From a virus, in the IMG/VR virus record IMGVR_UViG_3300033146_003000, positions 1 through 40,677 of that record: a DNA stretch of 40,677 nt. The stretch is one strand, 5' to 3'. Positions 1 to 40,677 of the stretch are shown in pieces. The position numbers and the translations under genes were made by a program. The first letter of the stretch is position 1. Each line of letters starts with the position of its first letter. The notes under the pieces were generated by a model. That model was given only the letters and a program-made list of their open reading frames with translations, was not told the DNA's origin and did not search any database.

Positions 1-135
1 GTATTAAATAAACCTTTTAATAATTTAGGCAGAAATAAAGTAAAACCGCCTCAAGATTGGCTTGGTAAAACACCAAAAGAATTAGGATTTGATGTAATGA
101 CATATCAAGAATATAAGGAAAAATATGAATTATGA
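1..135 (+). CDS. C-terminal end of an unidentified protein (partial)
   Basis: Frame 1 is open from the window edge to TGA at 133-135, giving 44 residues that end in YQEYKEKYEL. It lies just upstream of, and overlaps by 8 nt, the first visible codons of the DNA polymerase fragment, in a different frame. The polymerase palm motif A and first finger helix that should come directly before are not visible here. The peptide may be the end of a homing endonuclease inserted into the polymerase gene, or the end of a separate N-terminal polymerase polypeptide. I do not recognise the sequence, and which case holds cannot be decided without the upstream DNA. Confidence 0.5.
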   Translation, partial: VLNKPFNNLGRNKVKPPQDWLGKTPKELGFDVMTYQEYKEKYEL

Positions 136-1495
136 AAATTTAACAAATGAAGAACTTATTGAGTTGTATCAAAAAGAAAAACATCTTGAAGGTGTTATGG
201 ACACAGCACAAATGACTGAAAAAATTTTAATAAATAGCCTAGACATATGGGCCCTGGTAAAGTAATTTACCAGTAAACAGAGAATAAATTGCTGGAAACT
301 CCTTAGAGCCTTTTATACTACAACATAATTGGAAACGATAAGTGTGATAGTTAAAAAAATAAAAGGATTGGACAATCAGCAGCCAAGTTTCTTAACGTGA
401 AGATTTCAAGGTGACTTGAATTAAAAGAAAAAGGTTCAGAGACTATAATTTCTCCATCCTTACGGGATGAATGTATAGTCCAACTATTTAGGAAACTTGA
501 TAGATATTTGATATGGAGCACTTGGTAATAAACATTTTGTGCTTTTTAATGAATCTATAGCTAGAAGCATTACTGGAAATGGTAGATATTTTATTAGATT
601 ATTGGCTAATGATATACAAGAAAAATTAAACAAGGTTATACCTGGTTATGAATATATTTTGGCTGGTGACACTGATTCAGTTTATTTTACTCTTGAACCT
701 TTTGTTAAAAAATATTGTAAAGATAAAGATACAATGGAAACTGTTGATTGGCTGGATGATTTTTATAATAATATAATTAATAAAATTGTTAATAGAACAA
801 TTAAAAACTTCAGTGAAAGATTAAATTTATATAAACCAGATTATATAGGTGTAGAACGAGAAGTTATATCTGATAAGGCAATCTTTTTAGCAAAGAAAAA
901 ATATGCAATGAGAGTCCTAGATAACGAAGGAAATAGATACACAACAGAAGATCCTTATATTAAAATTCAAGGTCTGGAGACTATACAAGGTGGTGTGGCT
1001 CCTTTTAGTAAAATGTATCTTAAACAATCTATACCTATGATTTTGGATAAAACAGAAGCAGAAATAAAAACTTGGGTGAAAACATTAAGGGATGAATTTG
1101 TTAGTACAGATTTAACCAATATAGCAAAAACAATAGGTATTTCAAAAATAGAAAACCCAGAATGGGGAACTATAAAAGATGGTAGAAAAGTATCACCACC
1201 TAGTAATTCAAAAGCAGCTATAGCAACTAATAAATGGCTTAAAGATAACAACAAACAAGAAGAATTTCCTTTAATAGAAGCTGGAGATAAAGCTATGATG
1301 CTGTATGTCAAAGAACCTAATTCATTCGGCAATGATAGATTTGCTTTTTTGAATAATAAATTTAGTGAATTATTTAGAAATGAGATAGATTTTGATTTAA
1401 ACTGGGAAAAAAGTTTTTTGAAACCTTTGAAAAATATGACTGATCCTTTGGGGTATGATATAGATCGTAAAACTGAAGAAATAGATGAGTGGTAA
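128..1495 (+). CDS. 43: DNA polymerase gp43, C-terminal half (family B), interrupted by a group I intron
   Basis: Replicative family B polymerase, C-terminal part of palm, fingers and thumb. Joining 128-240 to 511-1495 restores one frame of 365 residues. The exon junction rebuilds motif B, ending KILINSL then YGALGN, which corresponds to KLLINSLYGALGN of T4 gp43. Motif C, AGDTDSVYF, carries the catalytic Asp pair. The last residues TEEIDEW are where T4 gp43 has its clamp-binding tail. An ATG at 128 sits 5 nt after AAGGA, and no open frame continues upstream, so this looks like a separately translated second half (split gp43B) lacking the exonuclease domain and motif A. A second upstream intron carrying the frame-1 ORF is the alternative. 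The family and splice junction are clear; the start is tentative. Confidence 0.88.
241..510 (+). other. Group I self-splicing intron in the DNA polymerase gene
   Basis: The 270-nt insertion interrupts conserved motif B between the second and third bases of a Leu codon and contains in-frame stops. The 5' exon ends in U (240) and the intron ends in G (510), as group I chemistry requires. The internal guide GGGC (249-252) pairs with GCCU (237-240), giving the canonical U-G wobble at the splice site (P1). CATAT (244-248) pairs with ATATG (511-515) of the 3' exon (P10). Core-like strings are present: AATTGCTGGAAACTCC, GACAATCAGCAGCCAAG, and TTCAGAGACTATA with TATAGTCC for P7. There is no internal ORF, so it is not mobile by itself. 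The exact subgroup was not determined. Confidence 0.93.
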
Positions 1496-1515
1496 TATGT
1501 TGTAATTTAATAAGG

Positions 1516-1539
1516 CTCTAAGCTTCTTTGTGATATAAT
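1516..1539 (+). promoter_or_regulatory. Host-type sigma-70 (early) promoter
   Basis: CTCTAAGCTTC is followed by TGTGA and TATAAT (1534-1539). The layout matches the Campylobacter sigma-70 pattern (TTTAAGTnTT, TG, TATAAT). It lies 24 nt upstream of the ATG at 1563, which has a strong GAAGGAG site. Confidence 0.75.
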
Positions 1540-1562
1540 ATACATATAAAGAAGGAGAAGTT

Positions 1563-1949
1563 ATGAAACATAAAGATGAAATTATAAGATGGACTAACTG
1601 CCCAGATGGTACAATGGTATGGCAAAAAATTGGAGATAACTGGTATCGTATTAATAACCCTGATTGGCGACCAAATAATGTTTATATTGTTGACGACGAA
1701 GAAGCAGAAAAACGAAAACTTGAACCAAATAATGTTTATATTGTTGACGACGAAGAAGCAGAAAAACGAAAACTTGAATATGATACTCCAGTTTATGAAT
1801 GGCAGTGGCTTGTTTGGTTTGAATCAGAAAAACGATGGATACTTACGGAAATCCATTATACAGATGTTGAAACCGCTAGAAGATACGTGTCAAAAGACGG
1901 AACAAATTTTCAAAAATTCGAACCGTCAAAAAGAGAGGTTTATAGATGA
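1563..1949 (+). CDS. Small Trp-rich phage protein with an internal 18-residue duplication
   Basis: 128 residues, function unknown. It starts at an ATG after GAAGGAG, directly downstream of a promoter. Residues about 37-54 and 55-72 are a perfect tandem copy (PNNVYIVDDEEAEKRKLE), identical at DNA level, so the duplication is recent. The C-terminal half (PVYEWQWLVWF ... FEPSKRE) matches the end of the next gene (PVYEYQWLYKY ... FEPSKRE), and VDDEEAEKRKLE matches VDDEHAELRKLQ there, so the two are paralogues. The many Trp and Tyr residues suggest a small compact beta domain. It forms an operon with the two genes that follow. Confidence 0.8.
   Translation: MKHKDEIIRWTNCPDGTMVWQKIGDNWYRINNPDWRPNNVYIVDDEEAEKRKLEPNNVYIVDDEEAEKRKLEYDTPVYEWQWLVWFESEKRWILTEIHYTDVETARRYVSKDGTNFQKFEPSKREVYR
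1671..1778 (+). repeat. Perfect 54-bp tandem duplication
   Basis: Two adjacent identical 54-nt copies (1671-1724 and 1725-1778), each beginning CCAAATAATG and ending AAACTTGAA. The unit is a multiple of three, so the reading frame is kept and 18 residues are added to the protein. Confidence 0.97.
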
Positions 1950-2407
1950 AAAATTTAATGACGAATCAAGAAATTAAAAATGAAATGGCACGTTGGGTTG
2001 ATTCAGGGTTTAAACAAGTATGGTGTAACACTAACGAAAACGGCTGGATTACTGTTTTGATTCCTTCTTGGACTCCTGCTCATAAATGGATAGTTGATGA
2101 TGAGCATGCAGAGTTAAGAAAATTACAATTCAATAAACCAAATACAAAATTTCAAATGTATAATACTTTTGAAAACGTATGGGAGGATGCCATCGGAAAT
2201 GCTTTATGGCTGCCAAATATAGATTATCAAGTTAAACCTGAACCAGTTTATGAGTATCAATGGTTATATAAGTATACGCCGGATTTGGGTGAGCCTATAT
2301 ATCTTATGACAGAAAAATATCATACAAGAAAAGAAACAATATTAAATGAGTATTATGGTGCTTCTGAGCCTATACCATTTGAACCATCAAAGAGGGAGAA
2401 AAAATGA
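1946..2407 (+). CDS. Small Trp-rich phage protein, paralogue of the upstream gene
   Basis: 153 residues, function unknown. The ATG overlaps the upstream stop (ATGA), with GAGAGG as ribosome site, so translation is probably coupled. It shares with the upstream protein the N-terminal ARWVDSG/IRWTNCP region, one copy of the VDDEHAELRKLQ segment, PVYEYQWLY and the C-terminal FEPSKRE. It has a longer middle part, and only one copy of the element that is duplicated upstream, so it represents the ancestral form. No signal peptide or membrane segment is seen. Confidence 0.8.
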   Translation: MKNLMTNQEIKNEMARWVDSGFKQVWCNTNENGWITVLIPSWTPAHKWIVDDEHAELRKLQFNKPNTKFQMYNTFENVWEDAIGNALWLPNIDYQVKPEPVYEYQWLYKYTPDLGEPIYLMTEKYHTRKETILNEYYGASEPIPFEPSKREKK

Positions 2408-2781
2408 CAACAGATCTATATGAGTTAGAAGCAGGGTATTATGACGGAGAAACGCCAAGAGATTATTATGACGCTGACGGGAACATAATCACTAAAGAAG
2501 ATGCTTTATATGCGATTATTAATAATATCGATGAGATAACTGTAAAAGTAGATAATGATTATGAGAATACTCCTGCATTATTCATACAAGTGGATTACGA
2601 TGACGCGTCTATGTTTACTACTTTTATGGATTTGGCATCTATAGTGTTTCCTGATATCGACCAAACGTATTTTAGGAAATTAGATGAACCTATGGAATGT
2701 ATTTATCTGCCTGAAGAAAATGTATACACAGCAGAAGAAAAAATAAACGCTTTAATAGAACAAATTAAAAATAAACTATAA
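2404..2781 (+). CDS. Acidic hypothetical phage protein
   Basis: 125 residues with many Asp, Glu and Tyr. The start ATG overlaps the previous stop (ATGA) and is preceded by GAGGGAG, so it is the third gene of a coupled operon. The N-terminal part (YYDGETPRDYYDADGN) is strongly acidic. No known motif, membrane segment or signal peptide is recognised. A DNA-mimic type function is possible for so acidic a protein, but nothing beyond composition supports it. Confidence 0.72.
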   Translation: MTTDLYELEAGYYDGETPRDYYDADGNIITKEDALYAIINNIDEITVKVDNDYENTPALFIQVDYDDASMFTTFMDLASIVFPDIDQTYFRKLDEPMECIYLPEENVYTAEEKINALIEQIKNKL

Positions 2782-2818
2782 TTTATTTTTACCGTAAACC
2801 ATTAACAAAGGAAATAAC

Positions 2819-3067
2819 ATGGACTCAACACTACAAAAAATTCAAGACTCAAAGCTTTATAAAACAGATAATATTGGCGTTGCTACAGTAACAATTCTTG
2901 AAGAAAGACGACTACTAAAACAAGCCCAACTAAGCAAAAAAACAATTAAACAACTTAATGACTACGTTTTTGGTGATGCTGAAAACCCGTTCCAAAACAT
3001 TCAAGATCTATATGAAAAGAAAAATAAAGAACTTCAACAAAGAATGGATAAAATTTTATCAATTTAA
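2819..3067 (+). CDS. Small charged helical hypothetical protein
   Basis: 82 residues, mostly Lys, Gln, Glu and Leu, with predicted long helices and no recognised motif. It starts at an ATG preceded by AAAGGAAATAAC and follows the previous gene by 37 nt without an obvious promoter, so it is probably in the same transcript. The C-terminal stretch from YEKKNKELQQRMDKI looks like a short coiled coil. Confidence 0.68.
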   Translation: MDSTLQKIQDSKLYKTDNIGVATVTILEERRLLKQAQLSKKTIKQLNDYVFGDAENPFQNIQDLYEKKNKELQQRMDKILSI

Positions 3068-3073
3068 GAAATA

Positions 3074-3095
3074 TTTAAGCTTGTTCTTGTATAAT
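3074..3095 (+). promoter_or_regulatory. Host-type sigma-70 (early) promoter upstream of the outer-membrane protein
   Basis: TTTAAGCTT (3074-3082) followed by TTCTTG and TATAAT (3090-3095), the same layout as the other early promoters here. It would give the outer-membrane protein mRNA a leader of about 125 nt. Confidence 0.7.
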
Positions 3096-3138
3096 AGATT
3101 AATGAAAGATAAATGAAAATAAGGTAATGTTAACGATT

Positions 3139-3146
3139 TATAAATA
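3139..3146 (+). promoter_or_regulatory. T4-type late promoter for the outer-membrane protein
   Basis: TATAAATA, the T4 late promoter octamer, followed by AAAAAC. It lies 81 nt before the ATG of the outer-membrane protein and downstream of a host-type promoter, so the gene may be transcribed both early and late. Confidence 0.65.
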
Positions 3147-3165
3147 AAAAACATTAAGAAAAATA

Positions 3166-3207
3166 TTGAACTATATATGAAATAGTATGAAACCTTCGGG
3201 AGTTCAA
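3166..3207 (+). promoter_or_regulatory. Inverted repeat in the 5' leader of the outer-membrane protein gene
   Basis: TTGAACT (3166-3172) and AGTTCAA (3201-3207) form a perfect 7-bp stem enclosing CCTTCGGG. The structure ends 20 nt before the start codon and would be in transcripts from either upstream promoter. It could stabilise the mRNA or control translation; the role is inferred. Confidence 0.45.
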
Positions 3208-3227
3208 CAAAAATTAAAAGGAAACAA

Positions 3228-3875
3228 ATGAAAAAAATTATTATGAGCCTAGCGGCTATGACGGCAATGGCAACAGCAGGTGGAGATATTCTTCCAACAC
3301 CAGTAGTAGAAACTGTAGAAGTACAAACTCCATGGACTGGTCTTTATATTGGTGGTGCGCTTACAGCTAATCAAACGTACCTTAAAGGCGAGGCTGACTG
3401 GTTTGAAACATCAGCTAATAACAAAACTGCTTATGGTATTCAAGGTGATCTTGGTTATACTTTCTTCAACAACGGTGATATTGCTCTTTCTGCTGAAGGT
3501 AGATTTGGTGGATCATTCGGTGGAGATGACTATGTAGAAACTTCTTATTGGGGTATTTATGCTAAACCAGAAGCTATGTTTGGTAACTTTGGTGTTTATG
3601 GTCTTGCTGGTTACGGCGAACTTGATTACACAAAATCAGGTGACGTTTATGGTGGAATCCCTGTAACTTATGCTTATACTACAACAACTGATGGCTTCAC
3701 ATGGGGTATTGGTGGAGAATATGCTGTATCAGAAAATGTAACAATTTTTGCTGATTATGTAGTACAACCTACTCTTGACCTTGTAGGATTGACTGATGTT
3801 GATTATGCAACAGTAATTACTGAAGATAATATCGAAACTGATGTAATTAGCGTAGGTGTTAATTATAAGTTTTAA
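3228..3875 (+). CDS. Outer-membrane beta-barrel protein with signal peptide
   Basis: 215 residues. The N-terminus MKKIIMSLAAMTAMATA is a Sec signal peptide and the mature protein would start near GGDI, as in many Sulfurimonas/Sulfurovum outer-membrane proteins. The rest consists of alternating amphipathic strands (WTGLYIGGALTAN, YGIQGDLGYTFF, WGIYAKPEAMF, FGVYGLAGYGELDY, FTWGIGGEYAVSENVTIFADY) and ends in YKF, the aromatic C-terminus recognised by the BAM machinery. This fits the OmpA-like/opacity 8-strand barrel family. Codon use is less AT-biased than in neighbouring genes, which suggests acquisition from the host. A phage-made surface barrel could mask or replace a receptor (superinfection exclusion) or alter the envelope; this is inference. 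Confidence 0.88.
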   Translation: MKKIIMSLAAMTAMATAGGDILPTPVVETVEVQTPWTGLYIGGALTANQTYLKGEADWFETSANNKTAYGIQGDLGYTFFNNGDIALSAEGRFGGSFGGDDYVETSYWGIYAKPEAMFGNFGVYGLAGYGELDYTKSGDVYGGIPVTYAYTTTTDGFTWGIGGEYAVSENVTIFADYVVQPTLDLVGLTDVDYATVITEDNIETDVISVGVNYKF

Positions 3876-3879
3876 TTAT

Positions 3880-3920
3880 AATTCTTATAGAGTCCCCTTC
3901 GGGGAACTCACTTAAGAATT
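3880..3920 (+). terminator. Stem-loop terminator after the outer-membrane protein gene
   Basis: The outer stem AATTCTTA/TAAGAATT (3880-3887, 3913-3920) encloses an inner GAGTCCCC-TTC-GGGG..CTC hairpin. A T-tract follows after about 10 nt (3930-3935), which is further away than in a classical intrinsic terminator. The next promoter begins immediately afterwards. Confidence 0.55.
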
Positions 3921-3943
3921 ATTTAAACCTTTTTTGTTATAAT
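3921..3943 (+). promoter_or_regulatory. Host-type sigma-70 promoter of the replication operon
   Basis: ATTTAAACC, a T-tract with TTG, and TATAAT (3938-3943). It lies 16 nt before the ATG at 3959, which has AAGGAG as ribosome site. It would drive the genes up to the helicase gp41. Confidence 0.7.
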
Positions 3944-3958
3944 ACAAAAAGGAGAAAA

Positions 3959-4246
3959 ATGAAAAATATTAAAATAACTAGAACTTTAATGAACCAATTG
4001 ATAATTGGTGAAACTACAGAAACCTCACATCTTGTCAAAATACATAAACCTTATAATGTCGCTTTAACAGTTGATAGTATAGAATTATACCCATTTGATA
4101 AAGAAATTATTCAAACTGATATAGAAGATATTACTCTATCAAAAGAAAATTTAATGTATTGGACACAACCAGGTGAATCATTAATAAACGCTTATATACA
4201 AGCTAGAACTGGTCTTCAAACAGAAGCACCTCAAATTATAACATAA
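3959..4246 (+). CDS. Sm-like (Lsm-type) phage protein, first paralogue
   Basis: 95 residues. The order of elements (QLIIGETTE, a short strand and HKPYNVAL, a SIELYPFDKE segment, then NLMYWTQPGESLINAYIQ) resembles a conserved small protein of T4-like cyanophages and pelagiphages (LITGEELIGEV ... KKP ... PYLPFA ... Y..EP..EMKNQYNQ), described as Sm-like. The next gene has the same layout and is a paralogue. Such proteins may bind RNA or form small rings. It is first in an operon with clamp-loader and helicase genes. The family call is from pattern memory, not a search. Confidence 0.6.
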   Translation: MKNIKITRTLMNQLIIGETTETSHLVKIHKPYNVALTVDSIELYPFDKEIIQTDIEDITLSKENLMYWTQPGESLINAYIQARTGLQTEAPQIIT

Positions 4247-4254
4247 GGAAAGAA

Positions 4255-4587
4255 ATGACAGTGATTGTAAAAGATAAAAAAGGAAATTTTTTAATTGGTG
4301 AAGGCGGAAAACATAAAGATGTATTTAGATTGAAATATCCGTTTATAATGAAAAAAACTGATGAGGGTATTGCTATTATGCCTTATGATGTAGAAATGAT
4401 TGATACTATTATACCTTTTATTGACTATTACCCAGATGAATATGAGTATCAGGCACAACCTTTAAGGGGGTTTGAAGAATTTTATCTTGAAGGTGTAGAA
4501 AAGTACCTTAACGAATTAGAAGAGAGAGAAGAACAAGAGAAACAAAAAGCGAAAGAAAAAAATGATTCTACCGTTATTCAAAGCTAA
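4255..4587 (+). CDS. Sm-like (Lsm-type) phage protein, second paralogue
   Basis: 110 residues, ATG after AAGGAAAGAA, 8 nt downstream of its paralogue. It shares the pattern FLIGEGG, then RLKYPFIM, a GIAIMPYDVEM segment and YEYQAQPLRGFEEFYLEGV, matching the first copy (LIIGETT, HKPYNVAL, SIELYPFDKE, YWTQPGESLINAYIQ). It differs by a C-terminal extension rich in Glu and Lys (about residues 85-105), a likely charged helix. Tandem, diverged Sm-like genes suggest a hetero-oligomer; this is inference. Confidence 0.58.
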   Translation: MTVIVKDKKGNFLIGEGGKHKDVFRLKYPFIMKKTDEGIAIMPYDVEMIDTIIPFIDYYPDEYEYQAQPLRGFEEFYLEGVEKYLNELEEREEQEKQKAKEKNDSTVIQS

Positions 4588-4813
4588 AACTGTAGAAACA
4601 GATAGTTATAATGCTGGAATAACCGTTATTGGAGATTTTGTGTATACCCCACCTTATACTAATCCACATGGTCTTAAAATTGGAGCTGGGTATGAAATAT
4701 GGGAAAGAGAAGAAAAAATTGATAATAAGTTATTTGATTCATATTTTGCAATTGACCCAGAAACTTTAGAGTTATCTCTTGATAATGGGAAAACCTTTAA
4801 GGAATTAAAATGA
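4562..4813 (+). CDS. Hypothetical protein between Sm-like genes and clamp loader
   Basis: 83 residues. The ATG lies inside the end of the previous gene (26-nt overlap) and has only a weak purine-rich upstream site, so it may depend on translational coupling. The stop overlaps the start of gp62 (ATGA). It appears beta-rich with a PPYTNPHGLKIGAGYEIW stretch; no known family recognised. Its position between replication genes suggests a replication-linked role, but nothing in the sequence shows one. Confidence 0.65.
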   Translation: MILPLFKAKTVETDSYNAGITVIGDFVYTPPYTNPHGLKIGAGYEIWEREEKIDNKLFDSYFAIDPETLELSLDNGKTFKELK

Positions 4814-5199
4814 CACCATGGCAAACTATGACATCTTTATTAAATAATAAAGAGCCCACAAAAGAAGAAAAAGAAAAAATAAATTCTTTTCTTTTGTTAA
4901 GATGGTTATCAAATGACCCAAACACTGTTCAAATGGCTAATTATGTTAATAGATTTTACAACATGCCTCCACTTATGCAGTATCAATTTTGTGATGATTA
5001 TTTGGAATTATCAGGCATAAAAAATAGAGTTAAATTTATATACTACCAAAAAGAAAAAATAGACAAGGATTATCAAACTTATATTGATTCAATACAAAAA
5101 AAATATAACTTAAACACTCAGCAAGCAGAAAATTATTATAAAATTTTACCAAAAACAGATTTAGAAAAAATAAAAACAACATACGAAAACAGGGATTAA
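4810..5199 (+). CDS. 62: Clamp-loader small subunit gp62
   Basis: 129 residues. It matches the short gp62 type of T4-like cyanophages: a small N-terminal helix, then NSFLLLRWLSNDPNTVQMANYVNRF (cyanophage NSFMVNRGLSYFPDTVMYANAMNRY), an LMQYQFCDDYL helix, a KRKFIKY-like YYQKEK segment and the C-terminal NLNTQQAENYYKILPKTDLEKI (cyanophage ERAKEALRVLSKNQLDTI). With gp44, which is not in this window, it loads the gp45 clamp. T4 gp62 is 187 residues, so this is a short form. The ATG overlaps the previous stop and has AAGGAATT upstream; the helicase gene follows by 1 nt. Confidence 0.82.
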   Translation: MTPWQTMTSLLNNKEPTKEEKEKINSFLLLRWLSNDPNTVQMANYVNRFYNMPPLMQYQFCDDYLELSGIKNRVKFIYYQKEKIDKDYQTYIDSIQKKYNLNTQQAENYYKILPKTDLEKIKTTYENRD

Positions 5200-5200
5200 T

Positions 5201-6562
5201 TTGAACTTAGAAGATAAAAATGTTAAAGCATTACTTGAAAACGAAGTATGTAATGCTTTGTTGACTGATACAAATTATTTCAGTACTTGTATCCATCATC
5301 TGGATGTTGATTATTTCAGTGATACTGGCTCTAGATTGATATTTAAAACTATCAAAGCACACTATAATGATTTTGGAAATATACCAACATTAAAAGAAGT
5401 TATACTGCATAATAAAAATGCTTCAAAACAAGAAAAGGAAGCACTTAAAGAAACTATAAAAGACATAAGAACAAATAAAGAACAAGTACAAACTGATTTA
5501 TTAATAGAACAAACTGAACGATTCATTAAAGATGCTATTTTTACTAAAGCTCTTATAACAGGAGCTGACGCCATGGGAGAAGCAAATCACCAAAAAAAGA
5601 TCGAAGCTTTTCATTTAGCTGAAGAATCTGTTAAAATATCTTTAAACACTGATTTTGGAGTGTTCCTCGAAGATATAGATAAAGTGTATACGGATTTTAA
5701 AGAAAAACCAGGTGTTAAATTAAATATACCTTCATTTGATTCAATGATAGGTTCCGGATTTGTGCCAAAAACTTTACATTCAATTATGGCGGCATCAGGT
5801 GTAGGCAAGTCTGCAGCACTTGCAGCGTTTACTGTAGAGTTTCTTAAACAAAAACAAGATGTTGTTTTTATTACATTAGAAATGTCTGAATCTGAAGTTT
5901 CAAAAAGAATTTATTCAAACCTTTATAACATAAACATAAAAGATATTTCTTGTGTTGATAAACAAGTTATAAAAAATAAATATAACTCCTTAAAAGAACA
6001 TATAGGACAACTTGTAATAAAAGAATTTCCAACTGGTGGGCTTTCCCCACTTGGTCTTGAAGGCTATTTGAATAATTTAAGTAATGAAAAGGGCATAAAA
6101 AACCCAATAGTTATAGTTGATTATCTTGGTTTGATGGCTTCAGACAGAATAAAATCTATGGAAAATAGTTATAGTTTTTATGGGTCTATTGCAGAAGAAC
6201 TTAGAGCAGTAGCTCAAAAAAGAAATATAATAATATATACGGCTGGTCAACTTAATAGAAATGCTGTTAATAATCTTGAAGCTGATCAAAGCTCTTTATC
6301 AGAATCAATGAAAATATTAATGACATTAGACTCCGCTTTTATTATTGCGCAAACTCCAGAAATGAAAGACATAGGTAAAATGAAAATAAATTTTATAAAA
6401 AACAGAATGTCAGGAAAGACATGGAGTTTTGATATTAAATTCGATTATCAACATTTTAGATTTATTGATGAATTTAATACAAATGGAGTCAACCCAACTG
6501 CTGTTAAGAATCCTTTAACAAATTCATCATTTGAAAACAATCTCGCTTCTAGCATGATTTAG
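5201..6562 (+). CDS. 41: Replicative DNA helicase gp41 (DnaB family)
   Basis: 453 residues (T4 gp41 has 475). It unwinds the lagging-strand template as a hexameric ring and works with the primase. The N-terminal helical domain (1-150) is followed by the RecA-like ATPase: Walker A ASGVGKS (about 198-204), FITLEMSE (H1a/motif 1a), Walker B IVIVDYLGLM (about 303-312), the GQLNR motif 3 and INFIKNRMSG, the arginine-finger region. A TTG start at 5201 is chosen because it follows AGGGA by 5 nt and lies 1 nt after the gp62 stop; no ATG fits as well. It is the last gene of the operon, and the minus-strand gene beyond it is convergent. Confidence 0.93.
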   Translation: MNLEDKNVKALLENEVCNALLTDTNYFSTCIHHLDVDYFSDTGSRLIFKTIKAHYNDFGNIPTLKEVILHNKNASKQEKEALKETIKDIRTNKEQVQTDLLIEQTERFIKDAIFTKALITGADAMGEANHQKKIEAFHLAEESVKISLNTDFGVFLEDIDKVYTDFKEKPGVKLNIPSFDSMIGSGFVPKTLHSIMAASGVGKSAALAAFTVEFLKQKQDVVFITLEMSESEVSKRIYSNLYNINIKDISCVDKQVIKNKYNSLKEHIGQLVIKEFPTGGLSPLGLEGYLNNLSNEKGIKNPIVIVDYLGLMASDRIKSMENSYSFYGSIAEELRAVAQKRNIIIYTAGQLNRNAVNNLEADQSSLSESMKILMTLDSAFIIAQTPEMKDIGKMKINFIKNRMSGKTWSFDIKFDYQHFRFIDEFNTNGVNPTAVKNPLTNSSFENNLASSMI

Positions 6563-6580
6563 GCGTGATTCCGGTGTAAG

Positions 6581-6958
6581 TTAACGGTGCTTTGTCACCA
6601 AGTTAGGTTGTCTTTTAACTTTTTTTCTGTATTTTTTATTTTGTCTTTTAATTTTTGATTTATTTTTTTTATACCATTGCTTTCGTTTTTTGGCATCTTT
6701 TCTTCTTTGTGATTTGTCCTTTTTCTTTTCTTTATTAACTTGATGAGCACGTTTTTTAAAATAATGAACTTCATCAATGCCGTTATTATCATCAATATCC
6801 CATTCTTCATCATATATAATATCCATTATATATTCACCAACTTCTTGCAATTCTTCTTGAGTTAACTCATAAAGCATTTCTTGTATATCGTCTACAGTGA
6901 AAAACTCATTATCATAGACCTCTTCACTATCTTCTGTTAAAAATGTTTTAAAATTCAT
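6581..6958 (-). CDS. Probable T4-type internal head protein with capsid-targeting leader
   Basis: 125 residues, strikingly bipolar: residues 1-65 are acidic (Asp/Glu), residues about 68-125 are Lys/Arg-rich (KKKDKSQRRKDAKKRKQWYKKN and similar). The first nine residues, MNFKTFLTE, resemble the capsid-targeting sequence of T4 internal proteins (MKTYQEFIAE) and end in LTE, fitting the L/I-x-E cleavage rule of prohead protease gp21. It is the only minus-strand gene in an otherwise plus-strand region and has its own late promoter, as expected for a virion protein. A packaged, DNA-binding protein injected with the genome is the best reading; a prohead core scaffold protein is the alternative. Confidence 0.6.
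   Translation of the reverse strand: MNFKTFLTEDSEEVYDNEFFTVDDIQEMLYELTQEELQEVGEYIMDIIYDEEWDIDDNNGIDEVHYFKKRAHQVNKEKKKDKSQRRKDAKKRKQWYKKNKSKIKRQNKKYRKKVKRQPNLVTKHR
6582..6605 (+). terminator. Possible hairpin terminator between convergent genes
   Basis: TAAC-GGTG-CTTTGT-CACC-AA-GTTA lies just after the helicase gene and overlaps the end of the convergent minus-strand gene. The T-rich stretch is about 10-20 nt further on, so this is only a candidate. Confidence 0.3.
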
Positions 6959-6966
6959 TTTATACC

Positions 6967-6990
6967 TTTTTAAGTTTAATATGTTATAAT
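6967..6990 (+). promoter_or_regulatory. Host-type sigma-70 (early) promoter, divergent from a late promoter
   Basis: TTTTTAAGTTT, then ATG and TATAAT (6985-6990), 20 nt before the ATG at 7011. The −10 element directly abuts a late promoter on the other strand. Confidence 0.72.
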
Positions 6991-6991
6991 A

Positions 6992-6999
6992 TATTTATA
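6992..6999 (-). promoter_or_regulatory. T4-type late promoter of the internal-protein-like gene
   Basis: TATAAATA on the minus strand, 34 nt before the start codon at 6958. AAAAAGG upstream of the ATG serves as ribosome site. Confidence 0.75.
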
Positions 7000-7010
7000 A
7001 AGGAGTATAA

Positions 7011-7247
7011 ATGAAAAAAGAAACAGTAGAAAATTTATTTAATAGATACGTTAACGATTTTAAAAAATCACCAATTAAAGATGTAAGAGAAACTGAAACT
7101 GGACTAGATATCAAATTTGAAGATATATTTTTTAATAAACTTGTTGAAAATGATTTAACAAACGAAGTACAAGATTTTATTAATAAAATGCTGAAAGATT
7201 ATATCAAAGTGCTACAGCAAAGAAGCAAAAAAACTAGTAATGTCTAG
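7011..7247 (+). CDS. Small helical protein, family with two downstream paralogues
   Basis: 78 residues, ATG after AAAGGAG. The pattern NRYVNDFKKSPIKDV ... IKFEDIFFNKL resembles those of the two adjacent genes at 10336 and 10563 (NNKQPIKDSG ... ITYQDDFIKEL and TNKSPVKEVS ... IIFEDDFYKEL), so this is a dispersed copy of the same family. All three have a SPIKD-type turn followed by an acidic F-E-D-D-F motif. No known function. Confidence 0.7.
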   Translation: MKKETVENLFNRYVNDFKKSPIKDVRETETGLDIKFEDIFFNKLVENDLTNEVQDFINKMLKDYIKVLQQRSKKTSNV

Positions 7248-7311
7248 TTCTTATTTTTATTTATGCTAGACAACTAGTATAATTTTATTTTTTCTGTAGA
7301 CATTAACCATG

Positions 7312-7335
7312 TTTTAAGGTGTTCTAAGGTATAAT
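7312..7335 (+). promoter_or_regulatory. Host-type sigma-70 (early) promoter
   Basis: TTTTAAGG, TTCTAAGG and TATAAT (7330-7335), 30 nt before a 24-codon ORF with an excellent AAGGAG site. Further upstream (7235-7290) GTCTAG and CTAGAC form a short inverted repeat around a T-rich loop. Confidence 0.65.
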
Positions 7336-7364
7336 AAGGTATATAAAGTAAAGAAGGAGATTTA

Positions 7365-7439
7365 ATGATCGGAACATTAATAAAAACAAAAAATGGCTCC
7401 TTATTTAAATGTTTAGCTAAAACTAGTAGGGAAAAATAA
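7365..7439 (+). CDS. 24-residue leader ORF coupled to the P-loop gene
   Basis: The ATG at 7365 follows AAGAAGGAG by 6 nt, one of the best ribosome sites in the window. The peptide is 24 residues (MIGTLIKTKNGS ... SREK) and its TAA overlaps the ATG of the next gene (TAATG). Because the next gene has only AGGG as its own site, the short ORF probably delivers ribosomes to it by termination-reinitiation. It could also be the shortened remnant of a small SH3-like gene (GTLIKTKNGS resembles their starts). Confidence 0.55.
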   Translation: MIGTLIKTKNGSLFKCLAKTSREK

Positions 7440-8236
7440 TGATTAATGTATTAGTTGGTTTGCCAGGTTCAGGTAAAACTTTTTTTGCTAAGAAAAGAGT
7501 AAAAACACTGAATTATTTTTATGTAGACGGTGATCAGTTTTTAAATAATCCTATTGAAAAGTTGATAGATTATATAAAATCTGAAGAAAATAAACATACC
7601 AAGATTATAGTAGATGGGTTATTTTTAACTCGTAAAATACAACAAATATTTATTGATGCTTTTTCTGATAATGGAAATAATGGAAAAATTATATTTACTT
7701 ATTTTTCACCTGATAGAGAAGCTTGTCTTTATAACGATAAAAAAAGAAACAGAGAAATAAATGCTGAAATTACAATAAAAAACGCAAAAATAGAAAGACC
7801 AAACCCATCATTTTTACACGAGGTGATTACAGTGAAGAAATTTAATTATGTTAATGACATAATGGAAGAAATTAAAATTAAAGATTTTGAGATTCAATCT
7901 GAAAGGTGGTGTACAGGTGGCACTTATGGTACATGTTGGGATGAAGATGAAGGTCCAACAGAGCTAGGAGAAGAAGAAGCTCTTCCATATGATAGTTGTT
8001 CAGCTTATACTAAAATTTTACAATATTATTTTTCTAATTGGGAAAATTATATTGAAAAATATAGTTTTTGTTTAGATGAGATAACTGAGGATGAAGCAGA
8101 CTATTATGGGGGGTGTGCCCATTATAGTTTATGGGATTTAGATGCTGATATATTGATACGAAATATAGTTTATGATCTTTATGGTGTAGAAAATATAGAA
8201 AAGATAAAAGAAACACACCCTGAATTGTTTCTTTAA
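7439..8236 (+). CDS. P-loop kinase-like protein with a cysteine-containing C-terminal domain and PELFL tag
   Basis: 265 residues. Residues 1-14 hold a beta strand and Walker A GLPGSGKT (7-14), followed by a strand and VDGDQF, typical of small P-loop kinases of the polynucleotide kinase/AAA_33 type. The KKRNRE segment near 100 could be the lid. The second half is not recognised: it contains WCTGGTYGTCWDEDEG, YDSC and YGGCAHYSLWDLDAD, so it could bind metal or be structural. The protein ends KETHPELFL, the C-terminal tag found on 20 proteins here, with GAA and TAA codons and no overlapping downstream start. The phosphoryl acceptor is unknown. Confidence 0.72.
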   Translation: MINVLVGLPGSGKTFFAKKRVKTLNYFYVDGDQFLNNPIEKLIDYIKSEENKHTKIIVDGLFLTRKIQQIFIDAFSDNGNNGKIIFTYFSPDREACLYNDKKRNREINAEITIKNAKIERPNPSFLHEVITVKKFNYVNDIMEEIKIKDFEIQSERWCTGGTYGTCWDEDEGPTELGEEEALPYDSCSAYTKILQYYFSNWENYIEKYSFCLDEITEDEADYYGGCAHYSLWDLDADILIRNIVYDLYGVENIEKIKETHPELFL

Positions 8237-8245
8237 GGATTATCT

Positions 8246-8452
8246 ATGAAATTTAAAAAAGGCGATAAAATAGCTAAAATTCGTAATGGCATTTTAACAA
8301 TAAGAACTGTAAAAGACATAGAAGAAAGAGGAATTATGAATAGAAAAATTTATGTATTTGAAACTGGTGAAGAAATACTTGTTGAACTTATCAATAAAAA
8401 TTATGTCCATTTAACAAAACTAAAAGAAAATTGCCCAGAATATTTTCTTTAA
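8246..8452 (+). CDS. Small SH3-like tagged protein
   Basis: 68 residues beginning KFKKGDKIAKIRNG, a pattern typical of small SH3/KOW-like barrels, and ending NCPEYFL. The ATG lies 9 nt after the preceding gene and has AAGGATT as ribosome site, so both genes are co-transcribed. The Glu codon is GAA and the stop TAA; a promoter follows at once, and no gene overlaps the tag. Function unknown. Confidence 0.72.
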   Translation: MKFKKGDKIAKIRNGILTIRTVKDIEERGIMNRKIYVFETGEEILVELINKNYVHLTKLKENCPEYFL

Positions 8453-8456
8453 CCTC

Positions 8457-8481
8457 TTTTTAAGCTTAGTTGTGGTATAAT
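8457..8481 (+). promoter_or_regulatory. Host-type sigma-70 (early) promoter of the metallopeptidase/VWA gene
   Basis: TTTTTAAGCTTAG, TTGTGG and TATAAT (8476-8481), one of the best matches. The stop codon of the tagged gene and this promoter form a compact junction that recurs at 31725-31765, 32585-32625 and 40055-40090. Confidence 0.8.
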
Positions 8482-8505
8482 AGGGTATATAAAGAAGGAG
8501 AAGAT

Positions 8506-9834
8506 ATGAATAACAGATATGAATTTGAAGACGCATTCCAACATATGATGTCTAATGAAAAATATGTCGATATTAGCTTTTATAGTTTTGTTATTTCAAA
8601 AATGAAAGTAGATGTTAGTAATGAAGTACCTACAGCAGCAGCAGGGTTTTATAACAATGTATATAATCTTATTATTAACCCAGATTTTTTCAAAACACTT
8701 AATCTTGATGAAAGACTTGCTGTTCTTGTGCATGAATGTCAACATGTTATTCTACAGCATGTATTCAGAAAAGGTGAAAGAAATCATAAGCTTTTTAACC
8801 TAGCCGCCGATATCGCGATCAATCAAAAAATCAAAAATTTACCAGAAGGTGGATTTTATCCTGAAACATTTGATTTTCCAGTCAATCTAGCAGCTGAAGA
8901 TTATTATGAGCTTCTTAAAAAAGAGAAAGAAGAGCAAGAAAAGGAAAAAGAAGAATACGAAAAAAATAATGGCGACTCTAATGGGGACAACGATGGGGAC
9001 AACGAAGGGGACAACGAAGAAAATGATAACAGCAATTCAAAAGGTGATGGTGGATCTGAAGAAACTGAAGAAACCGGAAATGGGAGCGGTTGGACGCCTG
9101 CCAATGGTCACCCAGATATCACTGGAAACGAAGAGCAAACTCTTGATTCGCATGACTTCTGGGATTCTTTGAACTCTGAAGACCAAGAACTAGCAAGAGA
9201 CACAATGGAAAAAATCCTTGACCAAGCAATAGCAAAATCAAAAGGAAATACTCCAATGGACGTTGAGCATATGATGGAACTTTGGAAGAAAAAAGCTGTA
9301 ATATCTTGGAAAAAAGTCCTCAAAAAATACTTAAGCTCAAAACCAGGATCAAAAACTAAAACTATTAAAAAAAGATACAGAAGACTTCCTAATAGGCATG
9401 ATCTGAAAGGCAATAAAACTTTCTTTGATACTCCTGAAGTTATTGTTGGACTTGATGTATCAGGTTCAATGAGCGATGATGATATCTATAACGGATTAAA
9501 AGAAATCGCTGAAGTTTGTAAAGTAACGAATTCAAATATCAAACTTATTCAAATTGACACAAACATCAAAGGACTTGAAGAGTATAAAGAAAAACAAAAA
9601 ATCTTTGTAAGGAAAGGATGTGGTGGTACATATATGGCCGATGCGCCGAGATATATCCAAGAAAACAAAATCAACTGCGATGTTCTAGTTATGATTTCAG
9701 ATATGATGATTGAAGATGTTAAAACTGATGAGAACTGGAATAAATTTAAAAAACCTGTACTTTGGTTAAATACTTCAAACTATGATATTGACCTACCAAA
9801 ACATCATAAAATGATGGACATTTCAAAAGCATAA
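8506..9834 (+). CDS. Metallopeptidase-like/VWA domain protein (DUF2201 type)
   Basis: 442 residues. The start at 8506 is preferred because GAAGGAG lies just before it; upstream in-frame codons would lie inside the promoter. The N-terminal domain has the zinc-binding HECQH (76-80) followed by ADIAIN. A disordered acidic linker (about 150-210) contains GDN repeats from a GGGACAACGA DNA repeat near 8985-9019. The C-terminal VWA domain carries the MIDAS motif DVSGS (about 316-320), a GGT loop and VLVMISDM. Such proteins usually pair with a MoxR-type AAA ATPase, which is found here at 28897 under a similar promoter. The likely role is an ATPase-driven remodelling machine; target unknown. Codon use is more host-like than in neighbours. 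Confidence 0.85.
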   Translation: MNNRYEFEDAFQHMMSNEKYVDISFYSFVISKMKVDVSNEVPTAAAGFYNNVYNLIINPDFFKTLNLDERLAVLVHECQHVILQHVFRKGERNHKLFNLAADIAINQKIKNLPEGGFYPETFDFPVNLAAEDYYELLKKEKEEQEKEKEEYEKNNGDSNGDNDGDNEGDNEENDNSNSKGDGGSEETEETGNGSGWTPANGHPDITGNEEQTLDSHDFWDSLNSEDQELARDTMEKILDQAIAKSKGNTPMDVEHMMELWKKKAVISWKKVLKKYLSSKPGSKTKTIKKRYRRLPNRHDLKGNKTFFDTPEVIVGLDVSGSMSDDDIYNGLKEIAEVCKVTNSNIKLIQIDTNIKGLEEYKEKQKIFVRKGCGGTYMADAPRYIQENKINCDVLVMISDMMIEDVKTDENWNKFKKPVLWLNTSNYDIDLPKHHKMMDISKA

Positions 9835-9844
9835 GGGAGAATAA

Positions 9845-10045
9845 ATGGTAAATGACATTAAAAAAATAATTGAAAACATCTCAGATTTTAAATCTACAGT
9901 GCTGCCAAAATGGGTTGAAGAACTGTATACAGAACCAGATATAAGACCAACAAAAGAAGAAATTGACTCTATTTGTTTTGATGCTTATTTAAGGGGAATA
10001 AAAGACGTCTTAGAGTTTCAAAATCAATATAAGGTAAATAAGTGA
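9845..10045 (+). CDS. Small hypothetical protein
   Basis: 66 residues, ATG after AAGGGAGAATAA and 10 nt downstream of the metallopeptidase/VWA gene, hence in the same transcript. It is helical and acidic, with WVEELYTEPDIRPTKEEID in the middle. No known motif. Confidence 0.68.
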   Translation: MVNDIKKIIENISDFKSTVLPKWVEELYTEPDIRPTKEEIDSICFDAYLRGIKDVLEFQNQYKVNK

Positions 10046-10176
10046 TTATTTGGATAGTATTTGATGAGGATAAAAATATTTATGACATTTTCACAAATGA
10101 ATTATCAGCTAGAGATGTTGTATATGATCATAAATATTTTACATATAATAGTTATGTAGTAAAGGAACGAAGATGA
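10042..10176 (+). CDS. Very small hypothetical protein with GTG start
   Basis: 44 residues (VIIWIVFDEDKNIYDIF ... YVVKERR). The GTG overlaps the previous TGA (GTGA) and AAGG lies 7 nt upstream. Its TGA overlaps the ATG of the next gene, so it sits in a run of four overlapping small genes. Unknown function. Confidence 0.55.
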   Translation: MIIWIVFDEDKNIYDIFTNELSARDVVYDHKYFTYNSYVVKERR

Positions 10177-10334
10177 ACTGTAATATTTGGGATCAAAGTC
10201 CAGCACAAAGAAATTATGAACACTGGTTAGCAATGTGTAGCATTCTAAAACGCAACCCAAACTCATACAGACCACTAATTGAAGCAGAAAAAAGACTAAA
10301 AAAAGAAATAGAGGCAAAGCATTTGAGGAGATGA
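10173..10334 (+). CDS. Very small hypothetical protein
   Basis: 53 residues (MNCNIWDQSPAQRNYEHW ... KHLRR), ATG overlapping the previous stop with AAAGGAACG as ribosome site. The pattern Y-E-H-W-L ... A-E-K-R-L is helical and basic at the end. Unknown function. Confidence 0.6.
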   Translation: MNCNIWDQSPAQRNYEHWLAMCSILKRNPNSYRPLIEAEKRLKKEIEAKHLRR

Positions 10335-10335
10335 C

Positions 10336-10566
10336 ATGTTAAATTTTAAAAATCATGAACTAAACGAAGAAGAAATTGCTTTAGAAAAGCTTATAAATTT
10401 AATGACTAAATATTTTATAGAAAATAATAAACAACCCATAAAAGATTCTGGTTATGGTTACATTACTTACCAAGATGATTTTATAAAAGAGCTAGAAATA
10501 AAACTTCCAAATTGGAAAGAAGTTAAAGATTTGCTTATTGAAGTGGGAAAGGAATTAGCGTTATGA
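10336..10566 (+). CDS. Small helical protein, paralogue of the genes at 7011 and 10563
   Basis: 76 residues. The ATG follows GAGGAG. It contains NNKQPIKDSG and ITYQDDFIKELEIKLPNW, aligned with SPVKEVS and IIFEDDFYKELKKHIPNY in the next gene. The stop overlaps the next start (ATGA). Function unknown; the tandem copies suggest a recent family expansion. Confidence 0.7.
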   Translation: MLNFKNHELNEEEIALEKLINLMTKYFIENNKQPIKDSGYGYITYQDDFIKELEIKLPNWKEVKDLLIEVGKELAL

Positions 10567-10799
10567 TCAATAAAAATTCAAAAGAGTATAAAGAAGAACT
10601 AGAAAACGCGCTATTCAAAAAAATAACTGACATGATGAATGCTTATCAATACGATACTAACAAATCTCCTGTTAAAGAGGTATCTATTGAAGATATTATC
10701 TTTGAAGATGATTTTTATAAAGAATTAAAAAAACATATACCAAATTATAATTATGCTAAAATTATTCTAATTAAAAAACTAATAGACGCTAATTTTTAA
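10563..10799 (+). CDS. Small helical protein, tandem paralogue
   Basis: 78 residues, start overlapping the stop of its paralogue. It shares the SPVKE turn, the FEDDF motif and the following KEL..(H/K)IPN segment. It is the last gene of the plus-strand block: its stop overlaps by 4 nt the stop of the convergent late gene, with no clear terminator between. Confidence 0.7.
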   Translation: MINKNSKEYKEELENALFKKITDMMNAYQYDTNKSPVKEVSIEDIIFEDDFYKELKKHIPNYNYAKIILIKKLIDANF

Positions 10800-11287
10800 C
10801 AACTAGAACAAGCGACAATAGGTACTGGTTCAAATTCAAAATCATCAGGTACAGTTTCTTTAAAATATTTGTACTCTTCTGATTTTTTAAATTTTTCCCA
10901 TTCTTTTTTTACTTTTTCTTCATTTTTTTTATCTTCACTTAGTTTTTGTATTTTTTTTAATTGTTTTGATTCTGAAGGATTATAATCGCAATATTTATCT
11001 CTTTTTATTGTGCCATCATTATTTTGAGGGTAATGTAGTAATCTAACTTCAAGTGTACCTTCTTGACCTATTAATTCAAGTTCAGTATTTAAAGGAACAG
11101 TAAAAAACGATTGCGTTCCTTTATAATCTTCTTTTTCAAGGTTCCAAAATTTTAAATATTTTTCTTTTTGTCTAGTAACAAATCCATAAAACATACCTTT
11201 AACTATAGAATTTTTATATGGTACTTTAAACACATATTTAAATTTTTCTTTTTTTATTTTTTCTAAAAAATCAATTGTAACTTCCAT
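10796..11287 (-). CDS. Hypothetical late protein at the end of the tail-fibre block
   Basis: 163 residues. The start overlaps the end of the glycine-rich adhesin by 17 nt and has AGGAACAAGAG upstream. The first 100 residues appear beta-rich (VFKVPYKNSIVKGMFYGFV). Residues about 115-145 are a charged helix (KKIQKLSEDKKNEEKVKK). The protein ends VACSSC, a possible disulfide or metal pair. Being last after an adhesin, it could be a chaperone or a fibre-tip partner, but no family is recognised. Confidence 0.65.
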   Translation of the reverse strand: MEVTIDFLEKIKKEKFKYVFKVPYKNSIVKGMFYGFVTRQKEKYLKFWNLEKEDYKGTQSFFTVPLNTELELIGQEGTLEVRLLHYPQNNDGTIKRDKYCDYNPSESKQLKKIQKLSEDKKNEEKVKKEWEKFKKSEEYKYFKETVPDDFEFEPVPIVACSSC

Positions 11288-12311
11288 CTCTTGTTCCTAG
11301 TACGCTTCCCGGTTGGGCATGTGCGCCCCAACCTGTTATTGAATGACCGCCAGCACCGCCAGCACCGCCATAACCTCCTCCGCCGTCACCTTGTTCTCCA
11401 TGTGCACCAGATCCGCCAAGATTTCCACCTCGACCTCCGTCTCCACCGTCATTGTTTTGAGTGTTTCCTGGATGTCCATTAACATAACCTAAATTTTTAA
11501 AACCAGCACCTCGACCTCCAGCTCCACCATGACCTCCGGTGTGAGTAACTGTAGTATTCACTGTTTTATAACATTTATAGTTAATATTAACATCTCCACA
11601 ATGGTTATAATGACCAGAAATATATGAAGATCTGTGCCATCCATTCCAAGATGATGTATTACAATTTGATACACATCCGCTATTTCCTGCTCCAGATACT
11701 GATATAACAGCAGATCTATGTAAAGGATGTCCAACTGGATAATTACAAGATGCACAATTGACATTCCATGTACTCCAAGTTGTTGAAGAGCCTCCAGTAG
11801 TATAGGTGTGACCACCGCCACCGCCACCACCGCCGCCGCCACCGCCGGATATTCTACCATTGTTTATAACTGTTATATCACTAGTAAGAGTCAACGCTGT
11901 ATGACCAGCACCTCCTGTTGAACCGTCATGGTCTGCTGATCCACCAGAACCGCCGTTTCCTGGAGAACCTTGTATTTTTCCTTGAACTATCAATTTAACT
12001 GTGTAAGAATTTAAATTCCCAGTTGAAATATTTCCTACAGTAACACCAGTTGGCACATAAACATTAAATCTTGTGATTGTCGAAATAGCACCCGGAGAAG
12101 CAAAATAATCATCTATTTTTTGTCTTACTGTTTTTGTTTCTCCATCTGTATAATATAAATCCACTGAGTTCATCCAAACTATAACATCAGTGCTATGTAC
12201 GTCATCATATAGATATACAATTTGCACTGTTTCTTCTGTACCCGCGTTATCATAATGTATTACGTCTGGTCTTTTCCAAGATGCCCCATCAGGCATTTTA
12301 AGCATTGGCAT
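11271..12311 (-). CDS. Glycine-rich tail-fibre adhesin
   Basis: 346 residues. An N-terminal domain (1-115, with VIWMNSVDLYYTDG) is followed by collagen-less glycine-rich segments: GSPGNGGSGGSADHDGSTGG, a run of 12 glycines near 157-168, and GGHGGAGGRGAGF, GGDGGRGGNLGGSG and GGGGYGGAGGAGG near the end. Short insertions between them contain pairs of Cys and His. This resembles the polyglycine-helix receptor-binding modules of T2/S16-type gp38 adhesins, where variable loops between Gly-rich motifs contact the receptor. It follows a small fibre gene in the late operon. Assignment as the distal adhesin is inference. Confidence 0.68.
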   Translation of the reverse strand: MPMLKMPDGASWKRPDVIHYDNAGTEETVQIVYLYDDVHSTDVIVWMNSVDLYYTDGETKTVRQKIDDYFASPGAISTITRFNVYVPTGVTVGNISTGNLNSYTVKLIVQGKIQGSPGNGGSGGSADHDGSTGGAGHTALTLTSDITVINNGRISGGGGGGGGGGGGHTYTTGGSSTTWSTWNVNCASCNYPVGHPLHRSAVISVSGAGNSGCVSNCNTSSWNGWHRSSYISGHYNHCGDVNINYKCYKTVNTTVTHTGGHGGAGGRGAGFKNLGYVNGHPGNTQNNDGGDGGRGGNLGGSGAHGEQGDGGGGYGGAGGAGGHSITGWGAHAQPGSVLGTRDGSYN

Positions 12312-12320
12312 ATTTAATCC

Positions 12321-12821
12321 TTAGCTATGAGGGGGTATAGTCGGTGTTGGGATGTGTTTTTGTCTAAGATGCAAAAAACTATTACCGATATCCCATTGTT
12401 CAACTACAAGAACATCTTCTCCGCCTATTGCATTTTGTAAATCATTTAACGCGTCAATAATTTCATCTACTCTAGGGTCAAGTTGGTGTCCTTCGAATAA
12501 CTTCCAATAAGCAGGGTTTGAGGCTATTGGTGCTTCATTAGAGTTAGGTTGCTGGGCTTGCCATAATTGATTACCGTTCCAGACTAATGCACCTTGATTA
12601 TAATCAGTATTAGAATCCCAAGCCAAAATGCCGTTTTGGTTTAAATGAACAAGCATCATACCAACTATATTCCACCACCAGTTAAATTCATTATGCGGCG
12701 GTTTTTCACCATACATCCAACCCGTATCTTTCTTAGATTGTGGTGGTTCTTGTTTATTAGCAGGTGAAGCATGTGTAGCCCAAATGTCAGCTTCTACTAG
12801 TATTGGTTTTGCTATAGCCAT
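12321..12821 (-). CDS. Tail-fibre protein with carbohydrate-binding-like segment
   Basis: 166 residues. The N-terminal part (ATHASPANKQEPP..KKDTGWMYGEKPPHNEFNWWWNIV) resembles the start of many phage tail proteins (W ... P ... N-W). Residues about 66-110 (GILAWDSNTDYNQGALVWNGNQLWQA...PIASNPAYWKLF) have the aromatic pattern of CBM5/12-like chitin-binding modules. It has its own late promoter, is 10 nt upstream of the glycine-rich adhesin and probably forms a fibre part with it. Family call from pattern only. Confidence 0.68.
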   Translation of the reverse strand: MAIAKPILVEADIWATHASPANKQEPPQSKKDTGWMYGEKPPHNEFNWWWNIVGMMLVHLNQNGILAWDSNTDYNQGALVWNGNQLWQAQQPNSNEAPIASNPAYWKLFEGHQLDPRVDEIIDALNDLQNAIGGEDVLVVEQWDIGNSFLHLRQKHIPTPTIPPHS

Positions 12822-12837
12822 ATCATTCCTTTTTAAT

Positions 12838-12845
12838 TATTTATA
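12838..12845 (-). promoter_or_regulatory. T4-type late promoter
   Basis: TATAAATA on the minus strand followed by ATTAAAAAGGAATGAT and the ATG at 12821; it gives a very short leader. Confidence 0.8.
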
Positions 12846-12847
12846 AA

Positions 12848-15800
12848 TTAAGTTATTGGTAAACCAATATCTACTACATAAAAATCATTGCTCCATCCGT
12901 TAGGCGCAGAACCGTCATTTATAGTTCTTTGATGTATGTTCCAAACATGTATTTTTGTTCCAGTTCTTGTGCCATCATCTGTTGATATAAATGTATAAAT
13001 TATGTTTCTTTCTTCCCAATTTCCTGAGCCGTATATGTTATCTAATATAACAATTGTTTCAGCTCTTGTTGGAGTAGCACCAACAACGTCAACACCATCT
13101 TGAACAACTATATTGTTTATCGAGTGTATAGAATTTAATTTCATTGTGTTGTTTGATATATCATTTTGCAACGAACCAAGATGTATTTTTGTTAAAACAT
13201 CATAATTACTTAAATTATTTAAATCCGGAGGAGTCGCCCCTTCTTCAGGAATCTTACCTACCCCATACTGTATTTTCGAATCAATGATAGTAACTGGGTT
13301 TGCTGGGTCTGTTACATCATCATAGCTAATAGCAGTTATATCAGATAAATCTTGAGGTGCTGGAATGTCATCTAAAAAAGCAATATCTTTTTCAATAGCA
13401 TTATATTGGTAAGATAATCTAGATGGATCACTACCAGAAGTTGTTGACATTCTAATTAACCCAACATTAGCTGGAGTACCTGCCTCTTCAAACTCATAAA
13501 AAACTCTTGAACCTAATAATTTTAACGTATTAGCAGCATCTATTCTGTATTGTAATTTATAACGATCATTGGTTTCTGTTGTTTCTGTAAAAATTGTTTC
13601 ATTAGGTAAACTTGTGCCATCTTGATCTGTAAAGGTTAAATAACCAGCACCTGAAGAAGATAAAGAATCTAATGTGTTTTTATCAGAATCAGTAAATGGC
13701 AGATAATGTGTACCTGTATTGGCAGCATCTTGTCCCCAGTTATGATAAACGTCTGCTAAATCTGCAGGTGTATCAGCTACTAAAGGATTGCCATTCAAAC
13801 TCATTAAATTATTTAATTTTTGTTTTTCAGGATCAGTAAAGGCATTAGTATTAGTGTTATTTTCATAAGCTGTTTTAATTTCTTGGTCAGTTGTAAATGC
13901 ATCTTGTACTCGTTGCATATCTGCATCAGTATAAGCGTTAGTGTTTGAATTTAACTCATAAAGATATTTAATCTCTTCTTTTGTCATGCTTCCACCAGAA
14001 CCACCTGTTGACTCGTTCATTATAACTGACCAAACTTCATCTGAGTTATCCCAAACTCTTACAGATATCTCTGCTTGTGCTCCGTCGTCTATATAAGCAT
14101 AAGAACCTATTTCAGGAACGCCCATATAATTTGGCGATCCGGTATCAGAAGCAGCCCATGCTTCGTTTAATAGGGTTTCATTTAGATATGTGCCTTTAAA
14201 TAAATTTGAATCTGATAATCTATTTAATTTATCAAGATAATCATCTCTAAATTTATTATTATCTCTTGTTCCGTCATAAAGCAAGCTTTCAATATTCAAT
14301 ACATCTTGATCGCCAGTATTTATTCCAGATTGATTCGATAAATTATTTCTTAAAGAGTCAGTAAATTTATTATTATCTCTTGTGCCATCATAAAGAATAC
14401 TTTCAATTTCAGAAACTGTTTGATCTGCTGTGGCGTTATCTTCAATACCATCTAATTTTGTTTTATATGATGCTGAAAAATAATCAGGATAACCAGATTG
14501 GTATAACGCTACTATTTCTGCTTCCGTTTGATCTGCTGTAGCATTATCTTCAATACCATCTAATTTTGTTTTATCAGCTAAAGCAAATTTGAAAAATGAT
14601 CCATCTGCTAGTGCTGCGTTGTGATACATAGTAGCAACCTGTGCATCAGTTAACCCACCTGAAACAACCGCTTGATCAACATATAATTTATTGACAAAAT
14701 CATTATTATCTGAAGGAACAAAACCATTTGTTTTATAAGTACCATTTTGTAAATTTTCTATATCTATATTAGTAGCTATTTGCTCCCATTGACTCCAACC
14801 AGTCCCATCAAGATAACCTCTTATCCAAAATTCTCCATTTGAGCCGTAGTAATGTTGGAATGCTTCTTGACCATCTTCGCCTTCATAAACTATAGCAGTA
14901 CCATGTAGAGGGTCTTTTGGCGCATGTGCAAAAGTACCAATTACTTCAAAAATTGTATTCGTAACTCCAAATAAATTCATATCGTCAATAGGAGGATTAG
15001 CAACCCCACCTCTTTTGAAATAGTCTAGCAATTCTGTTTGAACTGCAGTAGACACCGGTTTATCCATATCTGAGGTATTATCTACTTGATCAAGGTTTAT
15101 TGAGTTTTTTGTCAAATTATGAGGATTATTGGTATCAATTATATGTGCTTGAATGTTTGGATTTTTTGCTTCATATAAAGTATCATTTAATAATGTATGA
15201 TTATGTCCTACATCAGATTTATTTGCTAAAGCTAAAGCTTGAGCAGTTGAAACTGGTTTATTCATATCAGAAGTGTTATCTACTTGATCTAAGTTAACAT
15301 CATTTTTTGATAAAATTATATCACCTGTTCTTGTATTAACTGATCTAACAGGAGCAGTCACGTCAACATCAACCCAAACTTTACCAGTTCCGGCATTATT
15401 TGTTGCTAAAATTTGATCTGGAGTACCTAAACCAAGTGAATCTTCTTTTTGCGCTAATTGAGCAGAATTTTCAAAAGTTTCAGGAGAAATAACCTGATCA
15501 TCTACAAGCCCAGCGTCAACTGTAGCTTGATCAGCAAATATAACAGTCGCATCGGAACCGTCAGCTCCGTCAGCTCCGTCTGCTCCGTCTGCGCCTTCTA
15601 AAGAAGCAAGCCATTGAGCTTCAGTGCCAACAAACCCATTATTAACTGCTACTTGATACGCGCTATCCCCGTCGTTACCGTCTGCCCCTTCTAAAGAAGC
15701 AAGCCATTGATTTTCTGTACCAACAAAACCATGGTCTACAGCTATTTCATAAGCAGATTTTCCATCAACACCATCAACACCATTATTACCATCAACTCCA

Positions 15801-16768
15801 TTGATACCATCAACACCGTCAGCTCCGTTTGTACCGTTTGTGCCATGTAACGAGTTCAGCCAATCAGGTTCAGTGCCGACAAACCCGTTATCTACAGCTA
15901 CTTCATAAGCAGATTTTCCATCATTTCCGTCTGCACCATCTACACCATTTATGCCGTTTGTTCCATTAATTCCGTCATGTCCTGCTGGACCTTGTGGACC
16001 TTGTGGACCTTCAAAAATCCCTATATTATACCAATCTTGACCGTTATACATCAACGAGTCATTAATAGCTACAGGTTCACCGATTGAATCTGTACCAGTT
16101 GTTTCTGATAGCCAAACATCACCTGTATCTCCTGTTTTTAAAAGAATATTTGCACAAGTATCTTTCCCTTTTAATCTGAACCCATCTCCAGCATCTCCGG
16201 TATCGCCTTTTTCTCCGGTATCGCCTTTTGGACCTTTTAATTGCCCTATATTAATCCAATGAGTACCATCATAACTATAACCGTCTCCGTCAACACCTGG
16301 AACTAAAGCTAAAGGGTCATCACCTTGAGCTATATAAATTGTGCCTCGATTTGGCGTTAAATTAAGTATATCTTGAATAGGCAATGTGCCTTTTATGCTA
16401 TATAAATTATCATTTATCCAAGTCAAAACACCATTTTGTAAAGTTAAAAGTTGATTATCTTGACCTTGAGGTATTTCTGGAGTTTGTGAAGATATTTTTT
16501 CAAGATCTGTTACATCAGTAGGATGATGAATTTTTGCTAGGTATATACCCTCTTCATCTTGATTGATAAAACCAGTACATATAATAATATCATCTTTTTC
16601 GACATTATTTTCATTTTGAACGTCAAGAAGTGACTGTACAATTCTTATATTGTTTTCTTTATCACCCCATACGTTTTCAACAAAAACTCGCATGTCTGAA
16701 GCAGTTATGTTATCTTGTATGCCATCAAGAAATAAATTCAGAGTATCTTGTTTTATTTGTGTACTCAT
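12848..16768 (-). CDS. Long tail fibre with collagen-like repeats
   Basis: 1306 residues, the largest gene of the window. The N-terminus (IQDNITASDMRVFVENVW) matches that of the 383-residue fibre gene upstream (NATGDITASDLRQCFDLV), so both likely share an attachment domain. Residues about 165-460 hold Gly-X-Y collagen-like blocks (GPKGDTGEKGDTGDAGDG, GPQGPQGPAGHDGINGTNG) broken by repeats of the type SAYEVAVDNGFVGTE..WL. A later part repeats TKLDGIEDNATADQT and ESLLYDGTRDNNKF units. Trimeric fibre folding is expected. It has its own late promoter and a good AAAAAGGAACACG site. Receptor specificity is unknown. Confidence 0.88.
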   Translation of the reverse strand: MSTQIKQDTLNLFLDGIQDNITASDMRVFVENVWGDKENNIRIVQSLLDVQNENNVEKDDIIICTGFINQDEEGIYLAKIHHPTDVTDLEKISSQTPEIPQGQDNQLLTLQNGVLTWINDNLYSIKGTLPIQDILNLTPNRGTIYIAQGDDPLALVPGVDGDGYSYDGTHWINIGQLKGPKGDTGEKGDTGDAGDGFRLKGKDTCANILLKTGDTGDVWLSETTGTDSIGEPVAINDSLMYNGQDWYNIGIFEGPQGPQGPAGHDGINGTNGINGVDGADGNDGKSAYEVAVDNGFVGTEPDWLNSLHGTNGTNGADGVDGINGVDGNNGVDGVDGKSAYEIAVDHGFVGTENQWLASLEGADGNDGDSAYQVAVNNGFVGTEAQWLASLEGADGADGADGADGSDATVIFADQATVDAGLVDDQVISPETFENSAQLAQKEDSLGLGTPDQILATNNAGTGKVWVDVDVTAPVRSVNTRTGDIILSKNDVNLDQVDNTSDMNKPVSTAQALALANKSDVGHNHTLLNDTLYEAKNPNIQAHIIDTNNPHNLTKNSINLDQVDNTSDMDKPVSTAVQTELLDYFKRGGVANPPIDDMNLFGVTNTIFEVIGTFAHAPKDPLHGTAIVYEGEDGQEAFQHYYGSNGEFWIRGYLDGTGWSQWEQIATNIDIENLQNGTYKTNGFVPSDNNDFVNKLYVDQAVVSGGLTDAQVATMYHNAALADGSFFKFALADKTKLDGIEDNATADQTEAEIVALYQSGYPDYFSASYKTKLDGIEDNATADQTVSEIESILYDGTRDNNKFTDSLRNNLSNQSGINTGDQDVLNIESLLYDGTRDNNKFRDDYLDKLNRLSDSNLFKGTYLNETLLNEAWAASDTGSPNYMGVPEIGSYAYIDDGAQAEISVRVWDNSDEVWSVIMNESTGGSGGSMTKEEIKYLYELNSNTNAYTDADMQRVQDAFTTDQEIKTAYENNTNTNAFTDPEKQKLNNLMSLNGNPLVADTPADLADVYHNWGQDAANTGTHYLPFTDSDKNTLDSLSSSGAGYLTFTDQDGTSLPNETIFTETTETNDRYKLQYRIDAANTLKLLGSRVFYEFEEAGTPANVGLIRMSTTSGSDPSRLSYQYNAIEKDIAFLDDIPAPQDLSDITAISYDDVTDPANPVTIIDSKIQYGVGKIPEEGATPPDLNNLSNYDVLTKIHLGSLQNDISNNTMKLNSIHSINNIVVQDGVDVVGATPTRAETIVILDNIYGSGNWEERNIIYTFISTDDGTRTGTKIHVWNIHQRTINDGSAPNGWSNDFYVVDIGLPIT

Positions 16769-16784
16769 CGTGTTCCTTTTTGTT

Positions 16785-16792
16785 TATTTATA
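16785..16792 (-). promoter_or_regulatory. T4-type late promoter of the long tail fibre
   Basis: TATAAATA on the minus strand followed by AACAAAAAGGAACACG, about 16 nt before the start codon. The coordinate may be off by one base. Confidence 0.8.
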
Positions 16793-16797
16793 AAACT

Positions 16798-18018
16798 TTA
16801 AACTTTTGATGAGCCTACATAAATTGGGTTTGTTGCTTGAAGGTTTCCTTGGCAATAAGTATCGTTTGTCCAGTTTGCTCCAGCTTTTATTGTAGTTTGT
16901 TCTGCTGAAGTTGGACGGCATAAATTTGTACAATTATTAAACATGTCTGTTGTATCAGTTTGTGAAGTTGTATCAACACCTTTTATACATTTAAGGTTTG
17001 TACAACCCCGCCAAGCATAACCAAAATTAGTCCCTGACGAAGTATCTAAAGTAGGAAATGAAGTTAAACCTGAACAAGACTGCCAAGCACTATTAAAACT
17101 AGTCCCTGACGAGGTATCCAAAGCAGGAAATGAAGTTAAACCTGAACAACTGTACCAAGCCCTATAAAAATTAGTCCCTGACGAAGTGTCCAAAGCAGGA
17201 AATGAAGTTAAACTTGAACAACTACTCCAAGCATACCTAAAACTAGTTCCTGACGAAGTATCCAAAGTAGGAAATGAAGTTAAACTTGAACAATCCTGCC
17301 AAGCATAAGCAAAACCAGTCCCTGACGAAGTATCCAAATTAGGAAATGAAGTTAAACTTGAACAACTGTACCAAGCAGAACCAAAATCAGTCCCTGATGA
17401 GGTATCCAACGTAGGAAATGATGTTAAACCTAAACAATAGTACCAAGCATAAGCAAAATCAGTCCCTGACGAGGTATCCAAAGCAGGAAATGAAGTTAAT
17501 CCTGAACAATACTGCCAAGTACTACTAAAATTAGTCCCTGACGAGGTATCCAACGAAGGGAATGAGGTTAAAGATGAACAACCACCCCAAGCACCACCAA
17601 AAGTAGTCCCTGACGAGGTATCCAAAGCAGGAAATGAAGTTAATCCTAAACAACCACTCCAAGTACTACTAAAACTAGTCCCTGACGAAGTATCCAAAGT
17701 AGGAAATGATGTTAAACCTGAACAAGACTGCCAAGCAGTGTTAAAATTAGTCACCCCAGAAAAATCTGTAGAAGAACAACTAAATGTAGTCATATTGCTC
17801 ATACCAAAAAACATTCTATAAACACTAGTCAAATCTTCACTAATAACTTGAACTTCAGTTACATCAGTTTTATTTGTATCAAATCTAAACGCAGTGATTG
17901 TATCACTAGAAGTCAACTCCCATGTCCCATCGCTATTATCAGTAACAGTTATAGTTCCACCTGATACATTACTTACACCAGGTTGAGAAGGTGAAGTTAC
18001 TTTAAAATCTAAAGCCAT
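16798..18018 (-). CDS. BspA/DUF285-type leucine-rich-repeat adhesin, copy A (10 repeats)
   Basis: 406 residues. An N-terminal cap (MALDFKVTSPSQPGVSNV, TDNSDGTWELTSSDTI) is followed by 10 tandem 24-residue units of the form FP-x-LDTSSGT-x-F-xx-(A/T)W-xx-C-x-x-LTS, then a capping unit (CIKGVDTTSQTDTTDMF). The unit is a variant of the DUF285/BspA surface-protein repeat (usually DTSNVTDMSYMF..CSSLTSL). Scaffold positions are nearly invariant; the xx positions vary and are rich in Tyr, Ser, Gly, Arg and Asn. The first 60 residues are almost identical to copies B and C. It sits among tail-fibre genes and has a TATCC-type ribosome region (AAGGATAAAAA). A receptor-binding role is inferred. Confidence 0.8.
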   Translation of the reverse strand: MALDFKVTSPSQPGVSNVSGGTITVTDNSDGTWELTSSDTITAFRFDTNKTDVTEVQVISEDLTSVYRMFFGMSNMTTFSCSSTDFSGVTNFNTAWQSCSGLTSFPTLDTSSGTSFSSTWSGCLGLTSFPALDTSSGTTFGGAWGGCSSLTSFPSLDTSSGTNFSSTWQYCSGLTSFPALDTSSGTDFAYAWYYCLGLTSFPTLDTSSGTDFGSAWYSCSSLTSFPNLDTSSGTGFAYAWQDCSSLTSFPTLDTSSGTSFRYAWSSCSSLTSFPALDTSSGTNFYRAWYSCSGLTSFPALDTSSGTSFNSAWQSCSGLTSFPTLDTSSGTNFGYAWRGCTNLKCIKGVDTTSQTDTTDMFNNCTNLCRPTSAEQTTIKAGANWTNDTYCQGNLQATNPIYVGSSKV

Positions 18019-18027
18019 TTTTTATCC

Positions 18028-18369
18028 TTAGATAATTACATACATAGTATCAGAAGAAGTACTTCCAAGATTATCATAATCAGTTTGTGAAATTTGGACT
18101 ATATTTTTTATTTGACTTGAATTAGTTACTAAAGAAGTATCTGAAACTATAGCATTTGGGGTGCCTGATAATTCTTTCCATAAGCTTGAATCTCCAAGAA
18201 AATCTGTTATTGTGCTTGATGACGTTAAACCTGTGTTGTCTATTTTTAATACTTGTCTAGGAGTTCCTGATCCGTCTGAGTCTTTTATATGAACTAAAGC
18301 GTCAACAGGAACTGAATCAATTCCTGTATCAGTATTTAAATCAAATTGATATATCGGGTTTTTATACAT
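18028..18369 (-). CDS. Small tail-fibre-associated protein
   Basis: 113 residues. It is polar and Ser/Thr-rich, with IVQISQTDYDNLGSTSSDTMYVII at the end, which resembles the KKLTQADYDLLTPQSDTLYIIT segment in the N-terminal domain of the 537-residue fibre. It therefore looks like a free-standing fibre attachment or head module. No promoter of its own: 9 nt after the pentapeptide gene and 9 nt before adhesin copy A, so translated from the same late mRNA. Confidence 0.65.
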   Translation of the reverse strand: MYKNPIYQFDLNTDTGIDSVPVDALVHIKDSDGSGTPRQVLKIDNTGLTSSSTITDFLGDSSLWKELSGTPNAIVSDTSLVTNSSQIKNIVQISQTDYDNLGSTSSDTMYVII

Positions 18370-18378
18370 ATTTTATCC

Positions 18379-18639
18379 TTATGCTTCTGGTACTTCCTCT
18401 GCTGGTGGTTGAGTTGTTTGGTCAGTACCTGTTAAATCGTTAATACCTACTGAAAAAGATACTTTGGCATTAGTGAAAATAGCATTTTCTTGAATTGAAT
18501 CTTTGAAATTAGCAAAATGTAAAACAGCGTCTGTGAAGTTACAATCAGTAAGATTAGCATCTCTGAAGTTTGATCCTGTTAAATCTTGTCCGCTGAAGTC
18601 TGTTCCTGTTAAATCTTGATTTCTAAAATTTTGATACAT
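18379..18639 (-). CDS. Pentapeptide-repeat protein of the tail-fibre block
   Basis: 86 residues. Residues about 4-60 follow the A(D/N)LXX pentapeptide pattern in successive fives (NFRNQ DLTGT DFSGQ DLTGS NFRDA NLTDC NFTDA), which folds as a right-handed quadrilateral beta helix. A Pro/Glu-rich tail follows. It is first in a late operon after the promoter at 18668 and precedes a fibre-associated gene and adhesin A. In this context a structural fibre cap is more likely than a gyrase-protecting role, but this is inference. Confidence 0.75.
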   Translation of the reverse strand: MYQNFRNQDLTGTDFSGQDLTGSNFRDANLTDCNFTDAVLHFANFKDSIQENAIFTNAKVSFSVGINDLTGTDQTTQPPAEEVPEA

Positions 18640-18667
18640 ATTTAATCCTTTTTGTTTTAATGTGTTT

Positions 18668-18675
18668 TATTTATA
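18668..18675 (-). promoter_or_regulatory. T4-type late promoter
   Basis: TATAAATA on the minus strand, 29 nt before the pentapeptide-repeat gene, in the gap after adhesin copy B. It divides the adhesin region into separate transcription units. Confidence 0.8.
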
Positions 18676-18685
18676 AATTTTAATT

Positions 18686-20122
18686 TTATGCTTTTTTAAT
18701 CCAAGCAAATCTTGTATGTTTTCTACAAGGGCTTGAGTAGTTTTCGTTAACGTATTTGATACCTGGTGTTTGTGCTATTTGTGATTGTTCTGTTGAGTTG
18801 GGGTCAGCTAGGCTTGTACAATTTGTAAACATACCGACTACATTAGTTGCTGAAGTTGTGTCCACTGAACTGATACATAGAAGATTTGAACATGCTCGCC
18901 AAATATACATAAAATTAGTCCCTGACGAAGTATCTAAAGCAGGAAATGAAGTTAAACCTGAACAATCATGCCAAGCACTATAAAAATTAGTCCCTGACGA
19001 AGTATCCAACGTAGGAAATGAAGTTAAGCCTGAACAATTCCGCCAAGCATAACTAAAACTAGTCCCAGAAGAGGTATTTAGACTTGGAAATGATGTTAAA
19101 CCTGAACAACCATGCCAAGTATTACTAAAATTAGTCCCTGACGAAGTATCCAACGTAGGGAATGATGTTAAACCTGAACAAGCACGCCAAGCACTACTAA
19201 AATCAGTCCCTGATGAAGTATCCAACGTAGAAAATGAAGTTAAACCTGAACAACCACTCCAAGTATATCTAAAACTAGTCCCTGACGAAGTATCCAAAGC
19301 AGGGAATGAGGTTAAACCTGAACAACTTTCCCAAGCACTATTAAAACTAGTTCCTGCTGAAGCATCTAACGAAGGGAATGAAGTTAAAGAAGAACAACTA
19401 TACCAAGCCCAACCAAAATTAGTCCCTGATGAAGTATCCAAATTAGGAAATGACGTTAAATCTGAACAATATTGCCAAGCATAACTAAAACTAGTCCCTG
19501 ACGAAGTATCCAAAGCAGGAAATGAGGTTAATTTTAAACAATATTGCCAAGCATAACTAAAATTAGTCCCTGACGAAGTATCCAACGTAGGGAATGAAGT
19601 TAAAGAAGAACAACTATACCAAGCATGATAAAAATTAGTCCCTGACGAAGTATCCAAAGCAGGAAATGAAGTTAAGCCTGAACAATTCCGCCAAGCATAA
19701 CTAAAACTAGTTCCTTCTGAAGTATCTAACGAAGGGAATGAAGTTAAAGAAGAACAACTATACCAAGCACTATAAAAATTAGTCCCCGATGAGGTATCCA
19801 ACGTAGGAAATGAGGTTAAATTAGAGCAATTTCGCCAAGCAGAACTAAAATCAGTCACCCCAGAAAAATCCGTAGAAGCACAACTAAACGTTGTCATCCC
19901 AGTCATCCCATCAAACATATTAGAAGCAGAAGTCAAATCTTCACTAATAACTTGAACTTCAGTTACATCAGTTTTATTTGTATCAAATCTAAACGCAGTG
20001 ATAGTATCACTAGAAGTCAACTCCCACGTTCCATCCCCATTATCAGTCACCGTTATAGTTCCACCTGATACATTACTTACACCAGGTTGAGAAGGTGAAG
20101 TTACTTTAAAATCTAAAGCCAT
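18686..20122 (-). CDS. BspA/DUF285-type leucine-rich-repeat adhesin, copy B (13 repeats)
   Basis: 478 residues with the same cap as copies A and C and 13 units of 24 residues. Variable pairs around the Trp include YS..YS, SY..RN, YH..YS, SY..QY, GW..YS, NS..ES, RY..SG, SN..HG and MY..RA. One unit has DASAGT and one FSTL instead of FPTL, so the scaffold tolerates few changes. The C-terminal cap (DTTSATNVVGMF) and the last 40 residues differ completely from copies A and C, so the distal end was exchanged. It lies 18 nt after the 537-residue fibre gene with AAGGATAAAAA before the ATG and no own promoter. Confidence 0.8.
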   Translation of the reverse strand: MALDFKVTSPSQPGVSNVSGGTITVTDNGDGTWELTSSDTITAFRFDTNKTDVTEVQVISEDLTSASNMFDGMTGMTTFSCASTDFSGVTDFSSAWRNCSNLTSFPTLDTSSGTNFYSAWYSCSSLTSFPSLDTSEGTSFSYAWRNCSGLTSFPALDTSSGTNFYHAWYSCSSLTSFPTLDTSSGTNFSYAWQYCLKLTSFPALDTSSGTSFSYAWQYCSDLTSFPNLDTSSGTNFGWAWYSCSSLTSFPSLDASAGTSFNSAWESCSGLTSFPALDTSSGTSFRYTWSGCSGLTSFSTLDTSSGTDFSSAWRACSGLTSFPTLDTSSGTNFSNTWHGCSGLTSFPSLNTSSGTSFSYAWRNCSGLTSFPTLDTSSGTNFYSAWHDCSGLTSFPALDTSSGTNFMYIWRACSNLLCISSVDTTSATNVVGMFTNCTSLADPNSTEQSQIAQTPGIKYVNENYSSPCRKHTRFAWIKKA

Positions 20123-20140
20123 TTTTTATCCTTATGCTCT

Positions 20141-21754
20141 TTATGCCTCATACTCAACTGAAACCCAGTCATTAAGATTTTTACCTGTGTTAAACGTTAT
20201 AGTAGTATCAGTGCCATTATCTGTTATACTGTATGTATTTGATCTATCTTTTGAGCCATTCGTATAAACAAAAGCAGTGCTGAATACTTTATTAGTTACT
20301 ACAAAAGCAGTCTGCCCAGCGGTAGCATCAAAATCTGTATCTTGAAGCATTATTTGAGCAGGTATAGTAGCCAATGCCCAGTTTGTACCATTATATTGAA
20401 TAATATCACCAGAAGATTGACCTGTTGTTGTTACATCGTCAAGATCATTCAGTGAAACTGTAGCTGGAGTTTTTGTAGACCAGTTAGCACCATCCCAAGC
20501 TATGTAATCATCAAGTACAGGGGATGTAGTTGAAGTATCAACATCATTTAAATCATTTATAGACATAGTTTGTGGGGCTTGGTTAATCCATCGTGATGTA
20601 GCGTTATCCCACATAACATAATCTTTATCTTGAACAGAAGTTATATTAACATCATTTAATTCATTAAGTTCAGCATCAAGTGAAAAAGTTGTGCCTGTTA
20701 AATCCAACCCTGTACCAGCTGTGTATGCTGTACCAGTATCATCTGCTGGAGTCCAGTTTGTACCATCCCATTTAAGAGTTTGACCATTAGTAGGAGCTGT
20801 AGTTGATGTGTCAACATCAGATAGTAAGTCTATACCAGAATCAAGTGAAAATGTTGTACCTGTTAAATCCAACCCTGTGCCAGCTGTATATGTTGTATCA
20901 GTATCATCTGCTGGTGTCCAATTCAAACCATCCCATTTAAGAGTTTGCCCATTAGTAGGAGCTGTAGTAGTTGTGTCGACATCGTTCATAACATTAATTG
21001 ACTGTGTTTGTGGGGCTTGGTTAATCCATCGTGACGTAGCGTTATCCCACATAACATAATCTTTATCTTGTACTGAAGTTATGTTAACATCATTTAATTC
21101 GTTAAGATCAGCATCAAGTGAAAAGGTTGTGCCTGTCAAATCCAACCCTGTACCAGCTGTGTATGCTGTGCCAGTATCATCTGCTGGTGTCCAGTTTGTG
21201 CCATCCCATTTAAGAGTTTGACCATTAGTAGGAGCTGTAGTTGATGTGTCAACATCAGATAACTCATCGATACCTGTAGTTCCAAACTCAACTGCTGTAG
21301 CACCTGCGTTTACTTTAAGGAATTGACCACCTGCACCAGTATAGTTAGCTGGAGTATCAGATAAGCTAACAAAATCACTCGTCCCAGAAGATATAGTAGA
21401 GTTAACCCATTCAGAATTTGTGTTATCCCATGTTAGTACTTGACCATCTTGTAATGTAGTTAAATTAACGTCAGCAAGTTCTTCTACTTTTGGATTATCC
21501 GCGTCTGTAATAATATATAAAGTATCGCTTTGAGGGGTTAATAAATCATAGTCAGCTTGTGTTAATTTTTTTATGTATTCAACTTCGTCTGATTTAACAT
21601 TACCAAGTCTAACAATGGAATCTGCTCCATCGTTCTTTTTAATAAACATTTTACCATCATACGTGTTTATAGCAATTTCGCCAAGTTCAATATCTCCAAC
21701 AGCAGGTATTTTATTTTGTGTTGCTGATCTTTTCAATTTTATAGTTTGTGACAT
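20141..21754 (-). CDS. Repeat-containing tail fibre with Mtd-like N-terminal domain
   Basis: 537 residues. The N-terminal KLKRSATQNKIPAVGDIELGEIAINTYDGKMFIKKNDG resembles the short beta domain found at the start of many phage fibres (major tropism determinant N-terminal type). The middle repeats LNDV/LSDVDTSTTAPTNGQTLKWDGTNWTPADDTGTAYTAGTGLDLTGTTFSLD four to five times, typical of a trimeric shaft. The C-terminal about 100 residues (FDATAGQTAFVVTN ... NLNDWVSVEYEA) are a distinct beta domain. Part of it is identical at DNA level to the neighbouring fibre gene. A late promoter is not obvious; TATAAAGT near 21790 is a weak candidate. Confidence 0.82.
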   Translation of the reverse strand: MSQTIKLKRSATQNKIPAVGDIELGEIAINTYDGKMFIKKNDGADSIVRLGNVKSDEVEYIKKLTQADYDLLTPQSDTLYIITDADNPKVEELADVNLTTLQDGQVLTWDNTNSEWVNSTISSGTSDFVSLSDTPANYTGAGGQFLKVNAGATAVEFGTTGIDELSDVDTSTTAPTNGQTLKWDGTNWTPADDTGTAYTAGTGLDLTGTTFSLDADLNELNDVNITSVQDKDYVMWDNATSRWINQAPQTQSINVMNDVDTTTTAPTNGQTLKWDGLNWTPADDTDTTYTAGTGLDLTGTTFSLDSGIDLLSDVDTSTTAPTNGQTLKWDGTNWTPADDTGTAYTAGTGLDLTGTTFSLDAELNELNDVNITSVQDKDYVMWDNATSRWINQAPQTMSINDLNDVDTSTTSPVLDDYIAWDGANWSTKTPATVSLNDLDDVTTTGQSSGDIIQYNGTNWALATIPAQIMLQDTDFDATAGQTAFVVTNKVFSTAFVYTNGSKDRSNTYSITDNGTDTTITFNTGKNLNDWVSVEYEA

Positions 21755-21810
21755 TTGTTTCCTTTAATTATAAAATACATATCATATACTTTATAATGAA
21801 ATTTTATTTA

Positions 21811-21835
21811 AAAATTGGAGTTGACTAGCAACTCC
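21811..21835 (-). terminator. Intrinsic terminator after the 346-residue fibre gene
   Basis: On the minus strand GGAGTTG-CTAGT-CAACTCC forms a perfect 7-bp stem followed directly by AATTTTTAAAT. It separates two fibre transcription units. Confidence 0.85.
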
Positions 21836-21867
21836 AGCCAGTATATACTGGACTTATATTTTTGATC

Positions 21868-22908
21868 TTAGAATGTTCCGCCGTCAATATTTGCGCCCGG
21901 TACCCAATTTGTACCATTCCATCCAAGAATATCATCAACGTTAGGAGCTGAAGTAGTTGTATCAACATCAGTTAATAAATCAATACCTGCATTAAGAGCA
22001 AATGTTGTTCCTGTTAATGATAGACCTGTACCAGCTGAATAAGTTGTATCTGTATCAGTAGTTGGTACCCAATTTGTACCATCCCAAGAAAGAACTTGAC
22101 CATTACTAGGAGCTGAAGTAGTTGTATCAACATCAGATAATTCATCAATGCCTGTAGTTCCAAACTCAACTGCTGTAGCACCTGCGTTTACTTTAAGGAA
22201 TTGACCACCTGCACCAGTATAGTTAGCTGGAGTATCAGACAATCCAACAAAAGTTGTAACACCCGCTGGTAAAGTAGTATTTTCCCATCTTGAGTTAGCA
22301 TTACTCCAAGTAATAACTTGTCCGTCAGCAATTGAAGCGATATTAACGTCTGAAAGCCCGCCTAATGTAGCTGTTGAGCTTAAATAGTTAGAAACTCTCG
22401 TATCAGTATAATAAAGATTAGTTGAACCTTCAGTGATATCATCAGTATCAAGAGAAACAACACCAGTTTGACCATTAACAGAAGTTACTGCATCAGTTGG
22501 AGTAAGAAGTTCTTGCCAATCAGTCATATCACCAGCAGAACCACCATTGTGAATATAAGATTTATTTTCATCAGTTCTTACACAAACATCACCTTCTTGA
22601 GCTGTTAAAGCAAGTTGAGCTGCTTCTGAAGCTGCTGTATAAGTTGAAGTAATAGCAAGAGGTGGCAATTGATTATTAGGTATTAATCCAGTAGCACCTA
22701 GAGTAGCTACACCATTATTTGCGCCTTTTTCTGAAGTTGGGATATAGTTGCTTTCAACGTTACCAGTTACTTTAATACCACCAGCTGTTGTGCCGTCTCC
22801 CATCCATAAATCGTGATTATCTGTAGTCCAAATAAGTTCACCAGTAGCAGGAGTGATTCCTGTTCTGTTTGCTTCTAGACCTCTTCTAATTAGAATAGTT
22901 TTTGCCAT
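21868..22908 (-). CDS. Tail fibre with Mtd-like N-terminal domain
   Basis: 346 residues. The N-terminus AKTILIRRGLEANRTGITPATGELIWTTDNHDLWMGDGTTAGG is the fibre-start domain seen in Mtd-type proteins (RRG ... GE ... T.....W.GDG). Next comes ATLGATGLIPNNQLPPLAIT and VTSVNGQTGVVSLDTDDI, a widespread fibre motif, then DVDTTTSAPSNGQVLSWDGTNW repeats like those of the 537-residue fibre. It has its own late promoter about 68 nt upstream and a hairpin terminator downstream, so it is a monocistronic late gene. Confidence 0.83.
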   Translation of the reverse strand: MAKTILIRRGLEANRTGITPATGELIWTTDNHDLWMGDGTTAGGIKVTGNVESNYIPTSEKGANNGVATLGATGLIPNNQLPPLAITSTYTAASEAAQLALTAQEGDVCVRTDENKSYIHNGGSAGDMTDWQELLTPTDAVTSVNGQTGVVSLDTDDITEGSTNLYYTDTRVSNYLSSTATLGGLSDVNIASIADGQVITWSNANSRWENTTLPAGVTTFVGLSDTPANYTGAGGQFLKVNAGATAVEFGTTGIDELSDVDTTTSAPSNGQVLSWDGTNWVPTTDTDTTYSAGTGLSLTGTTFALNAGIDLLTDVDTTTSAPNVDDILGWNGTNWVPGANIDGGTF

Positions 22909-22975
22909 ATTTTTTCCTTTTTATTTTATAAGGTCCCTGTTAGGTTTCATTTCTATTTCAACTCTAACCTTTTTA

Positions 22976-22983
22976 TATTTATA
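22976..22983 (-). promoter_or_regulatory. T4-type late promoter
   Basis: TATAAATA on the minus strand, overlapping the gap after the 383-residue fibre gene. The leader to the ATG at 22908 is long (about 60 nt) and contains GTTAG/CTAAC that could pair. Confidence 0.75.
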
Positions 22984-22986
22984 AAC

Positions 22987-24138
22987 TTAGAATGACCCCA
23001 AGTCTAAAGTATCTGTATTAACCCAGTTTCCTGCATTATACATTATTAAGTCACCGTTTTGAACTGCTGCTAAATTGACATCATTTAATTCTCCAAGATC
23101 AATATTAGAAATATTATCGTCAACGTATTCTTTTGTAGTTAAACTTTTTGAATCTGTAATTGTGTTAAGCTCCGGAGCGATAATTCTACCATCTTGATAA
23201 ATTTCAAATAAATTTAATCTCGCAATATCGCTTGTGCCATTTCCTATTTCTAAGATTGTTTCAGAAGAAGTACCTATATTATATTTACCAAAAGCCACTG
23301 AAGAATTGTTTTGAGCTATTGTGTTATAACCACCAGCAAAACTATAATCTCCTGTTGCTCCATTTGAACCGCTTAAAATATCTGAAAAACTTAGATCAAT
23401 TGCTTCTGTCCCTATGTTTCCATAATGATTTACTATTCTATGAACTAATCTGTACCCAGTGTTTATTTCAGTTATTCTTTCAAGCCCAGTGGAATTTTGA
23501 GGTACTTGTTGATTCTCCCAGTTATTTGTAGAAGCATTATATAAAAGAACTTCAAAATCTAAAGGAGTATTGATATCAACATCTGTTAAATCGTTTATTT
23601 GTAATGTAGCTGTTATATCAACGTATTCTTTTGTAGTTAAACTTTTTGGATCAGTAATCGTATTAAGTTCAGGAGCGATAATTCTACCGTTTGAATAAAT
23701 TTCTAAAGCATTTGTTCTATTTGAAGCATCTGCCCCTATACCAACTTCAAAAATAGTTTCTGTTGAAGTTGACGTGTTATGTTTACCTATAGATGTTTGA
23801 TAATCATTTTGAGCTATTGTTTCATAACCTCCAGCATAACTATATCTACCAGCAGATGTAGTTTGATAACCTACAGCAAATGAATTTCTGCCAGTTGCTC
23901 CTCTTGTAGCTGAATTTTCAGTTTGGGTTGATATATCTACAGCATCATGCCCGATTTCACCATAAAAATTTGCGTCTTTGTTGTATAATCTATACCCAGT
24001 GTTTCCATTTTCTTGTATTTGTACAAGTTTACCAATGTTTTCATCAACAAGATCAAAACATTGACGTAAGTCCGATGCGGTAATATCGCCTGTAGCGTTA
24101 TCTGGTAATAATGCATGGATTATATCAATATATGCCAT
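22987..24138 (-). CDS. Tail fibre with YadA-head-like repeats
   Basis: 383 residues. After the shared ITASDLRQCFDLVDENIGK attachment region come two large internal copies (about 60-195 and 225-350). Each holds YadA-head/Hep_Hag-like motifs (GRNSFAVGYQTTSAGRYSYAGGYETIAQNDYQTSIGKHN), then ALEIYSNGRIIAPELNTITDPKSLTTKEYVD. Such motifs form a left-handed beta-roll in trimeric fibres. The tandem internal duplication lengthens the fibre. It has its own late promoter with AAAAAGGATTATT before the ATG. Confidence 0.83.
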   Translation of the reverse strand: MAYIDIIHALLPDNATGDITASDLRQCFDLVDENIGKLVQIQENGNTGYRLYNKDANFYGEIGHDAVDISTQTENSATRGATGRNSFAVGYQTTSAGRYSYAGGYETIAQNDYQTSIGKHNTSTSTETIFEVGIGADASNRTNALEIYSNGRIIAPELNTITDPKSLTTKEYVDITATLQINDLTDVDINTPLDFEVLLYNASTNNWENQQVPQNSTGLERITEINTGYRLVHRIVNHYGNIGTEAIDLSFSDILSGSNGATGDYSFAGGYNTIAQNNSSVAFGKYNIGTSSETILEIGNGTSDIARLNLFEIYQDGRIIAPELNTITDSKSLTTKEYVDDNISNIDLGELNDVNLAAVQNGDLIMYNAGNWVNTDTLDLGSF

Positions 24139-24154
24139 AATAATCCTTTTTGTT

Positions 24155-24162
24155 TATTTATA
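24155..24162 (-). promoter_or_regulatory. T4-type late promoter
   Basis: TATAAATA on the minus strand followed by AACAAAAAGGATTATT and the ATG at 24138. Confidence 0.82.
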
Positions 24163-24166
24163 CTTT

Positions 24167-25624
24167 TTAACATCTGTTTGTTAAATATTTCCAAATTTGG
24201 GTTGAACCCATAAAAATACAAGGGGAGATATTATCTTCTTCGCAGTATCTGTCATTTGACCAATTTGCTCCAGCTTTTATTGTAGTTTGTTCTGCTGAAG
24301 TTGGTCGGCATAGTTTTTGTGTGTTATTAAACATATTAGTTGTATCAGTTTGTGAAGTTGTGTCTATGCTTTTTATACATTTGAGGTTTGTGCATCCTTC
24401 CCATGTGTTTATAAAACTAGTCCCTGATGAAGTATCCAAAGCAGGGAATGATGTTAAACCTGAACAATTATTCCAAGCACTACTAAAATCAGTCCCTGCC
24501 GAAGTATCCAACGAAGGGAATGATGTTAAAGATGAACAATCCCGCCAAGCACCATAAAAATTAGTCCCTGACGAAGTATCCAAAGCAGGGAATGAAGTTA
24601 AACCTGAACAACTGTACCAAGCACTACTAAAAATAGTCCCTGACGAAGTATCCAAATTAGGGAATGAAGTTAATCCTGAACAATCCCGCCATGCATATCT
24701 AAAATAAGTCCCTGATGAAGTATCCAAAGCAGGGAATGAAGTTAACCCTGAACAACCCCGCCAAGCACTAGTAAAACTAGTCCCTGACGAAGTGTCCAAA
24801 GCAGGGAAAGATGTTAAACTTGAACAATAGTACCAAGTATAATTAAAATTAGTCCCTGACGAAGTATCCAAATTAGGGAATGAAGTTAATCCTGAACAAT
24901 TACTCCAAGTACTATCAAAATTAGTCCCTGACGAAGTATCCAAATTAGGGAATGAAGTTAAACTATAACATCCATACCAAGCACTACCAAAATCAGTCCC
25001 TAACGAAGTATCCAACGTAGGAAATGGCGTTAAATTATAACAACTATCCCATGCATGTCTAAAATCAGTCCCTGACGAAGTATCCAGAGTAGGGAATGAA
25101 GTTAAACCTGAACATTTGTACCAAGCATAACTAAAACCAGTCCCTGATGAAGTATCTAGAGTAGGAAATGAAGTTAATCCTGAACAATAACTCCAAGCAC
25201 TATTAAAACTAGTCCCTGACGAAGTATCCAAATTAGGGAATGAAGTTAAACCTGAACAATTCCACCAAGCCCTATAAAAATTAGTCCCTGACGAAGTATC
25301 CAATGTAGGGAACGATGTTAGCCCAGAACAGTCTCGCCAAGCATAATAAAAATTAGTCACCCCAGAAAAATCCGTAGAAGCACAACTAAACGTAGTCATA
25401 TTGCTCATTCCATAAAACATATATGTACAATCAGTCAAATCTTCACTAATAACTTGAACTTCAGTTACATCAGTTTTATTTGTATCAAACTGAAACGCAG
25501 TGATAGTATCACTAGAAGTCAACTCCCAAGTACCGTCTCCATTGTCAGTCACCGTTATAGTTCCACCTGATACATTACTTACACCAGGTTGAGAAGGTGA
25601 AGTTACTTTAAAATCTAAAGCCAT
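24167..25624 (-). CDS. BspA/DUF285-type leucine-rich-repeat adhesin, copy C (13 repeats)
   Basis: 485 residues. The cap is nearly identical to copies A and B, and 13 repeats follow. Variable residues around the Trp include YR..WN, NS..SY, SY..YK, RH..DS, DS..SN, NY..YY, TS..RG, YG..RD and IN..EG. The C-terminal cap (CIKSIDTTSQTDTTNMF, PTSAEQTTIKAGANW) is shared with copy A but not B. It starts 4 nt after the amidase gene with AAGGATAAAAA as ribosome site, so this copy is co-transcribed with the lysis genes rather than with the fibre operons. Confidence 0.8.
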   Translation of the reverse strand: MALDFKVTSPSQPGVSNVSGGTITVTDNGDGTWELTSSDTITAFQFDTNKTDVTEVQVISEDLTDCTYMFYGMSNMTTFSCASTDFSGVTNFYYAWRDCSGLTSFPTLDTSSGTNFYRAWWNCSGLTSFPNLDTSSGTSFNSAWSYCSGLTSFPTLDTSSGTGFSYAWYKCSGLTSFPTLDTSSGTDFRHAWDSCYNLTPFPTLDTSLGTDFGSAWYGCYSLTSFPNLDTSSGTNFDSTWSNCSGLTSFPNLDTSSGTNFNYTWYYCSSLTSFPALDTSSGTSFTSAWRGCSGLTSFPALDTSSGTYFRYAWRDCSGLTSFPNLDTSSGTIFSSAWYSCSGLTSFPALDTSSGTNFYGAWRDCSSLTSFPSLDTSAGTDFSSAWNNCSGLTSFPALDTSSGTSFINTWEGCTNLKCIKSIDTTSQTDTTNMFNNTQKLCRPTSAEQTTIKAGANWSNDRYCEEDNISPCIFMGSTQIWKYLTNRC

Positions 25625-25627
25625 TTT

Positions 25628-26143
25628 TTATCCTTTATATAAATCATTTCTTAAGTTATCCATATCTAAACATGGACATTGTTTATGGACACCTGGAAAC
25701 TCGTTATGACCATATACATGACTATCAGGAGAAAGACTGTATTGATAACATAATAAATTCACTAATTCAAGTATAGAATTATATTGTGCTTCTGTTTCAT
25801 AATCATAAACAACTTTATTGTTTTCGTCAACTCCACCAATATAACAAATACCTATAGTTGTTCTGTTATGTCCTTTAACATGTGCGCCCATATAATCAAG
25901 CCATCTTCCTTTTTGAATAGTTCCATCTTGTAGTATAACAAAATGATAACCACAACCAGATTTTGAACCCCATCGATTTTGATGCCATCTATCAATATCA
26001 ATAGCATCATAATTTTTATGATAATCTGAAGCAGAACAATGTAAAACTATATCTGTTATTTTTCTTTTTGTTTTATAAAGTTTATGATTATAAACATCTT
26101 CAGTTAAATCTCTTCCAACTGAACTAAATTTTTCGTGTCGCAT
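25628..26143 (-). CDS. N-acetylmuramoyl-L-alanine amidase endolysin (T7 lysozyme family)
   Basis: 171 residues. It cuts the amide bond between MurNAc and the peptide stem. The amidase_2/PGRP fold is clear: DIVLHCSASDYH with the first zinc His (about 36), RWHQNRWGSKSGCGYHFVI, GAHVKGHNRTTIGICYIGG, then HVYGHNEFPGVHKQCPCLD with the second His and the Cys zinc ligand. The layout is that of T7 lysozyme (FVHCSA ... WHKEQGW ... GYHFII ... GSHAKGYN ... HHEVAPKACPSFD). No signal peptide, so release needs the holin. It is the second cell-wall enzyme of the cassette. Confidence 0.92.
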   Translation of the reverse strand: MRHEKFSSVGRDLTEDVYNHKLYKTKRKITDIVLHCSASDYHKNYDAIDIDRWHQNRWGSKSGCGYHFVILQDGTIQKGRWLDYMGAHVKGHNRTTIGICYIGGVDENNKVVYDYETEAQYNSILELVNLLCYQYSLSPDSHVYGHNEFPGVHKQCPCLDMDNLRNDLYKG

Positions 26144-26152
26144 ATTTTTCCT

Positions 26153-26788
26153 TTACAAATTAGAAAGTTTAAGATAGTAATTTTTTCTTTTCTTATAACT
26201 ATCTGTATATCTGTTTATTTTTTTTGTAAAACAATCTACATTTTTACATTTATCAAGTCGTCTTGTGAAATAAAAAGCCATTGCTGTTAATAAAGCCATA
26301 GTAATAGTTGATATTTCAGTCTCAACATCATAAGGAGTAATTTCTATATTAAGAACTACACCAATAGCTCTAGCTATATCTTGATAATTTCTTCGACCTG
26401 TTAACTGTATAAACCCACCTCCGCGAAACCTATAACCATCTCCAGATTTGTAACCACCATTTCCTATTCTGTTTGCATATACTTTATTAGCTATTTTTCT
26501 TTGATTTGCTTTATGTCCATTACATCGACCATCACGTTTTGATTCGTTTGGGTTTCTTTTATAATACCTGAATGTTCTTCTTAGCGCTTTACAAGAATAA
26601 TTTAAGCTTTCACGTCTTGGTATAAGTGAAGGTCCAACCTCTTCTCTTATTTGTGCAAGAAAGGCATTAACCTGAAATTCAGATTTTATACCAAATGCTT
26701 TTCTATAGGTTTTAAAAACAGCAAGAAATTCTTCAATTTGATTTTCACTAGCAGTATTAAATACCCCATGTATTTTATCATACAGCAT
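26153..26788 (-). CDS. GH19 chitinase-like endolysin
   Basis: 211 residues. The core matches family 19 glycoside hydrolases in phage lysins: FLAQIREEVGPSL with the catalytic Glu, SLNYSCKALRRTF, NGGYKSGDGYRFRGGGFIQLTGRRNYQDIA and a C-terminal helical part rich in Lys and Tyr. It would cleave the glycan strand of peptidoglycan. No signal peptide or membrane anchor. The start lies 3 nt after the o-spanin gene, whose terminal AAAAAAGAAG region supplies the ribosome site. A muramidase-type substrate is assumed. Confidence 0.87.
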   Translation of the reverse strand: MLYDKIHGVFNTASENQIEEFLAVFKTYRKAFGIKSEFQVNAFLAQIREEVGPSLIPRRESLNYSCKALRRTFRYYKRNPNESKRDGRCNGHKANQRKIANKVYANRIGNGGYKSGDGYRFRGGGFIQLTGRRNYQDIARAIGVVLNIEITPYDVETEISTITMALLTAMAFYFTRRLDKCKNVDCFTKKINRYTDSYKKRKNYYLKLSNL

Positions 26789-26791
26789 TTA

Positions 26792-27133
26792 TTACTTCTT
26801 TTTTGAATAAACAAATTTTTTATTATACGAAACAACTTGTTTTCTGTAGAAATAATTTTGCTTTCTTATTAAAGTAGATGTATCAGAAGCTCTTCTCAAC
26901 TGATATTTTTTAATACAGTATCTGTCTTTTGTCTCAACAACATCCGTAATAGAATATTTTGGTACTCTTTTAAGATATTTTTGTTTTGGCATTTTTTGTT
27001 TTACATAGATTATCTTTGGCTCAGGTTCTATTTTACCTTTACACCCAGATAACATAAAAACACTAAAAATCAAAACGATACTTAGAAACGCCTTGTTTTT
27101 TATCATTTTTGCTACTTGGTTTGATTTGTTCAT
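26792..27133 (-). CDS. o-spanin (outer-membrane lipoprotein)
   Basis: 113 residues. Positively charged start, hydrophobic segment AFLSIVLIFSVFM and lipobox LSGC with Cys31, so the mature lipoprotein begins there and is anchored in the outer membrane. The short, Lys/Tyr-rich mature part is typical of Rz1-like subunits. Its first 71 nt lie out of frame inside the end of the i-spanin gene, the overlapping spanin arrangement. AAGGAG precedes the ATG. With the i-spanin it would fuse inner and outer membranes at the last step of lysis. Confidence 0.85.
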   Translation of the reverse strand: MNKSNQVAKMIKNKAFLSIVLIFSVFMLSGCKGKIEPEPKIIYVKQKMPKQKYLKRVPKYSITDVVETKDRYCIKKYQLRRASDTSTLIRKQNYFYRKQVVSYNKKFVYSKKK

Positions 27134-27434
27134 TTTTATCTCCTTTTAAATATAAACTATATAAATCATCTACTGAGTTACCTAATGTATCAAATTCAGT
27201 TTCAAACACCTCAACGTTAGCGTCATCTTTACATTTTTGTAATTTGACTTTTTCATTTTCTAATTTTTGCTTTAAATTTTTTATGCTGAATTTATATTGC
27301 TTTATATATTCATCTTTAGTTAAGCACCTTACTTTAAAGTTTTTTAACGGCTTATAATGCCATTGATAAATAACTGCACTGAAAGCCGAAACTATCACCG
27401 CTAATATAATTCCTTGTAATATTAATTTATTCAT
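27063..27434 (-). CDS. i-spanin (inner-membrane Rz-like protein)
   Basis: 123 residues from the ATG at 27434. This start is preferred to the ATG 15 nt upstream because GAAGGAG lies directly before it. The N-terminal membrane anchor (ILQGIILAVIVSAFSAVIY) is followed by a periplasmic coiled coil (EYIKQYKFSIKNLKQKLE). The overlap with the lipoprotein gene and the position before the endolysins support the call. It overlaps by 8 nt the end of the small gene upstream. Confidence 0.83.
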   Translation of the reverse strand: MNKLILQGIILAVIVSAFSAVIYQWHYKPLKNFKVRCLTKDEYIKQYKFSIKNLKQKLENEKVKLQKCKDDANVEVFETEFDTLGNSVDDLYSLYLKGDKNEQIKPSSKNDKKQGVSKYRFDF

Positions 27435-27600
27435 AATTTTCTCCTTCATATTTTCCTAGTTCATACGATAAACCTGCTAACTCATAGATAAGTTCTTCTT
27501 GTTCTTGAGTAGGATTTGTATCCATTAAAGACTCAATGCAAAGTCTTATTTCAGTGTTTTTACCATTATAATCTAATATTTTTAATAACTCTTCTAACAT
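27427..27600 (-). CDS. Small acidic protein of the lysis cassette
   Basis: 57 residues starting at MLEELLKIL. This start is chosen because AAAGGGG lies just before it and only 1 nt separates it from the holin stop; longer versions would overlap the holin gene by about 75 nt. It is acidic and helical (PTQEQEELIYELAGLSYELGKYEGENYE) without a membrane segment. A holin regulator is possible from position only. Confidence 0.62.
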   Translation of the reverse strand: MLEELLKILDYNGKNTEIRLCIESLMDTNPTQEQEELIYELAGLSYELGKYEGENYE

Positions 27601-27601
27601 T

Positions 27602-27949
27602 TTAACCCCTTTCATTATAGATTTCATCTTCATCATCTTCAAATCTTGGTCTTCTGAATCTGCTGAATTTATCATTGTATCTTACTTTTTCATAAGTCCT
27701 CATAGCTCCAACTCCAATTACTATTGCTACCAGATTAATCATTGCAGCTGCATCGATAACAGGTATAGTAATTTTATAACCCATTAAACTTATATACCAA
27801 ATTAAAGAAGGATGTAATATAAAGGCATAAAAAACAATAAGTACTGATAACCATCCAAGCGCAGGACGCCAGCCAGCTTTATAAAGAGTCCATTTTTCTG
27901 ATTCTTGTACAGAAGTTTTTTCATTTTCTAGTTTATCAAATTCTTTCAT
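27602..27949 (-). CDS. Holin (GTA_holin_3TM-like)
   Basis: 115 residues. WTLYKAGWRPALGWLSVLIVFY, the next hydrophobic segment (FILHPSLIWYISL) and IDAAAMINLVAIVIGVGAMRTYEKVR match the gene-transfer-agent/phage 3-TM holin family (GWRP..GW ... PLL ... LLLGMLGLGGLRTYEKVKG). It forms holes in the cytoplasmic membrane to release the endolysins. The C-terminus is charged (RFRRPRFEDDEDEIYNERG). The ATG overlaps the stop of the gene before it (ATGA). Confidence 0.85.
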   Translation of the reverse strand: MKEFDKLENEKTSVQESEKWTLYKAGWRPALGWLSVLIVFYAFILHPSLIWYISLMGYKITIPVIDAAAMINLVAIVIGVGAMRTYEKVRYNDKFSRFRRPRFEDDEDEIYNERG

Positions 27950-28338
27950 CTTTCATCTTCTAAATCAACATCATGCAATCTATCGATATATTTTTCAGCT
28001 CTATCGCAACGTTTATCTAGATTTATAATTTTTTCAGTCACTCTTGTCATTGAAACTGTCATATTAGCAAGATTTTGAGCATGTAATCTAGTATAATTGT
28101 CTAGAACTTTTGAAGTTTGTTTAACGGTTTTATCAAGTTTTATCAATTGATTATTTAAATTGACCATTGTGTCCTCAAAATGAACCATTTTGGCGTCTCT
28201 AGCATTTACTTTATCAATAGTTATGTTAACCCTATCTAAAGTATCTTTAACAAAATATGAAGCTATTCCAAGTATAACTGAACTACCCAAAAAACTAAGA
28301 ATAGTTGTTGATACTCCTTTTTTAACGATAGGTGGCAT
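27946..28338 (-). CDS. Membrane-anchored coiled-coil protein, first gene of the lysis/fibre operon
   Basis: 130 residues. One N-terminal membrane segment (TTILSFLGSSVILGIASYFV) is followed by about 100 residues of coiled coil (VNITIDKVNARDAKM, LNNQLIKLDKTVKQTSKVLDN, MTRVTEKIINLDKRCDRAE). It directly follows a late promoter with AAAAAAGGATTGTT as ribosome site and overlaps the holin start, so its product is probably a holin partner (antiholin-like) or membrane scaffold. The architecture also resembles an i-spanin, but a better i-spanin/o-spanin pair lies downstream. Confidence 0.68.
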   Translation of the reverse strand: MPPIVKKGVSTTILSFLGSSVILGIASYFVKDTLDRVNITIDKVNARDAKMVHFEDTMVNLNNQLIKLDKTVKQTSKVLDNYTRLHAQNLANMTVSMTRVTEKIINLDKRCDRAEKYIDRLHDVDLEDER

Positions 28339-28355
28339 AACAATCCTTTTTTGTT

Positions 28356-28363
28356 TATTTATA
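28356..28363 (-). promoter_or_regulatory. T4-type late promoter of the lysis cassette
   Basis: TATAAATA on the minus strand followed by AACAAAAAAGGATTG and the ATG at 28338. It is back to back with a plus-strand early promoter about 10 nt away. Confidence 0.83.
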
Positions 28364-28373
28364 TTTTATATAG

Positions 28374-28396
28374 TTTTAAGAATGTTATGGTATAAT
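28374..28396 (+). promoter_or_regulatory. Host-type sigma-70 (early) promoter
   Basis: TTTTAAG, TGTTATGG and TATAAT (28391-28396), 18 nt before the ATG at 28414. Confidence 0.72.
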
Positions 28397-28413
28397 ATAT
28401 TAAAGGATGAAAA

Positions 28414-28584
28414 ATGAAACCAGAAAAAATTAAAGAGTTATTTGGCGTATTGAAAGCTATGCGAAAAGAACGTGATAAACAGAAAAAACTGGATTATGAT
28501 AGGTATCTTGAACTTGCTTATTTCATTGATGGTATTAATTACACCATAAAAAAATTAAATATCAAAGAACCTAAGCAAGATTAA
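28414..28584 (+). CDS. 56-residue charged hypothetical protein
   Basis: ATG after AAAGGATGAAAA, just downstream of its own promoter. The sequence is helical and charged (MRKERDKQKKLDYDRYLELAYFIDGI), with no recognised motif. Its stop overlaps the start of the next promoter. Confidence 0.65.
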   Translation: MKPEKIKELFGVLKAMRKERDKQKKLDYDRYLELAYFIDGINYTIKKLNIKEPKQD

Positions 28585-28603
28585 AGCTATGATGTGGTAT
28601 AAT
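28581..28603 (+). promoter_or_regulatory. Host-type sigma-70 (early) promoter
   Basis: TTAAAGCTATGATGTGG and TATAAT (28598-28603), preceded by AAGCAAGA. The AAGCAAGATTAAAGCTA string is repeated at 28832-28848 upstream of the MoxR-type gene. Confidence 0.72.
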
Positions 28604-28620
28604 AAATTAAAGGAGAAAAA

Positions 28621-28833
28621 ATGAAAATGTGGTTTACAGTTATTGCTGTTATTGGGCTTTTAATAATGGGGTTTGCTAACATTGCTGGCATTGGTTACGG
28701 TTTATATCTTTGGGGTGCAGTTGGGAATCCTCTGAGTGCTGCAGCATGGGGAGGATTTGTTATTTGGATTAAAATGATTATTACTGGGTTTGTTCTTTTT
28801 ATTGGTGGATATATCAATTCTGATGATTTTTAA
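28621..28833 (+). CDS. Small two-TM membrane protein
   Basis: 70 residues with two hydrophobic segments (TVIAVIGLLIMGFANIAGIG and FVIWIKMIITGFVLFIGGYI) joined by a Gly/Ala-rich loop. The ATG follows AAAGGAG. It lies in its own short unit between two early promoters, so it is probably made early in the host membrane. No family recognised; superinfection exclusion proteins often look like this, but nothing here proves it. Confidence 0.72.
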   Translation: MKMWFTVIAVIGLLIMGFANIAGIGYGLYLWGAVGNPLSAAAWGGFVIWIKMIITGFVLFIGGYINSDDF

Positions 28834-28839
28834 GCAAGA

Positions 28840-28862
28840 TTAAAGCTAGGTTGTGGTATAAT
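28840..28862 (+). promoter_or_regulatory. Host-type sigma-70 (early) promoter of the MoxR-type ATPase
   Basis: TTAAAGCTAGGTTGTGG and TATAAT (28857-28862) followed by AGGGTATAT, the same 3' flank as the promoter of the metallopeptidase/VWA gene at 8476. Confidence 0.78.
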
Positions 28863-28896
28863 AGGGTATATTTAGAGGGGATTTGAAGGAGAGATT

Positions 28897-30012
28897 ATGG
28901 ATATTGGCAAAATGAAAGACGTACTTGGTATCGCACATAAGAGTCAGAACGCAGTTCACATGATTGGAGACGCGGGAATCGGAAAAACCGAAATTGTTAA
29001 GCAATTTGGTATAGAGCAGGGTTATCATGTAGAAGTACTTCAACTGACTGTTATGGATACAGGAGACTTGATTGGTATGCCTATTGTCGAAGAGACTAAG
29101 CATGGTAAAATTACTACTTGGGCTAAACCAGTTTGGCTTCAGAGGGTTAACAAAGCAAATGAAGATGGCAAACATGTAATTGTATTTTTGGATGAACTTG
29201 GAAGATCAAGTACAGAAATTAGACAAGCTTCTCTTCAAATGGTACTTGAAGGTAAAATTCAAGAGCATACTCTTGGAGAATACAACGGTTTGAAATCACT
29301 TATCGTAGTAGCCGACAATCCTTCTGATGATTACGACACAGCTGATTTTGATGCGGCACTTGAAGACCGTTTTATCACTTTGAATGTTGAAACATCAGTT
29401 GAAGGATTCCTTAAATACGCAAGAGAAAAAGGCCTTGAGCCAGTTATCACTGACTTCCTTGCTGAATTTCCAGAGCGTTTGCTGTATAAGCCAGAGTCTG
29501 ATGACGAAAAGGGGTCAACACCAAGAGCATGGGAAGCACTTTCAAGAATTCTTAAAGCAACACCAAAAGATTCAGAAATTTTGTATCCTTTGATTACAGC
29601 AAAAGTCGGCAAAACTATAGGCTCAAGCTTTCTGCATTATTTCAATAATTATATCAATGTGCTTGGAGTAGCTGATATCGTAAATCATCTTAAAGATTCC
29701 GATATTAAAACCGAAAAAGGTCAAAGAAAAGCAGCTAAATCACTAAGAAAAGTAACTGAAAAAATGGAAGTCATCAGCGCGACTGAACTCGCAGAGAAGC
29801 TTCTGAATTCTTATTTCAACAATAAAGATGATGTGACTGCTGAAGTAATTGCTGTTTATGTTATCTCTTTGAATAGAGAAGTTGGAGTAGGCATCCTTAA
29901 AAATTGGAAAGAAGGCGACGATAAGCATAGAAACTTTTATGTCACCGACTTCACAGCAGCTACTCCAGACAAATGGTTTATCAAAGAAATTTTGAAAAAT
30001 GCCATTAAATAA
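28897..30012 (+). CDS. MoxR-type AAA+ ATPase
   Basis: 371 residues. Walker A GDAGIGKT (24-31), Walker B VFLDE (96-100), sensor 1 near ADNP (139-142), arginine-finger region LEDRF (about 155-159) and GSTPRAWEAL later, as in MoxR/RavA-like ATPases. These act with VWA-domain partners; the likely partner at 8506 is 19 kb away but under a nearly identical promoter. The ATG follows GAAGGAGAG. The base composition is less AT-rich and codon choice is more host-like than in the tiny genes downstream, suggesting acquisition. The last codons overlap the start of the next gene. Confidence 0.87.
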   Translation: MDIGKMKDVLGIAHKSQNAVHMIGDAGIGKTEIVKQFGIEQGYHVEVLQLTVMDTGDLIGMPIVEETKHGKITTWAKPVWLQRVNKANEDGKHVIVFLDELGRSSTEIRQASLQMVLEGKIQEHTLGEYNGLKSLIVVADNPSDDYDTADFDAALEDRFITLNVETSVEGFLKYAREKGLEPVITDFLAEFPERLLYKPESDDEKGSTPRAWEALSRILKATPKDSEILYPLITAKVGKTIGSSFLHYFNNYINVLGVADIVNHLKDSDIKTEKGQRKAAKSLRKVTEKMEVISATELAEKLLNSYFNNKDDVTAEVIAVYVISLNREVGVGILKNWKEGDDKHRNFYVTDFTAATPDKWFIKEILKNAIK

Positions 30013-30433
30013 TATTTCTTATGGTATCTACCCACCGAAATATGTGGGTAGTACTGTATATTATAAAGACATTATTATATTTAGAGTTGAAAATGACAAA
30101 ATATTAGATGCTTATTCTTATGATCTTAGCGGTAAAAAAAGAAAAAAAATAAACAAAAAAGATATATCATACCATCCAGTTTTAACAACATTTTTTAAAC
30201 AAGTCAAAATTGTTGATTCAAGTGTTTTGACTAATTCATCAAGCAGAAGTTATTGGTTATTTAATTCTGAAAAGGAAGCATTTATCCAAAAAATTATATG
30301 TTTTAAAATTTTAAGAGATTATTATAACAATAATGAAATAGAAAATAGAAAATTGTTTGACTCAATGATTACTACAAATATTGATAATGTTCTTAACGAC
30401 ATAAAAGAAAAAGAACCAGAGTATTTTTTATGA
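29999..30433 (+). CDS. Tagged hypothetical protein, first of the tag array
   Basis: 144 residues. It starts inside the end of the MoxR-type gene (14-nt overlap), so translation is coupled. Beta-rich N-terminal half (STVYYKDIIIFRVENDKILD), helical C-terminal half, ending EKEPEYFL. The tag codons CCA GAG TAT TTT TTA TGA overlap the next ATG. No family recognised. Together with its neighbours it is in a transcript starting with the MoxR-type ATPase. Confidence 0.7.
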   Translation: MPLNNISYGIYPPKYVGSTVYYKDIIIFRVENDKILDAYSYDLSGKKRKKINKKDISYHPVLTTFFKQVKIVDSSVLTNSSSRSYWLFNSEKEAFIQKIICFKILRDYYNNNEIENRKLFDSMITTNIDNVLNDIKEKEPEYFL

Positions 30434-30708
30434 ATAAAATGTTTAGCTATGATATAAAATCTGAAGAGGCTAGAAGATTTGTGTATATATTTTTAACAGA
30501 TTTGACTCTTTTCGAGTATAAAGATATGAAAAAAGCGTATAAGGAAGCTGTTAAAATAAAAAAAGAAAAAGGTATATATTCACATCTTGATAAAGATATA
30601 AACTCTTATTTGATGCCGTTTGCCTATATTATTGTGGTTTGCTTTCTTATATTTTTTAAATATAAAATAAAAAAATTTGAAAAAAAATATCCAGAGTACC
30701 TATTATGA
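30430..30708 (+). CDS. Tagged single-pass membrane protein, paralogue 1
   Basis: 92 residues. A cytoplasmic-looking N-terminal region (LTLFEYKDMKKAYKEAV) is followed by one membrane segment (LMPFAYIIVVCFLIFF) and the basic tail KYKIKKFEKKYPEYLL. By the positive-inside rule the tail with the tag faces the cytoplasm. The gene at 30932 is a paralogue, and the last 35 nt before the tag are identical in both. GAG and TGA in the tag overlap the next gene. Confidence 0.72.
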   Translation: MNKMFSYDIKSEEARRFVYIFLTDLTLFEYKDMKKAYKEAVKIKKEKGIYSHLDKDINSYLMPFAYIIVVCFLIFFKYKIKKFEKKYPEYLL

Positions 30709-30935
30709 TGTATGATAAAGTTAAAGTTGGAGATATTATTGAAGTTGAATTTAATTATCATTCAGCCAAAGAAATCAGAACTGGAGTTGTTAAAGCTAAA
30801 GGAATAGATGCTGAGGGTCCTTATGCGAATTTGGATGTTATTAAATATTCTTTTTTTGTTGTTTTAAAGAATGATGATAAAAACATTATAAAGCGCATAT
30901 ATACATTTGAAAATGATCCAGAGTATTTTTTATGA
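30705..30935 (+). CDS. Tagged small SH3-like protein
   Basis: 76 residues. KVKVGDIIEVEFNYHSAKEIRTGVVKAKGI has the strand-turn-strand pattern of SH3/KOW-like barrels. It ends ENDPEYFL and overlaps the next gene through TATGAG. It lies between the two membrane-anchored paralogues, giving the order membrane, soluble, membrane. Confidence 0.68.
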   Translation: MMYDKVKVGDIIEVEFNYHSAKEIRTGVVKAKGIDAEGPYANLDVIKYSFFVVLKNDDKNIIKRIYTFENDPEYFL

Positions 30936-31186
30936 GTAAAAATATAATAACTTTTTTATTTAGCACTTTAACTTATGACGAATACAAAAATTTTAAAGAA
31001 GCAATAACAGAATTTGATAGAGAAACTGTTACGTTTAAAGGTATGAAGGAAGATATAAAAATCTATTATGCTGAGTATTCAAAAGTGGGCAAAGGTGTGT
31101 TTTTAGCTATAGGCATTGTGATGTATTATTTTATAAAATATAAAATAAAAAAATTTGAAAAAAAATATCCGGAGTATTTGTTATGA
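30932..31186 (+). CDS. Tagged single-pass membrane protein, paralogue 2
   Basis: 84 residues. LTYDEYKNFKEAITEFDRE resembles LTLFEYKDMKKAYKEAVKIK of the copy at 30430, followed by a membrane segment (GVFLAIGIVMYYFI) and the same KYKIKKFEKKYPEYLL tail. The N-terminal parts have diverged while the tail DNA stays identical over 35 nt, suggesting gene conversion or recent replacement of the 3' end. Confidence 0.72.
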   Translation: MSKNIITFLFSTLTYDEYKNFKEAITEFDRETVTFKGMKEDIKIYYAEYSKVGKGVFLAIGIVMYYFIKYKIKKFEKKYPEYLL

Positions 31187-31386
31187 AAATAGGAGACGAA
31201 GTTGTCTTTAAAGATTATTTAAAAAATATTGATTTATTTACTGTATGGGTAATATCAGAAATAACCGATAGAAGCTATATACTTAAAAATAAAAAGGGAA
31301 AATGGACGTCTGTGCCATTAAAAAACATTAAGAGTTATTACCTTTATTCCGATGTTAAAAATGATTACCCAGAGTATTTTTTATAA
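31183..31386 (+). CDS. Tagged small SH3-like protein
   Basis: 67 residues, MKIGDEVVFKDYLKN start, then VWVISEITDRSYILKNKKGKW, typical of a small barrel. It ends KNDYPEYFL. The Glu codon is GAG but the stop is TAA, and the next ORF starts 11 nt later with its own AAAAGGAAAA site: an intermediate between the coupled and uncoupled forms. Confidence 0.7.
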   Translation: MKIGDEVVFKDYLKNIDLFTVWVISEITDRSYILKNKKGKWTSVPLKNIKSYYLYSDVKNDYPEYFL

Positions 31387-31397
31387 AAAGGAAAATT

Positions 31398-31511
31398 ATG
31401 CAATATAAAAGAATTGGCAATTATCATATTCAATGTAAGAGTTTGTTTTTTTTTTGGAAAAGGCATTGTAGCAATATGCTTGGTTATTCTTTTACTGAAT
31501 ATTATCTATGA
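31398..31511 (+). CDS. 37-residue ORF with a degenerate tag and a T10 tract
   Basis: ATG after AAAAGGAAAATT. The peptide is short, Cys-containing and ends FTEYYL, a decayed form of PEYFL, then TGA overlapping the next ATG. Ten consecutive T at 31446-31455 encode FFF in the middle. A slip of the T-tract would shift the frame, so this may be a shortened or phase-variable remnant of a larger tagged gene. Its reality as a protein is uncertain. Confidence 0.45.
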   Translation: MQYKRIGNYHIQCKSLFFFWKRHCSNMLGYSFTEYYL

Positions 31512-31732
31512 TGTATTGTAAAAAAGGAGATTTTATTTATGTTAATAGTGACGATAATCGCTATGCACATAAAACGTTAATATGTAATGAAGCAACTTCT
31601 AATTTCGCTAAATTTGTTCCAATTTATGATTATTCTGATATCCCAATTACGCTTTATCAATCTGAAGAAAGTTTCAATTCAATAAAAGCAATAAAAATCA
31701 CAAAAGAATTACACCCAGAATATTTCCTTTAA
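31508..31732 (+). CDS. Tagged small protein
   Basis: 74 residues, start overlapping the preceding stop (ATGATG). CKKGDFIYVNSDDN suggests a small SH3-like start. It ends KELHPEYFL with GAA and TAA; a promoter begins right after the stop, and nothing overlaps the tag. Confidence 0.68.
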   Translation: MMYCKKGDFIYVNSDDNRYAHKTLICNEATSNFAKFVPIYDYSDIPITLYQSEESFNSIKAIKITKELHPEYFL

Positions 31733-31734
31733 CC

Positions 31735-31761
31735 TTTTTTTAAGCTTACTTGTGGTATAAT
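31735..31761 (+). promoter_or_regulatory. Host-type sigma-70 promoter giving a possibly leaderless mRNA
   Basis: TTTTTTAAGCTTACTTGTGG and TATAAT (31756-31761). The next ATG starts only 5 nt after the −10 element, at the expected transcription start. Confidence 0.75.
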
Positions 31762-31766
31762 AGGGT

Positions 31767-31973
31767 ATGAAAAGATTGAATACAGGTGATTATATTAAAG
31801 TAAGAAAACGTTTTAGTAATGAAATTATAATCGTTGAAGTTTTATATGTGTTCTATCGAAATAACAACACTATAGAAAAAATATTGACTGAAGATAATTT
31901 TGATTCTGGTACTTTTCCAGAAGATGTTATTGAATATTATACTAAAGAAGAATATCCGGAGTATTTTCTATGA
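31767..31973 (+). CDS. Tagged small SH3-like protein, possibly leaderless
   Basis: 68 residues, MKRLNTGDYIKVRKRF start, ending KEEYPEYFL. There is no Shine-Dalgarno and no room for a leader between the promoter −10 box and the ATG, so it may be read from a leaderless mRNA. The tag codons CCG GAG TAT TTT CTA TGA overlap the next gene. Confidence 0.68.
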   Translation: MKRLNTGDYIKVRKRFSNEIIIVEVLYVFYRNNNTIEKILTEDNFDSGTFPEDVIEYYTKEEYPEYFL

Positions 31974-32173
31974 ATTTGAAAATAGGTAATTTTTATATTG
32001 ATCATTATGATATTCTACATAAAATGGTGAGTTATGAACCCAAAACAAGTCCATGGGTTTTTAAAAGCGATAAAAATAAATTATTTAATAAGTATGGTTT
32101 AAGTGCAGCATCTAAAAATTTTGATTTAATTAAAGAAGTGACTAAAGAAGAACACTCGGAGTATTTTCTATGA
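31970..32173 (+). CDS. Tagged small protein with a P-to-S tag variant
   Basis: 67 residues, MNLKIGNFYIDHYDIL start, ending KEEHSEYFL. The tag has Ser (TCG) instead of Pro (CCG), a single base change that leaves GGAG intact. The stop TGA overlaps the next ATG. SH3-like fold possible. Confidence 0.66.
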   Translation: MNLKIGNFYIDHYDILHKMVSYEPKTSPWVFKSDKNKLFNKYGLSAASKNFDLIKEVTKEEHSEYFL

Positions 32174-32391
32174 GAATTAAAGATGTATTAGATAAAAATA
32201 TTATAATAACAAATTCTAATAGCAAACTATTTGAAAATATGATTGGTGTTATTTGTGAAGTATCTAACGCTACTCAATATAATACTGCTATTTTAAAAAC
32301 TAAAACAAGAAGTTCATATTATCTTCATTTTGAAACAGAAGTTCCATGTTTTGTGGTAACAAAAGAAGAACATCCGGAGTATTTCTTATGA
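32170..32391 (+). CDS. Tagged small protein
   Basis: 73 residues (MRIKDVLDKNIIITNSN start), ending KEEHPEYFL. The middle part (MIGVICEVSNATQYNTAILKTKTRSSYYL) is beta-rich. Tag codons CCG GAG and TGA overlap the next ATG. Confidence 0.66.
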   Translation: MRIKDVLDKNIIITNSNSKLFENMIGVICEVSNATQYNTAILKTKTRSSYYLHFETEVPCFVVTKEEHPEYFL

Positions 32392-32594
32392 GAATAGTTA
32401 AAATAAAACCTTGGAATCAAATGCCAGATGATAATAATATCATGAAACATTTATGTAAAACTACTCAAAAACTTTTTAGATATTATTCTCCTGGTTTGCC
32501 AGATAAATGGATAACAAAAGATGGGCATTTCATTAATGATACTCATATCGAGAAAGAATACACAAAAGAAGAATATCCAGAATTATTTCTTTAA
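32388..32594 (+). CDS. Tagged small protein with PELFL ending
   Basis: 68 residues from the ATG at 32388, chosen because it overlaps the preceding TGA and has GGAG in the upstream tag; an in-frame ATG at 32346 lies inside the upstream gene without a site. It ends KEEYPELFL with GAA and TAA, followed by a promoter. Basic and Trp-containing (KPWNQMP, LPDKWITKDG); no family. Confidence 0.66.
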   Translation: MRIVKIKPWNQMPDDNNIMKHLCKTTQKLFRYYSPGLPDKWITKDGHFINDTHIEKEYTKEEYPELFL

Positions 32595-32600
32595 CCTTAT

Positions 32601-32623
32601 TTTAAACTAGTTTACGGTATAAT
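32601..32623 (+). promoter_or_regulatory. Host-type sigma-70 (early) promoter
   Basis: TTTAAACTAGTTTACGG and TATAAT (32618-32623), 20 nt before the ATG at 32644. It follows the stop of a tagged gene after only a few bases. Confidence 0.72.
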
Positions 32624-32643
32624 AAAATTATAAAAGGAAAAAA

Positions 32644-32889
32644 ATGACTATAACAAATACTGGGCATTATCATCAAGGATTAGCGAGTATTTATCATGTA
32701 AAATTAAGAAAGATCTATAATAAATATAAAAGGGTAAAAAGGGGTAAATTGGCTGATATTCTTGTTGTTTATCCTTGTCAACATTCAGAATCAAAAATTG
32801 AAAAATATAAATTAAACAACAAATATATAGTTAAATATGATGATTTGTATGATTTTTTAGTTAATAAGTACCCGGAGTATTTTTTATGA
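32644..32889 (+). CDS. Tagged small basic protein
   Basis: 81 residues, ATG after AAAAGGAAAAAA. Lys-rich (VKLRKIYNKYKRVKRGKLADI) with a beta-type middle, ending NKYPEYFL. The GHYHQGLASIYHV start and basic surface could suit RNA binding, but no family is recognised. Tag GAG and TGA overlap the next gene. Confidence 0.66.
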   Translation: MTITNTGHYHQGLASIYHVKLRKIYNKYKRVKRGKLADILVVYPCQHSESKIEKYKLNNKYIVKYDDLYDFLVNKYPEYFL

Positions 32890-33131
32890 TTCTTTATAAA
32901 ATTATTGATAAGTTTGGTTTATTTGATACTGTATTAATAGGCGAAATATATTATGATAAAATAGATAAATGCGATAATATTATAATACGGGATGGAGACG
33001 TTGAACCTTTTATGGACAAATTTAATGATGGAGAAATATTTAGATATAACCCAGAATGGAAACTAGTTGATATCGGCAATATTTCAACATTAAGAAAAGC
33101 AAAAGAAAAATATCCGGAGTATTTTTTATGA
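32886..33131 (+). CDS. Tagged small acidic protein
   Basis: 81 residues, acidic and beta-rich (GLFDTVLIGEIYYDKIDKCDNIII), ending KEKYPEYFL. It lies between a basic tagged protein and the tagged nucleotidyltransferase, overlapping both by 4 nt. Confidence 0.66.
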   Translation: MILYKIIDKFGLFDTVLIGEIYYDKIDKCDNIIIRDGDVEPFMDKFNDGEIFRYNPEWKLVDIGNISTLRKAKEKYPEYFL

Positions 33132-34027
33132 GATTTACCAAATATATCACGAAACCAAATTTTGATTTAAGTTTATTTAAAATATTATATGAAAATAATA
33201 TAAGATATTATATCGCTGGTGGAAGTGCTTTAACCCTTGCGCAACGATCTGCGGACATAGATAGTATGTTTTCAGATATTGATGTATATTTTTATACAAA
33301 AGAAGATTACCAAAAAGCTAGAGAAATTACTAATTCATACATTGATAAAAAAGAAGAAAAAAAATTGTCTGGTGATTTGCTTTTTGAAATTGTGAATTGT
33401 TATTTAGCATATTCAAACGAAAGACTAGATTGTTTTTATATCGATGGACAAGAAGTACAATACATCAAGATGAATTTTGGCTCTTCTGAAAAAATAACTG
33501 ATGAATTTGATTTATATAATTCACGATATTGGAGTTTTTATCCTTTTGAAGAGGTATATACAAAACAAAAAAAAGATACATTATATAATATAAAAACAAA
33601 AAAATATAATAACTTTTTTACTTTACAAAGAGTAAAGAAATATCAAGTAAATAAACATATTGACCCCTCAAATATTTTTAAGAATATAGTCGAAACAGTA
33701 CAAAATAAAAATATAGACTTGAATAAAGATAATACAAACTATAGAAATACAGATTCAGCAAGCAATATGAATTTACAATATTTTATGATGTTTATTGAAA
33801 ATCCGCATTATATAGAAGAAATAAATAACTCAAATATTGATTTTGAATGGTTGATGAAAGATATTCATGTCTTATATTTACAGGATGGAATGCAACATCT
33901 TTATTCTCCTTTGTTATTTTATTTAGCATTACAAAATCATAACAGTATACCTGATACGATAACAAAAGATGATATAGAAATCAATAAACAAAAAATGTTA
34001 GCACAATACCCAGAATATTTATTATAA
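33128..34027 (+). CDS. Nucleotidyltransferase-fold protein with PEYLL tag
   Basis: 299 residues. YYIAGGSALTL (28-37) and SDIDVYF (49-55) form the nucleotidyltransferase-fold signature GGS ... DxD with Asp50 and Asp52; DEFDLYN further on fits the third acidic residue in a FDL motif seen in viral members. The C-terminal half is helical and unrecognised. It would transfer a nucleotide to an RNA or protein; the substrate is unknown. The end AQYPEYLL uses GAA and TAA, and the next gene starts 10 nt later with its own AAAGGAAT site, so the tag is present here without any coupling role. Confidence 0.72.
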   Translation: MRFTKYITKPNFDLSLFKILYENNIRYYIAGGSALTLAQRSADIDSMFSDIDVYFYTKEDYQKAREITNSYIDKKEEKKLSGDLLFEIVNCYLAYSNERLDCFYIDGQEVQYIKMNFGSSEKITDEFDLYNSRYWSFYPFEEVYTKQKKDTLYNIKTKKYNNFFTLQRVKKYQVNKHIDPSNIFKNIVETVQNKNIDLNKDNTNYRNTDSASNMNLQYFMMFIENPHYIEEINNSNIDFEWLMKDIHVLYLQDGMQHLYSPLLFYLALQNHNSIPDTITKDDIEINKQKMLAQYPEYLL

Positions 34028-34037
34028 AGGAATAAAA

Positions 34038-34469
34038 ATGGAACCACAAAAATTAGAAAAATATAGATACATTTCAGAAAAACATGATGTTATGAATTTT
34101 GATTTTATTATATTTCAAGTATCAGATAAATATCTAGATATAGTAGTAAATAATAAAGAATATAACAGAATTAAAAAAGATAATTTTGAAAAATTAATAG
34201 CTAGAGTTATTGATATGAAGAATAGTCAGTATTTAGTTCTGAATGTAGAAGATGATATTGAATTATATAATATTAACAAAATGGAGCTTATAAAAGTTAA
34301 AAAATTAAAAAAATATAAAATTATACACACTGAAAAGGGTGCTTTATTTGAGTTTTTAAAAGAAGCTTATAATAAAAAAATAGCGGAACTTATCGAAAAT
34401 AATCAAAATCCTGATGGTTTTATTAACGGTTTAATTATGATTAATCAACAAATGGAATATAATGTATAA
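34038..34469 (+). CDS. Hypothetical protein
   Basis: 143 residues, ATG after AAAGGAATAAAA. Beta strands alternate with Lys-rich segments in the first 100 residues (FDFIIFQVSDKYLDIVVNN), followed by a C-terminal helix. No tag: it ends MEYNV. The stop overlaps the start of the next gene by 8 nt. Confidence 0.65.
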   Translation: MEPQKLEKYRYISEKHDVMNFDFIIFQVSDKYLDIVVNNKEYNRIKKDNFEKLIARVIDMKNSQYLVLNVEDDIELYNINKMELIKVKKLKKYKIIHTEKGALFEFLKEAYNKKIAELIENNQNPDGFINGLIMINQQMEYNV

Positions 34470-34692
34470 AGAACAACAAATTATTATAACAGGACTATTA
34501 ATTTTATTTCTTGCCGCTGTAGGTTTTATATACTTATTATCAATTTATATGATGTTTAATTTTAGTTGGCTTTATGTTTGGGGTGTATATATTAGTGTAT
34601 TTATAGTGGCTGGTATTAATGGGTTTAACGATGATGATACGCCAGATGATATGCCAGATGATAAAGGGTTGCCTGATAATGCTTTAAAATAA
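34462..34692 (+). CDS. Small two-TM membrane protein with acidic tail
   Basis: 76 residues. Two hydrophobic segments (IIITGLLILFLAAVGFIYLL and WLYVWGVYISVFIVAGI), then an acidic repeat-like tail (DDDTPDDMPDDKG). Unknown role; its general form resembles the small membrane protein at 28621. Confidence 0.68.
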   Translation: MYKEQQIIITGLLILFLAAVGFIYLLSIYMMFNFSWLYVWGVYISVFIVAGINGFNDDDTPDDMPDDKGLPDNALK

Positions 34693-34698
34693 TTTTTC

Positions 34699-34706
34699 TA
34701 TAAATA
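34699..34706 (+). promoter_or_regulatory. Plus-strand T4-type late promoter
   Basis: TATAAATA followed by CCCATAAAGGATAATT and the ATG at 34723. It puts one tagged gene under late control. Confidence 0.65.
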
Positions 34707-34722
34707 CCCATAAAGGATAATT

Positions 34723-34965
34723 ATGGAATACATTTTAGTAGGATCAGCAGATTTTATAACAAAAGAAACAGCCATTAAAATGGGTTATACCCCAGACGAT
34801 TGTCCTAGTTGTCCAGCATTAATTTATTCGAAAGACGGTTCTTATGATACTGGTTTATTATATATTGAGATTGATAACGTAAAAAAAGTGATACTTCAGC
34901 AATATATACTTCACACATATAACATTGAAGAGTCAAAAAATACACATCCCGAATTATTTCTTTAA
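34723..34965 (+). CDS. Tagged small protein under a late promoter
   Basis: 80 residues with DDCPSCPALIY (Cys pair, CxxC-type) in the middle, ending KNTHPELFL with GAA and TAA. AAAGGATAATT precedes the ATG. Nothing overlaps the tag; the uvsW promoter follows. Confidence 0.68.
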   Translation: MEYILVGSADFITKETAIKMGYTPDDCPSCPALIYSKDGSYDTGLLYIEIDNVKKVILQQYILHTYNIEESKNTHPELFL

Positions 34966-34969
34966 GAAA

Positions 34970-34993
34970 AGTTTAATGCTAATATAGTATAAT
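34970..34993 (+). promoter_or_regulatory. Promoter of uvsW, possibly giving a leaderless mRNA
   Basis: AGTTTAATGCTAATATAG and TATAAT (34988-34993). The uvsW ATG begins 5 nt after the −10 box. Confidence 0.65.
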
Positions 34994-34998
34994 ATAAA

Positions 34999-36465
34999 AT
35001 GCATATTAGAAAACACAATCAAAAATTAGAAATATTTATTGAAGATAAAGAGCAAGCCAAAAGTTTGATGGATTTATTGTCATGTTATGAACCAGGTTAT
35101 CAACATGACACTCTTTATCAAATGGGCAAATGGGACGGTAGAAAAAAATTTTATAAAATTAAAGTTATGGAAAACGGATGGTTTTTTATAACGGATCTAG
35201 GTTTCAGAAATAGGGTTCTTCGATTTTTTAAAAAAGAAATACCACAACAAAAAAAGAATTCCGATTCAATTGATTTTTTAAAAAAAGAAATACCAAAACT
35301 TCCATTTAAACCTTATAAACATCAGCTTAAACTTTTCTTAGGTTTGATAAGTAATTTAAATCATCTTGGTATATCATCTGTAGGTTCTGGTAAATCATTG
35401 GCATTTTATCTTGCTACTAAATATTTTTATGAAAAAAATCAAAAAATTCTTATACTTGTGCCTAGCATTATGCTTGTAGAACAATTATACCAAGATTATA
35501 AATCATATTTTTGTGATTTTCTTGATAAAATTCAGCAAATAGGAGGCGAGTTTAAAGATAAAAATATAAAGCAACCTATTGTCATTTCTACATGGCAAAG
35601 CGCGGTTAAATCTGATCTTAGTAAGTTTGATATAGTGATGAATGACGAAACTCACCAGGCTAAAGCTCATGTGCTAAATTCAATATTAAAATCAAACAAT
35701 TTCAAAAGAAAGCTTGGTGTAACAGGGACAATGCCAATAATAGAAAAGGATTATATGACTTTAGAATCAAATTTTGGGGAACCTGTTAGGTATATAAACG
35801 CCAAACAAATGATTCAACAAGGTTTAGCAACTGATGTAACAGTTGTTACAACTTTTTTAAATTATAATAATGGTAAAGGCATACCAAAAAAATCTATAAA
35901 AACTTACCATGAAGAAATTAAATTTATGAAAGAACACACTCCAAGACAAAAATTTGTAAATAATTTATTAAAAAAACTAAAAGGAGTAACTGTAGCTCTT
36001 TATAATCATACTGAGCATGGAGTAAAAACATGGGAAAATTTAACAGGCATAAAATATAAAAAAGTTTCTTTTGATAAACAAAAAGAACTAGGTGTGTTTT
36101 TTATATCTGGAAAAACAAGCCCAAAAATAAGAGAACAAATACGTCAATATTTAAATACTGTAGAAAACGCTGTTGTTATAGCTCAGTATAATATTATGTC
36201 AACTGGAATTAATATTCCAAAATTGAAGAATCTTGTTTATATCAGTTCAAACAAATCTTATATACAAGTTATACAATCTATCGGCAGAGTTTTAAGGCTT
36301 CATAAATCAAAACAAAAGGCATATCTTTATGACATAGTAGATGTAATGAATGGGAAAAGGAAAGATGATAATTATTTGTTAAAACATTTCTGGGAAAGAG
36401 AAAGTTTTTATACCAGTGAACAATTTAATATGATTGAAAAAGAAGTCTATTTAAAAAATATTTAA
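34999..36465 (+). CDS. uvsW: Recombination/branch-migration helicase UvsW (SF2)
   Basis: 488 residues (T4 UvsW 503). It is an ATP-dependent DNA/RNA helicase that unwinds branched DNA and R-loops and switches replication from origin to recombination mode. The N-terminal double-stranded-DNA binding domain with YEPGYQHDTLYQMGKWDGR matches T4. Walker A is VGSGKS (about 129-134), motif II is DETH (about 215-218), motif III is VTGTMP, and motif VI is QSIGRVLR. There is no ribosome site; ATG at the expected transcription start suggests a leaderless mRNA. In T4 uvsW is a late gene, but here the promoter is host-type. Confidence 0.92.
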   Translation: MHIRKHNQKLEIFIEDKEQAKSLMDLLSCYEPGYQHDTLYQMGKWDGRKKFYKIKVMENGWFFITDLGFRNRVLRFFKKEIPQQKKNSDSIDFLKKEIPKLPFKPYKHQLKLFLGLISNLNHLGISSVGSGKSLAFYLATKYFYEKNQKILILVPSIMLVEQLYQDYKSYFCDFLDKIQQIGGEFKDKNIKQPIVISTWQSAVKSDLSKFDIVMNDETHQAKAHVLNSILKSNNFKRKLGVTGTMPIIEKDYMTLESNFGEPVRYINAKQMIQQGLATDVTVVTTFLNYNNGKGIPKKSIKTYHEEIKFMKEHTPRQKFVNNLLKKLKGVTVALYNHTEHGVKTWENLTGIKYKKVSFDKQKELGVFFISGKTSPKIREQIRQYLNTVENAVVIAQYNIMSTGINIPKLKNLVYISSNKSYIQVIQSIGRVLRLHKSKQKAYLYDIVDVMNGKRKDDNYLLKHFWERESFYTSEQFNMIEKEVYLKNI

Positions 36466-36482
36466 GTTTAATAGTATATAAT
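36461..36482 (+). promoter_or_regulatory. Host-type sigma-70 promoter of the clamp gene
   Basis: TTTAAGTTTAATAG and TATAAT (36477-36482), overlapping the uvsW stop. AAAGGAAAAG precedes the ATG at 36507. Confidence 0.7.
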
Positions 36483-36506
36483 ATATAAAATGAAAAAAGG
36501 AAAAGA

Positions 36507-37193
36507 ATGATTAATAATAAAACGAGAACAATTCTAAAAAGTTTATTAGGTTTGAATAATTCAATGGTGATAAGTTATCCAACAATGACGTTAACAGATA
36601 GTTTTAAATCTATATTTTGTAGAGTTAATTTGAAAGATATAGATGAGGAATTTGAAACTATTGGTATTTATGATGCGGCTAATTTTTTATCAGCATTAGA
36701 ACTTCTTGATGACCCAAAGATTGAAATTAAAGATAATATCATTAAAGCTACAGATACAGAATCAACTATGGAATTTGTAACAACAGATGTGGATTCTTTA
36801 TCTGAAACTGTATTTAAGGAATCGATAGTAGATAGAACTATGGATTTTCCTTCGCTTATAGAATTTAAATTCACTACAGATATGCTTAATAAAATAAAAA
36901 AGGCTGCTGGTGTATTTAAAACTGCTGATACTATGTTTTTAAATAATTCAGATAAAGTATCAATTTCTCTTGGTCAATTTGAAAGTTTTGAAACTTCACA
37001 AAACACATTCAGTATTAATGTTGATACTGAGCCTAGTAAAAAAGAGTTTAAGTTAGCAGTTCCTCTTGAAAATATTTTAAAATTACCTAATGTAAATTAT
37101 GATTTTGAGGTAAGATATAATGAGGAAAAAGATGCTTATAGAATTGTTTTGAAAAATGAAATTTATACATTTATTCTTTCATTAATGAAATAA
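36507..37193 (+). CDS. 45: Sliding clamp gp45
   Basis: 228 residues, exactly the length of T4 gp45. It is the trimeric processivity ring that holds the polymerase and, in T4, activates late transcription. TRTILKSLLGLNNSMVI aligns with TTALLKNFATINSGIML at the T4 start. IGIYDAANFLSALELLDDPKIEI aligns with VAIYDLNGFLGILSLVNDDAEI, and the C-terminal strand pattern is kept. It lies between uvsW and gene 32 and ends just before the long leader of gene 32. Its presence with TATAAATA promoters fits T4-like late control. Confidence 0.85.
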   Translation: MINNKTRTILKSLLGLNNSMVISYPTMTLTDSFKSIFCRVNLKDIDEEFETIGIYDAANFLSALELLDDPKIEIKDNIIKATDTESTMEFVTTDVDSLSETVFKESIVDRTMDFPSLIEFKFTTDMLNKIKKAAGVFKTADTMFLNNSDKVSISLGQFESFETSQNTFSINVDTEPSKKEFKLAVPLENILKLPNVNYDFEVRYNEEKDAYRIVLKNEIYTFILSLMK

Positions 37194-37205
37194 GGAGGTT
37201 TAATG

Positions 37206-37270
37206 GTTTAAAAGTTTAAAAAATGTTTAATGGTTAGAGGTTTAATAAGAAAAATGTTTAAAAGTTTAAA
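37206..37270 (+). promoter_or_regulatory. Repetitive A/U/G leader of gene 32, possible autoregulatory operator
   Basis: The 15-nt string GTTTAAAAGTTTAAA occurs at 37206-37220 and again at 37256-37270, 50 bp apart, within an 85-nt leader that consists almost only of A, T and G. In T4, gp32 represses its own translation by cooperative binding to an unstructured A/U-rich leader. The same function is proposed here. The second copy overlaps the AAAGG ribosome site. Confidence 0.5.
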
Positions 37271-37278
37271 GGAAATAA

Positions 37279-38223
37279 ATGAATTTTGATTGGAATAATT
37301 TAAAAGAAAAATTACAAGATACAGCGTTGACAAACGGAACAAAAAAAGTATATGAAACAGATGACAGATTTTATAAATTGTCAAGAGATGAAAACGATAA
37401 TGGTGGGGCATTAATTAGATTTGTACCTTCTAAAGATGAATTGATGTTTGTGAAAATGACAAAAATTAATGCAAGACAAACTGATGGATCAAAAAGATTT
37501 GTATCAGAATGGAGTCCGTTGACTATTGGCAAACCAGACCCATTTAATGAAAAGTTTTTGAAACTCTGGGGTGAAAACAAAGAAAAAGAAGCAAAAAAAT
37601 ATAGCAGATCTTTCAGATACATTTCAAATATTGTTGTAGTTAAAGACCCAGCAAATCCAGAAAACAACGGTAAAACTTTCCTATTGGATATGTCACCTAC
37701 ATTATTCAATAAAGTATTAGAAGCTGCTGAGCCACCTGAATCAGAATTAGCACTTGGCGCAGAACCTAAAGAAGTTTATAACCCAGTAAGAGGCAATAAT
37801 TTCCTATTGAAAGTATCACGAGCAGCTACTGGATTTTTAAGCTATGAGACATCAAAATTTGATGAAAATATAACTTCTCTTTATAAAGATGAGGCTGAAG
37901 CTGAAAAAGAAATTATGAAAAATACTTACGCCTTGAATGATTTTCTTGACGAGAAGAATTTTTTATCTTATGACGAGCTTAAAGAAAAATTAGCTTGGTT
38001 TGACGGTGAAACAGCATCAAATGATAAAAAAGATGAGCCAAAAGAAACAGAAACAGTACAAGAAACAGTACAAGAAACAGTACAAGAAACAGTACAAGAA
38101 ACAGTACAAGAAACAGTACAAGAAACAGTACAAGAAACAGTACAAGAAACAAAGCCTGTGACTTCAGCTAATGATACAACAGATGATGAACTTGATGCGT
38201 TGTTTGACGAATTGGAAGATTAA
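37279..38223 (+). CDS. 32: Single-stranded DNA-binding protein gp32 with VQET repeat linker
   Basis: 314 residues (T4 301). It coats ssDNA in replication and recombination. Matches include the basic N-terminus, SRSFRYISNIVVVKDPANPENNGKTFLLDM (T4 [28 protein letters not shown]) and GNNFLLKVSRAATGFLSYETSKF (T4 [22 protein letters not shown]). The four zinc ligands of T4 gp32 (Cys and His near 64-90) are absent: this region has no Cys. The acidic C-terminal tail (DDELDALFDELED) is kept and is joined by a linker of eight VQET repeats. The ATG follows AAAGGAAATAA. Confidence 0.9.
   Translation: MNFDWNNLKEKLQDTALTNGTKKVYETDDRFYKLSRDENDNGGALIRFVPSKDELMFVKMTKINARQTDGSKRFVSEWSPLTIGKPDPFNEKFLKLWGENKEKEAKKYSRSFRYISNIVVVKDPANPENNGKTFLLDMSPTLFNKVLEAAEPPESELALGAEPKEVYNPVRGNNFLLKVSRAATGFLSYETSKFDENITSLYKDEAEAEKEIMKNTYALNDFLDEKNFLSYDELKEKLAWFDGETASNDKKDEPKETETVQETVQETVQETVQETVQETVQETVQETVQETKPVTSANDTTDDELDALFDELED
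38056..38151 (+). repeat. 8 x 12-bp tandem repeat in the gp32 linker
   Basis: The 12-nt unit GTACAAGAAACA is repeated eight times without visible variation, encoding (VQET)8. Each copy gained or lost changes the linker by four residues without frameshift. Confidence 0.97.
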
Positions 38224-38225
38224 AA

Positions 38226-39227
38226 ATGACATCATTACTTGTAGATTTATCTCCTATACTCTACGGTAATATTTTTTCAGCGACAAATGCTATTAAAGAT
38301 AGATTGTCGTTGAATGAAAACAAAAAATATCCATTTAATGAATATAAAGATATTTTTATATATAAAGTTTTTGAAGAACTATCAGGGCTGAAAAATAAAT
38401 TTGATGCTGATGAAGTAGTTATATGTACCGATGCTGGTAATTATTGGCGAAAAGATGTTTGGCCTGGTTATAAAGCTAAAAGAAAAGAGATAAGAGATAA
38501 ATCAAATGTCGAATGGGATCAAGCACATGAAATAATAGCTAGTTTGAAAACTATCTTCAAATACACTTCTTTCAAATATATAGATGTGCCAAAATCTGAG
38601 GGGGATGATTGTATTTTTGTGCTTAGCGATTATTTAGCTGAACAAAATAATAATGTTATCATTTATAGTTCAGACCATGATTTTGTACAATGTTTAAAAC
38701 ATCCAAATGTAAAATTTTGGAGAACTACAAGAACACAAGGTATGCAAAATTCTTCTTTTTATGAACCTGAAGCTGGTGAGCTACTACATACTCAACTCGA
38801 ACACGTGATAGGCGGCGATCCTGGTGATGGCATCAATAATATAAAAGGGTATAGTCGCTTTAGCAAATTGTTTAAAGAAAAATATCCTAATAAAACAGAA
38901 CTTCAAATGTACCCTAGAAGATTTGAACTTGATAAATTATTTGAATCAAAATTTGGAGAATCCGCTTATAATCATCCTAGATATGGTTATAAAATGTTTT
39001 TGAATTCGAAAAAAACAGTAGAAGATTTATTAAATGAAAATGAAATATATAAATTAAATTATAAATTAAACAGACAAATAGCTCTGCCTGAAGGAATACC
39101 AACAGAAATAAGTTCAGAAATTATTAAAAATTATAATAATCAACCTAAAAAATCTCCAGCTGAACTTCAAAAATATTTTACTGAAAATCATCTTTTTGAA
39201 ATGAATGCTAGAATACCACTTCTATGA
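38226..39227 (+). CDS. rnh: RNase H / 5'-3' flap exonuclease
   Basis: 333 residues (T4 305). It removes RNA primers from lagging-strand fragments. Matches to T4 RNase H: VVICTDAGNYWRKDVWPGYKAKRK (T4 VLCIDNAKSGYWRRDFAYYYKKNR), SEGDDCIFVLSDYL, YSSDHDFVQCLKHPNVKFW (T4 ISSDGDFTQLHKYPNVKQW) and GGDPGDGINNIKG, which supply the acidic metal-binding residues. It lies 2 nt after gene 32, whose product stimulates it in T4. Co-transcription fits. Confidence 0.92.
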   Translation: MTSLLVDLSPILYGNIFSATNAIKDRLSLNENKKYPFNEYKDIFIYKVFEELSGLKNKFDADEVVICTDAGNYWRKDVWPGYKAKRKEIRDKSNVEWDQAHEIIASLKTIFKYTSFKYIDVPKSEGDDCIFVLSDYLAEQNNNVIIYSSDHDFVQCLKHPNVKFWRTTRTQGMQNSSFYEPEAGELLHTQLEHVIGGDPGDGINNIKGYSRFSKLFKEKYPNKTELQMYPRRFELDKLFESKFGESAYNHPRYGYKMFLNSKKTVEDLLNENEIYKLNYKLNRQIALPEGIPTEISSEIIKNYNNQPKKSPAELQKYFTENHLFEMNARIPLL

Positions 39228-39445
39228 AAAAACAATTAAGAAAACAGTCAAAAAAACATAGCCATCTTGAAGTCATAACAAATCAAATATCAGGAATTGT
39301 TGTGGGATGGCTTATTGTTTATTTTATATTTCCAATGATAGGAATACCTGTTACTGTAACTCAAACTACAATATCTTCTTTAATATTTTTTATTGCTTCT
39401 TACTCAAGGATGTATATTATAAGACGAATTTTCAACTCTTTTTAA
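39224..39445 (+). CDS. Small membrane protein (DUF7220-like)
   Basis: 73 residues. A basic start (KKQLRKQSKKHSHLEV) precedes two membrane segments (ISGIVVGWLIVYFIFPMIGI and ISSLIFFIASYSRMYII), ending RRIFNSF. The order QS...LE...N...G......FP..G......TTI....F...S..R.Y..RR.F matches a widespread small phage membrane protein of unknown role. The ATG overlaps the stop of the RNase H gene (ATGA). Confidence 0.72.
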   Translation: MKKQLRKQSKKHSHLEVITNQISGIVVGWLIVYFIFPMIGIPVTVTQTTISSLIFFIASYSRMYIIRRIFNSF

Positions 39446-39463
39446 GCTTTTTTATGATATAAT
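39438..39463 (+). promoter_or_regulatory. Host-type sigma-70 (early) promoter
   Basis: CTTTTTAAGCTTTTTTATGA and TATAAT (39458-39463), overlapping the end of the membrane-protein gene, 17 nt before the ATG at 39481. Confidence 0.75.
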
Positions 39464-39480
39464 AAAATTAAAAGAGGGTT

Positions 39481-39633
39481 ATGTATACGGTAATTATAAA
39501 TGATTATGATGTTATGTTTGGAGAATCCGATAAATCTACAAAAAATTTTAATACTAAATTAGAAGTAGAAAAGGAATTTATAAAAATGATAAATGATCAT
39601 ACTACAGAAGAGTATCCGGAGTATTATTTGTGA
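39481..39633 (+). CDS. Tagged 50-residue protein
   Basis: ATG after AGAGGG. MYTVIINDYDVMFGESDK start, ending TTEEYPEYYL with Tyr in place of Phe. The tag codons CCG GAG TAT TAT TTG TGA overlap a GTG start of the next gene. Unknown function. Confidence 0.62.
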   Translation: MYTVIINDYDVMFGESDKSTKNFNTKLEVEKEFIKMINDHTTEEYPEYYL

Positions 39634-39839
39634 AGATTAAAATAGGAGATTATTTTTCAACAAGAAAAGGTGAAGTTGTTAAAATAATAGAATTTACAGA
39701 TAATCCTCCATGGTTATATATGGGAAACAACGGACTGAGTTATGATGGTTCTGGAAGTTGCGACCCTTATGGTGATGCTTCAGAATTTGATCTTATCAAA
39801 GAAGTAACAAAAGAAACTTATCCGGAGTATTTTTTATGA
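39630..39839 (+). CDS. Tagged small SH3-like protein with GTG start
   Basis: 69 residues. GTG overlaps the preceding stop (GTGA), with GGAG in the upstream tag as ribosome site. MKIKIGDYFSTRKGEVVKIIEF start is the SH3/KOW-like pattern; the Gly/Asp-rich loop (SYDGSGSCDPYGDASEFDLI) is unlike the others. It ends KETYPEYFL and overlaps the next gene. Confidence 0.68.
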   Translation: MKIKIGDYFSTRKGEVVKIIEFTDNPPWLYMGNNGLSYDGSGSCDPYGDASEFDLIKEVTKETYPEYFL

Positions 39840-40060
39840 TCGATAATAAAACCAAAAGTGAATTAATAAAATTAACTAACGAAAAAGTAAATAATAATTT
39901 TATAATCATGTTTAAACATGGAATTGAGACGCAGATAGCCAAAGTTTCCACTTTTGAACAAAATTACATACATGTTTGCCATACTAGATTTGCTGCTGTC
40001 GATTGGAGAAATGTTAAAAAACTTATAACAAAAGAAGAATACCCAGAATATTTTCTTTAA
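39836..40060 (+). CDS. Tagged small protein
   Basis: 74 residues (MIDNKTKSELIKLTNEKVNN start), ending KEEYPEYFL with GAA and TAA. It is last in its run and followed at once by the promoter of the CCA-adding-like gene. The middle (IIMFKHGIETQIAKVSTFEQNYIHV) is beta-rich. Confidence 0.68.
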   Translation: MIDNKTKSELIKLTNEKVNNNFIIMFKHGIETQIAKVSTFEQNYIHVCHTRFAAVDWRNVKKLITKEEYPEYFL

Positions 40061-40066
40061 CCTCTT

Positions 40067-40089
40067 TTTAAGCTTCTTTATGATATAAT
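40067..40089 (+). promoter_or_regulatory. Host-type sigma-70 (early) promoter
   Basis: TTTTTAAGCTTCTTTATGA and TATAAT (40084-40089), 21 nt before the ATG at 40111. Confidence 0.77.
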
Positions 40090-40110
40090 ATATTATAAAG
40101 AAGGAACCAC

Positions 40111-40677
40111 ATGACAAAATTTGAAAATATTTTTAATTCGCCTGTTATGCTTGAGATAAGCATGGTTTTATTATCAGTGACTAAAGAAGCCTATCTTGTA
40201 GGTGGTTCTGTAAGAGATGTTTTATTTGGTATTGAACCAAAAGATTTTGATTTTGTTGTAGGTAGAACTTCTTATGATGATTTAACAGAAGCGTTCAAAT
40301 ATGCTGGCTGGAATATAAAAGAAACTGGTAAAGCTTTTCTTGTTTTAATGGTTACTAAAATTATAAACGGTAATCGTTATGAATTTGAAATTGCTCTATT
40401 GAGAAAAGATGGTATGTATAATGATGGTCGAAGACCAGAGGGGGTTGATACAGGCACATTATTAGAAGATGCTAACAGAAGAGACTTCAGTATCAATAGT
40501 TTATATTTTGATATATACAATAACAAAATTATTGATCCCACTTATAAGGGGCTAAAAGATATTCAAAACAGAACATTAAGATTTAACGGCTCTGCTAAAA
40601 AACGCCTTGAAGAAGATTATTTAAGGTTATATAGAGCTATAAGATTTCTTAAAAAATATAATTTAACTTGGGCGGAA
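40111..40677 (+). CDS. CCA-adding enzyme/poly(A) polymerase-like nucleotidyltransferase (N-terminal part)
   Basis: The frame is open from ATG 40111 (AAAGAAGGAACC upstream) to the window end: 189 residues. The class II CCA-adding signature is complete: AYLVGGSVRDVLFG, DFDFVVG with the two catalytic Asp, DGRRPEG, then LLEDANRRDFSINSLYFD and DPTYKGLKDIQ, with RLEEDYLRLYRAIRF starting the helical neck. It would add or repair the CCA end of tRNAs, possibly phage tRNAs outside the window. The C-terminal domains are cut off by the window edge. Confidence 0.87.
   Translation, partial: MTKFENIFNSPVMLEISMVLLSVTKEAYLVGGSVRDVLFGIEPKDFDFVVGRTSYDDLTEAFKYAGWNIKETGKAFLVLMVTKIINGNRYEFEIALLRKDGMYNDGRRPEGVDTGTLLEDANRRDFSINSLYFDIYNNKIIDPTYKGLKDIQNRTLRFNGSAKKRLEEDYLRLYRAIRFLKKYNLTWAE

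Follow-up and report, generated by a model that had tools for sequence, protein, structure and literature searches.

A recurrent gene junction in T4-like phages consists of a conserved C-terminal peptide tag and an independent, apparently host-type promoter

The stretch of DNA analysed here (the window) is the IMG/VR virus record IMGVR_UViG_3300033146_003000, 40,677 bases long. It encodes a T4-type sliding clamp and a replicative helicase whose best matches, at ~30–33% identity, are in T4-like phages of Campylobacter and Vibrio. Eighteen plus-strand open reading frames (ORFs) end in the peptide PExxL, hereafter the tag, and one more ends in the variant HSEYFL. A nucleotide search of phage records with the window gave no match, and single-protein searches of viral contigs gave no close relative; using the tag DNA as a search pattern, we found relatives, including an IMG/VR phage of 125 kb (G001). 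Phage contigs in a Campylobacterales MAG (G008) are close relatives of the window (MoxR 67% identity); the MAG contig C132 is the closest relative of the window and syntenic with it. Rfam and tRNA scans of the window returned nothing. The tagged genes, and two genes discussed below as a candidate partner module, are as follows.

7439–8236, plus strand: tagged P-loop kinase-like gene (THPELFL); not upstream of the VWA gene in C132
8246–8452, plus strand: small tagged gene (CPEYFL); not upstream of the VWA gene in C132
8506–9834, plus strand: DUF2201 metallopeptidase/VWA protein (Pfam DUF2201), candidate partner module by co-occurrence
28897–30012, plus strand: MoxR-like AAA ATPase, candidate partner module by co-occurrence
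29999–30433, plus strand: tagged gene adjoining MoxR, with tagged orthologs in G001, the Vibrio phage Va1 and a MAG contig
30430–33131, plus strand: 11 tagged genes in an array, mostly coupled through ATGA; one of them ends in the variant HSEYFL
31953–31973, plus strand: example of a coupled tag, with CCGGAG (Shine-Dalgarno), TATTTTCTATGA and stop/start overlap
33128–34027, plus strand: tagged 299-aa protein (QYPEYLL), nucleotidyltransferase-like by inspection, with tagged orthologs in G001 and C132; no Pfam match
34723–34965, plus strand: tagged gene (HPELFL), with a tagged ortholog (YPELFL) in C132
39481–40060, plus strand: three tagged genes, of which the first and second are each coupled to the gene that follows

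The tag lies at the very C-terminus and has the form [YHF]-P-E-[YLE]-[FYL]-[LI], with a Pro-Glu-x-x-Leu/Ile core; over 161 tagged proteins (from the window, G001, the Vibrio phage phiTY18 and G003), the consensus extends to K-E-K-[YHF]-P-E-[YLE]-[FYL]-[LI]-COOH. C-termini were counted with an internal control, which gave an expectation of 0.05–0.27, that is, fewer than 0.3 per genome by chance. Tags ended 17 of 68 ORFs in the window, 56 of 196 in G001, 9 of 56 in G003, 36 of 360 in the IMG/VR phage G005, 21 of 38 in G006 and 30 of 227 in the Campylobacterales MAG contigs; G004 is a further tagged record. Among Vibrio phages, the counts were 77/326 in phiTY18, 81/332 in Va1, 78/334 in SRILMA and 80/327 in pv27, and T4, KVP40 and Campylobacter phage CJLB-13 had none. 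Alteromonas phage AD45-P1, which also carries DUF2201 and MoxR, has 3 tagged proteins of 135 (HPEYFL, WPEYCL and APELLL), including a 297-aa nucleotidyltransferase-like protein. A lone tag in G002 may be due to chance or be a single member.

The tagged share of ORFs is about 10–29% in the four Vibrio phages, G001, G005 and the MAG contigs. Within one branch of the T4-like phages, between roughly a tenth and a quarter of the proteins, mostly small and unrelated ones, end in one peptide. We know of no other phage that marks so many of its proteins in this way, and full-text searches of an open-access library, which lacks most subscription journals, gave no description of such a phage tag. A variant with Ser for Pro occurs in two lineages, as HSEYFL (window 31970–32173) and HSEIFI (Va1 104340–104682).

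The tag could be a structural motif of a single duplicated family, in which the tagged proteins are paralogs and the tag belongs to their common fold. Paralogs do occur among the tagged proteins (clusters of 8, 4 and 3), and many resemble small beta-barrel proteins by eye. However, the 161 proteins fall into 135 sequence clusters by their bodies, and the tag is also found on P-loop kinase-like, 299-aa nucleotidyltransferase-like, putative membrane and Cys-rich proteins, which makes this origin very improbable. In an ortholog common to the window, G001 and Va1, the tag was kept at 31–39% identity.

The initial annotation had noted that tag, stop codon and promoter recur together at four sites in the window. 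All four copies are present; its list took in only tags with a promoter behind them.

8432–8481, plus strand: junction 1, tag codons for CPEYFL, TAA and promoter TTTTAAGCTT-N8-TATAAT for the DUF2201/VWA gene
31712–31761, plus strand: junction 2, tag codons for HPEYFL, TAA and promoter for 31767–31973
32574–32623, plus strand: junction 3, tag codons for YPELFL, TAA and promoter CGGTATAAT for 32644–32889
40040–40089, plus strand: junction 4, tag codons for YPEYFL, TAA and promoter TGATATAAT for the tRNA-nucleotidyltransferase-like gene at 40111
34945–34993, plus strand: a fifth, looser tag-TAA-promoter junction (HPELFL), upstream of a UvsW-like helicase
39440–39463, plus strand: the same promoter module, TTTTAAGCTT-N8-TATAAT, behind an untagged gene, that is, a promoter without a tag

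Aligned, the four junctions have a mean column identity of 82%. The junction core TTTCTTTAACCTCTTTTTAAGC occurs exactly in 2 copies in the window and in none of 100 dinucleotide shuffles, and the 8435 and 31715 junctions are identical at 55 of 64 positions from the tag through the promoter start. The 32578 copy, which encodes PELFL, is looser. By sequence match, TTTTAAGCTT-N8-TATAAT promoters stand at three of the four junctions, with a variant at the fourth; the TGnTATAAT form ascribed to all four fails at the 32578 copy, where CGGTATAAT has no TG before TATAAT.

Each junction is made up of two independent modules, a tag-coding 3′ end and then a promoter. Like the promoter at 39440, related promoters at 28374, 28598 and 28857 stand behind untagged genes. 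The promoter part of the 39440 copy agrees with the 40084 copy at 31 of 37 positions, and the 40084 copy with the tagged 8476 copy at 30 of 37. By hand count, about 5 of 15 promoters in the window and 8 of 27 in G001 stand behind tagged genes, close to the tagged-gene share; because untagged genes precede promoters about as often as expected from that share, the promoter does not form a special unit with the tag. The promoter behind the tag appears to be of the Campylobacter sigma70 type, an ordinary host type. The Campylobacter jejuni sigma70 promoter has a −35 TTTAAGTnTT and an extended −10, with −35/−10 spacers given as 15–19 bp (PMC3824568, PMC3656092). The TTTTAAGCTT and TGnTATAAT of the window match these elements at the level of sequence, but the spacing is shorter, with 8 nt separating TTTTAAGCTT from TATAAT. 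Tagged phage-like contigs were binned with Campylobacterales, which agrees with the promoter type of the window, although binning is no proof of host.

In C132, the VWA gene has the same promoter, directly behind an untagged gene that resembles window 7011–7247 at its start. The two tagged genes that lie between those positions in the window (7439–8452) are absent from C132, and the 8435 junction's stop codon, TTAACCTCTTTTTAAGC, is the exact point at which similarity between the two sequences begins. The breakpoint that had been predicted to fall within a junction was found at this one, the one junction of the four that could be compared. Promoters lie on both flanks of the insertion (7312–7335 and 8458–8481). 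C132 also has a single tagged gene in place of the window's 11 (30430–33131), flanked by the tagged ortholog and the tagged protein of 299 aa. Where the window has one UvsW-like reading frame, C132 has two side by side.

Promoters on both flanks of the insertion, and a similarity to C132 that begins at the stop before the promoter, would suit a composite element in which tag, stop and promoter move as one mobile regulatory cassette. Such cassettes, the promoter-stem-loop elements (PeSLs) of T4-type phages, were reportedly described by Arbiol et al. 2010 and Comeau et al. 2014, as cited in PMC4503421. The junctions of the window resemble PeSLs in having a short repeat between small T4-like phage genes, with an adjoining early-type promoter and gene gain or loss at the site. 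Unlike PeSLs, the repeat of the window is mainly coding (peptide tag plus Shine-Dalgarno (SD) and start of the next gene) and has no stem-loop, its promoter and tag are independent, and most joints (ATGA) have no promoter. By sequence, an early-type promoter does lie in the element, and breakpoints of gain or loss do fall in it (at the tag in Vibrio phages; at the 8435 junction). A stem-loop or terminator does not: folding against shuffles gave no clear stem-loop at the four junctions (z −1.1 to 1.7), and a terminator scan of 28300–40677, which covers three of the four, gave no terminator-like site at those three. Tag and promoter are found separately, and the C132 promoter stands behind an untagged gene; we consider movement as a single composite element quite unlikely.

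Repeats have been proposed as recombination sites in the Campylobacter group II phages CP21/CP220/CPt10 also, where they are mostly extragenic arrays (core AAACTTAAAGCAA) separating large modules of the genome (PMC4546147). The junctions of the window resemble them as repeats proposed to serve recombination. In contrast to the window, the CP220 part and CJLB-13 contained no PExxL tags.

Coupling to the next gene alters the codons of the tag. Where the stop codon overlaps the next ATG (ATGA), the tag codons CCG-GAG are the SD of the next gene, whereas elsewhere they are usually CCA-GAA; most coupled tags complete GGAG 8 nt upstream of the ATG, and the Glu codon of uncoupled tags is mostly GAA, which also prevails elsewhere in the genome. 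GAG was used in coupled versus uncoupled tags at 10/10 versus 1/7 in the window, 34/37 versus 7/19 in G001, 29/31 versus 9/46 in phiTY18, 27/30 versus 14/51 in Va1 and 10/12 versus 2/24 in G005 (P = 1.6 × 10−20, pooled over the window, G001, phiTY18, G005 and the MAG contigs). The MAG contigs are an exception, preferring GAG in both classes (5/5 coupled, 21/25 uncoupled) without a codon difference.

Start-associated sequences (SAS) of cluster K mycobacteriophages are a DNA/RNA repeat before gene starts that contains an SD (PMC3203893). The tag is likewise a conserved SD-containing repeat directly upstream of many starts (GAG/GGAG before ATGA in coupled tags). Unlike SAS, it encodes a conserved C-terminal peptide and persists where there is no SD; it is more than a start signal, since it stays where no gene is coupled. 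A role in translation only, with the tag as mere read-through of a standard SD and ATGA overlap and a peptide of no consequence, would explain the position of GGAG and the GAG codons of coupled tags. However, uncoupled tags make up 41–63% of the total in the window, phiTY18 and Va1 and still encode the peptide, by other codons; Pro is not dictated by GGAG; and PExxL was found neither at the ends of untagged ATGA-coupled genes nor in the ATGA-coupled genes of T4 and KVP40. The uncoupled tags rule this explanation out unless each derives from a recently coupled tag, and we regard it as exceedingly unlikely.

Among 74 ortholog pairs of phiTY18 and Va1, selected on the phiTY18 tag only, PE was retained in 73, compared with about 50 expected from a body identity of 82%. 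Changes in the P and E codons of uncoupled pairs were synonymous in 12 cases and nonsynonymous in 0 (bodies 734/883; P = 8 × 10−5). The DNA of the tag varies (CCT/CCC/CCA, GAA/GAG, CTT/CTG/CTC/TTA) while the peptide stays. Codon choice, synonymous-only change and inheritance in 73 of 74 pairs indicate that selection acts on the peptide itself; as judged from these comparisons of sequence, the same C-terminal peptide on unrelated proteins is under protein-level selection.

We listed gene indels among phiTY18, Va1, SRILMA and pv27, then read their DNA breakpoints. The initial annotation had proposed that in related phages small genes come and go with breakpoints inside the junction, and this was largely borne out: both breakpoints lay at tag, stop or ATGA in 9 of 10 unique indels of a tagged gene beside another tagged gene, compared with clean gene boundaries in 11 of 36 other indels. 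Median breakpoint homology was 15.75 nt for the former and 4.5 nt for other gene indels (P = 0.0015), although tag similarity by itself lengthens the measured homology. At SRILMA 138681–138984 and phiTY18 171663–171978, both missing in Va1, the crossover fell within the tag or at its start, and the left gene therefore now bears the lost gene's tag, giving two chimeric cases. These breakpoint figures are partly circular, because tags resemble one another anyway and selection favours intact genes; such selection accounts for part of the precision, since 11 of the 36 other indels also break cleanly. The Va1 6037–6364 indel could not be resolved, and the phiTY18 112874–113207 indel was rejected as a joint event, being an internal deletion.

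Precise breakpoints, chimeric tags, longer breakpoint homology and the 55/64 identity of the 8435 and 31715 junctions could all mean that the repeat is kept for gene shuffling in the first place, with the shared peptide only copied along. Under this ordering of cause and effect, the joint would be the reason for the common 3′ end, as had been suggested. The peptide is nevertheless conserved though its DNA varies, with synonymous changes only, and tag status is inherited with the gene; the common 3′ end is better explained by selection on the peptide. Tagged genes are also gained or lost no more often than untagged small ORFs: 5 of 79 tagged genes had no ortholog, compared with 18 of 122 untagged small ORFs, some of which may be false ORFs, and the joint therefore does not visibly raise the rate. 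Similarity between unrelated genes does act as a recombination joint as far as breakpoints at tag, stop and ATGA go, but the promoter is independent of the tag and turnover is no faster. Shuffling as the primary cause is unlikely; the gene-swapping role of the joint is real but probably secondary, a by-product of the conserved tag.

The junction is best read, and we think probably so, as a conserved C-terminal tag module followed by an independent host-type promoter, with the tag doubling as SD and any crossover role following from it. Its left module would be a gene end with [YHF]PE[YLE][FYL][LI]-COOH, kept by the phage lineage on many small, mostly unrelated proteins. Where the next gene overlaps (ATGA), CCG-GAG would be chosen, so that the tag DNA is also the SD of that gene; where it does not overlap, ordinary codons would give the same peptide. 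The right module would be a sigma70 promoter of the host type that starts at the stop codon, whether or not the gene before it is tagged. In many genes, tag, stop and start have nearly identical DNA, so that crossovers there would insert or delete complete tagged genes while preserving a functional tag and start.

Short linear signals at C-termini include ssrA-type degrons, encapsulin cargo-loading peptides, PDZ ligands and the clamp-binding tails of T4. Like such signals in general, the tag is short, ends in a hydrophobic residue and occurs on many unrelated proteins; unlike them, it is gene-encoded on about 10–29% of a phage's ORFs. It matches no C-terminal motif known to us and fits no known kind that we can name. 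A hydrophobic C-terminus behind Pro-Glu, shared by unrelated small proteins, suggests a docking peptide, which would most likely bind one common partner. AlphaFold models were weak (mean pLDDT 74 and 57); in one of them, with modest confidence, the tag is predicted to form a short helical turn behind a helix. A fold search with the model of the 29999–30433 protein gave no significant match.

G001 and Va1 have few genes in common that T4, KVP40 and CJLB-13 lack, and among those also in the window, only MoxR and DUF2201/VWA have a recognizable enzymatic role. The set further includes a 210-aa protein, lysozyme-like or structural, and the tagged ortholog; DUF2201 is present in G005 too. MoxR/DUF2201-VWA occurred in every long tagged record tested, but in untagged phages as well. 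The module was rejected as a sufficient cause of the tag, and it is no more than a lead, because LIT1, SBP1, Av-05, phiTE and AR9 carry DUF2201 without tags. Proteins of the 8506–9834 type are called ‘HNH endonuclease’ in PHROGs and many phage records and DUF2201 in Pfam; the former label looks like a propagated misannotation.

We tentatively propose, as a possibility that falls short of an even chance, that a T4-like lineage sends between a tenth and a quarter of its proteins to a single receptor by an encoded C-terminal tag, that the same dozen-odd bases are at once the peptide signal, the ribosome-binding site for the following gene and the crossover joint through which tagged genes join the array, and that the receptor may be the phage's own MoxR/DUF2201-VWA machine. 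Many of the small early genes of phages have no known function. If the proposal is true, such genes could be assigned to a functional class on sight by their shared tag, one peptide would suffice to fish for the common binding partner that the tag predicts, and the entry of new small genes into a regulated, translated array would be explained as a single step.

Some other proteins of the window also stood out. On the minus strand, 16798–18018, 18686–20122 and 24167–25624 encode three proteins of 72-nt repeats (LTSFPxLDTSSGT..., 36–38 copies in total); these are probably tail-fibre-like, and by eye the repeats resemble BspA/DUF285 repeats. An SSB-like protein (37279–38223) has about eight VQET repeats in a row followed by an acidic C-terminus. 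At 3228–3875, a protein with a signal-peptide-like start resembles an OmpA/porin-like beta-barrel by eye, and a similar gene stands at the same place in C132.
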